Shown here in pieces: positions 1 to 64,000 of a stretch of 64,000 nt of DNA (its first letter is position 1; each line of letters starts with the position of its first letter). Under the pieces are notes generated by a model, which was given only the letters and a program-made list of their open reading frames with translations, searched no databases and was not told the DNA's origin. The position numbers and the translations under genes were made by a program. Source of the stretch: Hyphomicrobiaceae bacterium (GTDB taxonomy: Bacteria; Pseudomonadota; Alphaproteobacteria; Rhizobiales; Xanthobacteraceae); contig JAJPJB010000064.1 in the NCBI GenBank assembly GCA_021324465.1, forward strand, positions 123,563 through 187,562, written 5' to 3'.

Positions 1-2
1 TT

Positions 3-2432
3 GCGATCGTTCTCACCGCAGGCCTTGGCCACGGGCCCGGATCGCTTGCCGACCAGAGCGAGATCGCGGCGCGCAAAACCGGCATGCGCCTGATCGGACC
101 AAATTGCCTGGGTGTGCAGATTCCTAAAATCAAGCTCAATGCAAGCTTCGCCGCGTCGATGCCGCGCCCAGGCGACCTCGCGCTCATTTCGCAATCCGGC
201 GCGATTGCCGCGGGGCTCGTCGAATGGGCCTCGGTCCGCGGCATCGGATTTTCCGCAGTCGTCTCGATCGGCGACAGCGTCGACGTCGATCTCGCCGATC
301 TCTTGGACTGGTTCGCCATGGACCGCGGCACGCGAGCGATCCTGCTCTACATCGAGTCGATCAAGGAGGCGCGCAAATTCATGTCGGCGGCGCGCGCCGC
401 GGCACGCGCCAAGCCGGTTCTGATCATCAAGACCGGCCGCCATGCGGCGGGCGCCCGAGCGGCGATGACGCATACCGGCGCGCTTGCCGGGTCGGACGCG
501 GTTTACGATGCCGCGTTCCGCCGCGCCGGCCTGCTGCGCGTGCTTGATCTCGACGAGCTGTTTGCCGCCGCCGAGACGCTCGGCCATCGCATCGACGTGA
601 CCGGCAAGCGGCTGGCGATCCTGACCAATGGCGGCGGTGTCGCCGTCTTGGCCGTGGATCGCCTCGCCGATTTTTCCGGCGAGCTTGCCGACATTTCGCC
701 GTCGACCATGACAAAGCTCAATGCGGCGCTGCCGTCGACCTGGTCGCATGCCAATCCGGTCGATATTGCGGGCGATGCGGACGATACGCGATACGCCACT
801 GCGCTCACTCACTTGATCGACGATCCCGCCAATGACGCGGTGCTGGTCATGAATGTGCCGACCGCGCTGGCTTCGGCCGCGGCTGCGGCCAATGCCGTGG
901 TCACCGTGGTTCGGCAGCATCATAGAGGACACGCGTTTGGCAAGCCGATTTTCGCGGTCTGGGTCGGCGGCAGCGGACCGGCGTCGGAAATTTTCAATGC
1001 CGCAAACCTGCCCAATTATGCGACCGAGACCGATGCGGTGCGCGGCTTCATGCATCTCGTGCGCTACCGGGAGTCGCGCGAACTGTTGATGGCGACGCCG
1101 CCGAACCTGCCGGAAGAATTTTCGCCCGACACGGCGGCGGCGCGCCGGATCATCGATGACGCCTTGCATCAAAGCGGCGGGCAGAACGACGGGCAGCGCG
1201 TCTGGCTGGACCCGATGGCGATGACACGGCTGTTTGCGGCCTATGGCATTGCCGTTGCGCCAGCGACGCTCGCCCGTGATCCCGAAGAAGCGGTCGCTGC
1301 CGCCAAGCCGCATTTCGCAGCCGGCAATTGCGTGGTCCTGAAAATTCTTTCGCCCGATATTGTGCACAAGTCCGAAGTCGGCGGCGTGCGGCTAAATCTA
1401 GCCACCGAGCAAGCGGTGCGCGATGCCGCTTCCGACATCTTGCGGCGCGCGCGCGATGCCAAGCCTGCAGCGCGCATTATCGGAATTACCATATCGCCGA
1501 TGATCGTGCGGGCGAAAGCGCGTGAGCTTATCGCCGGCGTGGCCGATGATCCGACCTTCGGTCCGGTCATTGTGTTTGGCCGCGGCGGCACCGCAGTCGA
1601 GGTGATCGGCGACAAGGCGCTGGCGCTGCCGCCGCTCGATCTAACGCTGGCGCGCGGCCTGATTGCCCGCACAAGGATCTCGCGCGTCCTCAAAGCCTAT
1701 CGCAATGTGCCGGCGGCAGACGAACAGGCGATCGCGCTCCTTCTCGTCAAGCTCGCGCAGCTCGCCGCCGATTTTCCGGAAATCCGCGAGATTGATCTCA
1801 ATCCGGTTCTCGCCGATGAGACCGGCGTCATCGCGGTGGATGCGCGCGTGTCGCTTGCGCCGCTGGAGGCGCGCCGCGGGCGGGCCGGCCATCCGCGTTT
1901 TGCGATCCGACCCTATCCGAAGGAATGGGAGCGGCGCATGACGCTGCCGGACGGCAGAGCGCTTCTGGTACGCCCGGTGCGGCCGGAAGACGAGCCGCTT
2001 TACGGGCCGTTCCTTGCCAAAGTCACGCAAGATGATTTGCGGCTGCGCTTCTTTGCTCCGGTCAAGGAGTTCAGCCACCCGTTCATCGCACGCTTCACGC
2101 AGATCGATTACGCCCGCGCCATGGCATTCATTGCCCTTGATGCAGCAACCGGCGAGATGCTCGGTGTCGTGCGCATTCATGCTGATGCCAATTACGATAA
2201 CGGCGAATACGCCATCCTGGTACGCTCGGATCTGAAGGGCCACGGGCTCGGTTGGCTGTTGATGCAATCGTTGATCGACTATGCCCGCGCCGAGGGTCTC
2301 AAGTCTGTGCGCGGCCAGGTGTTGCAGGAGAACACCACCATGCTCGACATGTGCCGCAAGCTCGGCTTCACGATTACGCCCGACCCGCACGAGCCCTCTA
2401 TCGTCATCGCCAATCTGTCGCTGCAGGCTTAG
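3..2432 (+). CDS. Acetyl-CoA synthetase (ADP-forming)-like / GNAT N-acetyltransferase fusion (Pat-like protein acetyltransferase), 5' end truncated by window
   Basis: Reading frame is open to the window start (AIVLTAGLGHGPGSLADQSEIAARKTGMRLIGPNCLG); CoA-binding/succinyl-CoA ligase-like body; C-terminal GNAT domain (ALLVRPVRPEDEPLYGPFL...GHGLGWLLMQSLIDYARAEG). Confidence 0.9.
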   Translation, partial: AIVLTAGLGHGPGSLADQSEIAARKTGMRLIGPNCLGVQIPKIKLNASFAASMPRPGDLALISQSGAIAAGLVEWASVRGIGFSAVVSIGDSVDVDLADLLDWFAMDRGTRAILLYIESIKEARKFMSAARAAARAKPVLIIKTGRHAAGARAAMTHTGALAGSDAVYDAAFRRAGLLRVLDLDELFAAAETLGHRIDVTGKRLAILTNGGGVAVLAVDRLADFSGELADISPSTMTKLNAALPSTWSHANPVDIAGDADDTRYATALTHLIDDPANDAVLVMNVPTALASAAAAANAVVTVVRQHHRGHAFGKPIFAVWVGGSGPASEIFNAANLPNYATETDAVRGFMHLVRYRESRELLMATPPNLPEEFSPDTAAARRIIDDALHQSGGQNDGQRVWLDPMAMTRLFAAYGIAVAPATLARDPEEAVAAAKPHFAAGNCVVLKILSPDIVHKSEVGGVRLNLATEQAVRDAASDILRRARDAKPAARIIGITISPMIVRAKARELIAGVADDPTFGPVIVFGRGGTAVEVIGDKALALPPLDLTLARGLIARTRISRVLKAYRNVPAADEQAIALLLVKLAQLAADFPEIREIDLNPVLADETGVIAVDARVSLAPLEARRGRAGHPRFAIRPYPKEWERRMTLPDGRALLVRPVRPEDEPLYGPFLAKVTQDDLRLRFFAPVKEFSHPFIARFTQIDYARAMAFIALDAATGEMLGVVRIHADANYDNGEYAILVRSDLKGHGLGWLLMQSLIDYARAEGLKSVRGQVLQENTTMLDMCRKLGFTITPDPHEPSIVIANLSLQA

Positions 2433-2508
2433 CCCACATCAGCGGCCGCTTGTCGGCGCCAAGCCGCCCGACATTGCCCGTGCGCGATGAATGCGCCAGG
2501 CTTTGTTC

Positions 2509-3249
2509 ATGCGCATCGCTTTGTTTGCCGACATCCATGCCAATCGGCAGGCCTTCGAGGCATGTCTGAAGCAAGCGCGCGATTTGCAGGCGACGCGTAT
2601 CGTGCTGCTTGGCGACTATGTCGGCTACGGCGCCGACCCAGAATGGACCGTCGCAACCGTCATGGACCTGGTCGGCAACGGCGCGCTTGCCGTGCGCGGC
2701 AATCACGACAATGCCGTCTCGGATCCGGGCGAAAATCTCAATGTCGAAGCCAGGATCGCGATCGAGTGGACATGCAACGCGCTCGGACTGCGCGAACGAG
2801 AATTTCTCGCCCAGCTGCCGTTCACTCTGACCGAGGAGGAGCGGCTCTACGTCCATGCCGAGGCCAGCAGCCCGCCGCGCTGGCGCTACGTGTTGACCGA
2901 TGTCGATGCGGCGCGCAGCATGAACGCGGCTTCGGCGCGCCTTACCTTTTGCGGTCATGTCCACCGACCGCAGCTTTATACGAGCGTGGCGAGCGGCAAG
3001 GTGACAGCCTTCACGCCTGTCAGCGGGACCGCAATTCCGCTGCTCGCCGGCCGTCGGTGGCTTGCAGTGCTCGGCTCGGTGGGACAGCCGCGTGACGGCG
3101 ACCCCGCTGCGTGCTTTGCCGTTTACGACACCGAACGCTGCGCATTGACCTATCATCGCGCGCCCTATGACGTGGAAGAAGCTGCGGCACGCATTCGCGG
3201 CAAGGGCCTACCGGTCTGGCTCGCCGACCGGCTTTTGCTCGGGATATGA
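2509..3249 (+). CDS. Metallophosphoesterase family protein
   Basis: MRIALFADIHANRQAFEACL, GDYVGYG, VRGNHDNAV, FCGHVHRPQ motifs; internal ATG 2509 preferred over ORF-track start. Confidence 0.88.
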   Translation: MRIALFADIHANRQAFEACLKQARDLQATRIVLLGDYVGYGADPEWTVATVMDLVGNGALAVRGNHDNAVSDPGENLNVEARIAIEWTCNALGLREREFLAQLPFTLTEEERLYVHAEASSPPRWRYVLTDVDAARSMNAASARLTFCGHVHRPQLYTSVASGKVTAFTPVSGTAIPLLAGRRWLAVLGSVGQPRDGDPAACFAVYDTERCALTYHRAPYDVEEAAARIRGKGLPVWLADRLLLGI

Positions 3250-3330
3250 CAACGGCCGAGCCGGCATCCTTGCACGCCGGCCGCCCTCATCGATCGCTTT
3301 CCAAAGCGGACGTCGGACCTAAGCTGAAAC

Positions 3331-3406
3331 TGGCGCTCCCTACGGGAATCGAACCCGTGTTTCAGCCTTGAGAGGGCCGCGTCCTGGACCGCTAGACGAA
3401 GGGAGC
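3331..3406 (-). tRNA. tRNA-Glu (anticodon CTC), CCA encoded
   Basis: Reverse complement GCTCCCT-TC-GTCTAGCGGTCCAGGAC-G-CGGCC-CTCTCAA-GGCTG-...-GGGTTCGATTCCC-...-AGGGAGC-G-CCA folds as a cloverleaf; 7-bp acceptor stem; T-loop TTCGATT. Confidence 0.95.
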
Positions 3407-3707
3407 CGGCGCCCCGAAATAACCGCGCCTGCGCTGCGGCGCAAGCGTGTTTGGGCTGTGGCGCGGCCATCGCGGCAGATTTACAGCAGTGCCTGCACAA
3501 CACACAACGGCCGATCCAGGCAGACTTCTTCGTTGATTGCATGCCTGCACGGTGCCTGAGAGGAGTTCGGAGTCAAGGACGACCCCATCCCGCGCGGTGG
3601 ATCGCCGCCCAAGGCGGTGCGCTGCGCCGCATGCTTGAGGTCGAATGCCTCCCAGGCAATGGTCAGTGTCGCTACGCCGGTTCAAGCCAGAGTGCGCGGG
3701 TGTCGCC

Positions 3708-4064
3708 CTACTGCTCATTCCCAAACCGCAACCGGCCGGTTTCCTTCATCGTTTTCAGGTCGAAGACGCGCATCTCGTCCCTGCCGGCATTATCGATCAT
3801 CACCGCGACGCGTCCGCCGGAGCCGACCATCGACACGATATGCGCGCCTTTCGGCAGCATGACCATGTCCTCGACCGGTGCGCTGCCGGCTCCATAGATC
3901 CGATAGCCGATCACCGTCACCACCGCCGCGATCGCCAGCACCATGGTCAGTGTCGAGATCATCATCATGGTCCGCGCCCGCGCTACCAGGCTCGCCGCTT
4001 CCGACTCGGCGGGATTGGCCGCGGCTGATAAGTTGCCGCGCAGCTTGCCGGATAGGTTCGTCAT
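3708..4064 (-). CDS. Small membrane protein, DUF6476-like
   Basis: MTNLSGKLRG... with one TM segment (TMMMISTLTMVLAIAAVVTVIGYRIYG) and C-terminal RVAVMIDNAGRDEMRVFDLKTMKETGRLRFG; start chosen at ATG 4064. Confidence 0.75.
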   Translation of the reverse strand: MTNLSGKLRGNLSAAANPAESEAASLVARARTMMMISTLTMVLAIAAVVTVIGYRIYGAGSAPVEDMVMLPKGAHIVSMVGSGGRVAVMIDNAGRDEMRVFDLKTMKETGRLRFGNEQ

Positions 4065-5136
4065 GGCATTTCCGTCATCCACGCGGACATCCGTTGTCGT
4101 CACCGCTGCAGAACGCGGCGAGCGGCTCGACCGCGTGTTGGCGCGTCACATCGCCGAGCTGTCGCGGTCCCGCCTCAAAGCCCTGATCGAGGCCGGCGCC
4201 GTCGCGGTTGACGGGCAGACGATCCGTGATCCGAGCCATCACGTCAATTCCGGCACGGCCATCTTGGTTGACGTTCCGCCGCCCGCGCCGGCCAAGCCCG
4301 AGCCCGAGCCGATCCCGCTCAGCGTGGTTTACGAGGACGACGATGTTATTGTCATCGATAAACCCCGCAATCTCGTCGTTCATCCGGCCGCCGGGCACTG
4401 GACCGGCACCTTGGTCAACGCCCTGATTGCGCACTGCGGCAAAAGCCTCTCGGGAATTGGCGGCGAGCGCCGGCCGGGCATCGTGCACCGGCTCGACAAG
4501 GACACGACCGGGCTGATGATCGTCGCCAAGAACGACCGCGCCCATCAGGCGCTCGCCGCGCAATTCGCCGATCACGGTCAATGCGGTGAGCCGTTCGAGC
4601 GTGCCTACCTCGCCTTCGTCTGGGGCGCGCCCGAGCGGCTGCATGGAGTGATCGATAAGCCGATCGACCGGCATCCGAAATCCCGCGAGAAGATGGCGGT
4701 GCGTGAGGGCGGCCGCGCGGCTATCACGCATTGGCAGGTGCTGGAACGGTATTTTGGGCCAGTGCGGCAGCCCCGCAAAGGCCAGCGCGCCGAAGCACCG
4801 ATAGCCTCGCTCCTGCTTTGCCGACTGGAAACCGGCCGGACCCATCAGATCCGGGTGCATTTGGCTTCGATCGGGCACCCGCTCCTGGGCGACGAAGTTT
4901 ACGGCGGCGGATTCCGCACCAAAGCGGCGCTTCTGCCGCCAAGAGCCCAAGTCGCACTCGCCGCCCTTGCGGGGCAGGCGCTGCATTCCCATCTACTTAC
5001 GGTTAAGCATCCATCGAGCGGCGAGATTCTCAAGTTCCGGTCGGAACTGCCGCCCGATCTTGCCCGTTTGCGTGATGCATTGTCGGAGCCTCAGACATCG
5101 GATCAGCGCAGGCCGAGCAGGGACATTAAAGGTTAA
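4063..5136 (+). CDS. RluA family (RluD-like) pseudouridine synthase with S4 domain
   Basis: GERLDRVLARHIAELSRSRLKALIEAGAV (S4), PGIVHRLDKDTTGLMIVAKN (RluA active-site motif), RLETGRTHQIRVHLASIGHPLLGD. Confidence 0.93.
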   Translation: MAFPSSTRTSVVVTAAERGERLDRVLARHIAELSRSRLKALIEAGAVAVDGQTIRDPSHHVNSGTAILVDVPPPAPAKPEPEPIPLSVVYEDDDVIVIDKPRNLVVHPAAGHWTGTLVNALIAHCGKSLSGIGGERRPGIVHRLDKDTTGLMIVAKNDRAHQALAAQFADHGQCGEPFERAYLAFVWGAPERLHGVIDKPIDRHPKSREKMAVREGGRAAITHWQVLERYFGPVRQPRKGQRAEAPIASLLLCRLETGRTHQIRVHLASIGHPLLGDEVYGGGFRTKAALLPPRAQVALAALAGQALHSHLLTVKHPSSGEILKFRSELPPDLARLRDALSEPQTSDQRRPSRDIKG

Positions 5137-5341
5137 TCGATTTCAAAGGCTTAACGTGGTTTGAGTGGGGGTTCACGGGGGTGTCGCGTGAACGTTACGC
5201 CGTCTTCACTTCCACTGACCTGATTCGACCGTGTATGTTGCGGGTGCGAAATGAGGGAACTGGCGCTGTCGGCTCTTAAGAGCGGCGGCGTCAATCGCCT
5301 GCCGCAAGTGCGGGGGCATGGAAACTATGGAGGGCGCTAGA

Positions 5342-6247
5342 ATGGCCCAGACTGCTGCATTGCCCGTCCTATCGGGCGAAACCGGACTCACCCGGTACTT
5401 GGAAGAGATCAGGCGGTTCCCGATGCTGGAACCGCAGGAAGAATTCATGCTGGCCAAGCGTTGGCGCGAGCACGGCGTCCGCGACGCTGCGCACAAGCTT
5501 GTCACCAGCCATCTGCGGCTCGTGGCCAAGATCGCCATGGGCTATCGCGGCTATGGGCTGCCGATCTCCGAAGTCATTTCCGAAGGCAATGTCGGGCTGA
5601 TGCAGGCAGTGAAGCGCTTCGAGCCGGAGAAAGGTTTTCGGCTGGCGACTTACGCGATGTGGTGGATTAAAGCCGCCATACAGGAATACATCCTGCGCTC
5701 GTGGTCGCTGGTGAAAATGGGCACCACCGCCAATCAGAAGAAGCTGTTTTTCAATTTGCGCAAGGCCAAAAGCCGCATCTCCGCGCTTGATGAGGGCGAT
5801 ATGCGGCCGGATCAGGTCAAGCTGATCGCCAAGCGGCTCGGCGTCACCGAGCAGGACGTCATCGACATGAATCGCCGGCTCGGCGGCGATGCTTCGCTCA
5901 ACGCGCCGATCCGCGAAGACGGCGATTCCGGGGAGTGGATGGACTGGCTGGTCGACGAGAGCGCAAGCCAGGAAAGCCGGCTTGCCGAGCAGGAGCAGTC
6001 CGAGAATCGCCACAAGGCGCTCGGCCAGGCGCTGACCGTGCTCAACGACCGCGAACGCCGCATCTTCGAGGCGCGGCGCTTGGCCGACGAGCCGATCACG
6101 CTGGAAGAGCTCGCCGACGAGTTCGGCGTCTCGCGCGAGCGCGTGCGCCAGATCGAGGTGCGCGCTTTCGAGAAAGTCCAGAAGGCGGTAAAGTCTAACA
6201 TCGCGCACATGGAAAATCCCGAGACCGCAGCGGCGACGGCGCACTGA
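5342..6247 (+). CDS. rpoH: RNA polymerase sigma factor RpoH (sigma-32)
   Basis: LTRYLEEIRRFPMLEPQEEFMLAKRWRE, SHLRLVAKIAMGYRGYGLPISEVISEGNVGLMQAVKRFEPEKGFRLATYAMWWIKAAIQEYILRSWSLVK, region 4.2 GVSRERVRQIEVRAFEK. Confidence 0.97.
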   Translation: MAQTAALPVLSGETGLTRYLEEIRRFPMLEPQEEFMLAKRWREHGVRDAAHKLVTSHLRLVAKIAMGYRGYGLPISEVISEGNVGLMQAVKRFEPEKGFRLATYAMWWIKAAIQEYILRSWSLVKMGTTANQKKLFFNLRKAKSRISALDEGDMRPDQVKLIAKRLGVTEQDVIDMNRRLGGDASLNAPIREDGDSGEWMDWLVDESASQESRLAEQEQSENRHKALGQALTVLNDRERRIFEARRLADEPITLEELADEFGVSRERVRQIEVRAFEKVQKAVKSNIAHMENPETAAATAH

Positions 6248-6277
6248 CGTCTTTTTCATTCTCCGGTTTTAGGTAAC

Positions 6278-6311
6278 GATGCCCGGCCCCAGCGCCGGGC
6301 ATCTGCGTTTT
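6278..6311 (+). terminator. Rho-independent terminator downstream of rpoH
   Basis: GATGCCCGGC-CCCAGC-GCCGGGCATC perfect 10-bp stem followed by TGCGTTTT. Confidence 0.75.
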
Positions 6312-6415
6312 GGAAGCCACTTGTCCCTCCCCTCGCGCCGGCAGCGGGTCCACGTTTACCACTCGCCGCGGCACGGAGAAGAACTCGGGAAGAAGAAGCG
6401 CGCATGCGCTTGTCC

Positions 6416-7807
6416 TTACTCTCGCAACATGTCCTTTAGCACCCAACGGCTTGCAAAGATCATCATGCCGGCAATAGCCGCAATGCCGGCGACGAGCAGA
6501 AAAAACTGCGGCGGCGCCATGCGGCTCCAGAAGCTGCCGATGAAGCCTGCGAGAAAGCCGCCGGTGAAATTGGTGGCGAGCCAGATTCCCATCATCATCG
6601 ACAGAATGCGCGCCGGCGCCACCTTGGTCACCAGCGACAGGCCGACCGGCGACAGATATAGCTCGCCGACAGTGATGATGGCGATGGACGCGAGCACCCA
6701 CAGCCAGCTCGCCTCTCCGGGGCCGGCATGCACGGCGGCAAGCGCTTTTGTCAGATCGGCCGCCGTCACGCCGAAGCAGCCCAGCGCCATCTTGGTGATG
6801 GTCGAGGGCTCGGTGCCGCATTCCGCCTGGCGCGCCCACAGGCCGACCACAAACGGCGTGAAGGCAAAGATCATGAATGGATTGAAGGCGAGAAACCAGG
6901 TCGTCGGAATCTGTGCCGTCCAGCCGAACAGATCGATGCCGCGATCGACCTTGGTGTCGATCCATAAGATCGTGGTGTTGCCCATCTGCTCGTACGTCGC
7001 CCAGAACAATGTGTTGGGCACGAACAGCAGCAGCAGCGCAATGACGGCGCGCCACTCCTCGCGGCGGAACGGCCGGCGTTCTTTGTATGCCGCCTTTTCC
7101 AATTGATCGGGTGGCAGCGTCGGCAGCGCATGGAGATAAATGGCAAGACCGACGCACATGCCGACGCCAGCCGCGGCAAAGCCATAGTGCCATCCCGCCT
7201 TCTCGCCGAGCGTGCCGCACACCAGCGGGGCCAGAAAGGCGCCGAGATTGATGCCCACATAGAAGATCGAATAGGCGCGGTCGCGGCGATGATCGCCCGG
7301 CGCATAGAGGCCGCCAACCTGTGTGGAGATATTCGGCTTGAAACAGCCGCTGCCCAGAATCAGCGCCAAAAGCGCAAACAGAAACAGCGGCTCGACCGCC
7401 ATCATGAAATGGCCGATCGCCATCAGCACCGCGCCGATCACGACGGTGCGCCGCTGCCCGAGCATGCGATCTGCCAGCAACCCGCCGAAGACCGGCGTGA
7501 AATAAACGAGTCCCGTATAGAGGCCCCAAATCTGCGAGGACAGCGGCTGAATGTCGAGCGGACCGAATAGCGCTTCGAGCGCGCGTTTGAGCGCAAAGAG
7601 GCCAGCGACATTGCCGGCATGATCGGACAATAGCAGGTACTTGGTCATGTACAGCACGAGCAGCGAGCGCATGCCGTAATAGGAAAAGCGCTCCCACATT
7701 TCGGTGCCGAACAGATAGGTGAGCCCGCGCGGATGGCCGAACAGCACGGCGCTTTTCGCGGCAGCGGGTGATGATCCAATGCTTTCGACCAAGCGGGGGC
7801 CTTTCAT
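6416..7807 (-). CDS. POT/PTR family peptide MFS transporter
   Basis: GHPRGLTYLFGTEMWERFSYYGMRSLLVLYMTKYLL, GGLLADRMLGQRRTVVIGA, GSGCFKPNISTQVGGLY; start ATG 7807. Confidence 0.92.
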   Translation of the reverse strand: MKGPRLVESIGSSPAAAKSAVLFGHPRGLTYLFGTEMWERFSYYGMRSLLVLYMTKYLLLSDHAGNVAGLFALKRALEALFGPLDIQPLSSQIWGLYTGLVYFTPVFGGLLADRMLGQRRTVVIGAVLMAIGHFMMAVEPLFLFALLALILGSGCFKPNISTQVGGLYAPGDHRRDRAYSIFYVGINLGAFLAPLVCGTLGEKAGWHYGFAAAGVGMCVGLAIYLHALPTLPPDQLEKAAYKERRPFRREEWRAVIALLLLFVPNTLFWATYEQMGNTTILWIDTKVDRGIDLFGWTAQIPTTWFLAFNPFMIFAFTPFVVGLWARQAECGTEPSTITKMALGCFGVTAADLTKALAAVHAGPGEASWLWVLASIAIITVGELYLSPVGLSLVTKVAPARILSMMMGIWLATNFTGGFLAGFIGSFWSRMAPPQFFLLVAGIAAIAGMMIFASRWVLKDMLRE

Positions 7808-7812
7808 AAATT

Positions 7813-7880
7813 CGTCACGGCCGGGCTTGTCCCGGCCATCCACGTCTTTAATGTCCTCGCACGAAGACGTGGGTGGCCGC
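7813..7880. repeat. Palindromic intergenic repeat (Rhizobiales-type 'GGCCGGGCTTGTCCCGGCCATCCACGTC' element)
   Basis: Inverted arms GGCCATCCACGTCTT / AAGACGTGGGTGGCC (14/15 match); related core at 10338-10424. Confidence 0.65.
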
Positions 7881-7958
7881 AATGCAGGTGAGCGGAGCGA
7901 CGCCGTTCGTCGAACGGCTACGCGCAGGCATGATACGAATGGAACATGGAGTTTTCCC

Positions 7959-9140
7959 GTGCCCACCACATTTCCCGAAGAAGCCAGAAATTTTCGTCTG
8001 CTCGGCCACGATCCATCGGCCGCCTGGGGCGGTGGCAGCCTGGTGCAGGTGCACAAAGGCCATGCCTATGTCGGCGCGGTCGGCGGTTCGAGCTTCAACG
8101 GCCCTGAAGGCTTCACCGTTCATAACGTGCGCGATCCGCGCAGGCCGACAAAAGTCGGCGAATTCCGCGCGCCGCCCGGCGTGCATTGTCACAAGCTGCG
8201 CATTGTCGGCGATGATCTGCTCTACGTAAACTCAGAGCGGCTCGCCGGTGACAAGGGCAAGAATGCCCGCGCGGGCTTTTTCATTTTCGACATTTCGACG
8301 CCGTCGACGCCGAAGCCGGTCGGCTTCTACGATATGCCGGGCTCCGGCCCGCATCGTTTCGGCGTCGATCTCGAGCGCAATCTCGCCTTCATGCCGAACG
8401 ATGCGCCGGGCTGGGACAAGCGCGTGATCTGGACGCTCGACATCAAGAATCCGCTCAAGCCCGAAGTCATCAGCATCTGGGGCCTGCCCTGGATGAGGAC
8501 CAATTCGGACGAGGTCGGCAATGACCCGCACCCGCATGAGGAAGCGACCACGCTGCATGGCCCGCCGGTGATGCGCGCCAACCGCATGTATTGCGCGTGG
8601 TGGGGCGGCGGCATTTCCATCATCGACTGCAGCGACCTGCGTGACATGAAGCTCCTCGGCCATGTCAAATGGTCGCCGCCGTTTCCGGGCTCGACCCATA
8701 CCTGCTGGCCGCTCGGCGATCGCCCCTATCTCGTCGTCACCGACGAGGCGCGCGCGAAACAAAAATATTGGGATGCGCAATTCATGTGGATCATCGACGC
8801 GCGCGAGGAAACCAATCCGCTGCCGGTCGCGACCTTCATGCCGGAGCGGGAGAAATATTACGACCGGCCCGGGCGCTTCGGTGCACATAATATTTTGGAG
8901 CATCTGCCCGCCAATGGCCCGTGGAAGGACATCGTATTTTTGACCTACTTCAATGCCGGGTTGCGCGCGGTCGATGTATCAGATCCGCTGCATCCGAAGG
9001 AGATCGGCTGCTATGTGCCGGCGACGCCGGAAGGCTCACCGGGCATCCAGTCCAACGATATCGGCAGCGACGGTGACGGGCGGCTCTATCTAATCGACCG
9101 CTGGGGCCAGGGCATGCATATCGTGGAATTTACGGGGTAG
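7959..9140 (+). CDS. LVIVD-repeat (beta-propeller) family protein
   Basis: Repeated strands such as TVHNVRDPRRPTKVGEF, FIFDISTPSTPKPVGFYD, SIIDCSDLRDMKLLGHVKW, RAVDVSDPLHPKEIGCYVP; GTG 7959 start proposed (VPTTFPEEARNFRLLGHDP). Confidence 0.75.
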   Translation: MPTTFPEEARNFRLLGHDPSAAWGGGSLVQVHKGHAYVGAVGGSSFNGPEGFTVHNVRDPRRPTKVGEFRAPPGVHCHKLRIVGDDLLYVNSERLAGDKGKNARAGFFIFDISTPSTPKPVGFYDMPGSGPHRFGVDLERNLAFMPNDAPGWDKRVIWTLDIKNPLKPEVISIWGLPWMRTNSDEVGNDPHPHEEATTLHGPPVMRANRMYCAWWGGGISIIDCSDLRDMKLLGHVKWSPPFPGSTHTCWPLGDRPYLVVTDEARAKQKYWDAQFMWIIDAREETNPLPVATFMPEREKYYDRPGRFGAHNILEHLPANGPWKDIVFLTYFNAGLRAVDVSDPLHPKEIGCYVPATPEGSPGIQSNDIGSDGDGRLYLIDRWGQGMHIVEFTG

Positions 9141-9163
9141 CTCCACCGCGGCGTATGGACCGT

Positions 9164-9250
9164 CACCCTGAGATGCGAGCGCGGCGGCCCTCGAAGGGCG
9201 CCGGACCGGGCCGTGCATCCTTCCAGAGCCGCTTTGCGGCCACCCCGGAA
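9164..9250. repeat. REP-like palindromic intergenic repeat
   Basis: CACCCTGAGATGCGAGC...CCCTCGAAGGGCGCCGG...GGGCCGTGCATCCTTCCAGAGCCGCTTTGCGGCCACCCC, resembling 'CACCCTGAGGTGCGAGC...CTCGAAGG' repeats familiar from Bradyrhizobium-type genomes. Confidence 0.5.
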
Positions 9251-9259
9251 CGACGGGCA

Positions 9260-10318
9260 CTATCGCCGCGGCGCAAAGCCGAACGTCTTTTCGAACCGCT
9301 TCGCATAATCAGGCCAGACCTGCGGATTGACGATCCGCGCCACCGGCCTGCCGTCGAGCGCGTCGAGCATCTGCTCGGCAGCGATCTTGCCCATATTGGC
9401 GCGCGCCTCGCGGGTGACGCCGGCGGTGTGCGCGGTGACGATGACATTATCGTATTGCATCAGCGGATGATCGGCCGCCGGTGGCTCCTTGCTCCATACG
9501 TCGAGGCCGGCGCCGGCGATCTTCTTGTCGCGGAGCGCCCGTTCCAAAGCTTCCTCGTCGTGAATGAAGCCGCGCGCCGTGGTGATGAAGTAAGCATGCG
9601 GCTGCATCAACGCATATTCCCGCGTCGAGATCATTTTGCGCGTCTCGTCGGTGAGCGGGCAATTCACCGAAACAAAGTCGGCGCGGCACAGCAGTTCGTC
9701 GAGCTCGACCTTGGTCGCGCCGCGGGCGCGAATCTGTTCGGCGCTAAGATAAGGATCGTAGGCCACGACCTGCATGCGAAACAGTGTGCCGCACAATTCG
9801 GAGACGCGGCGGCCGACATTGCCGATGCCGATGATGCCGATGGTTTTGCCCACGATTTCATGGCCGGTATAAAGGTTGCGATCGCCGAGCGTACCTGCGC
9901 GCAGCGCGCGATCGCATTCGCCGATCCGCTTGTTGAGGCACAGCATCATGCCGAGCACATGTTCGGCGACCGATTCGGCATTACCCCCGGCTTGATTGAC
10001 GACGAGAATGCCGCTGTCGGTGCAGTCCTGCACCGTCACGGTGTCGTAGCCAGCGCCATTGGTGGAGACGATCAGCAGATTTGGGGTTTTGCGCAGCAGC
10101 TCGCGCGTGACGTGATAATGCCGCGCCAGTTCATCGCGCGCCGAGCTGATCTGATAGGCATGCGCGGCGGAGAGCACCTCGATCGCTGTGCCATTGGGAG
10201 CCTCCTGGTCCAGCATGTCAAGCCGTATGTCACCGCGCTTGCCGAGCATCTCGCCGTAGCCAATCGGCCGGTGCGGCTTGACGCAGAAGACGCGCTTGTT
10301 ATTCGCGGTATTCGTCAT
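9260..10318 (-). CDS. D-isomer-specific 2-hydroxyacid dehydrogenase
   Basis: GKTIGIIGIGNVGRRVSELC (NAD-binding), VNQAGGNAESVAEHVLGMMLCLNKRI, HTAGVTREARANMGKIAAEQMLDAL. Confidence 0.92.
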   Translation of the reverse strand: MTNTANNKRVFCVKPHRPIGYGEMLGKRGDIRLDMLDQEAPNGTAIEVLSAAHAYQISSARDELARHYHVTRELLRKTPNLLIVSTNGAGYDTVTVQDCTDSGILVVNQAGGNAESVAEHVLGMMLCLNKRIGECDRALRAGTLGDRNLYTGHEIVGKTIGIIGIGNVGRRVSELCGTLFRMQVVAYDPYLSAEQIRARGATKVELDELLCRADFVSVNCPLTDETRKMISTREYALMQPHAYFITTARGFIHDEEALERALRDKKIAGAGLDVWSKEPPAADHPLMQYDNVIVTAHTAGVTREARANMGKIAAEQMLDALDGRPVARIVNPQVWPDYAKRFEKTFGFAPRR

Positions 10319-10337
10319 CGACCTCGTTCTCCCAGCC

Positions 10338-10424
10338 CGTCATGGCCGGACTCGTCCTCGCCGTCCACGTCTCACGCTTGCCCCGGCAAAACGTGGATGC
10401 CGGCACAGAAGGCCGGGCATGACC
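10338..10424. repeat. Palindromic intergenic repeat, same family as 7813-7880
   Basis: GTCATGGCCGG...CCGTCCACGT...AACGTGGATGCCGG...CCGGGCATGAC nested inverted arms. Confidence 0.6.
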
Positions 10425-10437
10425 ATTTGATTTTCAC

Positions 10438-11784
10438 TTACTGCCGCGGCACAGCGAGCGTTGCAAGCCTCGAAACATCTTGCTTGTTGTCGAGATCCCA
10501 AATCGCGGCGATCAAGGGCGAGATATCGTGTCCGGGAATGGCGTCCCGCGCTGCGGCACGCAGCTTGGCTTCGAGCGCGTTATCGCTCATTGGGTTTTCG
10601 GCACTGCCGCGCGCCGCCTTCTGCGATACTCTGTGCGTCTGACCGTCGGCCGTGACGATCTCGACGGCTGCGGACGTGGGGGGGAAGCTTTCGTCGCGCA
10701 CCACGCCGACCTTGCCGCGCAGCGTCGAAACCTGGGGATCATTCACGCAGGCGTCGGTGAATTGCGCAACGCCGGCTTGGCCCGTGATCAGGGCGGCGGC
10801 AACTGCGTGCTGTGTCGAGACTTGCGCCTCGCGGCCGGTTGCAATCTTCGGCCGGTCGGTCCGCGTGGCAAGAAGTGGATTGCCGGTGACAACGACTCTT
10901 TCCACCACGGCGTCTGAATGTTCGCGCCGCCAATCCAGCACGCAGTCGAGCACCGGATGAATCACAAAGCCGCAGGGGTAAGGCTTATAGGCGGTGCCGA
11001 GAATTTCCCAGTTGTCGCCGAGAGTCTTGGTGAGCGCGGTCAAATCCGGCTGTTCGCCCATCGCGTGATAATAGCCCTGCACCCCGTTAAGCGGATCGAG
11101 CGGGCCTTCGAAATTCTTTGCCGCGAGAAGGGCCGACAACAAACCGTTGCGCGCGGCATTGCCGACACCGACGCTTTTTGCCGGCGTGCCGAGACATTCG
11201 CAGATGCCCGCCGATTGCATGGCCGCAATGCCCAGCGCCCAGATCATTTGCGTCGTGCCGAGACCGAGCAATTTGCCGGCGCCGGCCGCGGCACCAAATA
11301 CGCCGCAGGTCGAGGTGATATGCCAGCCCTTCCTGTAATGGCCGGGCGACATTGCAAGCCCGATCCGGCATTCTATTTCGTTGCCCAGCACCAGCGCGAG
11401 CAGAACATCGCGGCCGCTCACCGGCTTCGTTTCGGCCAGCGCCAGCAGCGCCGGCGCGACTGGTGCGGTCGGATGAATCGCAGTGGACACATGCGTATCA
11501 CAAAAGTCGAGCACATTGGCGCCGGCCGCATTGAGAAAGGCGGCATTGAGAGCATCGATGCGCTCGCGCCGGCCGATGATCGCCGCTTCGCCGCCGCCGG
11601 AAAATCCGGCAAGCACCTTAAGCGCGGTTTCGATCGTCGGGTCGTGACTGCCGGTCAGCGCCACGGCAAAAAAATTCATCAGCGCCCGCTTGGCCTCGTG
11701 CACCACGGCCGGCGGCAGATGGTCCCATCGCGTGGCCACGATGAAATGGGCGAGCCGCTCAGTCACGCCTTGAGCTTGCAGCAT
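10438..11784 (-). CDS. MmgE/PrpD family protein
   Basis: LAHFIVATRWDHLPPAVVHEAKRALMNFFAVALTGS, DFCDTHVSTAIHPTAPVAPALLALAE, KPYPCGFVIHPVLDC. Confidence 0.9.
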   Translation of the reverse strand: MLQAQGVTERLAHFIVATRWDHLPPAVVHEAKRALMNFFAVALTGSHDPTIETALKVLAGFSGGGEAAIIGRRERIDALNAAFLNAAGANVLDFCDTHVSTAIHPTAPVAPALLALAETKPVSGRDVLLALVLGNEIECRIGLAMSPGHYRKGWHITSTCGVFGAAAGAGKLLGLGTTQMIWALGIAAMQSAGICECLGTPAKSVGVGNAARNGLLSALLAAKNFEGPLDPLNGVQGYYHAMGEQPDLTALTKTLGDNWEILGTAYKPYPCGFVIHPVLDCVLDWRREHSDAVVERVVVTGNPLLATRTDRPKIATGREAQVSTQHAVAAALITGQAGVAQFTDACVNDPQVSTLRGKVGVVRDESFPPTSAAVEIVTADGQTHRVSQKAARGSAENPMSDNALEAKLRAAARDAIPGHDISPLIAAIWDLDNKQDVSRLATLAVPRQ

Positions 11785-11882
11785 GCATCTCCTCTTTGAG
11801 TTTGCAGCGAGCATCGACCGGCGCAGGTAAAAGTGCAAGGATGCCGGCAAAGAGGCGGCATCCGCTGGGGGTGGGGAGGGTT

Positions 11883-12854
11883 ATGACGAAGGCTTGGAAG
11901 TCTTTTGCTTTTGCCTGCGCAATGGCGCTTGGCATCGCGGCCGCGGAAGCCGACGATTATCCGGCGCATCCGATCAAGCTGATCGTGCCTTATGCGCCTG
12001 GTGGCGGCGCCGATGCCGTGGCGCGGATCATCGCCAAGCGCGTGAGCGAGACCATCGGCCAGCCGATGGTGATCGAAAACCGCGGCGGTGCCGGCGCGAT
12101 CATCGGCACCGAGGATGTGCACAAGGCCGCGCCGGACGGTTACACGCTTCTGCTCGGCCAATCCGGCCCGATCTCGATCAATCCCGCCGTCTATAAGGAA
12201 CTGCCCTACGATCCTGAGAAGGATTTTGCGCCGATCACCATGACCACCGCCTATCCGTACATTCTCGTGATCAGTTCCAAGTTGCCGGTCAAATCGCTGC
12301 AAGACTTCGTCGCCATGGTCAAAGCCAAGCCGGGCGAATTCAACTACGGCACGACCGGCGTCGGCGCCGCCAACCACCTCGTCACCGAATTGTTCGCATC
12401 CAAGGCCGGATTGAAGATGACGCATGTGCCCTATCGTGGCACAGCGCTCGCCGTCACCGACTTGCTCGCCGGCCAAGTGACCATGGTGTTCGCCGATCCG
12501 GTCTCGGCGCTGCCGCATCTGCAATCGGGCGCGCTGCGCGCGCTCGCGGTCACGAGCAAGGAGCGCTCTTCGGTCGCGCCCGATGTGCCGACCATTGCCG
12601 AAAGCGGTTATCCCGGCTTTGACGCCATTGCCTGGCACGGCATTCTGGCGCCGGCCCGCACGTCGGCGCCAATCATCGCCAAGCTGCACGAAGAAATCGT
12701 CGCGGCACTGAAGGATCCGGCCACCGAGGCGCTGCTGCACGCGCAAGCCATGCAGACCGTCGGCGACACGCCCGGCGAATTTGCAACCTTCATCCATAAC
12801 GACATCGCCGTGTGGAAGGCCGTGGCAACGCAGGCCAATGTGTCGGTGAAGTAG
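11883..12854 (+). CDS. Bug/TctC-type tripartite tricarboxylate transporter substrate-binding protein
   Basis: Signal peptide; DDYPAHPIKLIVPYAPGGGADAVARIIAKRVSETIGQPMVIENRGGAGAIIGTEDVHKAAPDGYTLLLG. Confidence 0.94.
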   Translation: MTKAWKSFAFACAMALGIAAAEADDYPAHPIKLIVPYAPGGGADAVARIIAKRVSETIGQPMVIENRGGAGAIIGTEDVHKAAPDGYTLLLGQSGPISINPAVYKELPYDPEKDFAPITMTTAYPYILVISSKLPVKSLQDFVAMVKAKPGEFNYGTTGVGAANHLVTELFASKAGLKMTHVPYRGTALAVTDLLAGQVTMVFADPVSALPHLQSGALRALAVTSKERSSVAPDVPTIAESGYPGFDAIAWHGILAPARTSAPIIAKLHEEIVAALKDPATEALLHAQAMQTVGDTPGEFATFIHNDIAVWKAVATQANVSVK

Positions 12855-12860
12855 GCGCGG

Positions 12861-12875
12861 TTAATGCTCCCTTAA
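12861..12875. promoter_or_regulatory. Candidate CtrA-type box TTAA-N7-TTAA
   Basis: TTAATGCTCCCTTAA exact TTAA-N7-TTAA, upstream of the GGDEF-EAL gene. Confidence 0.3.
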
Positions 12876-13046
12876 GTTCCGCATCCGAGCAGTTCGATAG
12901 ATGTCATGTTCAACTCGCATATCTTTTAAGGCTTTTTTCTCCGCTCGCCCTTAGTGTCAGAGATACCGTCTCCGTTCCGCGGCGCCGCTCGGTTCAAGGG
13001 ACGGCAATTGACGCGGCCAAGTTTTCGAAAAAGTTTTGGGCGGGGT

Positions 13047-14867
13047 ATGGCGGATAGTGATCAGCTTGGTTTTGCTTTCCTTGCCGCGTTGCCGAAGTGC
13101 GATCCGGCACCGCTTGTGCCGCGCGCCGCGGAGACGGACACGGCCGAGCTGCAACACGAGCTTGCAAAGACGAAAGAGCGGGAGCGGGACGCGCGCCGCG
13201 CGCTCAATCTTTTGGTCAATATCCTCGACGAGCTGCCGCTCGGGCTTACGGTGCAAGCCGGTGACGGCCGCACTCTTTTCACCAACGACACGGCCGGGGA
13301 TTATTTTGGCACGACCGACATGGCGGCGGTTCGGCCGGACACCGGCAGAATCGCAAAGTCCGACATCACCATCTCGGAGGAGTCCGCGCCAAGCGCCGCC
13401 GGCGAGCGCATATTTCTGAAATCGTCGCGGCCGGCAAAGGTGCTCGATTGCGATCTCATCCTTTCGGCCTCGATCGACTTCACCGCGCGCAAGCAGATCG
13501 AGGCCGAGCTGTCAAAGCGCGCCTATTTCGATGATCTGACCGGTCTGCCCAATCGCACGCTGATCCAGGATCATGTCGAGCAGCTGCTGGCGAACCCGCA
13601 AGCGTCACCGCGCTTCGCCCTCGCCTTCATCGACATCGACAATTTCAAGCACATCAACGACTATTACACCCACGCCGTCGGCGATACGCTGCTCCTGAAG
13701 GTGGCGCAGCGCATCGCCGCGCATATTCGTCCTACCGACATTGTTGGCCGCATCAGCGGCGATGAATTTCTGCTCGTGCTCGAGCCGGTCGAAAGCAATG
13801 ACGAGCTGGCCACAGTGATCGACCAGATCCTGCAGGAGTTGAAAGAGCCGTTCCTGATTGAAGGCTTTGAGGTCTTGACCTCGGCATCGATCGGCGTGAG
13901 CATCTACCCCGATCACGGCCTCACCTACGAAATGCTTCGCCGCGCGGCCGACACGGCGATGTACCGCATCAAAGGCGGCACCAAAGGCGGCGCGGTGCTG
14001 TTCGATTCCGAGATGGGCCGCGACATGACCGTGCGCATGGCGCAGGAGCAGCGGCTGCGGCTTGCCGTGCGTGACGGGCGCTTCTGCTGCGCCTTTCAGC
14101 CCAAGGTCGACATGCGCACCCAGGAAGTGGCCGGCGTCGAAGCGCTCATCCGGCTGCGCGACGAGGACGGCGTGATCCAGGCGCCCGGCGAGTTCATCGG
14201 GCTCGCCGCCGAGCTCGGCCTGATCGATGACCTGACGCATCTGGCGCTGGCCGAGATCGTCAAGTCGATGGATCTGATCGATGAAGCCTTCGGTCCGCAG
14301 GCGACCGTAAGCATCAACGTCGCCGCGCAACAGGCTTGCGATCTCGAATTCATGCGCGGCTTTTGCGAGGAGCTCGGTTCGACCGATTATGCCGGCCGCT
14401 TCATCATCGAGGTTACTGAAGACGCTTTCGTGGCAAAGAGCCGCTTCCAGAGCCACGTTCTGCCGATGCTGCGTGAAACGGGCTTGCGCGTCTCCATCGA
14501 CGATTTCGGCACCGGCTATTCGTCGCTCGCCGTGCTCGCCGATATCACCGCCGATGAGCTGAAGATTGACCGCTCTTTCATCACCGACATTCATCAGCGC
14601 TCGCGCAGCCAAAGCATTTTGAAGGCGATCGAAGCTTTGAGCGAAAGCCTCGGCATGATGGTGATTGCCGAGGGCGTCGAGACGTTCGAAGAGGCGGCTT
14701 ACCTGCAAGCCGCCACCCGCATCCGCTATGCTCAGGGCTTCTACTACTCCAAGCCGATCTTCATGGAAGACCTGATGCCGGCGCGGGGTGCAGGCGCCAC
14801 TGTGCGCAGCTTTGCCTCACCGCGCGAGCGCGTGGCCGCGCGCAGCCATGCATTCACGCGCCGTTAG
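13047..14867 (+). CDS. GGDEF-EAL (diguanylate cyclase/phosphodiesterase) with N-terminal PAS-like segment
   Basis: DDLTGLPNR, RPTDIVGRISGDEF (I-site RxxD plus SGDEF variant), EALIRLRDEDG, SINVAA, EVTED, SIDDFGTGYSSL, DELKIDRSFI, AEGVET. Confidence 0.92.
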   Translation: MADSDQLGFAFLAALPKCDPAPLVPRAAETDTAELQHELAKTKERERDARRALNLLVNILDELPLGLTVQAGDGRTLFTNDTAGDYFGTTDMAAVRPDTGRIAKSDITISEESAPSAAGERIFLKSSRPAKVLDCDLILSASIDFTARKQIEAELSKRAYFDDLTGLPNRTLIQDHVEQLLANPQASPRFALAFIDIDNFKHINDYYTHAVGDTLLLKVAQRIAAHIRPTDIVGRISGDEFLLVLEPVESNDELATVIDQILQELKEPFLIEGFEVLTSASIGVSIYPDHGLTYEMLRRAADTAMYRIKGGTKGGAVLFDSEMGRDMTVRMAQEQRLRLAVRDGRFCCAFQPKVDMRTQEVAGVEALIRLRDEDGVIQAPGEFIGLAAELGLIDDLTHLALAEIVKSMDLIDEAFGPQATVSINVAAQQACDLEFMRGFCEELGSTDYAGRFIIEVTEDAFVAKSRFQSHVLPMLRETGLRVSIDDFGTGYSSLAVLADITADELKIDRSFITDIHQRSRSQSILKAIEALSESLGMMVIAEGVETFEEAAYLQAATRIRYAQGFYYSKPIFMEDLMPARGAGATVRSFASPRERVAARSHAFTRR

Positions 14868-15290
14868 CCACGCTTAGGCCGCCGGGTGGGCAAATGCTGG
14901 CTTAGACGCCGATGAGGGTCAAAACTCGTGAATGCGGGACCAACTCGGACTCCGAGGATCGACCTATCATGCCTGGCTGCGGCCGGAATCGGCCGTCGAT
15001 CGCAACGACCACCGTCCTTTGCAGCGGTTGCGATCGGCGGCGCGTAGCGACCAGAGGCCGTCATCCAAATTTGCGGCCCTTGACGCCAACCGGCGCACGA
15101 CTGCGCTTATCGGCCCCGCGCCCCGCCGGAGCGGCCGTTGCGATCGCCCCAACGGACGTTTGGCCTGGCTAATTCACCATTAACCCTGCGCGGTCACTCG
15201 TGCCGCCCGATTAACGGAATTTCCAAGCAGGGTCGGTCAAGATATTCGGACAGTTCCAACAATTTCCGTTTTGCGCGAGCGGAGACGATC

Positions 15291-17201
15291 TTGCCGATCA
15301 ATGATCCTCAGGCTGCCTTGGCCCCGAGCCCGCCGCCGCATCCGGACTTTCTGGGCCGCGTGATTTCAGTTCGCGGCTCGCAGGCAAGCGTCGGGCTGCC
15401 GCCCTCCTCGCCGCAATCGCCGGAAGAGACCCGCGCCACGGTTGGAAAATTTCTTGGCGTGCGTTCCGGCAGCTCGCTATTGGTCGGCTTGATCGCCGAT
15501 GTCTCACTTCGCGCCGAGCCGCCGTTTTTCAACCATGATCAGGTCGCGGTCGCGCAAGTGGACCTCATCGGCGAAATCCGCGACAGCGAGACGGCCTCCG
15601 CGCACTTCCAGCGTGGCGTAACGAGCTATCCGGCGATCGGCGACCCGGCCAGTCTGATAGGCTCGCGCGACCTGCGGCTCATTTTTCAAAATTCCGGCGG
15701 GCGCATGATCGAGGTCGGTAAGCTGCAGCAGGACGGCACAATTGCCGCACGCCTCGACATGGACGAGATGCTGAGCAAGCATTTCGCCGTGCTCGGCACG
15801 ACCGGCGTCGGCAAGTCGAGCGCGGTCACGCTCTTGTTGCAGCAGATCCTCGAAGCGCGCCCTGAGCTGCGTGTGCTCTTGCTCGACGTGCACAACGAAT
15901 ATGGCCGCTGCTTCGGTCCCCGTGCGCAAGTGCTCAATCCGAGCAACATCAAGCTGCCGTTCTGGCTCTACAATTTCGACGAGACCGTCGACGTGTTTTT
16001 CGGCGGGCGCCCGGGCTTAGAGGAAGAGGTCGATATTCTCTCCGAAGTCATTCCGCTCGCCAAAGCGGCCTATGCGCAATCCTCTTCCAGCGGGCGGCTT
16101 GCGCTGAAGACCGAAACGGCGGCGACGCGTTACACGCTCGACGTTCCCGTGCCGTACCGGATCGCCGATCTGCTGGCGCTGCTCGACGCGCGCATGGGCA
16201 AGCTCGAAAACCGCTCGTCGCGCATGATCTATCACAAGCTGATCACGCGCATCGAATCCGTGTGCAACGATCCGCGCTACGCCTTCATGTTCGAGAACGC
16301 CAATGTCGGCGGCGACACCATGGTCGAGATCCTTTCGACGCTGTTCCGCCTGCCGCCCAAAGGCGTGCCGATGACCATCCTGCAATTGGCGGGCTTTCCC
16401 TCCGAGGTGGTCGATGCGGTCGTTTCCGTTACCTGCCGCATGGCCTTCGATCTCGGGCTGTGGAGCGACGGCGCCGATCCGCTGCTCGTGGTCTGCGAGG
16501 AGGCGCATCGCTACATGGCCGCTGACCACAGCGTCGGCTTTGCGCCGACCCGGCGCGCCATTTCGCGCATTGCCAAAGAGGGGCGCAAATATGGCGTATT
16601 CCTCGGACTGGTGACGCAGCGTCCGGCCGAGCTCGATTCGACCATCCTTTCGCAATGCTCGACGCTGTTTGCCATGCGCATGACCAATGATCGCGATCAG
16701 GCGCTGCTGCGCTCGGCGGTCGCCGATACGGCGGCGAACTTTCTTGCCTTCTTGCCGTCGCTCGGCACCGGCGAAGCTTTTGCCTTCGGCGAAGGCGTGG
16801 CGCTGCCGACGCGTATCAAATTCCGCCAGTTGCCGGCACATGTTTTGCCGAAGAGCGAGACCGTCGCGCTGGGCGAAGCCGCGGCCGCAAGCGACAGCCG
16901 TTCGCTCGCCGCGGTGGTCGAACGCTGGCGCGGCCGCGTCGCCAAGCCGCGATCGGCCGCGGAGCGCACGGCCGACGAGATCAAGCCGCCGCCGTTGGTG
17001 CGGGCCGATGCACGGCCAGCACAGGTGCCGCTACCGCCGCAGCCGCAAGCCCAAGCAAGGCCGCAGGTGCAAGCGCGACCTCAGCCTCAGCCTGAAGCCA
17101 CGCCCCAGCCGCAACAGCAACCGGCTGCGCTCGATCCAAACCGTTTCCGGCTGCTCAAGCAGCCTCTTGATCCCGCCACGCCGGGCCCCCTGCGGCGCTG
17201 A
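15291..17201 (+). CDS. HerA-like DUF87 ATPase/translocase with Pro/Gln-rich C-terminal tail
   Basis: HerA beta-barrel-like N-terminus; Walker A VLGTTGVGKSSAVTLLLQQIL; Walker B PLLVVCEEAHRYM; RISRIAKEGRKYGVFLGLVTQRPAELDSTILSQC; TTG start is a proposal, ORF is open from 15138. Confidence 0.85.
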   Translation: MPINDPQAALAPSPPPHPDFLGRVISVRGSQASVGLPPSSPQSPEETRATVGKFLGVRSGSSLLVGLIADVSLRAEPPFFNHDQVAVAQVDLIGEIRDSETASAHFQRGVTSYPAIGDPASLIGSRDLRLIFQNSGGRMIEVGKLQQDGTIAARLDMDEMLSKHFAVLGTTGVGKSSAVTLLLQQILEARPELRVLLLDVHNEYGRCFGPRAQVLNPSNIKLPFWLYNFDETVDVFFGGRPGLEEEVDILSEVIPLAKAAYAQSSSSGRLALKTETAATRYTLDVPVPYRIADLLALLDARMGKLENRSSRMIYHKLITRIESVCNDPRYAFMFENANVGGDTMVEILSTLFRLPPKGVPMTILQLAGFPSEVVDAVVSVTCRMAFDLGLWSDGADPLLVVCEEAHRYMAADHSVGFAPTRRAISRIAKEGRKYGVFLGLVTQRPAELDSTILSQCSTLFAMRMTNDRDQALLRSAVADTAANFLAFLPSLGTGEAFAFGEGVALPTRIKFRQLPAHVLPKSETVALGEAAAASDSRSLAAVVERWRGRVAKPRSAAERTADEIKPPPLVRADARPAQVPLPPQPQAQARPQVQARPQPQPEATPQPQQQPAALDPNRFRLLKQPLDPATPGPLRR

Positions 17202-17232
17202 CCGTGTCCGCCTGAGCGAAAGCCGCTGGACA

Positions 17233-18666
17233 TCATGCCTTGCGGCGGAGGTCCTTGACGCGTTGCGCCTTGAACTCGGTTTTGGGCAGCGTGCCCGGCG
17301 CCAGCACGTCCGCCGTAGCCCGCACTTCGCAGCGTGCGCGAATTTCATCTTCAAGCCGTCGCCGCAGATCGGCGCCGCTTGTTGCATGATCGGCATGCTC
17401 GCAACGCACCGTCATGACGTCGAGACCGCCGTCGTCGCTCGACAATACGATCTCGAACTCATCGCCCGTCCCCGGCAGCGCGCGCACCGCCTCCTCGATC
17501 TGAACCGGGAACATCTTGATGCCGCGCAGATTGATCAGATCATCGGCACGGCCGGCAAAGGAGCCGACCGCGCGCACATGCGTGCGGCCGCAGGGGCAGC
17601 GCTCGGTCGAAAAGGTCGCGTAGTCGCCGACCAGGAAGCGCAATTGCGGCGAGCTCTCCGTATTCAAATTGGTGCAGACCGTCAGGCCGCGCTCGCCCGG
17701 CGGCAGCGCGCGGCGGCTTTCCGGATCGACGAGCTCCTAGATCTGAACGTCCTCCATCAGATGTGTCGCGGCGGGCGAGGTGCCAGGTTGCTGCGCCGGG
17801 CAGGAATAGCCGCCGACATGCGGCGAGGCTTCGGTGCAGCCATAAAATTCGACGACGCGCGCTCTCCAGAGCTCCTCAATGCGCCGGCGCGTCGATTCGA
17901 TCGCCAGCGCCGGCTCGCCCGCCACGAACAGCGTGTGCACGCTGGTGGCCGCCGGATCGTGTCCCATTGCCTGCATCAGCCGGCCGAGATGGAGCGCATA
18001 GGACGGCGTGCACAGCAGAATTGTCGGCTTGAATCGCAGAATGACATTGGCGCGCGCCTTGGCATCCATGCCGCCGCCCGGAATCGTCGGCAGCGCCATC
18101 TTCTCCAGCGCATATTGCACGCCCCAGGCCCAGACATGGGGCCCGTAGCCGGTCATCATGAAAACGACTTCGCCGGGCCGAAAGCCCATCGCAAGCAAAG
18201 CGCGCGCATTGGCCCATGCCCAGAACTCGCGGTCGATATGCGTGTAGCGAAACACCCGCGGCACGCCGGTCGAGCCGGACGACGAAAACATCATCCAGCC
18301 GCGCTGTGCCCAGATCTCGTCGGTTACTGTGGTGTAGGTGCCGTAGGGCGGATGCTCGGCGGCGTCAGCCATCATCTCTGCCTTGTCGACCACCGGCCAT
18401 TTGTGGAGATCGTCGACGCCGCGGATGTCGCTCGGCAGAAGGCCGAGGCGTTCGAAGCGACGACGATAGAACGGACTGTTTTCGTAAACAAAAGGCACCG
18501 CCGCCGCGAGCTTTTCGTTCTGGATCGCGGTTAGCTCATCGCGCGAGGCGGTATCGAGCGATGGCGACCATATGTCGGGGGTCGCGGCGCGATTCGGATC
18601 GCGCCGGAATTTTTCTATGGTTGCGAGCCAAACCTGCCGGCTCTTCTCCGCACGCGCGTTGTCCAT
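17233..18666 (-). pseudogene. PaaK-like phenylacetate-CoA ligase family protein interrupted by one in-frame TAG (17737-17739)
   Basis: N-terminal part 17737..18666 (MMFSSSGSTGVPRVFRYTHIDREFWAWANARALLAMGFRPGEV ... EDVQI*), same frame continues ELVDPESRRALPPGERGLTVCTNLNTESSPQLRFLVGDYATF...FAGRADDLINLRGIKMFPVQIEEAV down to 17233. Confidence 0.85.
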
Positions 18667-18687
18667 GTGGCGTCTCCCCGAGCTGCT

Positions 18688-19791
18688 TTAGGATGTGCCC
18701 CAAACCATTGCAGCGACCTCGACCGCGCGCTTCAGCTTCGCCTCTTGATCGGTCTCGCTGACCGGATTGCCGGCGACGGTAGAGGCAAAGCCGCATTGCG
18801 GCCCGATCGCGAGCCGGTCGAGATCGACATAGCGCGCGGCGGCCTCGACGCCGCGCCGGAGCGCATCGACGGATTCCAGGGTCGGCGTCTTGCTGCTGAT
18901 TAGGCCGAGCACCACGCCTTTGTCCTTCGGCACGAAGCGCAGCGGAGCAAAATCACCCGCACGTTCGGTATCGTATTCGAGCAAAAAGTGCGTGGCCTTT
19001 ACATCGGCGAAGAAGCGCTCGGCGACCGATTCGTAGCCGCCTTCGGATAAATAATGGCCTTTGAAATTGCCGCGGCAGACGTGGACGCCGAGCGCCATGC
19101 CGTGCGGACAATGCGCCGCCGCGCGGTTGATTGCATCGACATAGATGTCGACCAGGACGTCGGGGTCTTGACCTTCTGATTTTGCGAAGGCGCGCAATTT
19201 CGGGTCGCACAGCATCGCAATCGCCACCTCATCGAACTGCACATAGCGGCAGCCGGCAGCGCAGAGATCGGCGAGCTCATCCTGATAGATTGCGCAGAGA
19301 TCGGCGAAGAACGTGACGAGATCGCTGTAGACCTTCGGATCGGCGAAATTGCGCCCGGCATAGAAATGCATCGTCGAGGGCGCCGGCAGCGTGATCTTGG
19401 GTGCGACCTGCGCGGTGTCACGCAAGAATGCGAATTCGTCGCACGCAAGCGCGCGCGCGCGCCGGATCTTTCCCGCCGCATAGGGCGTCGTAAAACTCAT
19501 CTCATGCCCGCGCTCGTCGCGAAATTTGTAGGCGGCCGGCCGGATTTCAAAGCCTTCGGTGCGTTCGACGAAACGGCCCCAATACGAGGCACGACGAAAC
19601 TCGCCGTCGGTGACGACCTTCAGCCCGACATCTTCCTGCATGCGCACGATGGCGCGGATGCTCTCGTCCTGAATGCGCTCGAAAGAGTGCGCGTCCAGCT
19701 CGCCGGCCTGAAAGCGCTTGAACGCCTGGCGCAGCTCGGGGGGGCGCAACAGGCTGCCGACGTGATCGGCCCGGAACGGCGGACGGCGCAT
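18688..19791 (-). CDS. MetE C-terminal-like (cobalamin-independent methionine synthase family / UROD-MetE superfamily) protein
   Basis: MRRPPFRADHVGSLLRPPELRQAFKRF, FDEVAIAML, GVHVCRGNFKGHY (HxC), IGPQCGFAST (second Cys). Confidence 0.88.
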   Translation of the reverse strand: MRRPPFRADHVGSLLRPPELRQAFKRFQAGELDAHSFERIQDESIRAIVRMQEDVGLKVVTDGEFRRASYWGRFVERTEGFEIRPAAYKFRDERGHEMSFTTPYAAGKIRRARALACDEFAFLRDTAQVAPKITLPAPSTMHFYAGRNFADPKVYSDLVTFFADLCAIYQDELADLCAAGCRYVQFDEVAIAMLCDPKLRAFAKSEGQDPDVLVDIYVDAINRAAAHCPHGMALGVHVCRGNFKGHYLSEGGYESVAERFFADVKATHFLLEYDTERAGDFAPLRFVPKDKGVVLGLISSKTPTLESVDALRRGVEAAARYVDLDRLAIGPQCGFASTVAGNPVSETDQEAKLKRAVEVAAMVWGTS

Positions 19792-19817
19792 GGACCACTC
19801 CAGCCACAAGGAAAATT

Positions 19818-19831
19818 CTATAGTTCTATAG
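19818..19831. promoter_or_regulatory. Candidate operator CTATAG-TT-CTATAG in divergent MetE-like/TetR intergenic region
   Basis: 14-bp near-perfect palindrome between divergent starts 19791(-) and 19886(+). Confidence 0.45.
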
Positions 19832-19885
19832 GTGAAATCTAGCGCGGTTGCGTGTACAAAGGCAATGGGCCGGCAACAAGGATCA

Positions 19886-20515
19886 ATGCGCAAACAGCAG
19901 AGAAAAACCGGGCATCCGCGGCGGCGCAGCGCGGCGATCTTGGATGCTGCCGCCGAGGTCTTTGCCAGCCGCGGATTTCACGGCGCCTCGACGCAGGACA
20001 TCGCCGACGTGCTCGGGATCAGGCAGGCAAGCCTGTATTATTATTTTCCCTCCAAGGAAGTGGCGCTCGAAGAAGTCTGCCTGCGGGGTGTCGAAGGTTT
20101 TTTGGAAACTGCCATATCGATTGCGGCGGCGGCGGGCTCGGCACACGACAAGATCGCGCGCCTTATCGCGGCGCATCTTGCGCCGCTTCGCGATCGGCGG
20201 CCCTATGTGCGCACCTTTCTCAACGAACGGCAGCATCTGCCGACCGAAAGCCGCCGGCGCATCGGACGGCTGTCGCGCGCCTATGAGCGGCTCATCGAAG
20301 ACGTGCTGAAATCCGGCGTCCGCAGCGGCGAATTCCGCCATGATCTCGATTGCCGGCTCGCCGCATTGGGCCTTCTCGGCCTCGTCAATGCCGTGGCCGC
20401 TTGGCACGGCAAGGAGCCCAAGACCACAATCGATCGTATCGCATCGGAATATGCGCGCCTTTACCTCGGCGGCGTCGGCATCGCGCGAGCAACAGGCCAG
20501 CGCAAAAGGCGCTGA
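19886..20515 (+). CDS. TetR/AcrR family transcriptional regulator
   Basis: RRRSAAILDAAAEVFASRGFHGASTQDIADVLGIRQASLYYYFPSKEVALEEVC HTH signature. Confidence 0.93.
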   Translation: MRKQQRKTGHPRRRSAAILDAAAEVFASRGFHGASTQDIADVLGIRQASLYYYFPSKEVALEEVCLRGVEGFLETAISIAAAAGSAHDKIARLIAAHLAPLRDRRPYVRTFLNERQHLPTESRRRIGRLSRAYERLIEDVLKSGVRSGEFRHDLDCRLAALGLLGLVNAVAAWHGKEPKTTIDRIASEYARLYLGGVGIARATGQRKRR

Positions 20516-20518
20516 CCC

Positions 20519-21658
20519 TCACGTGAACCCTAACGCCTTGCTGGCCAGCGCGGCGCCTTCCACCATGGCGCGCAATTTTGCCCAGGCGATCTGCGGATGC
20601 GAGCGGCCGCCGAAGCCACAATCGGTGCCGGCGATGACATTCTCTCTGCCGACCAGACGCGCATAGCGCTGCAGGCGCTGCGACACAAGCTGCGGGTGCT
20701 CGACGACGTCGGTCGAATGCGTGACCACGCCGGGAATGAGAATCTTGCCGTCGGGGAGCTTTGTTTTCTCCCATACGGCATATTCGTGCTCGTGGCGGGC
20801 ATTCGCACCTTCGATCAGGAACGCCTGCGCCTTGACTTTCAGCACGATGTCGACAATGCGCTCGAACTCAAGATCGTACGCGTGCGGCCCGTGCCAGATG
20901 CCCCAGCACAGATGATAGCGCACTCGATCTTCCGGAATGTTGCGCAGCGCGTGATTGAGCGCCTCGATGCGCATCTCGCTGCGGGCGCGGAACGCCGGTA
21001 GCCCCATGTCCATGCCGATGCGATCCCACAGCGCCGGTAGCCAGGCATCGTCTACCTGCAGAATGAGACCCGCCGCGGCGATCGCCTCATATTCAACCCG
21101 CATCGCCTCGGCGATCGCGTAGACGTATTCCTCATCGCTCTTGTAATAGCGATTGCGGCGATAGACTTCGAGGCTCGCCGGCGCGGTCGAGGTCAGAAAG
21201 ACGTTCGCCGTTCCAGCGACCGCGATCGTAACATCGATTTCCTTTTTCAGCTCCGCCTGGCCGACATAAGTCACCGGGCCGGTACAGACCTGCACCGGGC
21301 GTTTCTTGGCGATCTGCGCACCCGGCGTGTAGAACAACGTGCCGCGCTCGGTGGCATATTTGTAGAAATCGGCGAACGCCTCGCGGTCCTTGCCCTGCTC
21401 GATCAGCGGCTTGCCTTCGGGCGTTTCGATGTCTGTGAAGCCGCCGAAGCGGTTTTGCATATAGCGCAGCCAGTCGCCGCCTTTGGCATATTCGCCTTCA
21501 TTGATCACATCGATGCCGATCTTGCGCTGATGCGCGACGATGGCGGCGACGTCGTCGCGCAGATGCGCTGCGTCGCCCGCGCCGACGCCTTTGTCGAGCG
21601 ACAGAAATGGCAGGCTGCCGACATGCGTCGTCAGAATTTTGGATGTGCTACGCTGCAT
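20519..21658 (-). CDS. MetE C-terminal-like (cobalamin-independent methionine synthase II family) protein
   Basis: ILTTHVGSLPF, VINEGEYAKGGDWLRYMQNRFGGF, QVDDAWLPALWD, YHLCWGIWHGPH (HxC), LIEGANARHEHE, AGTDCGFGGR (Cys). Confidence 0.9.
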   Translation of the reverse strand: MQRSTSKILTTHVGSLPFLSLDKGVGAGDAAHLRDDVAAIVAHQRKIGIDVINEGEYAKGGDWLRYMQNRFGGFTDIETPEGKPLIEQGKDREAFADFYKYATERGTLFYTPGAQIAKKRPVQVCTGPVTYVGQAELKKEIDVTIAVAGTANVFLTSTAPASLEVYRRNRYYKSDEEYVYAIAEAMRVEYEAIAAAGLILQVDDAWLPALWDRIGMDMGLPAFRARSEMRIEALNHALRNIPEDRVRYHLCWGIWHGPHAYDLEFERIVDIVLKVKAQAFLIEGANARHEHEYAVWEKTKLPDGKILIPGVVTHSTDVVEHPQLVSQRLQRYARLVGRENVIAGTDCGFGGRSHPQIAWAKLRAMVEGAALASKALGFT

Positions 21659-21752
21659 AAACTGGACTCGCCTCCGCGCTTCTTTGCCCGCGGAGGCGAT
21701 GATATAGCCGCGGCAAAGTCGGCCGCAACGCCGTGCCGCCGGGAGCAACGCC

Positions 21753-23213
21753 GTGTTCGAGCTTTTTGAACAAATCCGGCTCGCCGGCCGAGCCTTCGCC
21801 GAGTTCTCTGCCCACCTGTTCGACCCCACGATCCGGCTCGGCGTCACCGGCCTGTCGCGCGCGGGCAAGACTGTTTTCATCACTGCATTGGTGCACGGAC
21901 TGATGCGCGGTGGGCGCCTTCCCATTTTCGAAGCGCTGGCGACCGGCCGTATCGCGCGCGCGCGGCTTGCGCCGCAGCCCGACGACGCCGTGCCGCGCTT
22001 CGACTATGAGGGCCACATCGATGCGCTGATACAGAAGCGCGCGTGGCCGGACTCGACGCGGCAGATCAGCGAGCTGCGGCTGGTGATCGATTATCAGTCG
22101 CACAGCGGCTACGAGCGCACGCTCACCCTCGACCTGGTCGACTATCCGGGCGAATGGCTGCTCGATCTGCCGCTGCTTGATAAGAGCTTCGAGCAATGGT
22201 CGGCCGAGAGCCTGAAGCTCTCACGCAATCCGCCGCGCAATCGCCTCGCCGCGGCTTGGCACGCGTATCTTGCGAGCCTCGATCCGAACAAGTGCGTGGA
22301 CGAGCAGGCTGTGCTCACGGCCGCGCGCCTGTTCACCGATTATCTGCGCGCTTGCCGCGACGAGAATTACGGCTTGAATCTGTTGCCGCCCGGCCGTTTT
22401 TTGATGCCGGGAGAACTGGCCGGCACGCCGGCGTTGACATTCGCGCCGCTGGAATTGGCCAACGACGGCCCGCCGCCTGCGGGCTCGCTTTGGGCGATGA
22501 TGCGCCGCCGTTACGAGGCTTATAAGGATATTGTGGTGCGGCCATTTTTCCGCGATCATTTCGCGCGGCTCGACCGTCAGATCGTGCTGGTCGACGTGCT
22601 CGCCGCCATCAATGCCGGACCAGACGCGCTGCGCGATCTCGAAGCGGCGCTCACCGCCGTGCTCGACTGCTTTCGCATCGGCCGCAAAACGATGTGGGGC
22701 ACCATGTTCCGTCCGCAGATCGATCGGATTCTCTTAGGCGCGACCAAGGCGGATCATCTTCATCATACGAGCCACGACCGGCTCGAAGCGATCCTGAAAA
22801 TGCTGGCTGAACCGGCGGTGACCAAGGCCGATCTTGCCGGGGCCGAGGTCGACGTGGTTGCGCTCGCCGCCGTTCGCGCGACGCACGAAGCCATGGTCGA
22901 ACGCCGCGGCGAAAAGCTCGCTTGCGTCATCGGCACACCGATGGCGGGAGAAGCCGTCGGCGGCGAAGTCTTTGATGGCAAGACCGAAGCCGCGCTGTTT
23001 CCGGGCGACCTGCCGGCCGATCCGGAGGAGCTATTTCGCAGCGACGGCGCGGCGTTTCACGGGCTCGCCACAGCCGCGCCGCAGGATGTGGACTTTCGCT
23101 TCCTGCGCGTGCGACCTCCTGTCCTCGAGCTGACGGATAGCGGCGCGCTGGCTCTGCCCCATATTCGCCTCGACCGCGCGCTGCAATTTTTGATCGGAGA
23201 CCGACTGCAATGA
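21753..23213 (+). CDS. ycjX: YcjX family P-loop protein
   Basis: RLGVTGLSRAGKTVFITALVHGL P-loop, DLVDYPGEWLLDLPLL, followed by YcjF; GTG start. Confidence 0.9.
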   Translation: MFELFEQIRLAGRAFAEFSAHLFDPTIRLGVTGLSRAGKTVFITALVHGLMRGGRLPIFEALATGRIARARLAPQPDDAVPRFDYEGHIDALIQKRAWPDSTRQISELRLVIDYQSHSGYERTLTLDLVDYPGEWLLDLPLLDKSFEQWSAESLKLSRNPPRNRLAAAWHAYLASLDPNKCVDEQAVLTAARLFTDYLRACRDENYGLNLLPPGRFLMPGELAGTPALTFAPLELANDGPPPAGSLWAMMRRRYEAYKDIVVRPFFRDHFARLDRQIVLVDVLAAINAGPDALRDLEAALTAVLDCFRIGRKTMWGTMFRPQIDRILLGATKADHLHHTSHDRLEAILKMLAEPAVTKADLAGAEVDVVALAAVRATHEAMVERRGEKLACVIGTPMAGEAVGGEVFDGKTEAALFPGDLPADPEELFRSDGAAFHGLATAAPQDVDFRFLRVRPPVLELTDSGALALPHIRLDRALQFLIGDRLQ

Positions 23214-24292
23214 GCGAGCATCGGGGGCATCGTCGCCCCGCCGCATTCCGGCTCGACGACCGTCGCGTGACCGTTACGACCGCGCGCCCGGCGGAGAGGG
23301 GCGCCGATTCGGCCGTGCGTGTGGTGCCTCAGCCGGACGATGCAGCGCTTCCAGTGCCGCGTCCCGATCGGCCGCAATCACCGCGCCGCCGCTTGCGCTG
23401 GGGCCCGCTGTTCTGGTGCGCCGCCGGCGGGCTGCTCCTGCTCGCGATTGCGGTCGGAATTTTTGATCTGATCAGAGATTTCTTTGCGCGCAGTCCCGAG
23501 CTCGGCTGGGTCGGTCTGGCGCTTGCGGTTCTTGCCGCGCTCTCGCTCGCCGTTATCGGCATTCGCGAAGGCGCAGGCCTGCTGCGGCTGGCCAAGGTCG
23601 AGCATCTGCAGCGGCGCGCCAGCGACATCGTCGCGATTGACGATCGCGACGCTGCCCGCGCGCTCCTACGCGAGTTGATGGCGCTCACACACAAAATGCC
23701 GCATCTGGCACGGGCGCGCGCCAATCTGCAAAGCCACTCTGGCGAGATCATTGACGGCGCCGATCTGGTGCGGCTGACCGAACGCGAACTGATGGCGCCG
23801 CTCGATCAGGAGGCGCGCGGCATAATTACGGCTGCCGTCATGCGCGTCTCGCTGGTCACGGCGGTCAGCTCGCGTGCATCGGTCGACATGCTGTTCGTGC
23901 TCATCACATTTCTCAATGTGCTGCGGAAACTGTCTTATTTCTACGGCGTGCGGCCCGGCACGCTCGGGCTCATGCGGCTGTTGCGGCTCGTGGTCGCGCA
24001 TCTGGCCTTCACCGGCGGGCTTGCCACCAGCGACAGCTTGATTCAACAACTGCTAGGTCACGGCATCGCGGCGAAACTATCGGCGCGCCTTGGCGAAGGC
24101 ATGTTGAATGGTCTCCTTACCGCGCGGCTCGGCCTTGCCGCGGTCGACATCGTGCGGCCGCTGCCGTTCACAGCACTGCCGCGGCCGACGCTCGGCGATC
24201 TGATGGGCGAGGCATTGCGGCGGCGGGGCGATGGTGAAGAGGCGGACAAGTTGGAGGCTCTGGATGCAGAGGCTTTTGCCAAGCCGGATTGA
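23210..24292 (+). CDS. ycjF: YcjF/TIGR01620 (DUF697) family membrane protein
   Basis: 4-bp overlap with ycjX; two TM segments; AAVMRVSLVTAVSSRASVDMLFVLITFLNVLRKLSYFYGVRPGTLGLMRLLRLVVAHLAFTGG. Confidence 0.88.
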   Translation: MSEHRGHRRPAAFRLDDRRVTVTTARPAERGADSAVRVVPQPDDAALPVPRPDRPQSPRRRLRWGPLFWCAAGGLLLLAIAVGIFDLIRDFFARSPELGWVGLALAVLAALSLAVIGIREGAGLLRLAKVEHLQRRASDIVAIDDRDAARALLRELMALTHKMPHLARARANLQSHSGEIIDGADLVRLTERELMAPLDQEARGIITAAVMRVSLVTAVSSRASVDMLFVLITFLNVLRKLSYFYGVRPGTLGLMRLLRLVVAHLAFTGGLATSDSLIQQLLGHGIAAKLSARLGEGMLNGLLTARLGLAAVDIVRPLPFTALPRPTLGDLMGEALRRRGDGEEADKLEALDAEAFAKPD

Positions 24293-24381
24293 TGCGCAAT
24301 CTGGGTCCCACTGATTTTGCGCGAAATCGTTATGTGACGTTAGTTGATCCAAAATGCGGTTACGTCCGGATTTTTCCTTAC

Positions 24382-24545
24382 GTTGGAACGGCCGACCGCA
24401 GCGCGGAGAAAAGTTGAAGGCAGGAAAGTTGAAGGCGGGGATGCGACGGCCGTTGCAAGCAACGGCTGTGGCATCGCCGCGGGCGACGGCTCTGCCGGCC
24501 GTCCTCGAGTTCAATTTCTCTCCGCGCTTTCATGCAGCCGTTCAA
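24382..24545. repeat. Intergenic foldback element with nested inverted and tandem repeats
   Basis: Outer arms GTTGGAACGGC...AGCGCGGAGAAAAGTTGAA (24382-24418) vs TTCAATTTCTCTCCGCGCT...GCCGTTCAAC (24510-24545); inner perfect hairpin GCCGTTGC-AA-GCAACGGC (24449-24466); tandem 15-mers AAAGTTGAAGGCAGG/AAAGTTGAAGGCGGG (24410-24439). Confidence 0.6.
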
Positions 24546-24626
24546 CACAAGAATTGTCGGTCGCTGAAATCCAGCAGCACGGATCGAAGCGATCGGACCT
24601 TATTCTTGCAGAACGGGAGGAATTCC

Positions 24627-26369
24627 TCACTCCGCCGCCGCGAGCGTCGTCCCCTCGCGCCCCGCGCGCACCAACCGCCCCGGCAGCGCGCCGGTATGTT
24701 CGCCGCGCTCGAAGATCGCCTCGCCGGCAACGAATGTCATCTCATAGCCGTCGACCCGCTGCACGAAGCGGCGGCCGCCGGCCGGCATGTCGTGCACGAG
24801 CTCAGGTTTCTGCACCTGCAGACGGTCGAATTCGATCAGATTGATATCTGCGCGCAACCCCGGTTGCAGCCGGCCGCGATCAGAGAAGCCGAAGAAATCG
24901 GCGGTCTCGCTGGTCTGGCGCTTGACCAGATGTTCGAGCGGCAGGCGCGGGCCGCGCGAGCGATCGCGGCCCCAATGCATCAGCATGAAAGTCGGCACGC
25001 CTGAATCGACGATCGACGTGCAATGCGCGCCGCCATCGCTCAAGCCCAACAGGCAGGCCGGATCGTTGAGCATCTCGTAGATCGGCGCATGATCGCCGGT
25101 GACGTAGTTCACCACCGGGAAATACAGATACTGGCCGTCAACCTCGGTCATGTAGTCATAGGCGACCTCGTCGGGCGGACGGCCGGTGCGCGCGGCAATG
25201 GCGGCGACGCTTTTCTCCGGCGCCGGCTCATAATCGGGCGGATTACCCATCGTGTAGAACCGCTCCCACTTTTGCGTGACGGCTTGGCGGAATTGCGCAA
25301 GTTTTGCCACTTCGGCATCGGAAGGCCGTTCGGCAAGAATTTGCCGCCGCAATTGCGGATCACGCAGGAGCCTGCGCTGCTCCTCGATCGGCAGGCCTTC
25401 GATTTTTTTATAGGTCGGCCGCACCGTGAATGGATTGAGCGCAGTGCCGATGCCCATCATCACGCCAATCGGCCGCCCGGCGATCTGTGCCGTAAACGAC
25501 AACCCTTCCGCGCGTGCCTCATGCGTCGCCTTGATCAAGCGGCGCCAGCGTTGCGGATCCTCGTAGCGGTCCGTCAGCAGAAACCAGATCGGCCGGCCGG
25601 TCTGGCGCGCGAGCTTTCGCATCCAGGCGAGCTCATAGTCTTCGTCGTCGAAATCGCTGTTCATGCCAAACGCACCGGCGCTGACCGCGCCCAGCGCCGA
25701 GCCGATGCCGACGAGCTCGTCGGCATCCGCATCGCGCGACGCCACGAGTTCACCGTCCGGCGTCTTGTGCGAATCCGTGCGCGAGGTGGTGAAGCCGAAT
25801 GCGCCGACCTGAAGCGCCTCAATGGTGAGACGGCGCATTTCGGCAATGTCCTCGCCTGTCGCCGGCTCGCGCCGCACTGCGCGATCGCCCATGACATAGA
25901 CGCGCAGCGGCAGATGCGCCGCCCGCGCGGCGATGTCGATGGCGCGCGGCCTGCGCTCGAGCGCATCCATGAATTGCGGGAACGTCTCCCATTCCCAGGT
26001 CAGGCCGGCGGAGAGGACCGGATTGGGAATTTCTTCGACGCCTTCCATGAGATCCATCAACGCGCCGCGATGCTCCTTCTTCACTGGCGCAAAGCCGACC
26101 CCGCAATTGCCAAACAGTACGGTGGTGACACCGTGCCAGCACGACGGCGCAAGCAGCGGATCCCACATTGCCTGGCCGTCATAATGGGTATGCGCATCGA
26201 CCCAGCCGGGCGTGACCAGAAGGCCGGATGCGTCGATTTCGCGCCGAGCGGGCCCCTGGCGGTCGCCAACGGCGGCAATGCGGCCGCCTGAAATCGCCAC
26301 GTCGCCAGTGAAAGCCGGCTGGCCGGTGCCGTCGATGATGGTACCGCCACGAATGACGATGTCGTGCAT
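24627..26369 (-). CDS. Amidohydrolase family, D-aminoacylase (N-acyl-D-amino-acid deacylase)-like
   Basis: MHDIVIRGGTIIDGTGQPAFTGDVAISGGRIAAVG, GLLVTPGWVDAHTHYDGQAMWDP, TVLFGNCGVGFAPV, SDGGAHCTSIVDSGVPTFML. Confidence 0.9.
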   Translation of the reverse strand: MHDIVIRGGTIIDGTGQPAFTGDVAISGGRIAAVGDRQGPARREIDASGLLVTPGWVDAHTHYDGQAMWDPLLAPSCWHGVTTVLFGNCGVGFAPVKKEHRGALMDLMEGVEEIPNPVLSAGLTWEWETFPQFMDALERRPRAIDIAARAAHLPLRVYVMGDRAVRREPATGEDIAEMRRLTIEALQVGAFGFTTSRTDSHKTPDGELVASRDADADELVGIGSALGAVSAGAFGMNSDFDDEDYELAWMRKLARQTGRPIWFLLTDRYEDPQRWRRLIKATHEARAEGLSFTAQIAGRPIGVMMGIGTALNPFTVRPTYKKIEGLPIEEQRRLLRDPQLRRQILAERPSDAEVAKLAQFRQAVTQKWERFYTMGNPPDYEPAPEKSVAAIAARTGRPPDEVAYDYMTEVDGQYLYFPVVNYVTGDHAPIYEMLNDPACLLGLSDGGAHCTSIVDSGVPTFMLMHWGRDRSRGPRLPLEHLVKRQTSETADFFGFSDRGRLQPGLRADINLIEFDRLQVQKPELVHDMPAGGRRFVQRVDGYEMTFVAGEAIFERGEHTGALPGRLVRAGREGTTLAAAE

Positions 26370-26801
26370 GAGCCGCTCCCTTGTGTCCGCCGCAAATAAT
26401 GGTTGCGGCGAATACATTCCGTCCCTAACGGCGGCAATTGTACCGCGATTTTCTGCGGATGATGCACCTGCCTCGGCGAGGGCGCAATGGTCGCGCTACG
26501 CCGTCGGAGCACATGCGAAGAAGTTGCATGGCTCCGGCCGGCAAGTGCAAGCGGAGAACGGCGTCCTGAGCCCAATATTGGCGCGCGGTCGAGCAGTTTC
26601 GGCAATGGGCGTGCCGTTGCCGCTGCACCGCGCCAAGCAATCGCGCGCTTTTGTTCGGCGCAACATTGAGCCGCATCTACACCCCAGGCTCAATGGGACG
26701 TCGAAGCAGCTGAGCGAGCAGGTCTGCCGGCTGGCTCGCGCAATCAAAGCATGCAGGCCGGGCGCAGAAACTGAGCTCTGTCCTAAAACCGCTCGCACTC
26801 C

Positions 26802-26829
26802 TTCCGAGCCATGTGTTCCGAGCCATGTG
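26802..26829. repeat. Perfect 14-bp tandem duplication
   Basis: TTCCGAGCCATGTG x2. Confidence 0.6.
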
Positions 26830-26925
26830 CCGCCGCATTAACGATTCGTTCACCATGATTTCCTAATGACTTCCTAACGGCGTGCTTACGCGGCCCCCAT
26901 CAAGTCGCGCGCCTCGCGGAGGGAT

Positions 26926-27153
26926 ATGATGCGCAAAGCCCTGCTTTCGGCCCTTGTCGCTGTGACAATTGTATCGGCCGGTATGTTGGCAAGCCGCGCC
27001 GCCGGGAAGACCGTCGAGAGCGAACCCGCGTTTGCGCCTGCTGACGCACCCTTGGTTCGCGTGGCAGCCATCGTCTGCGGCGCAGTGGGCTGCGCGCCGG
27101 TTCAGACCAAAGCGCAAGTCAAAAAGAAGCTTCAGTGGCTCGGCCACGGATAA
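26926..27153 (+). CDS. Small secreted protein with CGAVGCAPVQTK motif
   Basis: Signal-peptide-like MMRKALLSALVAVTIVSAGMLASRAAG followed by VAAIVCGAVGCAPVQTKAQVKKKLQWLGHG. Confidence 0.6.
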   Translation: MMRKALLSALVAVTIVSAGMLASRAAGKTVESEPAFAPADAPLVRVAAIVCGAVGCAPVQTKAQVKKKLQWLGHG

Positions 27154-27256
27154 TCCCGGCGTGACGCCGCTGCGTTCTGGCAGGGATACCAGCGGCCTGG
27201 CGGCCGTCAGCGGGCTCGCGACCTGATCGCCGAGCCTCTATAAAGAGCCGGTTATT

Positions 27257-29365
27257 TTGAAGCCTCCCGGCAGTTCGCGTGTGACATCATCAGCCCCAGC
27301 CCGACTCGGCGTCGATATCGGCGGCACGTTCACCGATGTCGCACTGGAAAGCGGCGAGCGGCGCTTCACCGCCAAAGGCCTCACCACGCCCCGCGCTCCC
27401 GAGCAGGGGGTACTGGCGATCGTGCGGTCGGTGATCGCCGAAGCAGGCATAGCTCCCGGCGATGTGCAGCTCATCATTCACGGCACGACGCTCGCAACCA
27501 ACGCCCTGATAGAGCGCAAGGGCGCAAAGACCGCACTGCTGACGACTGAAGGCTTTCGCGATGTTATCGAGATCCGCCACGAAAACCGCTTCGAGCAATA
27601 CGACGTCAATATCGACCTGCCGCCGCCGCTCGTTCCGCGCCGTCTGCGCCTGCCGATCCGCGAACGCATCGATGCGCAAGGCAGAGTGCTGGTGCCGCTC
27701 GATGGCGACAGCGTGGCCCGCGCCGTCGAGACTCTCGTCGCGCAGAACGTCGAAGCCGTGGCGGTCGGCTTCTTGCACAGCTTCACCAATCCCGATCACG
27801 AACGTCGCGTCGGGGACGCGATCACGCGCCGGCTGCCCGGTGTGCCGGTAACGCTGTCTTCCGACGTTTCGCCGGAGATGCGCGAATACGAGCGGTTCTC
27901 GACGGCCTGCGCCAATGCCTATTTGCAGCCCTTGATGGGCAGCTATATCGGCAGGCTCGAGCGCGGCCTGACGCAAGCCGGCTTTCGCTGTCCCATGCTG
28001 CTGATGACCTCCGGCGGCGGCGTCACCGCAACCGACACGGCCGTTCGCTTTCCGGTGCGGCTCGTCGAGTCCGGTCCGGCCGGCGGCGCGATCTTCGCCG
28101 CTTGTATTGCCCGTCAACACGGGCTTGACGAGGTCGTGTCGTTCGACATGGGCGGCACCACGGCAAAAATCTGCTTTATTGACAAGGCGCGCGCCCAGAC
28201 CGCGCGTATGTTCGAGGTGGCGCGCATCTATCGCTTCATCAAGGGCTCGGGCCTGCCGCTGCGCATTCCGGTGATCGAAATGGTCGAGATCGGCGCCGGC
28301 GGCGGCTCCATTGCCACCGTCGACCCGCTCGGGCGCATTGCCGTCGGCCCGCACAGCGCGGGCTCCGAGCCCGGGCCAGTCTGCTACGGCCGCGGCGGCA
28401 GCGAACCGACCGTCACCGATGCCGATCTGGTGCTCGGGCGGATCGATCCGGCGACATTCTCAGGCGGCAAGATGCCGCTCAACAGCGGCAGCGCGACGCG
28501 CGCCATCGCCGAGCGGATCGGCGGCAAGCTCAACCTTGCCGTCGAACACGCGGCGCTGGGCATCAGCGAAGTGGTCGATGAGAATATGGCCAACGCGGCG
28601 CGCGTGCACGCCATCGAAAGCGGCAAGGACCTTCGGCCGCGCACGCTCATCGCCTTCGGCGGCGCCGCGCCGCTTCACGCCGCACGAGTCGCAGAAAAAC
28701 TTGGCATCCGACATGTTCTCGTTCCAGCCAACGCCGGCGTCGGCTCGGCCGTGGGTCTTTTGCGCGCGCCGGTCGCCTATGAAATCGTGCGCGGGCGGCT
28801 GATGCGGCTGTCCGGCTTCGATGCGGATGGCATCAACCATCTGCTTGCTGAAATGCGCGCAGAAGCCGAGGCCATCGTGCGTCGCGGCGCGCCTGGCGCT
28901 GTGCTGACCGAACGCCGATCGGCATTCATGCGCTATCGCCGCCAGGGCCACGAGATTGCGATCGAGCTTCCGGTGCGCGAGTTCACGAGCGCCGATCGAG
29001 CGGTATTCACGGCCTCATTTGAGGACGCGTATCGGCGGCTCTACAGCCGGCCCATCCCCGGCGTGGACATTGAGATTCTCAGCTGGGTGGTCACCGTCGC
29101 CGCGCCGCCGGAAGGCGAACTCGCGGCGCCGGGCAAAGTCAAAGCAAGCAAGCCCCCGCCGCGCGGGCGTCGTCCGGTGTTTGACCCGCAAAGCGGCGAA
29201 TTCATCGAGGTGCCGATTTATTGGCGACCCGACCTCGAGCCGGGCGACGCTATCGCGGGACCGGCTGTCATTGCCGAGAACGACACCTCCACAGTCGTCA
29301 GCCCGCTGTTTGATGCCCGCATCGACAGGTTCGGTTATATTGAGCTCAAGCGCCGCGAGGAGTGA
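27257..29365 (+). CDS. hyuA: Hydantoinase/oxoprolinase family protein (HyuA-type)
   Basis: RLGVDIGGTFTDVALE, HGTTLATNALIERKGAKTALLTTEGFRDVIEIRHENR, SFDMGGTTAKICFID, EIGAGGGSIA; TTG 27257 or GTG 27281 start. Confidence 0.94.
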   Translation: MKPPGSSRVTSSAPARLGVDIGGTFTDVALESGERRFTAKGLTTPRAPEQGVLAIVRSVIAEAGIAPGDVQLIIHGTTLATNALIERKGAKTALLTTEGFRDVIEIRHENRFEQYDVNIDLPPPLVPRRLRLPIRERIDAQGRVLVPLDGDSVARAVETLVAQNVEAVAVGFLHSFTNPDHERRVGDAITRRLPGVPVTLSSDVSPEMREYERFSTACANAYLQPLMGSYIGRLERGLTQAGFRCPMLLMTSGGGVTATDTAVRFPVRLVESGPAGGAIFAACIARQHGLDEVVSFDMGGTTAKICFIDKARAQTARMFEVARIYRFIKGSGLPLRIPVIEMVEIGAGGGSIATVDPLGRIAVGPHSAGSEPGPVCYGRGGSEPTVTDADLVLGRIDPATFSGGKMPLNSGSATRAIAERIGGKLNLAVEHAALGISEVVDENMANAARVHAIESGKDLRPRTLIAFGGAAPLHAARVAEKLGIRHVLVPANAGVGSAVGLLRAPVAYEIVRGRLMRLSGFDADGINHLLAEMRAEAEAIVRRGAPGAVLTERRSAFMRYRRQGHEIAIELPVREFTSADRAVFTASFEDAYRRLYSRPIPGVDIEILSWVVTVAAPPEGELAAPGKVKASKPPPRGRRPVFDPQSGEFIEVPIYWRPDLEPGDAIAGPAVIAENDTSTVVSPLFDARIDRFGYIELKRREE

Positions 29366-31110
29366 TAGCCGTGGTCGCACGCCCCAATGCTGCGCTCGCG
29401 CAGATCCATACGCAGATCATGTGGGATCGCCTGATCGCGGTGGTGGAAGAGCAGGCGCAAACCATGCTGCGCACGGCCTTCAGCACCTCGGTGCGGGAGG
29501 CCGGCGATCTTTCCGCGGGCGTATTTGATCGGCACGGCCGCATGCTGGCGCAGGCAGTCACCGGCACTCCCGGCCATGTCAATTCGATGGCGAATGCCGT
29601 CAAATATTTTCTCGATGTCTTTCCGCTCGCCGGCATGAAACCCGGCGACCATTACATCACCAACGATCCCTGGCTGACCTCGGGCCATCTGCACGACATC
29701 ACGGTCGTGACGCCGAGCTTTTACCGGGGCGAAGCGGTCGGCCTGTTCGCCAACACGATCCATGTCGTGGATATCGGCGGGCTCGGCATGGGACCCGACG
29801 GGCGGCAGGTCTTCGAAGAAGGGCTTTCCATTCCGATCATGCCGCTCGCCCGCCAGGGCCGGATGAACGACGATCTGCTGCGTCTTGTGCGCGCCAATGT
29901 CCGCGAACCTTTGCAGGTCGAAGGCGATATTTACGCCTGCGCCGCCTGCAACGACGAAGGCAGCCGGCGCCTCGCCGAAATGATGGATGAATTCGAGATC
30001 AACAATCTCGATCGGCTGGGCGATACGATTCTTGACGCCTCGCGCGCGGCGACGCTGAGCCGCATCCGCGCGCTGCCCAAGGGCACTTATCGCAACAGCA
30101 TGACCATGGACGGCTACGACAAGCCGCTGACGCTCAGCGCCGCTTTGACGATCGCCGACGACGGCATTCATATCGATTTTGCAGGCACCTCGCCGGCGTC
30201 GGCCTATGGCATCAATGTCGTCATGAATTATTGCCTGGCCTACACCGCATTCGGCGTGAAATGCCTGGTGGCGCCCGAGGTGCCCAACAATGCCGGCTCG
30301 CTCGGACCGATCACCGTGAGCGCGCCGGAAGGCTGTGTGCTCAATGTCAAGCGGCCCTGGCCGGTGGCGGCGCGGCACACCGTCGGGCAAATGCTGCCTG
30401 ACGTCGTGTTCGGATGTCTGCACCAGGTCATCGGCGGCGGCGTGCCGGCCGAAGGCGCCTCATCGCTTTGGAATCCACAGATCTTCGGCGGCGGCTCGCT
30501 GGTCGACGAGATTGAAGACGGCACCGATGCCACCACGCTGCCGGAATTCTCGACCGTTATCTTTCACTGCGGCGGCGCCGGTGCGCGGCCTGAGAAGGAC
30601 GGGCTGAGCGCGACAGCGTTCCCGTCCGGCGTGCGCACGATCCCGGTTGAAGCGACCGAAAGCATCGCGCCAGTGATTTTCCACCGCCGCGAATTCCGCG
30701 AGAGTTCGGGCGGCGCCGGCAAATTTCGCGGCGGGCTCGGCCAGGTGATCGAGCTCGGGGGTGCCGGCGCGACGCCTATCGCGCTGCTCTGCAACTTCGA
30801 ACGCGTGCAAAATCCTGCGCGCGGCCGCGACGGCGGCCATGCCGGCGCGCCGGGAAGGGTGACCTTGCGCTCCGGCCGTCCCATCCGCCCCAAAGGACGC
30901 CAGACCGTGCCGCCGCGCGATGCGATCCGCCTGCAACTGCCGGGCGGCGGCGGTTTTGGCGAGCCGCGGACGCGCGATCCGCTGAAGGTGCGAGAGGACG
31001 TTCTCGACGGCCTGATCACTGCGGAGGAGGCGCGCCGCGTTTACGGCGTGGCCATCGATACGCGCGGCGAGATCGATCTTGCCGAGACCGAGCGCATCAG
31101 ACGGGCTTAG
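29362..31110 (+). CDS. hyuB: Hydantoinase B/oxoprolinase family protein (HyuB-type)
   Basis: GTGA overlap with hyuA; QIMWDRLIAVVEEQAQTMLRTAFSTSVREAGDLSAGVFDRHGRMLAQAVTGTPGHVNSMA, PLPGGGGFGEP-type C-terminus. Confidence 0.94.
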   Translation: MIAVVARPNAALAQIHTQIMWDRLIAVVEEQAQTMLRTAFSTSVREAGDLSAGVFDRHGRMLAQAVTGTPGHVNSMANAVKYFLDVFPLAGMKPGDHYITNDPWLTSGHLHDITVVTPSFYRGEAVGLFANTIHVVDIGGLGMGPDGRQVFEEGLSIPIMPLARQGRMNDDLLRLVRANVREPLQVEGDIYACAACNDEGSRRLAEMMDEFEINNLDRLGDTILDASRAATLSRIRALPKGTYRNSMTMDGYDKPLTLSAALTIADDGIHIDFAGTSPASAYGINVVMNYCLAYTAFGVKCLVAPEVPNNAGSLGPITVSAPEGCVLNVKRPWPVAARHTVGQMLPDVVFGCLHQVIGGGVPAEGASSLWNPQIFGGGSLVDEIEDGTDATTLPEFSTVIFHCGGAGARPEKDGLSATAFPSGVRTIPVEATESIAPVIFHRREFRESSGGAGKFRGGLGQVIELGGAGATPIALLCNFERVQNPARGRDGGHAGAPGRVTLRSGRPIRPKGRQTVPPRDAIRLQLPGGGGFGEPRTRDPLKVREDVLDGLITAEEARRVYGVAIDTRGEIDLAETERIRRA

Positions 31111-31122
31111 TGCTGCATCGCC

Positions 31123-32784
31123 TCAAACCGACATTGCGAGTGGCGCGCTGACGCGTGCGCCGGCCTGCGCATCTTGCAAAATCATATCTGAGCCCTTTTC
31201 GCCGATCATCACGGCGGCCGCATTGGTATTGCCGGACACGACCGTCGGCATGATCGAGGCATCGACCACGCGCAGGCCTTCCAAGCCGCGCACGCGCAGC
31301 CGTTCGTCCACCACCGCGGACGGATCGGAGCCCATGCGGCAGGTCGAGGTCGGATGATAGACAGTGGTCGCGGTCGCGCGCGCGAAGGCCAGCAGGTCGG
31401 CATCGCTGACGCAGGCCTCGCCCGGCGCCAACTCCTCCGCAATGTATTTGCGCATCACCGGCTGGCTCATGATACGGCGCAGCGCCTTAAGTCCGTCGAC
31501 GACGGTGTCACGATCGAGCTGCGCCGTAAGGTAATGCGGCTGGATGGCCGGCGGTATCATCGGATCGCTCGATTTGATATGCACAAAGCCGCGGCTCTCC
31601 GGCCGCAATTGACAGATCGACGCCATGAAACCGGAGAACGGGTGCAGCGCCGCGCCGGCGGCGTCGGCGCTGAAGATCAGAAAGTGAATCTGCACATCCG
31701 GCGTCGCCGCTTCCGGCCGCGTGCGAATGAAAGCTGCGGCATAGCCGGCGCCGATGGTAAGCAGACCTTTGCGCGACAGCAGGTAGCGCAGCCCGGCACG
31801 GTAACGATGCCGCCAATGATTGATCACGTCGTTCATGGTGATCGGCTGGTTGCAGCGATACTGGATGCGGATCTGCAAATGATCCTGCAGATCGGCGCCA
31901 ACACCCGGCATCTCAGCGATCACCGCAATGCCAAGGTCGCGCAGGAGTTTTGCCGGCCCGACGCCGGACAGCTGCAGGAGCTGCGGCGAGTTGAATGCGC
32001 CGCCCGACAGGATCACCTCGCCGTCGGCATAAGCGGTGTGTGCCGTCCCGCCCCGGCGAAATTCGACGCCGATCGCGCGCCGCCCGGAAAACAGCACGCG
32101 CGTAGTCAGCGCGTCGCAGAGGACCTTCAGATTGGGCCGCCTGCGTGCCGGCCGCAGATAGCCAACCGCGGTCGACCAGCGCCGCCCGTTCTTTGTCGTA
32201 AGCTGAAAGTAGCCGGCGCCCTCCTGGGTCGGCCCGTTGAAGTCGTCGTTGCGCGGATAGCCGGCCTGGAGCGCCGCCTCGATGAAAGCGTCGCACAGCG
32301 GATGCGGCTCACAGACATCGGAGACCGCGAGCGGTCCGCCGACGCCGTGCAGATCATCGGCGCCGCGCTGTTGATCTTCGGCGCGGCGGAAATACGGCAG
32401 GACGTCCTTGAAAGCCCAGCCGGTATTGCCAAGCTGGCGCCAGTGATCATAGTCCTCGTGCTGGCCACGGATGTAGAGCAGCCCGTTGATCGAGCTCGAT
32501 CCGCCCAGAACCTTGCCGCGCGGCTGGATGATCCGCCGATTGTTCAGCTCGGGCTCGGGCTCGGTCTTGTACAGCCAGTTGACCTTGGCATTGTCGAACA
32601 GCTTGCCGTAACCGAGCGGAATGTGAATCCAGATGTGGCGGTCGTGCCCGCCGGCCTCGAGCAGCAGCACGCGGTATTTGCCTGATGCGGTCAGCCGATT
32701 GGCCAACACGCATCCGGCCGAACCCGCGCCGACAATGATGTAATCGAAACGCGGTGAATTGTCTTCTGTGGTTTTTTCTTGCAT
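31123..32784 (-). CDS. GMC family oxidoreductase (choline dehydrogenase-like)
   Basis: FDYIIVGAGSAGCVLANRLTASGKYRVLLLEAGG, PRGKVLGGSSSINGLLYIRGQ, YHPTSTCRMG, VVDASIMPTVVSGNTNAAAVMIGEKGSDMI. Confidence 0.95.
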   Translation of the reverse strand: MQEKTTEDNSPRFDYIIVGAGSAGCVLANRLTASGKYRVLLLEAGGHDRHIWIHIPLGYGKLFDNAKVNWLYKTEPEPELNNRRIIQPRGKVLGGSSSINGLLYIRGQHEDYDHWRQLGNTGWAFKDVLPYFRRAEDQQRGADDLHGVGGPLAVSDVCEPHPLCDAFIEAALQAGYPRNDDFNGPTQEGAGYFQLTTKNGRRWSTAVGYLRPARRRPNLKVLCDALTTRVLFSGRRAIGVEFRRGGTAHTAYADGEVILSGGAFNSPQLLQLSGVGPAKLLRDLGIAVIAEMPGVGADLQDHLQIRIQYRCNQPITMNDVINHWRHRYRAGLRYLLSRKGLLTIGAGYAAAFIRTRPEAATPDVQIHFLIFSADAAGAALHPFSGFMASICQLRPESRGFVHIKSSDPMIPPAIQPHYLTAQLDRDTVVDGLKALRRIMSQPVMRKYIAEELAPGEACVSDADLLAFARATATTVYHPTSTCRMGSDPSAVVDERLRVRGLEGLRVVDASIMPTVVSGNTNAAAVMIGEKGSDMILQDAQAGARVSAPLAMSV

Positions 32785-32922
32785 GGCCCGGGCGCTCTCC
32801 CTTGCGCCAAGAATAGCGCGAAGGGCGGCGGCGATACAGACTATCCCGGTACGGCGAGGTGCCGAGAGGCAGACCTCCAAGACCTGACGCCAGACAATCC
32901 GCTCTCAAACTCCGATCGCCCT

Positions 32923-33837
32923 CTACATTCTCTCGGCACTCGCAGCCGCGCGGATCGCCGCCACGAATCGCTCGACCAGCGGCGACCGTACCGCGCGCCG
33001 TTGCCGCAGGCAGATCTCGCGCGTGAAATGCTGTCTGCGCAGCGGCACGCCGGCGAGGCGGCGCGCCTTAAGCTCGAGCTGCACCAGCTTCCTCGACAAA
33101 ATCGTCACGCAATCGGACTGCATGATGATCGATTTCAGCGCAGTGATGGAATTGGTGATGATGGCGCCGGACGGCCACGGCTGATTTTCCGCGGAGAATA
33201 GCAGCTCGACCTGGCGCGACATTGTCGTGTGCGGGCTCGGCATGACCCATTGCTCATCGCGCAGATGGGCGATCAAAAGTGACTTGCGGCACGCCAGCCG
33301 ATGGCGCGGGCGCATGGCCACGACAAACACGTCGCGTGCCAACGTCTCGCAAATCACATCGGAACCATCGGCGAGCAACCCCGCCGCATTGACCACCAGA
33401 TCGATCTCGCCGCTGCGCAACCCGGCGATCAGTTCGTCGTCGGCGCGCTCCTCGATGGTGATGCCGATATTTGGCGTTTCCCGCTTCAGCCGCGCCACCG
33501 CGATCGGCACGATATCGATGCAAGCAACCGGAGAGACACCGATGATCAGCGAGCCTTCGAGCCCGCGTTTCTTTGCCTCGAGTTCGTCGGCGGCGCGCGA
33601 CAGGACCGAATCGATGGCGGCGGCGTGACCGGCGAGGAGCTCGCCGAATTCGGTCAGGCTCGCGCCGTTTCGCGTTCGCTCGAACACGCGCACGCCGAGC
33701 ATTTTTTCCAGCACAGCCATGCTGTTGGACAGCGCCGGCTGCGTGACGCCCAGAGCCGCCGCCGCACGGGTAAAGGAACCGCGGTCGGCAATGCGCAACA
33801 GTTCGATCAACCGCTTGGGATCGATGCCGGAGGTCAT
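32923..33837 (-). CDS. LysR family transcriptional regulator
   Basis: RLIELLRIADRGSFTRAAAALGVTQPALSNSMAVLEKMLGVRVFERTRNGASLTEFGELL. Confidence 0.94.
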   Translation of the reverse strand: MTSGIDPKRLIELLRIADRGSFTRAAAALGVTQPALSNSMAVLEKMLGVRVFERTRNGASLTEFGELLAGHAAAIDSVLSRAADELEAKKRGLEGSLIIGVSPVACIDIVPIAVARLKRETPNIGITIEERADDELIAGLRSGEIDLVVNAAGLLADGSDVICETLARDVFVVAMRPRHRLACRKSLLIAHLRDEQWVMPSPHTTMSRQVELLFSAENQPWPSGAIITNSITALKSIIMQSDCVTILSRKLVQLELKARRLAGVPLRRQHFTREICLRQRRAVRSPLVERFVAAIRAAASAERM

Positions 33838-33979
33838 AACCGTAACTTATGGTAAACGGGGATATTCTTATTGGACATTATGGGTCACGCGCTGTCAACT
33901 ACCGGCAAAAATCTGGCGCGACGGCACCCGCAGCCGAGCCTGCGTGCTGTGCCCGGCGCGCCTTGCGGGAGGAAGCGCG

Positions 33980-35005
33980 ATGAACGTTCACCTCGTCGGC
34001 AGCATTGGCCTCGACACGGTCGAGGACGTCTTTCGCACCGTCGGCAAGGAGCTCGGCCCGCATCTAAAGCGCGTCCCGGACGGTGAAGTCGGCGGGCGGA
34101 AGCTTTGGATCAGCTGGCAATATCCGCTGTTGCGCGCCGCCACCTTTCTGCGCCCCGATCCGTCGGGCAAGGTGCGGCCCACCAATCGGTTTGCGCTGCT
34201 TACCCTGGCCGACGGCGTTGCACCTGCCGACGTGCATTTCGGCGAGCTCGGCTATGCGCGCGAGGCGCGCGCCTCCTATCTGGATTTTCTGACCGCACGC
34301 GACAACGGCGAACTGCCGAGAGACATCCGCTTCCAGGTCTGCCTGCCGACGCCGTTTGCGGTGGTCAGTTCCGTGGTCGTCCCGCAGGCGCTGCCCGCCG
34401 TCGAAGCGGCATACGAGAAAGCGATGATTGCCGAGGTTGCCGCGCTGTGCCGCCATATCCCCCATCGCGATCTGTGCATCCAATGGGACCTGTGCAACGA
34501 GATGGTGATCTGGGACGGTCAGAAGACCGAAGCGGTGCCGTTTCCCGATGAGCCGCGCGACGAGATCATCGCCCGCATGCAGCGGCTCTGCGCTGCCATT
34601 CCCGACGACGTTGAGCTCGGCTTGCATCTTTGCTACGGCGATTTTGGCGCAAAGCATTTCGTCGAACCGAAGGACGCCGCAGCGATGGTCGATTTCGCCA
34701 ACACGCTTGCGCAAGCGATAGCGCACAAGCTTGCTTATATTCACATGCCGGTGCCGATCGAGCGCAGCGACGATGCGTTCCACCGGCCGCTGCGTGATCT
34801 CAAGCTGCCTGCCGGCACGGCGCTTTTTCTCGGCGTGGTGCATGCCAAGGATGGCACCTCAGGCACCAAAGCGCGCATCGCGGCCGCGCGCCGCTACGCG
34901 CCGGATTTCGGCATCGCCACCGAATGCGGCATGGCGCGGGCACGCTCCGAACAAACGGTGCGTCAGCTTCTCAGAATTCACGCCGAATGCTGTGCAAACA
35001 GCTAA
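33980..35005 (+). CDS. MetE C-terminal-like/UROD-MetE superfamily protein, paralog 1
   Basis: MNVHLVGSIGLDTVEDVFRTVGKELGPHLKRVPDGEVGGRKLWISWQ; HLCYGDFG (34625-34633 encodes HLC), ATECGMARA (Cys 34925-34927). Confidence 0.82.
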   Translation: MNVHLVGSIGLDTVEDVFRTVGKELGPHLKRVPDGEVGGRKLWISWQYPLLRAATFLRPDPSGKVRPTNRFALLTLADGVAPADVHFGELGYAREARASYLDFLTARDNGELPRDIRFQVCLPTPFAVVSSVVVPQALPAVEAAYEKAMIAEVAALCRHIPHRDLCIQWDLCNEMVIWDGQKTEAVPFPDEPRDEIIARMQRLCAAIPDDVELGLHLCYGDFGAKHFVEPKDAAAMVDFANTLAQAIAHKLAYIHMPVPIERSDDAFHRPLRDLKLPAGTALFLGVVHAKDGTSGTKARIAAARRYAPDFGIATECGMARARSEQTVRQLLRIHAECCANS

Positions 35006-35043
35006 GTCGGCGTCGAGGCAAGAGCCGGGAGAGAAAAGAGAGA

Positions 35044-36099
35044 ATGCCACGCGACATCCATCTGGTCGGCAGTGTGCCCATGGCCAGTGCGCGGGAGGTC
35101 TTTGAAAAGGTCAGCGCCGCGCTCGGCACGCGCATCAAGCGGCTCCCCGACGGAGAGACCGGCGAGCGCGGCGACTGGATCAGCTGGCTCGAGCCGATCT
35201 TTTCGGAAAATCCGGCTTTTCAAAAATCAGGCGAATTTTTCCGCGTGCATGCCACCGGCACGGGGCGCGAACGCTACACGCTCAGACCCGGCGTAAGGCC
35301 GCAGGATGTACACTTCGGCAATCTTTTCTATGCCGATATTGCCGCCCAATCCTATGTCCAGTTCAAGCGGCTCAAGGATGCGGGCAGGATTCCCGCCGGC
35401 ACAAAATTCCAGGTCGATCTGGTACCGGCGCATTCGGTGATTTGGCTGTTTGTGGTCGACGCGCTGCATGCGCCGCTTGATCCGATCTATAACGAGGCGC
35501 TCAAGCGCGAGATCGACAAGATCGCCGCCGCCATACCGCACGAGGAATTGGCCATCCAGTTCGACGTGGCATCTGCGGTGTTCGCGCGGCTCGAGCGCAA
35601 TGAAGCGTCGAGCTACGGCCGCACCAAAGCGGAAATGCAGGATACTTTCGCCAATATTCTCGTGGCGCTCGGCAATCGCGTGCCCGTCGATATCGATCTG
35701 CTCTATCACCTCTGCTACGGTGATTCCGGACATAAGCATGTCGTCGAGCCGACCGACATGGGTGACATGGTGGAATTCGCCAATCGGATGTCACGCCGAA
35801 TCATGCGCCCAATCCAGCTCATTCACATGCCGGTGCCGCGCAACCGCTCCGACGATGCTTATTTTGCGCCACTGCAGCGCCTGCAGTTACGGCCGGAAAC
35901 GGAACTGTGCCTTGGCCTCGTCCACTACACCGACGGCGTTGAGGGCGCCAGGCGGCGGCTGGAGACCGCCAAGCGCCATCTCGCCCAGCCTCATGCCTCA
36001 CGTTTCTCGATCGCCACCGAATGCGGCTTCGGACGGCGCGATCCGGCCACGATTCCCGAATTGCTGCGCATTCATGCTACGGTGGCTGACGCGGCTTAG
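35044..36099 (+). CDS. MetE C-terminal-like/UROD-MetE superfamily protein, paralog 2
   Basis: MPRDIHLVGSVPMASAREVFEKVSAALGTRIKRLPDGETGERGDWISWL; YHLCYGDSGHKH (HLC 35707-35715), ATECGFGRRDP (Cys 36022-36024). Confidence 0.82.
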   Translation: MPRDIHLVGSVPMASAREVFEKVSAALGTRIKRLPDGETGERGDWISWLEPIFSENPAFQKSGEFFRVHATGTGRERYTLRPGVRPQDVHFGNLFYADIAAQSYVQFKRLKDAGRIPAGTKFQVDLVPAHSVIWLFVVDALHAPLDPIYNEALKREIDKIAAAIPHEELAIQFDVASAVFARLERNEASSYGRTKAEMQDTFANILVALGNRVPVDIDLLYHLCYGDSGHKHVVEPTDMGDMVEFANRMSRRIMRPIQLIHMPVPRNRSDDAYFAPLQRLQLRPETELCLGLVHYTDGVEGARRRLETAKRHLAQPHASRFSIATECGFGRRDPATIPELLRIHATVADAA

Positions 36100-36136
36100 C
36101 GATGCTTGCCACAAGAAACTTAAGGGGAACACGCTC

Positions 36137-37156
36137 ATGTCTACCATAAAGCTTGCGATCGGAATTGGGATCGTTGGTGTCGTTGCGCTCGCGCTTGCTG
36201 GCGGCCTTTGCGCCGCGCAGGCCGATCCGATCAAGATCCGGGGCTCTTACGTTGTGCCGGTGGCGAACTGGGCCTCGCTGTTGGCGGAGAAGAAAGATCT
36301 CACCAAGCACTGGGGCACATCTTACGACTTTGAGGCTGTGCGCTATCAGGGCACGCCGCCGATGATCACCGCGATGGCTGTCAATGAGCTCGAGATTGGC
36401 GATCTTGCTTATTCGACGCTCGGCTTGGCAGTGCAGAATGCCGGCCTCGACGACCTGCAAGTCATTGCCGACGAATTCCAGGACGGCGCGCCCGGCTATT
36501 ATTCCGATGAATTTTTTGTGCGCAAAGACTCGGACATCAACAAGATCGAGGATCTCAAGGGCAAGGTCATCGCCACCAACGCCACCGGCAGCGGCGTCGA
36601 TATCGCCATGAAGGCCACGTTGCACAAGCACGGGCTCGACGATAAACGCGACTACACTACGATCGAAGGCCCCTTTCCGGCCATGGCGGCGATGCTTGCG
36701 GAAAAGAAAGTCGACCTGATCCCGGGCGTGTTGCCGTTCTCGCTCAATCCGACCTTGCGCCAAAACAGCAACGTGCTGTTCACGCAGAAGGAAGGCATCG
36801 GCCGCACCCAGATGATCATCTGGACGGCACGCAAATCCTTCATCGACAAGAACCGCGCCGCGATGGTCGACTTCATGGAGGACGTGCTGCGCATCGAGCG
36901 CTGGTATCTCGACCCGAAGAATCACGACGAGGTGGCGGCGATCGCCTCGAAAATGCTCAAGGTGCCGCCGGAGCGGCTAGGCTGGTTGTTCACCAAGCAG
37001 GATTACTATCGCGATCCTGACGGCAAGCCCGATATGAACGCGCTGAAGAGCAACGTCGACATCACCCGGGAGCTCGGCTTCTTCAGCGGCACGATCGATC
37101 TTTCCAAGCACACCGATCTGAGCCTGGTCGAAGAAGCCGCCAAGCGGCTGAAGTAG
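36137..37156 (+). CDS. ABC-type (NMT1/SsuA-like) solute-binding protein
   Basis: Signal peptide MSTIKLAIGIGIVGVVALALAGGLCAAQADP; IRGSYVVPVANWASLLAEKKDLTKHWG, DLKGKVIATNATGSGVDIAMKATLHKHGLD. Confidence 0.82.
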   Translation: MSTIKLAIGIGIVGVVALALAGGLCAAQADPIKIRGSYVVPVANWASLLAEKKDLTKHWGTSYDFEAVRYQGTPPMITAMAVNELEIGDLAYSTLGLAVQNAGLDDLQVIADEFQDGAPGYYSDEFFVRKDSDINKIEDLKGKVIATNATGSGVDIAMKATLHKHGLDDKRDYTTIEGPFPAMAAMLAEKKVDLIPGVLPFSLNPTLRQNSNVLFTQKEGIGRTQMIIWTARKSFIDKNRAAMVDFMEDVLRIERWYLDPKNHDEVAAIASKMLKVPPERLGWLFTKQDYYRDPDGKPDMNALKSNVDITRELGFFSGTIDLSKHTDLSLVEEAAKRLK

Positions 37157-37252
37157 CGCGAACCGCGCCGCATTTTCTTCGCGACCCGGAAGAAGTATAA
37201 GCTTCGTCCTGTCCCGCTGCGCCCGGTCCCGCGGGGGGAGGAGGAAAAAGTC

Positions 37253-39586
37253 GTGCAGAAATTCGGTGTCGGTCAGCCCGTTCCGCGGCTTGAAGATCCA
37301 CGTTTCATCACCGGCCGCGGCCGTTATGTCGACGACGTCGATCTGCCGCATCAGTGCTACGGCGTGCTGGTCATGTCGCCGCATGCGCATGCGCGCATCA
37401 GGCGCATCGACACCGGCAAGGCCAAGGCGGCCGACGGCGTGCTCGCGGTGCTCACCGGCGCTGATGTGGCGGCTGACGGATTGGGGCCGCTCGCGCCGCC
37501 CATGCCGCAAGACATGGGCGGACCGAAAGGCTTTCGCACCTTGCGTCCAATCCTCGAAGCCGAAAAGGTCCGCGCGGTGGGCGAGCGCGTCGCCTTTGTT
37601 GTTGCCGAGACGGCCTACCAGGCACGCAATGCCGCCGAGCTGATCGAGATCGACTACGAGCCGCTGCCGGCGGTCGTCAATGTCGAGGACGCAGTGAAGC
37701 CCGGCGCCCCCGTCATCTGGGACGAGGCGCCGAACAACATTTCGTTCACGCTGATGATGGGCAACAAGGAGGCAACCGATGCCGCCTTTGCCAAGGCCAG
37801 GCACGTCATCACTCTCAAGCTCAACAATTCGCGCATCACCGCCAATGCGATCGAGCCGCGCGCCGCGATCGGCCAATATCATCCCGAGAGCGACAGCTAC
37901 ACGCTCTACTCGACCTCGCAGAACCCGCACGGCACGCGCACTGCGGTCGCCGGGCAGGTGTTGAAGGTGGCCGAGACCAAATTGCGCGTCATCTCGCCGG
38001 ATGTCGGCGGCGGCTTCGGCATGAAATTCGGCGGCTATCCGGAAGACGCGCTGGTGGTCTGGGCGTCGCGCCGCGTCGGTGGTCGGCCGGTGAAATGGGT
38101 GTCGACGCGCTCGGAGGCGCTGTTGTCGGACGCGCAAGGCCGCGACCAGGTCGTCACCGGCGAGCTTGCGCTCGATGAGCACGGCAAAATCCTGGGACTT
38201 CGCGTCACCGCGCTGCACGCGATGGGCTCGCATGTGTTCGGTGCCGCGATGGTGGTGCCGCTGTTCGCGGCGCGGCTGGCGCCGGGAGTCTATCAGATTC
38301 CGGCGGTGCATGCGGTGGCGCATGCCGTGCTCACCAATACCATTCCGACGGCGCCCTATCGCGGCGCCGGCCGGCCGGAAGCGGCCTTTCTGATCGAGCA
38401 ATTGCTTGATCGCGCGGCGCGAGTGGTCGGCGTCGATGTGATCGAAATCAGGCGGCGCAATTTCATTCCGCCCTCCGCCATGCCGCACAAGATCCAAACC
38501 GGCATCACTTATGACAGCGGCGACTTCGCCCATGTGATGGACGAGTGCCTAAAGCTCTTCGACTGGAACGGCTTTGCCAAGCGCGCTGCCGAATCAAAGA
38601 AGAACGGCAAGCTGCGCGGCCGCGGCATCGGCTATTTTCTGGAAGAAGCCGCGGTGTTCAACGACCGCATGGTGATCCGCTTCGATCCGAGCGGCATGCT
38701 CACCATTCTCGCCGGTACCCATTCGCACGGCCAAGGGCACGAGACGGTTTACGCACAGATGGCCTCCGAATGGCTCGGCGTGCCGTTCGAGAATGTCCGC
38801 TTTGTGCAGGGCGACACCGATGCCGTGCCGTTTGGGCGCGGCACCTACGGCTCGCGCAGCATGCAGATCGGCGGCAATGCGCTCAAGCGCGCCGCCGACA
38901 GCATCATCGAGAAGGCAAAGCCGATGGCGGCGATAATGCTGGAAGCCGCCGCCGGCGACATCGAATTCAAGGACGGCGCCTTCCGCATCGTGGGCACCGA
39001 CCGCACCCTCGGGCTTACCGACGTCGCCAAGGCGTTCTACCGCCCGGCGCTGCTGCCGCCGCAGTTCGATGTCGGGCTGGAAGCCTCAGGGACCTTCGCC
39101 GCCGAGCCGCCGAATTATCCCAACGGCTGCCATCTTTGCGAAGTGGAGGTCGATCCGGAGACCGGAGAGGTGACGCTCGCCCGCTATGCCGCGGTCGACG
39201 ACGTCGGCAAGGTCATGAACAAGCTGCTCTGCGAGGGCCAGATTCACGGCGGCGTGGCGCAAGGCGCGGGCCAGGCGCTGATGGAAGCCGTCGTGTTCGA
39301 CCGTGAAGGCCAGCTTGTGACCGGAAGCCTTCAGGACTACGCGATGCCGCGGGCGCAGGACCTTCCGGAATTCGTCTCCGAGATCGCCGAAATCCCGAGC
39401 ACGACCAATCCGCTCGGCGTCAAGGGCGCCGGCGAAGCCGGCGCCACCGGCGCGCCGCCCGCGATCATCGGCGCCATCCTCGATGCGCTCAAACCGCTCG
39501 GTATCGAGCATCTCGACATGCCGGCAACGCCAAGCCGCGTCTGGGCGGCGATCAACGCGCACAGAGCAAAGGCGGCGGCGGAGTGA
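37253..39586 (+). CDS. Xanthine dehydrogenase/CoxL-family molybdopterin-binding (large) subunit
   Basis: GQPVPRLEDPRFITGRGRYVDDV, PDVGGGFGMKFGGYPEDALVVWASRR, TAPYRGAGRPEAAFLIEQLLD, THSHGQGHETVYAQMASEWLG, GVKGAGEAGATGAPPAIIGAILDAL; GTG start. Confidence 0.95.
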   Translation: MQKFGVGQPVPRLEDPRFITGRGRYVDDVDLPHQCYGVLVMSPHAHARIRRIDTGKAKAADGVLAVLTGADVAADGLGPLAPPMPQDMGGPKGFRTLRPILEAEKVRAVGERVAFVVAETAYQARNAAELIEIDYEPLPAVVNVEDAVKPGAPVIWDEAPNNISFTLMMGNKEATDAAFAKARHVITLKLNNSRITANAIEPRAAIGQYHPESDSYTLYSTSQNPHGTRTAVAGQVLKVAETKLRVISPDVGGGFGMKFGGYPEDALVVWASRRVGGRPVKWVSTRSEALLSDAQGRDQVVTGELALDEHGKILGLRVTALHAMGSHVFGAAMVVPLFAARLAPGVYQIPAVHAVAHAVLTNTIPTAPYRGAGRPEAAFLIEQLLDRAARVVGVDVIEIRRRNFIPPSAMPHKIQTGITYDSGDFAHVMDECLKLFDWNGFAKRAAESKKNGKLRGRGIGYFLEEAAVFNDRMVIRFDPSGMLTILAGTHSHGQGHETVYAQMASEWLGVPFENVRFVQGDTDAVPFGRGTYGSRSMQIGGNALKRAADSIIEKAKPMAAIMLEAAAGDIEFKDGAFRIVGTDRTLGLTDVAKAFYRPALLPPQFDVGLEASGTFAAEPPNYPNGCHLCEVEVDPETGEVTLARYAAVDDVGKVMNKLLCEGQIHGGVAQGAGQALMEAVVFDREGQLVTGSLQDYAMPRAQDLPEFVSEIAEIPSTTNPLGVKGAGEAGATGAPPAIIGAILDALKPLGIEHLDMPATPSRVWAAINAHRAKAAAE

Positions 39587-39589
39587 TCA

Positions 39590-40378
39590 GTGAGCGAAGC
39601 AGCCAATCTTTTTGCCGATGGCAAGGCCTATGAGCGGCTGATGGGCCGCTGGAGCCAGCTCGCCGGCGCGCAATTTCTCGACTGGCTCGACGCCCCGGCC
39701 AATCTCAAATGGATCGATGTCGGCTGCGGCAACGGCGCTTTCACCGAAGTGCTGATCGCACGCTGCGCGCCCCTATCCGTGATGGGCGTCGATCCGTCGG
39801 AGGGCCAGATCGCATTTGCGCGCACGCGACCGGGCGCAAAACTCGCGGAGTTTCGCGTCTGTGACGCCCAGGCGCTGCCGTTTCCCGACAAGAGCTTTGA
39901 TGCGGCCTCGATGGCGCTGGCGATCTCGTTCCTGCCTGACCCAAATAAGGCCGTCTCTGAAATGGCGCGGGTGGTGCGCCCCGGGGGCATCGTCGCCACT
40001 TACATGTGGGACTTTCTCCAGGGCGGCGGCACGCCGCTCACGCCATTGGGCGTCGCCATACAATCGCTCGGCCTGCCGCCGCTTGCGCGTCCAAACCCGG
40101 AGGCGTCGCGACGCGAAACATTGCAGACGATATGGGAGCAGGCGGGTCTTCGCTCCGTCGCGACCAGGGCGATCCATATTCGCGTTTCGTTTTCCGATTT
40201 TGACGATTACTGGGCTTCCAATAGCGTGCCGGTGGGTCCGTCGGGCAAGGCGCTTGCCGAAATGTCGCCACCGCAGCGCGAAGCGGTGAAAGCGCGGCTG
40301 CGCGAGCAACTGCCGATCGCCGCGGATGGCACGATTTCTTACGATGCTGTTGCCAATGCGGTGAAGGGGGTCGCGTAG
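39590..40378 (+). CDS. Class I SAM-dependent methyltransferase
   Basis: LKWIDVGCGNGAFTEVLIARCAPLSVMGVDPSEGQIAFAR, DAQALPFPDKSFDAASMALAISFLPDPNKAVSEMARVVRPGG; GTG start. Confidence 0.9.
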   Translation: MSEAANLFADGKAYERLMGRWSQLAGAQFLDWLDAPANLKWIDVGCGNGAFTEVLIARCAPLSVMGVDPSEGQIAFARTRPGAKLAEFRVCDAQALPFPDKSFDAASMALAISFLPDPNKAVSEMARVVRPGGIVATYMWDFLQGGGTPLTPLGVAIQSLGLPPLARPNPEASRRETLQTIWEQAGLRSVATRAIHIRVSFSDFDDYWASNSVPVGPSGKALAEMSPPQREAVKARLREQLPIAADGTISYDAVANAVKGVA

Positions 40379-40725
40379 CGCTTTACCACAGACCTTCAGG
40401 CGCGATCGCGCGACGGCCGAGCGGCGACGGCCAGACGGAACCAACCTCCTCGATCCTCTCGCCGTGCGGCCCAGCCGAGCGGACGCGGTTCGACAGGCAA
40501 AAGCGCGCGAATCGCCTTAATCTCGCTCACGTCCGGCGCACGCTGGTCCGTTGGAACCGCCAATTACCGCATGTTTGACCGCGCCGCGGCGAAGCGCACC
40601 GCCGCAAAGCTTCGGTTGCGCCCTACCCTGACCACGCCTATATTCTAATCACTTCCCTGTCATCGTTGATGACTTCAAGTGGCTTCGCCCCAAAAGGGCG
40701 GGCGGAGCACAGAGGAGATTTATCC

Positions 40726-41415
40726 ATGGCAACCGCGCCCCTGATGCCCAAAGCGACCGCCGTCTGGCTGGTCGAGAATACGTCGCTGTCATTCGATCAG
40801 ATCGCGGAGCTCTGCCACCTGCACCCGCTGGAAGTGAAGGCCATCGCCGATGGCGATGCGGCGCAAGGTATCAAGGGCCTCGATCCGATCCTCACCGGAC
40901 AATTGACCCGCGAGGAGATCGCTGCCGCAGAGGCCGATCCAAATCACCGGCTGCACATCGCCGAGCCGAAGGTACGGCTCCCCGAGGCCAAGCCGAAAAA
41001 GGGTCCGCGCTACACGCCGGTATCGCGCCGCCAGGACCGCCCGAACGCGATCCTCTGGCTCGTTCGCAATCATCCAGAGCTCAAGGACAGCCAGATCATG
41101 CGGCTGGTCGGCACGACCAAATCAACCATCCAGGCAATCCGCGACCGCACGCATTGGAATTCCGCCAATCTCACGCCGCTCGATCCGGTGACGCTTGGGC
41201 TTTGCTCGCAGATCGATCTCGATCTCGAGGTGCAGAAGGCCGCGAAGGAGAAGCCTGTGCCGGCCGCAGCGCAGGGTGCAACGTTGCTGCCTGCCTCCGT
41301 CACCACTGCGCCGAAGGAAGAGCCCGAGCCATCAGCGCCGGCAAAAAAGCAGGACGACCTCAATGTCGAGGCGGTGTTCGCGAAATTGAAGCAGCTCGGC
41401 GGCAAGAACGAGTAA
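40726..41415 (+). CDS. trcR: DUF1013 family protein (cell-cycle transcriptional regulator TrcR)
   Basis: APLMPKATAVWLVENTSLSFDQIAELCHLHPLEVKAIADG, KKGPRYTPVSRRQDRPNAILWLVRNHPELKDSQIMRLVGTTKSTIQAIRDRTHWNSANLTPLDPVTLGLCSQIDLD. Confidence 0.9.
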   Translation: MATAPLMPKATAVWLVENTSLSFDQIAELCHLHPLEVKAIADGDAAQGIKGLDPILTGQLTREEIAAAEADPNHRLHIAEPKVRLPEAKPKKGPRYTPVSRRQDRPNAILWLVRNHPELKDSQIMRLVGTTKSTIQAIRDRTHWNSANLTPLDPVTLGLCSQIDLDLEVQKAAKEKPVPAAAQGATLLPASVTTAPKEEPEPSAPAKKQDDLNVEAVFAKLKQLGGKNE

Positions 41416-41449
41416 AGACTTCCTTCCCGCTTGCGCGAGGGCGGAAAAT

Positions 41450-42514
41450 TTACCCCCGATCGTTGCGCAACACGACGCAGGCGCCGCCGGCGGCGATCAG
41501 CTTGGCGCAGAATTTTTCCAGATAAGCGCGGTTGTCATCGGCGATGCGGATGTTGTAGCGCATTGCCGTGCCGAGACCGATGCCGCGGCTCCTGATCACG
41601 ATCGGCTCACGATCACCGATCAGCGAGGCGTATTGTTTCTGGATCAGGCGATAGGTCGCCCAGGCCCGGCTCCCCGACCAATTCGCGGTGAGCTGCATGC
41701 CCCAGCGCGGCACATATGTCGCGATGCGGCGGGCTTCCGCTTTTGGCGCGAGGATGAGATTGGCAAGCCGCGTGCACGGCACGCCCTGCGGGATCGTCGT
41801 CTCCGACGTCTCCGGCGGCTTTGCTGAAGCCCACTCGTCCACGGTCCAGCCGGTGATGATGGCGACATAATTGCGCGTCTCGGCCGGCAATGGCCGGCGC
41901 CCGGCGAGCCAGGCCGCGACGCGCGCCGGGCCAGCGTTGTAACCGGCGGCGGCGAGGCCGAGATTGCCGAACTGATTTTTCAGATCATGCAGGTAGCTCG
42001 CCGAGTTTTTAAGCGCCTCGATCGGATCAAATGGATCGAGAAGGCCGCGATAGTCAGCCGTCGCTGGCATGAATTGCGCGATCCCCTGCGCGCCCTTTGA
42101 ACTGACCGCCCGTGCATTGAAGCGGCTCTCCTGCCAAATGACGCGAGCAAAGAATTCGACCGGCAACTGGTTCTCGGCCGCGTCCTGTTCGATCGCCTGG
42201 CAAATATCGTCGGCGCTCGGCGGGTGATGCAGGCCGTTTTGCGCCGCGGGTGGATTGGGCGATCCGGAAGGCTGAGCCGCGGGTGCATTGGAGCTCGGCG
42301 CTTGCCCTGCAGGCTGATCGGATGACACGGGAGCTTTAGTCACAGGCTCATTCGCCGACGGAGCGGGAGCCGACCGCCTCTGCGTCTGGTCTGGATTTTT
42401 TTGATCTGCCGGCGCGGTCGGCGGCGGCGTTTGCGCCAGCGCCTGCCCGCTCCACAGAAGCCCCACAATCAGTATGGACCGCCCGACGACCGAGACCATG
42501 CCGATCAAACGCAT
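41450..42514 (-). CDS. Lytic transglycosylase (SLT domain) with Pro/Ala-rich linker
   Basis: Signal peptide; [58 protein letters not shown]...[19 protein letters not shown]. Confidence 0.92.
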
Positions 42515-42544
42515 TTGGCCGAAGATGGTGCCGCCATCCCGGGG

Positions 42545-43462
42545 CTAGACTATCACATCGCCCGCCAGAAAGCCGCGCGGCCTATAACCGAAATCCGCGG
42601 CGGCGGGCCCATTGTCCGCGATCAGATCGCGGTTCATACGCCGTGCCATTTCGCCATTGATATGGAGAAAGGGAAACAGGTCGTTCAAAAAATCGAGAGA
42701 TTGCGGCAAAAAGCCTATCGGCAGAAGGCGCGGCTTTTTGTCGAGATACCGAAACAGCCGCTCGATCATGGCGCGATAGGTCAGAATCTCGCCGCCGCCC
42801 AAACTGTATGTCTTGCCGTAAGTTGCACAATTGTCCCAGACCGCAAGCGCGGCCTCGGCCAAATCGCGCGCCTGCACCGGCTGGCGCAGGCCGCTCGCCG
42901 GCTCATAGATTGGCACCAGGTGAAAACGGCGGATAGCGCGCGCCAGTCGCGTGATATTGATGTCGAGACCCATGCCATAAGTCATGGTCGGCCGAAAAAT
43001 CGTCAGACGGAGGTTATGCGCGGCGGCAAGGTCCGACACCCGACTCTCGGCACGCATCAGACTCTCGATCATACTTCGTTCGGTTGCGTTTTGCGTATCG
43101 CGCTTGCCGAACACTGATGCGGAACTGAATGCGACGACTCGCTTGAGACCAGCCGCCGTAAAGTCCGCAAGCTTTTGCGGCAAGAGCCAGATCGGCGCCG
43201 TGTGAATCAAAATGTCGGCCGGCGGAACGATCAAAGGTCCTGGAGCGCTCAAATCCGCGGCAAGCCAAGTCAGCCGCGGATGCGCGAACTCGACAAACGT
43301 CTTGTTGCAAAGCCCGATCACCCGTGCGCTGCGTGCGAGCGCGATTGCAATGACATTTAACCCGATTTGGCCGCTCGCGCCGGTCACCAAGACGCACTTT
43401 CCGGCATAATCGCTGGTCGCAGTTGCGGTCTTCCAAGCGCCCTCGAGCAATTCTTTGCGCAT
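42545..43462 (-). CDS. NAD-dependent epimerase/dehydratase family protein
   Basis: GKCVLVTGASGQIGLNVIAIALARSARVIGLCNK, ADILIHTAP, RLTIFRPTMTYGMGLD. Confidence 0.85.
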   Translation of the reverse strand: MRKELLEGAWKTATATSDYAGKCVLVTGASGQIGLNVIAIALARSARVIGLCNKTFVEFAHPRLTWLAADLSAPGPLIVPPADILIHTAPIWLLPQKLADFTAAGLKRVVAFSSASVFGKRDTQNATERSMIESLMRAESRVSDLAAAHNLRLTIFRPTMTYGMGLDINITRLARAIRRFHLVPIYEPASGLRQPVQARDLAEAALAVWDNCATYGKTYSLGGGEILTYRAMIERLFRYLDKKPRLLPIGFLPQSLDFLNDLFPFLHINGEMARRMNRDLIADNGPAAADFGYRPRGFLAGDVIV

Positions 43463-43496
43463 CCAGCAATTATAACGGCGCAGGCGAACGATTCGC

Positions 43497-45440
43497 TTAG
43501 GCCGGGCGATTATCTGCCAGCCCCTTCCCTTTCAGCGCACTGCCGATCTCGTCCAAAATCGCCGGGTCGTCGATGGTGGCCGGCATTTGCCAGGCGTCGC
43601 CGTCGGCGATCTTTTTCATCGTGCCGCGCAGGATCTTTCCGGAGCGTGTCTTCGGTAGCCGCGCCACGGTGACGGCCAGCTTGAACGCGGCGACTGGGCC
43701 GATCTTGTCGCGAATGAGGGCGACACATTCCTTTTCGATCTCGGTCGCGGGCCGGTTGACCCCGGATTTGAGCACGATAAAGCCGCACGGCACCTCGCCT
43801 TTGAGCTCGTCCTTGATGCCGAGCACCGCGCATTCGGCGACGTCGGGATGCGAGGCCAGCACTTCCTCCATGCCGCCGGTCGAAAGCCTGTGGCCGGCGA
43901 CATTGATGATGTCGTCCGTGCGACCCATGACAAAGATATAGCCGTCCTCGTCCTTGAAGCCGGCATCGGCGGTTTTGTAATAGCCGGGAAATTCTTCCAG
44001 GTAGCTCTCGCGCATGCGTTGGTCGGCCCGCCACAGGGTCGGCAGACAGCCGGGCGGCAGCGGCAGTTTTACAACGATCGAGCCCATTGTGCTGTCCGGC
44101 TGCTCGCGGCAACCTTCATCGACGATGCGGATGTCGTAGCCGGGCATGGCAACCGTCGGCGAGCCGTGCTTCACCGGCAAAAGGCCAAGGCCAACGGGAT
44201 TTCCGGCGATGCACCAGCCGGTCTCGGTCTGCCACCAATGATCGATCACCGGCACTTTTAGAAGCGCTTCGGCCCATTCCAATGTTGGCGGATCGGCACG
44301 CTCGCCGGCGAGAAACAAAGTGCGGAATTTGCTCAGATCATGCCGGGCCATAAGCTTGCCCTGCGGGTCCTCTTTTTTGATGGCGCGAAATGCGGTCGGC
44401 GCGGTGAACAGCGCAACGGCGCCGTGCTCGGCAATGACGCGCCAGAACGCGCCGGCATCCGGTGTGCCGATCGGCTTGCCCTCGTAGAGAATACTGGTGC
44501 AGCCATGCAGCAGCGGGCCGTAGACGATGTAAGAATGACCGACCACCCAGCCGATATCGGACGCCGTCCACCACACTTCGCCGGGCGCGATGCCATAGAG
44601 ATTTTGCATCGACCATTTCAGCGCAACCATGTGGCCGCCGTTGTCGCGCATGACGCCTTTGGGCCGGCCGGTCGTGCCGGATGTGTAGAGAATGTAGAGC
44701 GGATCGGTCGCGGCGACCGGCACGCAATCCCAGGCCGAACGCGCGTGAACCAAGGCATGGTCGCGCATCCTGGCCCAGTCGCGATCGCGGCCTTCGAGCA
44801 AGCTCGCCTCTGATTGCGGCCGCTGCAGGATCAGGCAGGCCTGCGGCTTGTGCGTGGCAAGGGAGATCGCCTCGTCCAGCAGAGGCTTGTATTGCACGAT
44901 GCGGCCCGGCTCGAGGCCGCAGCTCGCCGAAAGGATCACCTTCGGCGTGGCATCGTCGATGCGGGTTGCCAATTCGCGTGCCGCGAAGCCGCCGAACACC
45001 ACCGAATGAATCGCACCGATGCGCGCACAGGCAAGCATCGCGAACACCGCCTCGGGTATCATGGGCATATAGAGAATGACGCGATCGCCCTTGCCGACGC
45101 CGAGATCGCGCAGCATGCCGCCGAGCACTTGCACCTCGGTGAGGAGGCGATGATACGTGATGGTACGTTTGGTGCCGGTCAGCGGCGAATCGTAGATGAT
45201 CGCGGCCTGTTCACCGCGGCCGCGATCGACATGGCGGTCCACCGCGTTGAAACAGGTATTGCAAACCCCGTCGGGAAACCAATGGCCGTAGATGCCGGCC
45301 TTGGCATCGAACACGGTTTTCGGCTTCTCGAGCCAGTCTATCTCCGCCGCCGCCTCGCCCCAGAATCCGAGCGGATCGCGCTGCCAGCGCGCGTAAGTCT
45401 CGTGATAACGGCTGGTTCGGGTGTCTAGCCTGGCGTCCAT
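43497..45440 (-). CDS. prpE: Propionyl-CoA synthetase (acetyl-CoA synthetase family)
   Basis: RYHETYARWQRDPLGFWGEAAAEIDWLEKP, IYGHWFPDGVCNTCFNAVDRHVDRGRGEQAAIIYDSPLTGTKRTITY, LYTSGTTGRPKGVMRDNGGHMVAL, KTRSGKILRGTMKKIADG. Confidence 0.93.
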   Translation of the reverse strand: MDARLDTRTSRYHETYARWQRDPLGFWGEAAAEIDWLEKPKTVFDAKAGIYGHWFPDGVCNTCFNAVDRHVDRGRGEQAAIIYDSPLTGTKRTITYHRLLTEVQVLGGMLRDLGVGKGDRVILYMPMIPEAVFAMLACARIGAIHSVVFGGFAARELATRIDDATPKVILSASCGLEPGRIVQYKPLLDEAISLATHKPQACLILQRPQSEASLLEGRDRDWARMRDHALVHARSAWDCVPVAATDPLYILYTSGTTGRPKGVMRDNGGHMVALKWSMQNLYGIAPGEVWWTASDIGWVVGHSYIVYGPLLHGCTSILYEGKPIGTPDAGAFWRVIAEHGAVALFTAPTAFRAIKKEDPQGKLMARHDLSKFRTLFLAGERADPPTLEWAEALLKVPVIDHWWQTETGWCIAGNPVGLGLLPVKHGSPTVAMPGYDIRIVDEGCREQPDSTMGSIVVKLPLPPGCLPTLWRADQRMRESYLEEFPGYYKTADAGFKDEDGYIFVMGRTDDIINVAGHRLSTGGMEEVLASHPDVAECAVLGIKDELKGEVPCGFIVLKSGVNRPATEIEKECVALIRDKIGPVAAFKLAVTVARLPKTRSGKILRGTMKKIADGDAWQMPATIDDPAILDEIGSALKGKGLADNRPA

Positions 45441-45561
45441 CGGCAGTTCCTCCGGCGTTTTGTTTATATTTTCAGCCCTGCACGCAGGGGTTTGCAAGCC
45501 GTGCTGTGCCAGCGCCTCGGCCATGCATCGCAATGCTGGCCGAAGCGGCGCGCCTTGATCT

Positions 45562-46368
45562 ATGTCACGCGCGGCCTGCCCATTGTCGCAAGATCAATCC
45601 GTGATTACCGATCCCTGGTTCTATCTCCTGGCAATCCCGGCCGTGGCCGTGCTCGGGCTTGGCAAAGGCGGCTTCGTCGGCATCGGCATGATCGCGACGC
45701 CGATGCTGGCGCTCGCTGTACCGCCGCTGCAGGGTGCCGCCATTCTGCTGCCGATCCTGATCTGCCAGGACCTCATCTCGCTGTGGACCTATCGCCGCGC
45801 CTGGAGCGCCTGGAATCTGAAAGTGCTGATGCCCGGCGGCGTTCTCGGCATGGGCGTCGGCACGGCGTTCGCGAGCCTTGTGTCGAATGCCGCGATCGAG
45901 ATTACGGTCGGCGCGATCGGGCTTGCTTTCGTGTTCTACACCTGGCTAGGACCGCGCCTGATACCCAGCCTGCGCCAGGCCGCGGATAAGCCGCGTCGTC
46001 CGCCTGTTCCGCTCGGCCTGCTGTGGGGCGCGCTGTCCGGGTTCATGTCGCTGCTCATCCAGGTCGGCGCGCCGCCGTTCCAGATTCATATCCTGCCGCA
46101 GCGCCTCGATAAGCTTACGCTGGTCGGCACCAGCGTCATTTTCTTCGCCTTCATGAATTGGATGAAGATTGCGCCCTATTTCGTGCTCGGGCAATTTTCC
46201 GCGCGCAATTTCGGTACCTCGCTCGTGCTACTGCCGCTTGCAATCGCCGCCAATTTCGCCGGCATCTGGCTTGTGCGCAGAACGCCGCAGGACCGCTTCT
46301 ATCAGATCGCCTATGTATTGATGCTTTTGATTTCGCTCGGCCTGTTGTGGCAAGGATGGGAGGGTTGA
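45562..46368 (+). CDS. TauE/SafE family sulfite exporter-like permease
   Basis: Multi-TM; FYLLAIPAVAVLGLGKGGFVGIGMIATPMLALAVPPLQGAAILLPILICQDLISLW; GTG 45601 also possible. Confidence 0.88.
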   Translation: MSRAACPLSQDQSVITDPWFYLLAIPAVAVLGLGKGGFVGIGMIATPMLALAVPPLQGAAILLPILICQDLISLWTYRRAWSAWNLKVLMPGGVLGMGVGTAFASLVSNAAIEITVGAIGLAFVFYTWLGPRLIPSLRQAADKPRRPPVPLGLLWGALSGFMSLLIQVGAPPFQIHILPQRLDKLTLVGTSVIFFAFMNWMKIAPYFVLGQFSARNFGTSLVLLPLAIAANFAGIWLVRRTPQDRFYQIAYVLMLLISLGLLWQGWEG

Positions 46369-46503
46369 GCCTGAGGCGCGAACAAGGGCTGGCGAATAGC
46401 GCATGGGGGCGTTCGGTTGCGTCCATTCGCTACTTACCGTTTGCTACTCGCTATTTTCTAGATTTGCTAGACTCGCAAAACAAAAAGGTAGGGAGGACAG
46501 GCC

Positions 46504-48129
46504 ATGGCGACGCCCTACGATACGGGCCTTTCTCGCAATCCGGCGAATTTCCAGCCGCTGACGCCGCTGTCGTTTCTGGCGCGTGCAGCCGAGGTGTATC
46601 CCGATCAGACCGCGATCATTCACGGCAAGCGCAGCTGGGCTTACCGGGAGTTCTATACGCGGGCGAAGCGACTTGGCTCGGCCCTCGCCAAGCGCGGCAT
46701 CCGGCGCGGCGATACCGTCTCCGCGGTGCTGCCGAATGTGCCGGCGATGCTCGAAGCGCATTACGGTGTGGCGATGGCGGGCGCCGTGCTCAACTCCATC
46801 AACACGCGGCTCGACGCCGCGATCATCGCCTTTACGCTCGATCACGGTGAAGCCAAAGTTCTGATCACCGATCGCGAATATTCCAAAGTGGTGAAAGATG
46901 CGCTCGCGCTCTGTCAGGCGAAGCCGTTGGTGATCGATTATGATGATCCGGAATTCACCGGCCCGGGCGAACGTCTCGGCAATCTCGATTACGAGCAGTT
47001 TCTGAGCGAAGGCGACGCAGACTTCGCGTGGGAGATGCCGGGCGATGAATGGGACGCGATTGCGCTGAATTACACGTCAGGCACCACCGGCGATCCCAAG
47101 GGCGTCGTCTATCACCATCGCGGCGCCTATCTGCTCGCCATGGCCAATGTCATCACCTGCGGCATGGGCAGGCATCCGGTCTATTTGTGGACGCTGCCGA
47201 TGTTTCACTGCAACGGCTGGTGCTTTCCCTGGACGCTCTCGGTGGTCGCCGGCACGCATGTCTGCCTGCGCGCGGTGCGCGCCGCGCCGATCTATGACGC
47301 CATCGCGACTCACAAGGTCACGCATCTATGCGGCGCCCCGATCGTCATGTCGACTTTGCTCAATGCGCCGGCGGCCGAGCGCAGACCCCTGCCGCATCAG
47401 GTCGAGTTCATCACCGCGGCCGCGCCGCCGCCGGAATCCGTCCTCGCCGCAATGAAATCAGCCGGGTTCAACGTCACCCACGTCTACGGACTTACCGAAA
47501 CCTACGGCCCGGCAAGCGTCAACGACTGGCATCGCGAATGGGACGCGCTCGATCCAACGGCGCAAGCCGTGAAAAAGGCGCGGCAGGGCGTGCGCTATCC
47601 GGTTCTGGAAGCGCTCGAAGTTCTCGATCCTGACACCATGCGGCCGGTGCCGCGCGATGGCGAGACGCTCGGGGAAGTGATGTTCCGCGGCAATGTGGTG
47701 ATGAAGGGCTATCTGAAAAACCCGACCTCGACGGAAAAGGCCTTTGCCGGCGGCTGGTTTCATTCCGGCGATCTCGGCGTCATGCATCCGGACGGCTATA
47801 TTCAACTGAAAGATCGCTCCAAGGACATCATAATCTCCGGCGGCGAAAATATTTCGTCGATCGAGGTCGAGGATGCGCTTTACAAGCACCCGGCGGTGCA
47901 GGTCGTCGCCGCGGTGGCAAAGCCCGACGAAAAATGGGGCGAGACGCCGTGCGCTTTTGTCGAACTCAAGCCGGGCACGACCGCGACGGCCGAAGAACTC
48001 ATCGCTTGGTGCCGAAAGCACCTCGCCGCGTATAAGTGCCCGCGCTACGTGGTGTTCGCAGAGATTCCGAAGACCTCAACCGGCAAGATCCAGAAATTCA
48101 AGCTGCGCGATATGGCAAAGCAGGTGTGA
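46504..48129 (+). CDS. AMP-binding acyl-CoA synthetase (DmdB-like/long-chain acyl-CoA ligase family)
   Basis: LNYTSGTTGDPKGVVYHHRGAYLLAMANVITCGM, HVYGLTETYGPASVNDWHREWDAL, GWFHSGDLGVMHPDGYIQLKDRSKDIIISGGENISSIEVE, KTSTGKIQKFKLRDMAK. Confidence 0.92.
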   Translation: MATPYDTGLSRNPANFQPLTPLSFLARAAEVYPDQTAIIHGKRSWAYREFYTRAKRLGSALAKRGIRRGDTVSAVLPNVPAMLEAHYGVAMAGAVLNSINTRLDAAIIAFTLDHGEAKVLITDREYSKVVKDALALCQAKPLVIDYDDPEFTGPGERLGNLDYEQFLSEGDADFAWEMPGDEWDAIALNYTSGTTGDPKGVVYHHRGAYLLAMANVITCGMGRHPVYLWTLPMFHCNGWCFPWTLSVVAGTHVCLRAVRAAPIYDAIATHKVTHLCGAPIVMSTLLNAPAAERRPLPHQVEFITAAAPPPESVLAAMKSAGFNVTHVYGLTETYGPASVNDWHREWDALDPTAQAVKKARQGVRYPVLEALEVLDPDTMRPVPRDGETLGEVMFRGNVVMKGYLKNPTSTEKAFAGGWFHSGDLGVMHPDGYIQLKDRSKDIIISGGENISSIEVEDALYKHPAVQVVAAVAKPDEKWGETPCAFVELKPGTTATAEELIAWCRKHLAAYKCPRYVVFAEIPKTSTGKIQKFKLRDMAKQV

Positions 48130-48305
48130 GGATCGTCACGCCTTCACCGGCGGATCTGCCTCCGTCCATGCACCTCTTTTGCTGCTTGTCCTCAGACGCG
48201 GATGCCCGCGACTACAGACACGACGATCAATACAGCTTCATTCCTCCGCGCCCGTGGGATGCCCAAGCGCGGACAGCGCAGCCCGAAAACTCGCCGTGTA
48301 CCGAG

Positions 48306-48485
48306 CTAGTGGACGATCGCGCCTTGCCGCAGGCGGGCAATCTCGTCCTTTACGTACAATTTCTTGCGTTTCAATTCCAGGAGATGAAGGTCGTCGGTGG
48401 AGGGATGGGAGAGCGCTTCACTGATTTCTTGCTCAAGGGCCTGATGCCGCTTCTCAAGTTCCGCAAGATGCGATTCGATCGCCAT
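48306..48485 (-). CDS. DUF465/YdcH family small protein (below cutoff of supplied ORF track)
   Basis: Translated by hand: MAIESHLAELEKRHQALEQEISEALSHPSTDDLHLLELKRKKLYVKDEIARLRQGAIVH*; GGAGGCAAGTAC upstream of ATG. Confidence 0.88.
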   Translation of the reverse strand: MAIESHLAELEKRHQALEQEISEALSHPSTDDLHLLELKRKKLYVKDEIARLRQGAIVH

Positions 48486-48773
48486 GTACTTGCCTCCTTG
48501 CGTCGATTATTGGCGGTTCACATCATCCTACACACGCCTTGGACCGGGCAAGCATAGTCCGGATTTAGGCTTACGAAAATCCCCATTCTGCACCGGCGAA
48601 GGGTTTTCGGCGCGATTGCCGCAGTTCCCCAGGGGCTTGTGGCGATTAGCAAAAAGGCGATAATCCAGAGCAGCTTGCTGGCGCCTGTAACGGCTGAGCG
48701 CACGATCGGTTCGTCGGGCCGGTCGAGAGTTTTTCATGCCAAACGGGCCGACCAGGGTGCGACCAAGGCGGCG

Positions 48774-48980
48774 ATGACGAAAGACGAAGAACGCGAGCTG
48801 CGGGCCGAACTCGCGCGCCTGTTGCAGGCGCATCGCGACCTCGATGCGGCAATAGCCGCCCTGCAGGATTCGCCCGGCTCCGATCTGCTCCAGGTGCAAC
48901 GCCTGAAGAAACGCAAGCTCCTGTTGCGCGACCGCATCACCTTTATCGAAGACCAGCTCACGCCCGACATCATCGCGTAG
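48774..48980 (+). CDS. DUF465/YdcH family small protein
   Basis: MTKDEERELRAELARLLQAHRDLDAAIAALQDSPGSDLLQVQRLKKRKLLLRDRITFIEDQLTPDIIA. Confidence 0.85.
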   Translation: MTKDEERELRAELARLLQAHRDLDAAIAALQDSPGSDLLQVQRLKKRKLLLRDRITFIEDQLTPDIIA

Positions 48981-49100
48981 GCCCGACATCATTGCGTCAG
49001 AGCGTCACTGCGTAAGGGATGTTAGCGAGGCGCGCGAAGTAGGAGCCGGGAGCCGATAATCACACATCGCGAACAGCCGCTGCGCGGCCTACGGAGTGAC

Positions 49101-49814
49101 TCAGCCGGTTGCCCGCTCCTTCCGCGCCGCTTTGCGCGCATACATTGCGGCATCGGCACGCGCCAAAACCTCGTGTGGCCTGTCGAGCGCGCCGAGCAGT
49201 GCCACGCCGGCCGAGGCGCCAACAACCAAGGTTGAATTGCGCCAGCGCACGGCCGTCGCATAGATCGCGGCTTCGAGAGCCGCTGCTTTGCCTTTGGCCG
49301 CGGCGCCGGTGACGTTCCACAGCAGGACGGCGAATTCGTCGCCGCCGATGCGCGCCACAATGTCGGAGCTGCGCACCGCGCGGACCAGCGCGCCCGCGAC
49401 GGCCTTGAGCACAACATCGCCGGCGGCATGGCCATGGCGGTCATTGATCGGCTTGAAGCCATCGAGATCGATATAGATCAGCGCGGCGCTGGTGCCATAG
49501 CGTTTGACATAGGCGAGCGAGCGTTCGAGCTCGCGTTGGAAGCCGCGCCGATTGCGGATCTCCGTAAGCGGATCGATGTCGATGCGCGCTTCGAGCTCGC
49601 TGATGCGCGCGCGTGACGCGGCAAGTTCGGCGGCGAGTGCGTCCACTTCGGCGGCGAGTTGCATGACCAGCGCGCGCGAAGACCGTTTCGAGGATTTCGG
49701 CGCGCGTGACGTTTGCCTTCCCGCGGTTTGTGCACTGCGCAATCTTGGCCGCGCCCGCGGCGGCATGATGGCCGTGCGGCGCGGCTTCGCCGTCTCGTCT
49801 TCCATCGAAGGCAA
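49101..49814 (-). CDS. GGDEF domain diguanylate cyclase
   Basis: IDPLTEIRNRRGFQRELERSLAYVKRYG, YIDLDGFKPINDRHGHAAGDVVL, RSSDIVARIGGDEFAVLL (I-site plus GGDEF). Confidence 0.92.
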   Translation of the reverse strand: MPSMEDETAKPRRTAIMPPRARPRLRSAQTAGRQTSRAPKSSKRSSRALVMQLAAEVDALAAELAASRARISELEARIDIDPLTEIRNRRGFQRELERSLAYVKRYGTSAALIYIDLDGFKPINDRHGHAAGDVVLKAVAGALVRAVRSSDIVARIGGDEFAVLLWNVTGAAAKGKAAALEAAIYATAVRWRNSTLVVGASAGVALLGALDRPHEVLARADAAMYARKAARKERATG

Positions 49815-50046
49815 TCCCCGCCCGCGAATCGCAAGCGAGCATAGCCTGCCCGCCGCGCCGGTTTATGCCGAAAAATTGAAAAGAAATTGCCCGTCCCGCC
49901 TGCGCCTCCGTCCGCACTAACTCCGTCCGCACCAACAATGGCTGGATTCAGGCATGTTTGTTCAGCCTGCGTTCACGCGTAAAGGGGAACTTTACGTCCA
50001 GAGGGGCGGTTGGAATGCACGAAAACACCCATTGCGAGGTGATGTC

Positions 50047-50328
50047 ATGAGAAGCCTTTTGACTGCGCTGATTGCGGCGGCGAGCTTGGCCGCCGCCACG
50101 GTAGCGACTTCGGCTCCGGCGCAAGCGCGCTGGGGTTGGGGCTGGGGAGGTGCCGCGGCCGGCTTTGCTGCAGGCGCCATCGTCGGCAGTGCGCTGGCGG
50201 CGCCTTATTACGGCTACCCGTATTACGGTTACTACGGCTATGCGCCCTATCCGTATCCGGCCTACGGCCCCGCCTGCGTATGGCGGCGGGTGTGGAACGG
50301 CTATTACTGGGTTCGTGCCTGCATTTGA
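50047..50328 (+). CDS. Small secreted glycine-zipper, Tyr-rich protein
   Basis: Signal peptide; WGGAAAGFAAGAIVGSALAAPYYGYPYYGYYGYAPYPYPAYGPACVWRRVWNGYYWVRACI. Confidence 0.75.
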   Translation: MRSLLTALIAAASLAAATVATSAPAQARWGWGWGGAAAGFAAGAIVGSALAAPYYGYPYYGYYGYAPYPYPAYGPACVWRRVWNGYYWVRACI

Positions 50329-50552
50329 GCGCGGTGCAGGCTCGCGAGTCCCAGTCGACATCGTCACGGTGCCCCGGCGGGACACCGTAAGCGTCTCCTT
50401 CTGCTGGCGGAACGCATTCTTGGACCAAATTTCCGCCAAATAGTCGCGCTTGAATCCGGGAGGGTGTGACGCGCATTCATCGGGGGTTACGGGGACTTCC
50501 CGCTTCACTCAAGTCCTTGATCGGCGCCCGGCCGGTCACACGAGGAAACCAC

Positions 50553-50894
50553 ATGCACAAGTCGCTCATCGGGCTGGCTGCGGCCGGCGCCATCGGGCTT
50601 GGCACTTTGATCGGCCCGAGCCCTGCCAATGCCGGCTGCTACGGCTGCGCCGTCGGCGCCGGCGTCATCGGCGGTATCGCGGCCGGCGCCATCATTGGCA
50701 GCGCGATTGCCAACAGCCCGCCCCCGCCGCCCGCTTATTATCCGCCTCCGCCTCCACCGCCGCCCTATGGCCCGCCGCCGGTCGTCTATGGCCCAGGCTA
50801 TGCCGAGCTCGCCCCCGGCTGCTATTGGGGTAAGCGCAAGGTCTGGGTCGAAGGGGTCGGCTATCGCTGGCGCACCGTACAGGTCTGTCCATAG
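50553..50894 (+). CDS. Small secreted glycine-zipper, Pro-rich protein
   Basis: Signal peptide; GVIGGIAAGAIIGSAIANSPPPPPAYYPPPPPPPPYGPPPVVYGPGYAELAPGCYWGKRKVWVEGVGYRWRTVQVCP. Confidence 0.75.
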   Translation: MHKSLIGLAAAGAIGLGTLIGPSPANAGCYGCAVGAGVIGGIAAGAIIGSAIANSPPPPPAYYPPPPPPPPYGPPPVVYGPGYAELAPGCYWGKRKVWVEGVGYRWRTVQVCP

Positions 50895-51000
50895 CGGGTC
50901 CCCCGGGCGGGCCCGTGACGTATGACGTATCGGTCCTTGGCTGGTTTGAGTCCTTGGCCGGTCTGTCGACTGAACCAGGCTTGCTTTGCGTCTTAAATTC

Positions 51001-51029
51001 AACCGGCCGACTCGCGCAGTCGGCCGGTT
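51001..51029 (+). terminator. Strong hairpin, candidate terminator
   Basis: AACCGGCCGACT-CGCGC-AGTCGGCCGGTT perfect 12-bp stem followed by TGCTTTTG. Confidence 0.6.
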
Positions 51030-51304
51030 TGCTTTTGACTGTGACCAACGGCTGAGAAAGCCGGCGCCTTGACTCCACGCTTTCATCAGATCGGGTTATC
51101 GATGCTACGATGACGATTGGGACGCAACGCCGTGCGCTCGCACCGCTTGCCGCATCGGAACGAGGCAGGAGCCGTCATGTCGGCCACCGCGCCAAGTTCG
51201 CTGGCAGTGTCGGTTCTGCCGTTGCGACGGCACGGCATCTCATCGCGCAAGCCTTCATTCTATCGCATGCCGGCGTGGCCCGAGTCTGGGCACGAAGGCC
51301 GCGC

Positions 51305-52123
51305 ATGCGGGCGCGCGCGATGACGATTCTCGGCTGGAGCGCCGCGCTCGCACTTGTTTTCTACGTCGCACTCGCGGCGATGATCTATCTCGCGCAGCGC
51401 TCCTTGATGTATTTCCCGGACAGGGTTGCGGTGACGCCGGCGGCGGCGGGGCTGAGCGAAGCGCAAGAGGTGCCGCTCACCGCGGCCGACGGCGTGCCGA
51501 TTCATGTCTGGCACGTGCCGCCGCGCGACAATAAACCGGTGTTGCTCTATTTCCATGGCAATGGCGGCGCGCTGCGCTACCGTGTCGAGCGGTTTCACCG
51601 TCTGGTCAGTGACGGCATCGGTCTGGTCGCGCTGGAATATCGCGGCTATGGCGGCCTCCCCGGCAGCCCGAGCGAGGCCGGTCTGATCGCAGACGCGCAC
51701 GCCGCCTATGACTTCGCGGTCTCACGCTATCCGCCGCAACAGATCGTGCTGTGGGGCGAGTCGCTCGGCTCGGGCGTCGCGGTCGCGCTGGCAGCGGAAA
51801 AACCAGTCGGCCGGGTGATCCTCGAGGCGCCTTTCACCTCGGCGGAAGCGGTCGGCGCGCGGCATTATTGGTATCTGCCGGTGCGTCTTCTGATGAAGGA
51901 TCAATTCCGCTCCGACGAGCGGATCGGCAAAGTCACCGCGCCTTTGATGATCATGCATGGTGTCCACGATCGCGTCGTTCCTTATGCCATGGGCGAAGCG
52001 CTGTTCAATCTGGCCAACAAGCCGAAGCACATGGTGCGCTTCCTCGACGGCGATCATGAAGACCTCGACGCCCACGGCGCGCTCGACGCGGTGGCGCGCT
52101 TTCTTGCGGGTGATTTGGATTGA
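51305..52123 (+). CDS. Alpha/beta hydrolase (membrane-anchored, BEM46/YfhR-like)
   Basis: N-terminal TM; LLYFHGNGGALRYRVERFHRL, LWGESLGSGVAVALAAEKPVGRVILEAPFTSAEAVG, PLMIMHGVHDRVVPYAMGEALF. Confidence 0.9.
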   Translation: MRARAMTILGWSAALALVFYVALAAMIYLAQRSLMYFPDRVAVTPAAAGLSEAQEVPLTAADGVPIHVWHVPPRDNKPVLLYFHGNGGALRYRVERFHRLVSDGIGLVALEYRGYGGLPGSPSEAGLIADAHAAYDFAVSRYPPQQIVLWGESLGSGVAVALAAEKPVGRVILEAPFTSAEAVGARHYWYLPVRLLMKDQFRSDERIGKVTAPLMIMHGVHDRVVPYAMGEALFNLANKPKHMVRFLDGDHEDLDAHGALDAVARFLAGDLD

Positions 52124-52227
52124 CAGCTCGCCAAAGCCGCTGGTCCGCGCGAAAGCGGGGACCCGTACCGCCCGTCTCCGCTGCCGGATTGTCGCTTCTG
52201 CGGCAATGAGCGAATGAGGTGGCGCGA

Positions 52228-53115
52228 TCAAAAGGTCGGATAGACCTGGCCGATCCTGCCGCCGACGCGGGCAAAGCCGCTCTGCGCCGGCTCATATTTG
52301 TTGTTGATGTTGAGCGCTTTGGCATAGGAGCCGGCGGCCTTGTCCTTGGCGCCGAGCCGCTCATAAGCCAGCCCGCGGCTGGTCCAGGCGCGCAGATCCG
52401 TCGGATCGAGCTGCACCGCCTGATCGAGATCGTCACAGGCCGCTTTGACGTCGCCGGTGGCGAGATAGCTCAGGCCGCGCGCGACGAAGGGGTCGGCCTT
52501 TCGGCCGTTCAGGCCGATGGCAGTCGTGAAATCTTCGATCGCAAAAGCGTGCTGGTTTTGGCTCTGATAGAGCAGGCCGCGGTTGTAATAGGCTTCCGCA
52601 TTGTCCGGCTTAAGCGCAATAGCCTTGTTGAAGTCGTTGAGCGCCTGGTTGCTGCGGCCCTGCTCGCGATAGACAATGCCGCGGCCGAGATAGGCCGGCG
52701 AATAGGCGGCATCGATCGCGAGCGCCTTGTTGTCATCGGCAAGCGCCAGATCGAGCTTATTGGTCTTGCGATAGATCAGAGCACGATTGGCGTAAGCCTG
52801 CACGTAATTGGGGTCGAGGCTGAGCGCTTTGTTGAAGTCGGCCAGCGCCTGATCGTTGCGTCCTGCTTCGCCGTAAACGGCGCCGCGCATATTATAGGCC
52901 TGCGGGTCGTCCGGATGTTTTTCGATCACTTCGGTGAGCGAGGTCAGATTCGACTGCGAGGGTGCATGGATCGCGGCCTCTGTCTCGGATGCCGGGCCAC
53001 TCAAAGTGGAGCAGGCGGCCAGGGTGAGCGCAACCGCTGCCGTCGCCATTGCGCCCGCGAAGTCGCAGCCCCTTCCCAAGATCCCGTACACAATGGCATC
53101 GACCGGTCGCGTCAT
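52228..53115 (-). CDS. Tetratricopeptide repeat (TPR) lipoprotein-like protein
   Basis: Lipobox-like LTLAACS; repeated AYNMRGAVYGEAGRNDQALADFNKALSLDPNYVQAYANRALIYRK-type TPR units. Confidence 0.9.
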   Translation of the reverse strand: MTRPVDAIVYGILGRGCDFAGAMATAAVALTLAACSTLSGPASETEAAIHAPSQSNLTSLTEVIEKHPDDPQAYNMRGAVYGEAGRNDQALADFNKALSLDPNYVQAYANRALIYRKTNKLDLALADDNKALAIDAAYSPAYLGRGIVYREQGRSNQALNDFNKAIALKPDNAEAYYNRGLLYQSQNQHAFAIEDFTTAIGLNGRKADPFVARGLSYLATGDVKAACDDLDQAVQLDPTDLRAWTSRGLAYERLGAKDKAAGSYAKALNINNKYEPAQSGFARVGGRIGQVYPTF

Positions 53116-53170
53116 TCGCCACCCAGGCTCTTACAAGTCGGGATTTACGAAGGATAGCACCCCGGCGCGC

Positions 53171-53202
53171 CAAAAAAACGGCGCGGGCCCACTGCCCGCG
53201 CC
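53171..53202 (-). terminator. Rho-independent terminator of rpsU
   Basis: On minus strand GGCGCGGGC-AGTGG-GCCCGCGCC-GTTTTTTT. Confidence 0.88.
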
Positions 53203-53229
53203 TTCACCAAATCCAAGCCTGACCGGAAA

Positions 53230-53511
53230 TCAGCCGAAACGAGGCGTACGTGGCGCGCCAGATCTGGCACTGCCGGGCGCGACCGGCGTGGGTTTAGCCT
53301 TGACGGGCAGCAGACCTTCGCGCTGCAGCCGCTTGCGCGCAAGCTTGCGGGCGCGGCGGATCGCTTCGGCCTTCTCGCGTGCTTTTCTTTCCGAGGGCTT
53401 TTCGTAATGGCCGCGAAGCTTCATTTCGCGGAAAATGCCCTCGCGCTGCATTTTCTTCTTCAGCGCCTTGAGGGCCTGGTCGACATTGTTGTCACGGACG
53501 AGAACCTGCAC
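53230..53511 (-). CDS. rpsU: 30S ribosomal protein bS21
   Basis: [69 protein letters not shown] start 53511. Confidence 0.95.
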
Positions 53512-53672
53512 GCGTGCTCCTTTTGCAGTCGGTTCCTGGCGATTGCTTTGGCGGCCAGGGCCAAACGCCCGCGCCACCTTGCCGCGGCCTGTAGCAGAAC
53601 AAGGCCAAAAAGTCCATCGCCCTGGATGACGGCGCAAATCCCGGCTTCGCCAGGCGGTCCGAATGCGCCGGT

Positions 53673-54752
53673 CTAGTCGGCAAAGACCCGCGTGATATGT
53701 CCCATCTTGCGGCCGGGCCGCACGGCAGCTTTGCCGTAGAGATGGACGGCGGCGCCGGGTACGTCCAGCCAACGCCGATAATCCTCGACCTCATTGCCGA
53801 TCAGATTGATCATCTCCACCCTGCCATGCCGGATCGGCTTGCCCAGCGGCCACCCGGCAACCGCTCTGATATGCTGCTCGAACTGCGAGACGGAGACACC
53901 GTCGAGCGTCCAGTGGCCGGAATTGTGCACGCGCGGGGCGATCTCGTTGACGAGCAGGCGGCCGTCGCGCAGCACGAACATCTCCACCGCGAGCACGCCG
54001 ACATAGCCGAATGCTTGTGCGATCGTCTGGGCAATCTCCCGCGCCTGGCGCTCCGCAGCCTGCGAGATCGCAGCCGGGACGCGCGAGATCTTCAAAATGT
54101 GATCGCGATGCTCGTTCTCGGTGACATCGAAACACTCGACAGCGCCGTCGTGCCCGCGCGCGGCGATGACCGAGACCTCGCGCTCGAACGGCACAAAGGC
54201 TTCGAGGATGCAGGGCTGGCCGCCGACCTCGCGCCAGACCGCCTGCGGGTCGCTGCCATTCTTGATCAGGGCCTGACCCTTGCCGTCATAACCGAAACGC
54301 CGGGTCTTAAGCACCGCCGGCCGGCCGATCCGCCCCATCGCCGATTTCAGCGCCGCCGCCTCGCCGACATCGGCAAACGCCGCGGTGGCAATGCCAAGGC
54401 CGGCGACGAAAGTCTTTTCGGCAAGGCGATCCTGGGTCGTGGCAAGGATTTTTGGATCCGGCAAAACCGGGATGCGCGCCGCGAGAAACGTCGCAGTCTC
54501 GGCCGGCACATTCTCGAACTCATAGGTGACGACGTCGACATCGCCGGCAAAACGGTCGAGCGCTTCGGTATCGGTATAATCCGCGCAAGTGACACGATGC
54601 ACGACGTCGAAGGCGGGCGAATCCGGACTCGGCGAAAAGACATGGCACCTGAAGCCCAGGCGCGCCGCGGCCAGCGCCAACATGCGGCCGAGCTGACCGC
54701 CGCCGAGGATGCCAATTGTCGCGTCGGCCTTCAGCACGGCCGGCGCAGGCAT
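53673..54752 (-). CDS. purK: 5-(carboxyamino)imidazole ribonucleotide synthase
   Basis: [94 protein letters not shown]. Confidence 0.97.
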
Positions 54753-54769
54753 TGTCGCAGCGGCTGGGC

Positions 54770-55279
54770 TCACGCGCCGTCCTTTGGCGTTTCGGCGACA
54801 GCCGCTGTCTGACGCGCGCGCCATGCCTCCAGCCGGCTGCCGAGCTTTGGGTCGCTGAGCGCCAAGACGCTGGCTGCAAGCAGCGCGGCATTGATCGCGC
54901 CCGCCTGGCCGATCGCCAAGGTGCCGACCGGGATCCCCGGCGGCATCTGCACGATCGAATACAGCGAATCCTGTCCCCACAGCGCCTTCGATTCGATCGG
55001 AACGCCGAACACTGGAAGGGGGGTCAAGGAGGCCGTCATGCCCGGCAGATGTGCCGCGCCGCCGGCGCCCGCAATAATGACTTTAAAGCCTTCCGCCTTG
55101 GCGCCCCTGGCAAAGGCGTAGAGCCGCTCCGGCGTACGGTGCGCGGACACGATGCGCTTGTCATAGGGCACATCGAGCGCATCGAGCGTGTCGGCGGCAT
55201 GTTTCATGGTCGCCCAGTCGGACTGGCTGCCCATGATGATAGCCACCAATTTCCTGTTGGATGTCGCTTCCGGCGCCAC
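54770..55279 (-). CDS. purE: 5-(carboxyamino)imidazole ribonucleotide mutase
   Basis: [71 protein letters not shown]. Confidence 0.97.
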
Positions 55280-55406
55280 GCGAAAGAATCCCCTGCGCGA
55301 AGGAAGCGCCGGATTATAGGCTCGCGCGTTGGGGTTACAAGGCGGCTATGGTGCCGCCGCCGGTCGATTGGTTAAAGGGTCTATTGAAAAGCGGAGCAGC
55401 ACGGGC

Positions 55407-56117
55407 ATGCAGATGGGCCAATATCATTATTTGCCGCTGGCGCCGGGCTTTTTTGCCATTCTGGTAGGCATCTTCATCGTCGTGCTGGTGCTGCGCTCAG
55501 TGCGATTTGCCTATGAGAGTCTCGGCGTTTCGTCCGGCACGGCGATGTGGCTTCTGTTTGGCTCGCTGATCGGCAGCATCTTCAACATTCCGGTCGCCGA
55601 ATTGCCGCCGGAGCGGGTGATGTCCAATCAGATCATCGATTTCTTCGGTATGCGCTACCAAATCCCGGTCGTGACCCATCTGGCCGGGACGGTGATTGCG
55701 GTCAATGTCGGCGGCGCCGTGATCCCGACTCTCATGTCGCTCTACCTGCTTGCCAAACGCGAGCTCTGGGTGAAAGGTACGATCGCCACCCTGATCGTCG
55801 CTGTCGTGCTGCACTGGCTCGCTGATCCCGTGCCGGGTCTTGGCATCGCGGTGCCGGTTTTCGTTCCCGTCGTCGTGACAGCGGCGGTCGCGCTGCTGCT
55901 GTCGCGGCGCGACGGGGCACCGCTCGCCTATATCGCAGGCTCACTCGGCACGCTGATCGGCGCCGATCTTTCGAATCTCGATAAGGTCCGCGGCCTCGGC
56001 GCTCCGGTCGCTTCCATTGGCGGCGCCGGCACTTTCGACGGCATATTTCTGACCGGCATTCTCGCCGTGCTCATCGCCAGCCTTTATCCGCATCCGCGCC
56101 AGCCGCAATGGCAGTAG
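55407..56117 (+). CDS. DUF1614 domain membrane protein
   Basis: Multi-TM; MQMGQYHYLPLAPGFFAILVGIFIVVLVL...GGAVIPTLMSLYLL...GADLSNLDKVRGLGAPVASIGGAGTFDGIFLTGILAVLIA. Confidence 0.85.
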   Translation: MQMGQYHYLPLAPGFFAILVGIFIVVLVLRSVRFAYESLGVSSGTAMWLLFGSLIGSIFNIPVAELPPERVMSNQIIDFFGMRYQIPVVTHLAGTVIAVNVGGAVIPTLMSLYLLAKRELWVKGTIATLIVAVVLHWLADPVPGLGIAVPVFVPVVVTAAVALLLSRRDGAPLAYIAGSLGTLIGADLSNLDKVRGLGAPVASIGGAGTFDGIFLTGILAVLIASLYPHPRQPQWQ

Positions 56118-56150
56118 CGATTTGGATGCGTCAATCGCCGTTCCGGCACG

Positions 56151-56204
56151 GGCATGTGCTCGGCATGTGCTTGGCAATGTGCTTGGCATGTGCTTGGCAT
56201 GTGC
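56151..56204. repeat. Short tandem repeat, about 5 units of GGCATGTGCTT
   Basis: GGCATGTGCTC|GGCATGTGCTT|GGCAATGTGCTT|GGCATGTGCTT|GGCATGTGC read directly. Confidence 0.9.
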
Positions 56205-56293
56205 GCATGCCGGGCGTCGCTCGGAGACACGAGGATGGATTGTCAGACGGCGTCCCGCAAGGTAACGGATAAGGAAAGCGGGATGCCGCGGCG

Positions 56294-56692
56294 ATGCCCA
56301 ATCCGGCCGACATCAAGGATTATCACGCCCACATCTATTACGATCCGGCGACCAGCCGCGACCGCGCCGAGCGCTTGCGCGATCGCGTCGCGGCCGCGTT
56401 TCCGCTGGCCAGGCTCGGACGCTGGCACGACGAACTGGTCGGGCCGCACCCGCAGTCGATGTACCAGATCGCCTTCCCTGTCGAAATGCTGGCCGAGTTT
56501 GTGCCTTGGCTGATGCTCAACCGCGCCGGCTTGACCGTGCTCCTGCATCCGGAGACCGGCGACGACTTGACCGATCATACCGCGCATGCCGCGTGGTTTG
56601 GTGCTGTGCTGCCGCTACGTCTTGAAGCGTTCAAGAATGGCCGGCAACTCAATGCAAACGAGTGTGTTCGCTGTCCGCACAACGGGAGGTAA
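56294..56692 (+). CDS. DOPA 4,5-dioxygenase family protein
   Basis: IKDYHAHIYYDPATSRDRAERLRDRVAAAFPLARLGRWHDELVGPHPQSMYQIAFPVEMLAEFVPWLMLNRAGLTVLLHPETGDDLTDHT. Confidence 0.9.
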   Translation: MPNPADIKDYHAHIYYDPATSRDRAERLRDRVAAAFPLARLGRWHDELVGPHPQSMYQIAFPVEMLAEFVPWLMLNRAGLTVLLHPETGDDLTDHTAHAAWFGAVLPLRLEAFKNGRQLNANECVRCPHNGR

Positions 56693-56694
56693 CC

Positions 56695-56934
56695 ATGCGA
56701 AGGAGAATGGGACTGTGTGCCTTGAGTGTTGCCGCCGCCTTTGCCGGCCTGGGCTTGATCGGCGCCCAGACCGCATCGGCCGTTCCGGTCGAAGGGAGCG
56801 CGCTGAAGTGGGCCGCCGATCGGCCCTCAGGTATTACGCAGGCGCAATATTACGAGCGGCACGGCCGCCACGGCGTCGTGAAATGCTACCGCGATTTCGT
56901 CATTGGCCGGTACAGGTGCCACCATTATTGGTGA
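56695..56934 (+). CDS. Small secreted hypothetical protein
   Basis: GGGAGGTAACC RBS; signal peptide MRRRMGLCALSVAAAFAGLGLIGAQTASA; C-terminal VVKCYRDFVIGRYRCHHYW. Confidence 0.65.
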   Translation: MRRRMGLCALSVAAAFAGLGLIGAQTASAVPVEGSALKWAADRPSGITQAQYYERHGRHGVVKCYRDFVIGRYRCHHYW

Positions 56935-57006
56935 CCTTAATGTCGGCGAGCGATGCCTCGGCCAGAGGCCGCGCTCGTATCTAGGCTGGTCGATGCAATT
57001 GTCGAT

Positions 57007-57042
57007 TCCGGGCGGAAGGGTGCACGGGCCCTTCCGCCCGGA
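57007..57042. terminator. Strong intergenic hairpin
   Basis: TCCGGGCGGAAGGG-TGCACGGG-CCCTTCCGCCCGGA perfect 14-bp stem; no clear T-run. Confidence 0.5.
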
Positions 57043-57220
57043 GAGGAGAAAATCTGGCCGAAGCTCTGAGCCAATAAGCAAAGGCCGGCTGACGATCGGC
57101 GGGAATGCGGCCTGACTGGAAGGCGCACCACAAGAGATTGATACCCTACCGCATGCATCCCGGTGATATTTGACTTTGTCAACTATCCGGCGGAGACTGG
57201 CCGCTGCTCAAGCGAGTCCC

Positions 57221-58165
57221 ATGGCTGTGCCGCTCTCCCCACGGAATCAGCATCGTTTTTCGGTCGCCGTCGTCGGTCTCGGCAGCATCGGCGGCGTCGC
57301 TGCCGCTTGTCTTGCCGAAGCAGACCGGCACGAGGTGATCGCCTGCACACGCGCGCCGCTCGAGCGTCTGACCCTCGAGCGCGAGGACGGCGCGACTATG
57401 CGCATGCTCGAATTTCCGCTGCGCAGCTTGGCCGATCCGGCGGCGGCCAAGCCGGTGGATTGGGTGCTGTTGTGCACCAAGACGCACCAGACCGAATCGG
57501 CGGCTGCATGGCTCGCGCGGCTGTGCACACCGCAAACGCGGGTCGCGGCTTTGCAAAACGGCATCGATCATGTCGCGCGCGTGGGTCCGTTGACGAACGG
57601 CGCTACCGTGCTGCCGGTGATCGTCTATTACAATGGCGAGCGGCTCGCACCCGACCGGGTGCGGATGCGTCAGGCCGGCAAATACGATCTCGTCGTGGCC
57701 GATGACGCGAGCGGACGTGCCTTCGCAAAACTCCTCGACGGCACCGGATTGCGCATCCTGATCAGCGACGATTTCACCACGCTGTTGTGGCGCAAGCTCC
57801 TGATCAATGCGATCGCCAATCCGATCACGGCATTGACCCTGCAGCGCCAGGCCGTCTTGCGGCGGCCGGACATTCAGGAACTGTGCCACGCAATCCTCGC
57901 TGAAGCCATCGCGGTAGCGCGCGCCAATGGCGCACGCGTCGCCGAGGACGAAGCATCGCGCAGTATCGCGACGCTGATGACGTTTTCCGGCGAGCTCGGC
58001 ACCTCGATGTATTTCGACCGGCTCGCTGGGCGGCGGATGGAAGTGGAAGCGCTCACCGGCGCGATTGTCGCGGCCGGCGAGCGGCATGGCATCGCCACGC
58101 CGGTCAATCGCGCATTGCTCGCCCTGTTGCGCGCCGTCAATGACGCGGCCGGCAAGGCCGGTTAG
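57221..58165 (+). CDS. Ketopantoate reductase family protein (2-dehydropantoate 2-reductase)
   Basis: FSVAVVGLGSIGGVAAACLAEADRHEVIACTR, LLCTKTHQTESAAAWL, LLWRKLLINAIANPITALTLQRQAVL. Confidence 0.9.
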   Translation: MAVPLSPRNQHRFSVAVVGLGSIGGVAAACLAEADRHEVIACTRAPLERLTLEREDGATMRMLEFPLRSLADPAAAKPVDWVLLCTKTHQTESAAAWLARLCTPQTRVAALQNGIDHVARVGPLTNGATVLPVIVYYNGERLAPDRVRMRQAGKYDLVVADDASGRAFAKLLDGTGLRILISDDFTTLLWRKLLINAIANPITALTLQRQAVLRRPDIQELCHAILAEAIAVARANGARVAEDEASRSIATLMTFSGELGTSMYFDRLAGRRMEVEALTGAIVAAGERHGIATPVNRALLALLRAVNDAAGKAG

Positions 58166-58253
58166 CGCGTCTTCAGAAAATCTCAAATATTGCGGCGCAG
58201 AATACGAAGGCGCCGGCATTTGCAGCAAAACGCCACGCCGCTCGGAGGAAAGA

Positions 58254-58514
58254 TTGCGAATCCCTTCCGCAATTCTGGTTGCCGCGGCTGCGATCCTGGC
58301 GCTTCCCTTCGGCTGGGGCCTCGGCGTCCTGCTGGCCTATATCGTCGCCGGCTCGAATTTTGGTCAACTACCTGCGCTCACCGTGCCGATCTCGATCGTC
58401 GCCGCAATGGTTTTTGCGTTCACACCGTCGGTGCCGGCACACTGGCGGCTTGCCGTAATGGCGGGCGGTGCCGCGGCCTTTGTCACCTGGGCCTTCGCCG
58501 CTGCAAGCGTTTGA
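58254..58514 (+). CDS. Small membrane protein
   Basis: TTG start preceded by GGAGGA (58244-58249); LRIPSAILVAAAAILALPFGWGLGVLLAYIVAGSNFGQLPALTVPISIVAAMVFAFTPSVPAHWRLAVMAGGAAAFVTWAFAAASV. Confidence 0.5.
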   Translation: MRIPSAILVAAAAILALPFGWGLGVLLAYIVAGSNFGQLPALTVPISIVAAMVFAFTPSVPAHWRLAVMAGGAAAFVTWAFAAASV

Positions 58515-58683
58515 CACGATCTGCAAAAATCCGGATCACGATCCCGCACCGTGCGTTGATGTTGACTGCCACGCAAGTCTAGCAAGCCCTGAATTACGGA
58601 AATGCATCGCGTGGTCCTCCTCTTCGTTTTGAGCAAAACATGGGACCCCGACTGCGAGGGCGACACCCGTTTCCTGATTCGAC

Positions 58684-58920
58684 TCATTGTCCTGCGAGAA
58701 TGCGCTCGCCTTTGGCAAGGTTTCGACGGAGTGCGTCATCGAATTCGATTGTGATCAGTTTCGCGGGATGGACCGGGAAAGCCGCATCGGCCGGCGCGAG
58801 CTTTGCCAGGACCTGCGCGATGAAGCGATAGGCGTCCTCCTCCGTCGTATTGTTGTGTATAAGATCGACGGAGAGCCAGCAGTTTTGCGCCTCGGCTTTC
58901 CGCTGCCGGCGATCCAGCAA
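58684..58920 (-). CDS. Hypothetical protein
   Basis: TTG start with upstream CAGGGA; LDRRQRKAEAQNCWLSVDLIHNNTTEEDAYRFIAQVLAKLAPADAAFPVHPAKLITIEFDDALRRNLAKGERILAGQ. Confidence 0.45.
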   Translation of the reverse strand: MLDRRQRKAEAQNCWLSVDLIHNNTTEEDAYRFIAQVLAKLAPADAAFPVHPAKLITIEFDDALRRNLAKGERILAGQ

Positions 58921-58949
58921 AATTCCCTGACGCGTATCTGATTATTGAT

Positions 58950-59297
58950 ATGCCGCCTCACCCGGAGAATTACGCGCAGTGTCGTTTTCCCGCGAAGCGA
59001 AAATTGCTTTGCGAAGCAGCATCGGGCTTCTTCGTCGACGCGCCGGGCAAGCCGCGAACCGCCTATCTGCCGTCCGGCGCGATTGCTGCGCTCGGACGGC
59101 TCGGCTTCTCCACGGACGATTCCGAAGGAAATTTCCGACTCGATATCGATGTCAGCGAGCCGCCCGATTTCACCGCAATCGCCGAACTCATGCCGCGCGC
59201 TCTGCACGACGCCTATGGCGCCGGCGTCGAGACCAAGCTGGGCTTTCATGCGCCATATGCACGGCGCTCCACCGGCGGATGCGTGCCGGGGAGCTAG
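58950..59297 (+). CDS. Hypothetical protein
   Basis: MPPHPENYAQCRFPAKRKLLCEAASGFFVDAPGKPRTAYLPSGAIAALGRLGFSTDDSEGNFRLDIDVSEPPDFTAIAELMPRALHDAYGAG; balanced composition for this GC. Confidence 0.5.
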   Translation: MPPHPENYAQCRFPAKRKLLCEAASGFFVDAPGKPRTAYLPSGAIAALGRLGFSTDDSEGNFRLDIDVSEPPDFTAIAELMPRALHDAYGAGVETKLGFHAPYARRSTGGCVPGS

Positions 59298-59352
59298 TCA
59301 TCGCCCGATCGGACGCTGGCGAAATTGATTCGACCTCTGCTATATAGCCGCC

Positions 59353-59583
59353 ATGGCACGACGCCCGAGCGATCCGCGCACCGCGGCGGAGCAGGCATTC
59401 AAAGCGGTGACCACCAAGCCCGTCGAAGGACCTTCGGAAAAGAAGGCGCCGGCGCTGCCTGGCGCGAAGGAGCTTGTGTCGCTTCGCATCGACCGCGATG
59501 TGCTCGACTTCTTTCAGGAAGATGGCCCCGGCTGGCAGGAGCGCATCAACGCGGCGCTGCGCAAGGCCGCCGGGAAAGCGTGA
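59353..59583 (+). CDS. BrnA-like antitoxin family protein (orphan)
   Basis: ELVSLRIDRDVLDFFQEDGPGWQERINAALRKAAGKA resembles BrnA C-terminal RHH; no BrnT ORF adjacent. Confidence 0.75.
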   Translation: MARRPSDPRTAAEQAFKAVTTKPVEGPSEKKAPALPGAKELVSLRIDRDVLDFFQEDGPGWQERINAALRKAAGKA

Positions 59584-59744
59584 GCTTCACGCCGCCGGCG
59601 TGCTCACGGCTGCGGCAGTTGACGGCAAGCTCTCATGTAGTCCTCGTCTCCGCGCAAGCGGAAATTCAGTTGGCTTTATCAAAGCACCGACTTCTCGCTT
59701 GCGTGCGCGCATCAAAGGCTGGACGCGTCAGCTTGTTAAGCTTG

Positions 59745-60113
59745 TTATTTGCTGACCACTGCGAGCGTTACCGGCGCCAGACCGGAAAATTCGAGCTGTT
59801 GGGCCGCGGCCGGCGACACATCGATGGTGCGCCCCTTGGTGAACGGACCGCGGTCATTGATGCGCACCACCACGCTGCGGCCATTGCGCAGATTGGTGAC
59901 CCGCACCAGCGTGCCGAGCGGCAATGTGCGATGCGCAGCGGTAAGCTTGTTGGACACAAAGCGCTCGCCGCTCGCGGTGCGGCTGCCATATTGTGTGCAG
60001 ATCGCGGCGATCTGCCGCTTGCCGGCGGCCTGAGCAGGCGGGCCGACCATGGGTAAAGCAAATGCAACCAACAGCGTTGCCGTGCCGGCGACCCCAATGG
60101 AACCTATTTTCAC
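59745..60113 (-). CDS. RlpA-like double-psi beta-barrel (septal ring lytic transglycosylase family) protein
   Basis: [76 protein letters not shown] start with AAAGGGGA upstream. Confidence 0.9.
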
Positions 60114-60654
60114 GACAAGTCCCCTTTCCAACAAACAACTTTGAAAACGTCTACACGAACTTGCACAGCGCTGAGCGCGCCGCGGTCCCCGAGCGTTACA
60201 AACAAATTTGTCGGAGAAAATATGACGCAGCTCTTCATCAACGTCATGACGGCTCTGCATGGGTCTCCACGCATGCAATGACCGCAAGCGAACAGATGAA
60301 CAAAATTTGCTTGAAAAAGCAGCGCACCGATCGCTGCCGCACGCCGCAAATCGGGTGACGCAGCGTGCGCGAAGACGCAACGATGATGACCATCTGATGA
60401 CGACAAAACATTACGTGCGCCGCTATCGCGCGCTGATCACGACGGAACCCGGATCCTAAAAGTCGCGATTGCCGCTGCGATGCAGACGGCACGCCCGCCT
60501 GGTCGCCTCAAGCGAGCGCCAGTTCGAGCTGCCGGTTGTGCCGATTCGTGCGGCCGCTTGCGCCGCGTAATCCTGACCACAACTTGACGTTGACGCCGTT
60601 CTGTGTTCCTGTTATGTTCTCATTGGTCAAAGACCCCTGTTCGGGGAGCGGAGG

Positions 60655-61014
60655 ATGAACATGCAACGATTTTTTCTGTCTGTTGGACTTGTCGTTTTTA
60701 CCGCCGTCACGGCGCCGGCCGGCGCGCAAACCATTGGGCTTGCAGATCTGAAAACCCATGTAGGCAAGCCCGTGACGGTCGAAGCCGCGGTCAGCGATGT
60801 GCATGTTGCGGCCTCCGGCGTCACCTTCATAGATCTCGGCGGCCGTTTTCCGGACAATAATTTCGTCGCCGTGATCTTTGCCGATGACGCGGCGAAATTC
60901 CCGAATGCGGCCGCGCTTGCAGGCAGGACGGTGACCATCACTGGCACAGTCCAGCTCTATCAGGGCAAGCCGGAAATCATTCTGAAGTCGGCGAGCCAGC
61001 TGAAGGCGAAATAG
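60655..61014 (+). CDS. Secreted OB-fold-like small protein
   Basis: Signal peptide; TIGLADLKTHVGKPVTVEAAVSDVHVAASGVTFIDLGGRFPDNNFVAVIFADDAAKFPNAAALAGRTVTITGTVQLYQGKPEIILKSASQLK. Confidence 0.75.
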   Translation: MNMQRFFLSVGLVVFTAVTAPAGAQTIGLADLKTHVGKPVTVEAAVSDVHVAASGVTFIDLGGRFPDNNFVAVIFADDAAKFPNAAALAGRTVTITGTVQLYQGKPEIILKSASQLKAK

Positions 61015-61045
61015 GCGCGTGCTTCTGCGTATACGTACTCTTTCC

Positions 61046-61128
61046 CTCTCGCATGCGGAGAGAAGGACGGGGATGAGGGAGCCTCCCACCGGACCCAGAC
61101 TGGCGTAGAGGCTCCCTCACCCGGATCG
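61046..61128. repeat. Palindromic intergenic repeat (CTCTCGCATGCGGAGAG / GAGGGAGCCTC...GAGGCTCCCTC)
   Basis: 11-bp perfect inverted arms 61075-61085 and 61108-61118, next to CTCTCGCATGCGGAGAG. Confidence 0.6.
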
Positions 61129-61244
61129 CCGTGCGCTCGGATTTTTCGGTGCGGCACCCCGAGACGAAGGCCGTGCCGGCAACGTGACGATCGAATTCCA
61201 ACGCAGCCCTGCAAAGCGCAGACGTTGCGTGCTTCGCTGTGACG

Positions 61245-61365
61245 GATTGGAGCCTTTTCCGGAAAAGTGGGTACCGGCTTTCCGTAAGAAATGCGACATG
61301 ACAAAAACCTGGAGCGTTTTTCCGATTCCATCGAATCGGAAAGATCGGAGCGCTCCAGCGCCAAG
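61245..61365. repeat. Rhizobiales-type palindromic repeat
   Basis: GAGCCTTTTCCGGAAAAGTGGGTACCGGCTTTCCG... and GAGCGTTTTTCCGATTCCATCGAATCGGAAAGATCGGAGCGCTC palindromic modules. Confidence 0.6.
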
Positions 61366-61451
61366 CGCATCGGGGCGAGGGAAAAGGCGGCGAAGGAAGG
61401 AGGCACGCTGTGCCAGGCTCGCGCGGTCGGCAATCGCCGCGTGGAAAAACC

Positions 61452-62222
61452 TCAAATCGCCCGATAGCCACCGTCGGCCATGACGATCGCGCCGGTCACA
61501 TAGGCCGAGAGGTCGGAAGCAAGAAATAACGCCGGTCCGACGATGTCCTCGGGCTTGCCGGCACGGCCAAGCGGGGTGTGATCGAGAAAAATTTTGATCA
61601 GCTCCGGATTGCTGGCGCGCACCTTTTCGTTGAGCGGCGTCTCGATGAAGCCCGGGCCGATGGCATTGACACGCACGCCGTCTCTGCCCAGCTCGGCGGC
61701 GAGCGCGCGGGTAAAGCCGAGCACGCCGTGCTTCGAGGTCGTATAGGCCGGCGAATTCGGCGTGCGCACATGCACGAAGGATTGGATCGAGGCGATATTG
61801 ACGATACGTCCTTTGCTGGCGCGCAACGGCTCGAGAAAGGCATGGGTGATATTGAACAGGCCGTTCAAATTCACCGCCATGATGTCCTCCCAGTCCTTGA
61901 TCACCGCGTCCGCATCGGCGACGAACGCATTACGTCGGTTGATGCCGGCATTATTGACCAGGACAGAGACCGTGCCGATCTTGCCGGCCACCTCGGCAGC
62001 GACGGCACGGCAGGCCGCGCGATCGGTCACGTCGACCGCAAAGTGCTGCGCCTTGCCGCCAACATCTCGAATATCTCTCACGGCCGCGGCCGCAGCGTCG
62101 CCATTGACATCGAGCACCGCGACATGCGCGCCCTCGCGTGCAAAGCCGAACGCGATGGCGCGGCCGATACCGGAGCCGGAACCGGTAACGACGGCGATGT
62201 GGTTGTGCAAAAGCCCAGGCAT
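61452..62222 (-). CDS. SDR family oxidoreductase
   Basis: IAVVTGSGSGIGRAIAFGFAREGAHVAVLDVNG, LVNNAGINRRN, YTTSKHGVLGFTRALAAELGRDGVRVNAIGPGFIETPL. Confidence 0.95.
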   Translation of the reverse strand: MPGLLHNHIAVVTGSGSGIGRAIAFGFAREGAHVAVLDVNGDAAAAAVRDIRDVGGKAQHFAVDVTDRAACRAVAAEVAGKIGTVSVLVNNAGINRRNAFVADADAVIKDWEDIMAVNLNGLFNITHAFLEPLRASKGRIVNIASIQSFVHVRTPNSPAYTTSKHGVLGFTRALAAELGRDGVRVNAIGPGFIETPLNEKVRASNPELIKIFLDHTPLGRAGKPEDIVGPALFLASDLSAYVTGAIVMADGGYRAI

Positions 62223-62914
62223 TCCTGACCTCCCCTTGCTTGTCGCGCAAGCATAGCACTTCACACGGCACCTAAGATGCCATGGCGCATCATTCGCCTG
62301 GCATGGGAGTGCGACGGGCTGCGCACATCCGGCCACTGCGCGCCTTGTTCGGCCCGACGCGGTGAACTCTAAGGTTGTCTTCTCATTTCGGCGCAGGATG
62401 CGATAGGCGAGGCGCCGCCTGCTGCGACATGCATATAGCGGAGCTCCATGCGGAGAGGCGCCAGCATCGCTGTCATGCGCGCAAATTTCGTCATCGACCA
62501 GTATTTTGACTCTTGCCGACCTGTGATCGCCACATTGCTGACCTGGACCACAGCACGCTCCGACTTGCACTTACCAAGCATGGGCGCGCTGAAGCAGTGG
62601 TGCGACCTGGATGCCCGTGCAAATCGCCTACACCCAGACCTGACGCCCCGCATTCTTCGCAGCGAACAGCACAAGCTTAACCGGCGGTTAGGACCTGTTC
62701 GGTACGTCAATTTGGCTGTGTGCCGCCGGCGTGCTTGCCAAGCACGGCCAAAGGATCGTCGCCACGCAGCAGACCATTTGTCATCCCTGGTATTGTCATC
62801 GGGCTATCTCAATTTTGCCAGATAGCGGCCGCTAATAACGGGGTGCAGGAGTGGCTGGCGGGCGATCCGTCGGCGCGCAGTCGGGCGCAGTCAAGCAATT
62901 CTGGGAGTTCTTCC

Positions 62915-63874
62915 GTGGCGGGCGAGGGGTCCTACTTTTCGCGTTTGGCGGTGAAATTCGTCGAGATTTTCGCCGCGGGCGTTGCCACCGCGGTGTCGGG
63001 CTTTGTCATCGCGCATCTTGGCGGCTTCCTGACATCCCCGTCCACGAGTCCGGCCGCGACGACGCCGCCCGTCGCCGCGCCCGCGGTAATGCAAACGGCG
63101 CCGCTCGCCCCCGCAGCCGATATCGCCGCGCGCCCGCAGCCAACAGCGCCGGCCGCCGCCGAGGCCCGACCGGAAACCAAGGCGGAGACGCCGTCGCAGT
63201 CTGTCACCCAGGCTGCACCATCCGCGCCCGCGCCGAGCACGCCGGCGCTGCGCAAGTCAGTGCCTGCCGAAAGCGCGACGGTCGAGTCCAGACCGGAACC
63301 AAGGCCCGAGGCCAAGGCGCGCGAGGAGATCGCCGGCAAGCCGCGCGAGGAGGCAAAGCCCGCCTCGCCGGACTCGCTCGAGGCGCGGGTGCGCGCGGCT
63401 CTTGCCAAAGCCGGCGCTGCTCGTCCAGCGCCGACCGAAACGGCACGCCGTCAGCCCGACGCGCCGACTGGTGCGGTCGCCAACGCGCCGAGATCGGAGA
63501 ACCCGCGCGCCGGCGAACTTACGCTGGCGCCGCTCGTGAATCCCGCGCCACCTGCCGCGCCGCCGCTGTCGACGCCGAAGTCGGGGCCAACCGTCGACGC
63601 CGCACCGGTCGCCGCCCGCGCGCCGACCTCCGCGAGCCTGCCGCCCGCCGCCGCGCCGCCGGCGCCACTGCCACTCGCCCCGCCGACCACCGTGGAAATC
63701 AAGTCGCAGCCGATCGCCGGAGTTGATCCCGCGCAGGCGCAGCCGGCGCAAACCGCACAGAGCGACGACAAGAACGCGGACAATCCGTTCGCCGCCTTCG
63801 CGAGATTGCTGCGCAACGACAAGCCGCTGCCCGGCGATCTTGCCCCGCGCCCGCCGATGCCGGTCGGGCAGTAG
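62915..63874 (+). CDS. Ala/Pro-rich low-complexity protein with one N-terminal TM segment
   Basis: YFSRLAVKFVEIFAAGVATAVSGFVIAHLGGFL then Ala/Pro-rich region and conserved-looking end NPFAAFARLLRNDKPLPGDLAPRPPMPVGQ; start uncertain. Confidence 0.55.
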   Translation: MAGEGSYFSRLAVKFVEIFAAGVATAVSGFVIAHLGGFLTSPSTSPAATTPPVAAPAVMQTAPLAPAADIAARPQPTAPAAAEARPETKAETPSQSVTQAAPSAPAPSTPALRKSVPAESATVESRPEPRPEAKAREEIAGKPREEAKPASPDSLEARVRAALAKAGAARPAPTETARRQPDAPTGAVANAPRSENPRAGELTLAPLVNPAPPAAPPLSTPKSGPTVDAAPVAARAPTSASLPPAAAPPAPLPLAPPTTVEIKSQPIAGVDPAQAQPAQTAQSDDKNADNPFAAFARLLRNDKPLPGDLAPRPPMPVGQ

Positions 63875-63930
63875 TACTCTCTCCCCGCAGCATGGAGCCG
63901 CCGTGGGGGATTCGGCCGCCGCCGATATCC

Positions 63931-64000
63931 ACCTCACCTCACCTCACCTCACCTCACCTCACCTCACCTCACCTCACCTCACCTCACCTCACCTCACCTC
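63931..64000. repeat. Pentanucleotide microsatellite (ACCTC)14, running off the window
   Basis: 14 uninterrupted ACCTC units counted to the last base. Confidence 0.97.

Follow-up and report, generated by a model that had tools for sequence, protein, structure and literature searches.

What do five closely spaced genes on one strand have in common, if two MetE-like proteins, a solute-binding protein (SBP), the large subunit of a Mo-hydroxylase and a SAM methyltransferase are encoded side by side? The preliminary description had read them as one co-transcribed operon for a route of import, thiol/alkyl transfer and Mo-hydroxylation. The explanation that we favour, with a probability of roughly 0.55 for the explanation as a whole, is that the five genes represent two juxtaposed units and not one conserved pathway. 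Unit A is composed of the LysR, MetE-like 1, MetE-like 2 and SBP genes, and unit B of the Mo-hydroxylase and methyltransferase genes; the former would be a transferable import-and-transfer module, and the latter an old possession of the genus with its own promoter-like element. Coordinates, unless another locus is named, refer to the window, i.e., the whole stretch of 64,000 nucleotides that was analysed; the source genome and its relatives are fragmented draft assemblies. The features of the locus are the following:

About 32786-37160: putative inserted segment of ~4.4 kb corresponding to unit A, delimited by blastn against the same-genus loci L139 and L140
32923-33837, minus strand: divergent LysR gene of unit A (LysR_substrate and HTH_1 domains)
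33838-33912: LysR/MetE-like intergenic, operator-like region, conserved with loci L051 and L052
33980-35005, plus strand: MetE-like protein 1 gene (ATG start, 341 aa, open reading frame)
35044-36099, plus strand: MetE-like protein 2 gene (ATG start, 351 aa, open reading frame)
36137-37156, plus strand: SBP gene (ATG start, 339 aa, open reading frame), a type II SBP of the NMT1/SsuA/TauA class according to Pfam NMT1, fold and the SBP tree
37171-37200, plus strand: promoter-like element CATTTTCTTCG-N13-GTATAA, 30 bp, upstream of the Mo-hydroxylase gene (consensus CATTYTCWTMG-N13-GTATAA)
37253-39586, plus strand: Mo-hydroxylase large-subunit gene (GTG start, 777 aa, open reading frame), an XDH/CoxL-type molybdopterin large subunit, not CO dehydrogenase (MoCoBD_1/2, Ald_Xan_dh_C)
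39590-40378, plus strand: class I SAM methyltransferase gene of unit B (GTG start, 262 aa, open reading frame; Methyltransf_11)

The positions of the five plus-strand genes, the gaps between them (38, 37, 96 and 3 bp, in order) and the divergent LysR gene are all as first described. The look of co-transcription holds for genes 1-3 and for genes 4 and 5, but it breaks down at the junction of genes 3 and 4, where the Mo-hydroxylase has a promoter-like element of its own. Zero occurrences of this element are expected by chance in the window, and it precedes the Mo-hydroxylase ortholog in at least seven relatives (L139, L140, L144, L145, L146, L147 and L158), the parts in L139 being TTCTCA and TATAAC with a spacing of 17 bp. 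Since the element is kept both in the window and in the relatives, unit B appears to have retained an ancestral promoter-like element after the SBP stop codon.

Orthologs of the Mo-hydroxylase (75-86% identity) occur in most same-genus genomes. In loci of the genus, the GMC oxidoreductase, Mo-hydroxylase and methyltransferase are found without the LysR-MetE1-MetE2-SBP block at that place. The order in G001 (L140), namely Mo-hydroxylase, GMC oxidoreductase, HydB and HydA, is that of the window minus LysR, the MetE-like pair and SBP; in G010 (L139), the methyltransferase is followed by the Mo-hydroxylase and, after 107 bp, by the GMC oxidoreductase. Downstream of the Mo-hydroxylase gene, the methyltransferase gene follows directly in G010 and after 1-1.3 kb in G004 and G007. 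In blastn comparisons with L139 and L140, homology to the window ends at 32753-32757 and picks up again at 37243-37252; the right border of the insertion would lie before 37171, because the promoter-like element belongs to the Mo-hydroxylase. The simplest reading of these alignments is that unit A was inserted between the divergent GMC oxidoreductase and unit B, repeated loss of unit A in the relatives being less parsimonious. As for transposon-type direct repeats, the borders offered only an unconvincing 9-bp match (TAGCGCGAA, 32814/37154). The GMC oxidoreductase is also adjoined by a hydantoinase/oxoprolinase-type pair, HydA/HydB (27257-31110), in an order conserved in L140.

Taken as a test, co-occurrence in relatives dissolves the five-gene set and leaves a three-gene subset together. 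The tandem MetE-like pair was found in four other genomes: with 5-bp gaps in G005, G006 and G012, and with a 27-bp gap and in reversed order in the betaproteobacterium of L057. Orthologs of MetE-like protein 2 standing in tandem with protein 1 are 79-81% identical in G005 and G012 and 75% in G006. The pair of L057 is divergent from an SBP gene (67% identity to the window SBP), after which come an ABC ATPase and two permeases; L051 and L052 contain LysR, MetE-like 2, ABC genes and a nearby SBP (61-63% to the window SBP), and unit A recurs also in L048, L053 and L055. Among the MetE-like loci analysed from other genomes, not one encodes a window-type Mo-hydroxylase or methyltransferase. In the trees, the closest relationship of the window SBP is a sister grouping with the SBP of the L057 locus (SH-aLRT 98), apart from the other SBPs of the genus, and MetE-like protein 1 clades with the second MetE-like gene of L057 (SH-aLRT 99). 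The LysR divergent from MetE-like 2 is 54-56% identical to the window LysR in L051/L052 and 42% in L048. Aligned without gaps, 33838-33912 has 39 matching positions with L052 and 45 with L051, a level reached by 0 of 1000 shuffles, and this operator-like region is common to the Hyphomicrobiales loci (L051, L052) and the window.

Profile searches with MetE-like proteins 1 and 2, which share 41% identity, gave zero matches to Pfam or NCBIfam models. Likewise, none of 47 aligned members of the family, drawn from several phyla, matched PF01717 (0/47, even at E 0.1) or any other relevant Pfam model. The original assignment of both proteins to MetE is nevertheless right at the level of fold. The AlphaFold model of protein 2 (P0002), built from the 47-sequence alignment, had a mean pLDDT of 94.3, and its top 24 Foldseek matches in the PDB were MetE without exception, 1xpg among them (E=1.3e-9). 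The model matched 3rpd (MesD) over its full length (TM 0.67/0.69), and 1ypx likewise, at 11-15% identity to solved MetE structures; profile-profile comparison with PF01717 relatives gave a probability of 98.6% for the family.

The zinc ligands of MetE are H641, C643, E665 and C726, and its homocysteine residues S433, E484 and D599 (Price et al. 2021, PMC7857596). In P0002 numbering, H222, C224 and C327 correspond to His641, Cys643 and Cys726 (H-x-C...C) and are kept in every sequence compared; S10, E38 and D174 correspond, by alignment and not by superposition, to Ser433, Glu484 and Asp599 and are also kept in all. Glu665 is replaced, and its strand bears an invariant His261-x-Pro263; in MesB, Asp is the fourth zinc ligand in place of Glu665 (PMC7857596). 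The N-terminal folate-binding half of MetE is missing, each protein (341 and 351 aa) being a single barrel. His294 of P0002 presumably takes the place of MetE His707. Zinc-thiolate chemistry, in keeping with the thiol/alkyl transfer first proposed, is likely because of the predicted MetE fold and the kept residues; since the Glu665 ligand is replaced, we go only so far as to infer that zinc is bound.

The MetE-like tree has two old subfamilies, P0001-type and P0002-type, and the family extends over Pseudomonadota, Actinomycetota, Chloroflexota and Rokubacteriota, with up to eight matches in one relative. A search of the literature found no paper that describes it. Members of the MetE-like 2 subfamily also lie in a conserved, housekeeping-like stretch of Hyphomicrobiales (L047, L049, L050 and L072, around 10000-11030), together with an aminotransferase, a homoserine-dehydrogenase-like gene and glpX. 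Elsewhere, the family is coupled to SAM methyltransferases as well as to ABC import. Six genomes of Rokubacteria/Chloroflexota encode fusion proteins of about 650-690 aa that combine the MetE-like domain with a class I methyltransferase domain and that also retain the zinc-motif and homocysteine-site residues:

L066:774-2825, MetE-like::class I methyltransferase fusion
L069:9992-12022, MetE-like::class I methyltransferase fusion
L070:1760-3802, MetE-like::class I methyltransferase fusion
L079:198-2282, MetE-like::class I methyltransferase fusion
L082:4121-6187, MetE-like::class I methyltransferase fusion
L093:10001-11956, MetE-like::class I methyltransferase fusion

In the Rokubacterium of L093, genes for a permease, an ATPase, a permease, an SBP and the fusion follow one another with overlaps of 4 bp or a gap of 1 bp, so that a complete ABC importer is linked to the fusion. 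Two genes from the fusion of L082, a homocysteine S-methyltransferase-MTHFR protein is encoded. The fusions and the L093 operon make the strongest case that SAM chemistry, import and transfer by the MetE-like domain may belong together in this family. We rejected orthology of the fused methyltransferase with gene 5 (best BLAST E=0.001); judging by sequence comparison, the window methyltransferase is of separate origin.

The SBP of the window matches Pfam NMT1 with E=1e-12 (48.9 bits against a gathering score of 20.5), and its predicted model (pLDDT 82) has a type II SBP fold nearest to TauA and SsuA at 17-19% identity. Its scores fall under the curated cut-offs for the SsuA family and TauA; a sulfonate-like ligand is hinted at by the modelled fold. 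No permease or ATPase lies next to the SBP gene in the source genome, in which one further locus is relevant:

L171 (G000:C19) 6901-9300, source genome: ABC ATPase and two permeases, with no SBP gene

The ATPase of C19 is 77% identical to that of L057, one to three SBP genes are present in the orthologous loci of G004, G005, G007, G009 and G017, and just two SBPs of the window type (P0003-type) are present in the source genome. We infer that the C19 permease may serve the window SBP in trans. That the window SBP is the relocated SBP of the C19 transporter was considered and rejected: its place in the tree is with the L057 SBP, away from the C19-type SBPs of the genus.

Turning to unit B, the family labels first given to the molybdopterin large subunit and the SAM methyltransferase, as well as to the SBP, hold in Pfam/NCBIfam. 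The MoCoBD_1, MoCoBD_2 and a/b hammerhead domains are all present in the large subunit, which scores 562.9 bits against TIGR02416, below the cut-off of 991. AYxCSFR is the motif of aerobic CO dehydrogenase CoxL; the window protein reads PYRGAGR at that place. Neither CoxM (PF00941) nor CoxS (PF01799) is encoded within the window, and the large subunit had been correctly called an orphan. By motif, cut-off and missing subunits, gene 4 as CO dehydrogenase was rejected. Gene 5 is over the gathering score for Methyltransf_11/25 (88.9 vs 21.2 bits). The source genome has 16 matches to CoxL-type (L) subunits versus 7 to M-type (FAD) and 10 to S-type (Fe-S) subunits, many of the large subunits having no partner encoded alongside. 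Molybdopterin enzymes of the formate-dehydrogenase/DMSO-reductase type adjoin MetE-like genes in L023 (363-2489), L034 (2760-4856), L057 (12212-14329) and L071 (2834-4927); one conserved Mo-oxidoreductase partner was rejected, these enzymes being merely 24-26% identical between lineages.

In tallies uncorrected for shared ancestry and with genes called by our own script, TctC (8), Rieske proteins (6; VanA_C in 2), LysR (5) and PF01717 (4) stood out among 116 immediate neighbours of MetE-like genes, and none of them appeared in the top 25 of the distal control (116 genes); NMT1 SBPs were not enriched (6 immediate vs 6 distal, same loci). Recurrent neighbours include LigXa_C- and VanA_C-type Rieske proteins and FAD ring hydroxylases, a mostly catabolic context. 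From 19 PF01717 matches, some of them split, the source genome contains about 15 genes of this family, including a run of three on contig C101. Two more stand-alone PF01717 MetE-family proteins are encoded in the window itself (18688-19791 and 20519-21748, both minus strand), near genes for a short AMP-binding protein (17737-18666) and a protein read as a TetR-like regulator (19886-20515).

We propose that LysR would sense a small compound and activate the divergent MetE-like/SBP operon, while the SBP would capture the compound for delivery to an ABC permease, perhaps the one encoded on contig C19. By zinc-thiolate chemistry, the MetE-like proteins would then transfer methyl, or another small alkyl group, from the imported compound or a derivative to a thiol in the MetE homocysteine site; the product would be methionine or a similar thioether, made with neither folate nor cobalamin. 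We suppose that the group moved is methyl and that the solute is a small compound; the acceptor would most likely be homocysteine, given the kept homocysteine-site residues and the homocysteine S-methyltransferase-MTHFR protein near the L082 fusion. Of the route first outlined, import and MetE-like transfer are supported: the pair travels with this type of SBP (L057, SBP tree), and in L093 an importer is overlap-coupled to the fusion. Mo-hydroxylation as a step of it is not supported, since the Mo-hydroxylase and methyltransferase genes adjoin the same GMC oxidoreductase in relatives without unit A there and have their ancestral promoter-like element; the two enzymes probably carry out a separate step. 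It is tempting to go further and to suppose that aerobic bacteria widely possess an undescribed family of zinc enzymes that moves methyl directly from imported small molecules to a thiol, free of folate and cobalamin, with the fusion of some phyla as a one-protein methyl relay and the window pair as its two-subunit form. We offer this tentatively, with the odds against it.

A single five-gene pathway, leading an imported compound from the MetE-like pair to the Mo-hydroxylase and then to the methyltransferase, would agree with the shared strand, the short gaps and the SBP/Mo-hydroxylase junction, where a convincing terminator is absent and just a 5-bp stem of a type common in the region was found (37156-37168). 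The fusions and the L093 operon make a coupling of both activities possible, and molybdopterin enzymes, if of another class, lie beside MetE-like genes in four loci. However, relatives have unit B with its promoter-like element and no adjoining unit A, unit A is found elsewhere without unit B, and the methyltransferases of fusion and window are not closely related; we regard a single pathway as quite unlikely. Somewhat less improbable, though still unlikely, is that the MetE-like proteins are ordinary core (Mes) methionine synthases that make methionine with a general one-carbon donor, the SBP being incidental. They retain the zinc motif and the homocysteine-site residues and occur near the homocysteine S-methyltransferase-MTHFR protein (L082) and homoserine-dehydrogenase-like genes (L047/L049/L050/L072). 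However, methionine synthesis in the source genome is covered, because a full-length MetH is present; moreover, Glu665 is replaced, neighbours are mostly catabolic, one relative has as many as eight family matches, and no member matches PF01717, the catalytic-domain model of Price et al. (PMC7857596).

Two further readings concern the chemistry of the barrel. As members of the same superfamily as epoxyalkane:coenzyme M transferase, the MetE-like proteins might join a thiol to the activated carbon of an epoxide or alkyl compound; the SBP fold being closest to the sulfonate binders TauA and SsuA, import of coenzyme M or another sulfonate thiol is conceivable in principle. Yet ComA (PF02679; coenzyme M synthesis) had no match in the source genome in a search whose controls matched, which makes a coenzyme M route unlikely; an alkene monooxygenase is absent from the annotated window genes, and the homocysteine-site residues are kept. 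We therefore consider this reading very unlikely. A UROD/MetE-like barrel without thiol transfer, acting on an imported aromatic acid as, e.g., a decarboxylase or a lyase, would suit the aromatic-catabolism neighbours (Rieske oxygenases, ring hydroxylases, amidohydrolases) and the weak match of the P0002 fold to UroD. However, that match is far worse than the one to MetE (E about 1e-4 vs 1e-9), and H-x-C...C is kept in all members compared, which leaves it the most improbable of these readings.

The locus draws attention to a family without a Pfam or NCBIfam model that resides in catabolic loci and whose MetE-type active site is largely intact apart from the loss of one zinc ligand. If these proteins do demethylate imported compounds, aerobic soil and marine bacteria could draw on methylated organic matter without folate or B12, and many "hypothetical" genes would become interpretable. 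The locus also counsels caution: one strand and tight spacing may reflect a recent insertion, and a shared pathway does not follow from them.

Among known systems, the SBP has the fold and NMT1 match of SsuA/TauA/NMT1 proteins, but no adjoining permease or ATPase. The Mo-hydroxylase shares the MoCoBD domains and G-x-G-E motif of CoxL/XDH-type (form II-like) large subunits, but it lacks nearby CoxM/CoxS and the CO-dehydrogenase motif. The MetE-like proteins resemble MetE (PF01717) in the barrel and in the equivalents of Ser433/Glu484/Asp599 and His641/Cys643/Cys726, and differ from it in lacking the folate-binding half, a PF01717 match and the Glu665 ligand. Core methionine synthases (MesA-MesD, PMC7857596; core-MetE, PMC7005905) are likewise single domains of ~340 aa in which the folate domain is absent; however, in these named families Glu/Asp or one of the other listed ligand sets is retained, and the window pair has a catabolic SBP context. 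MesX (DUF1852), the partner of MesD, had no match in the source genome, nor in any control genome. Closest to the fusions, by description only, is the "MetE-fusion" of Rao et al. (2024), which, as presented in PMC12478193 and PMC11439496, carries a truncated MetE-like domain in a fusion and has widespread homologues.
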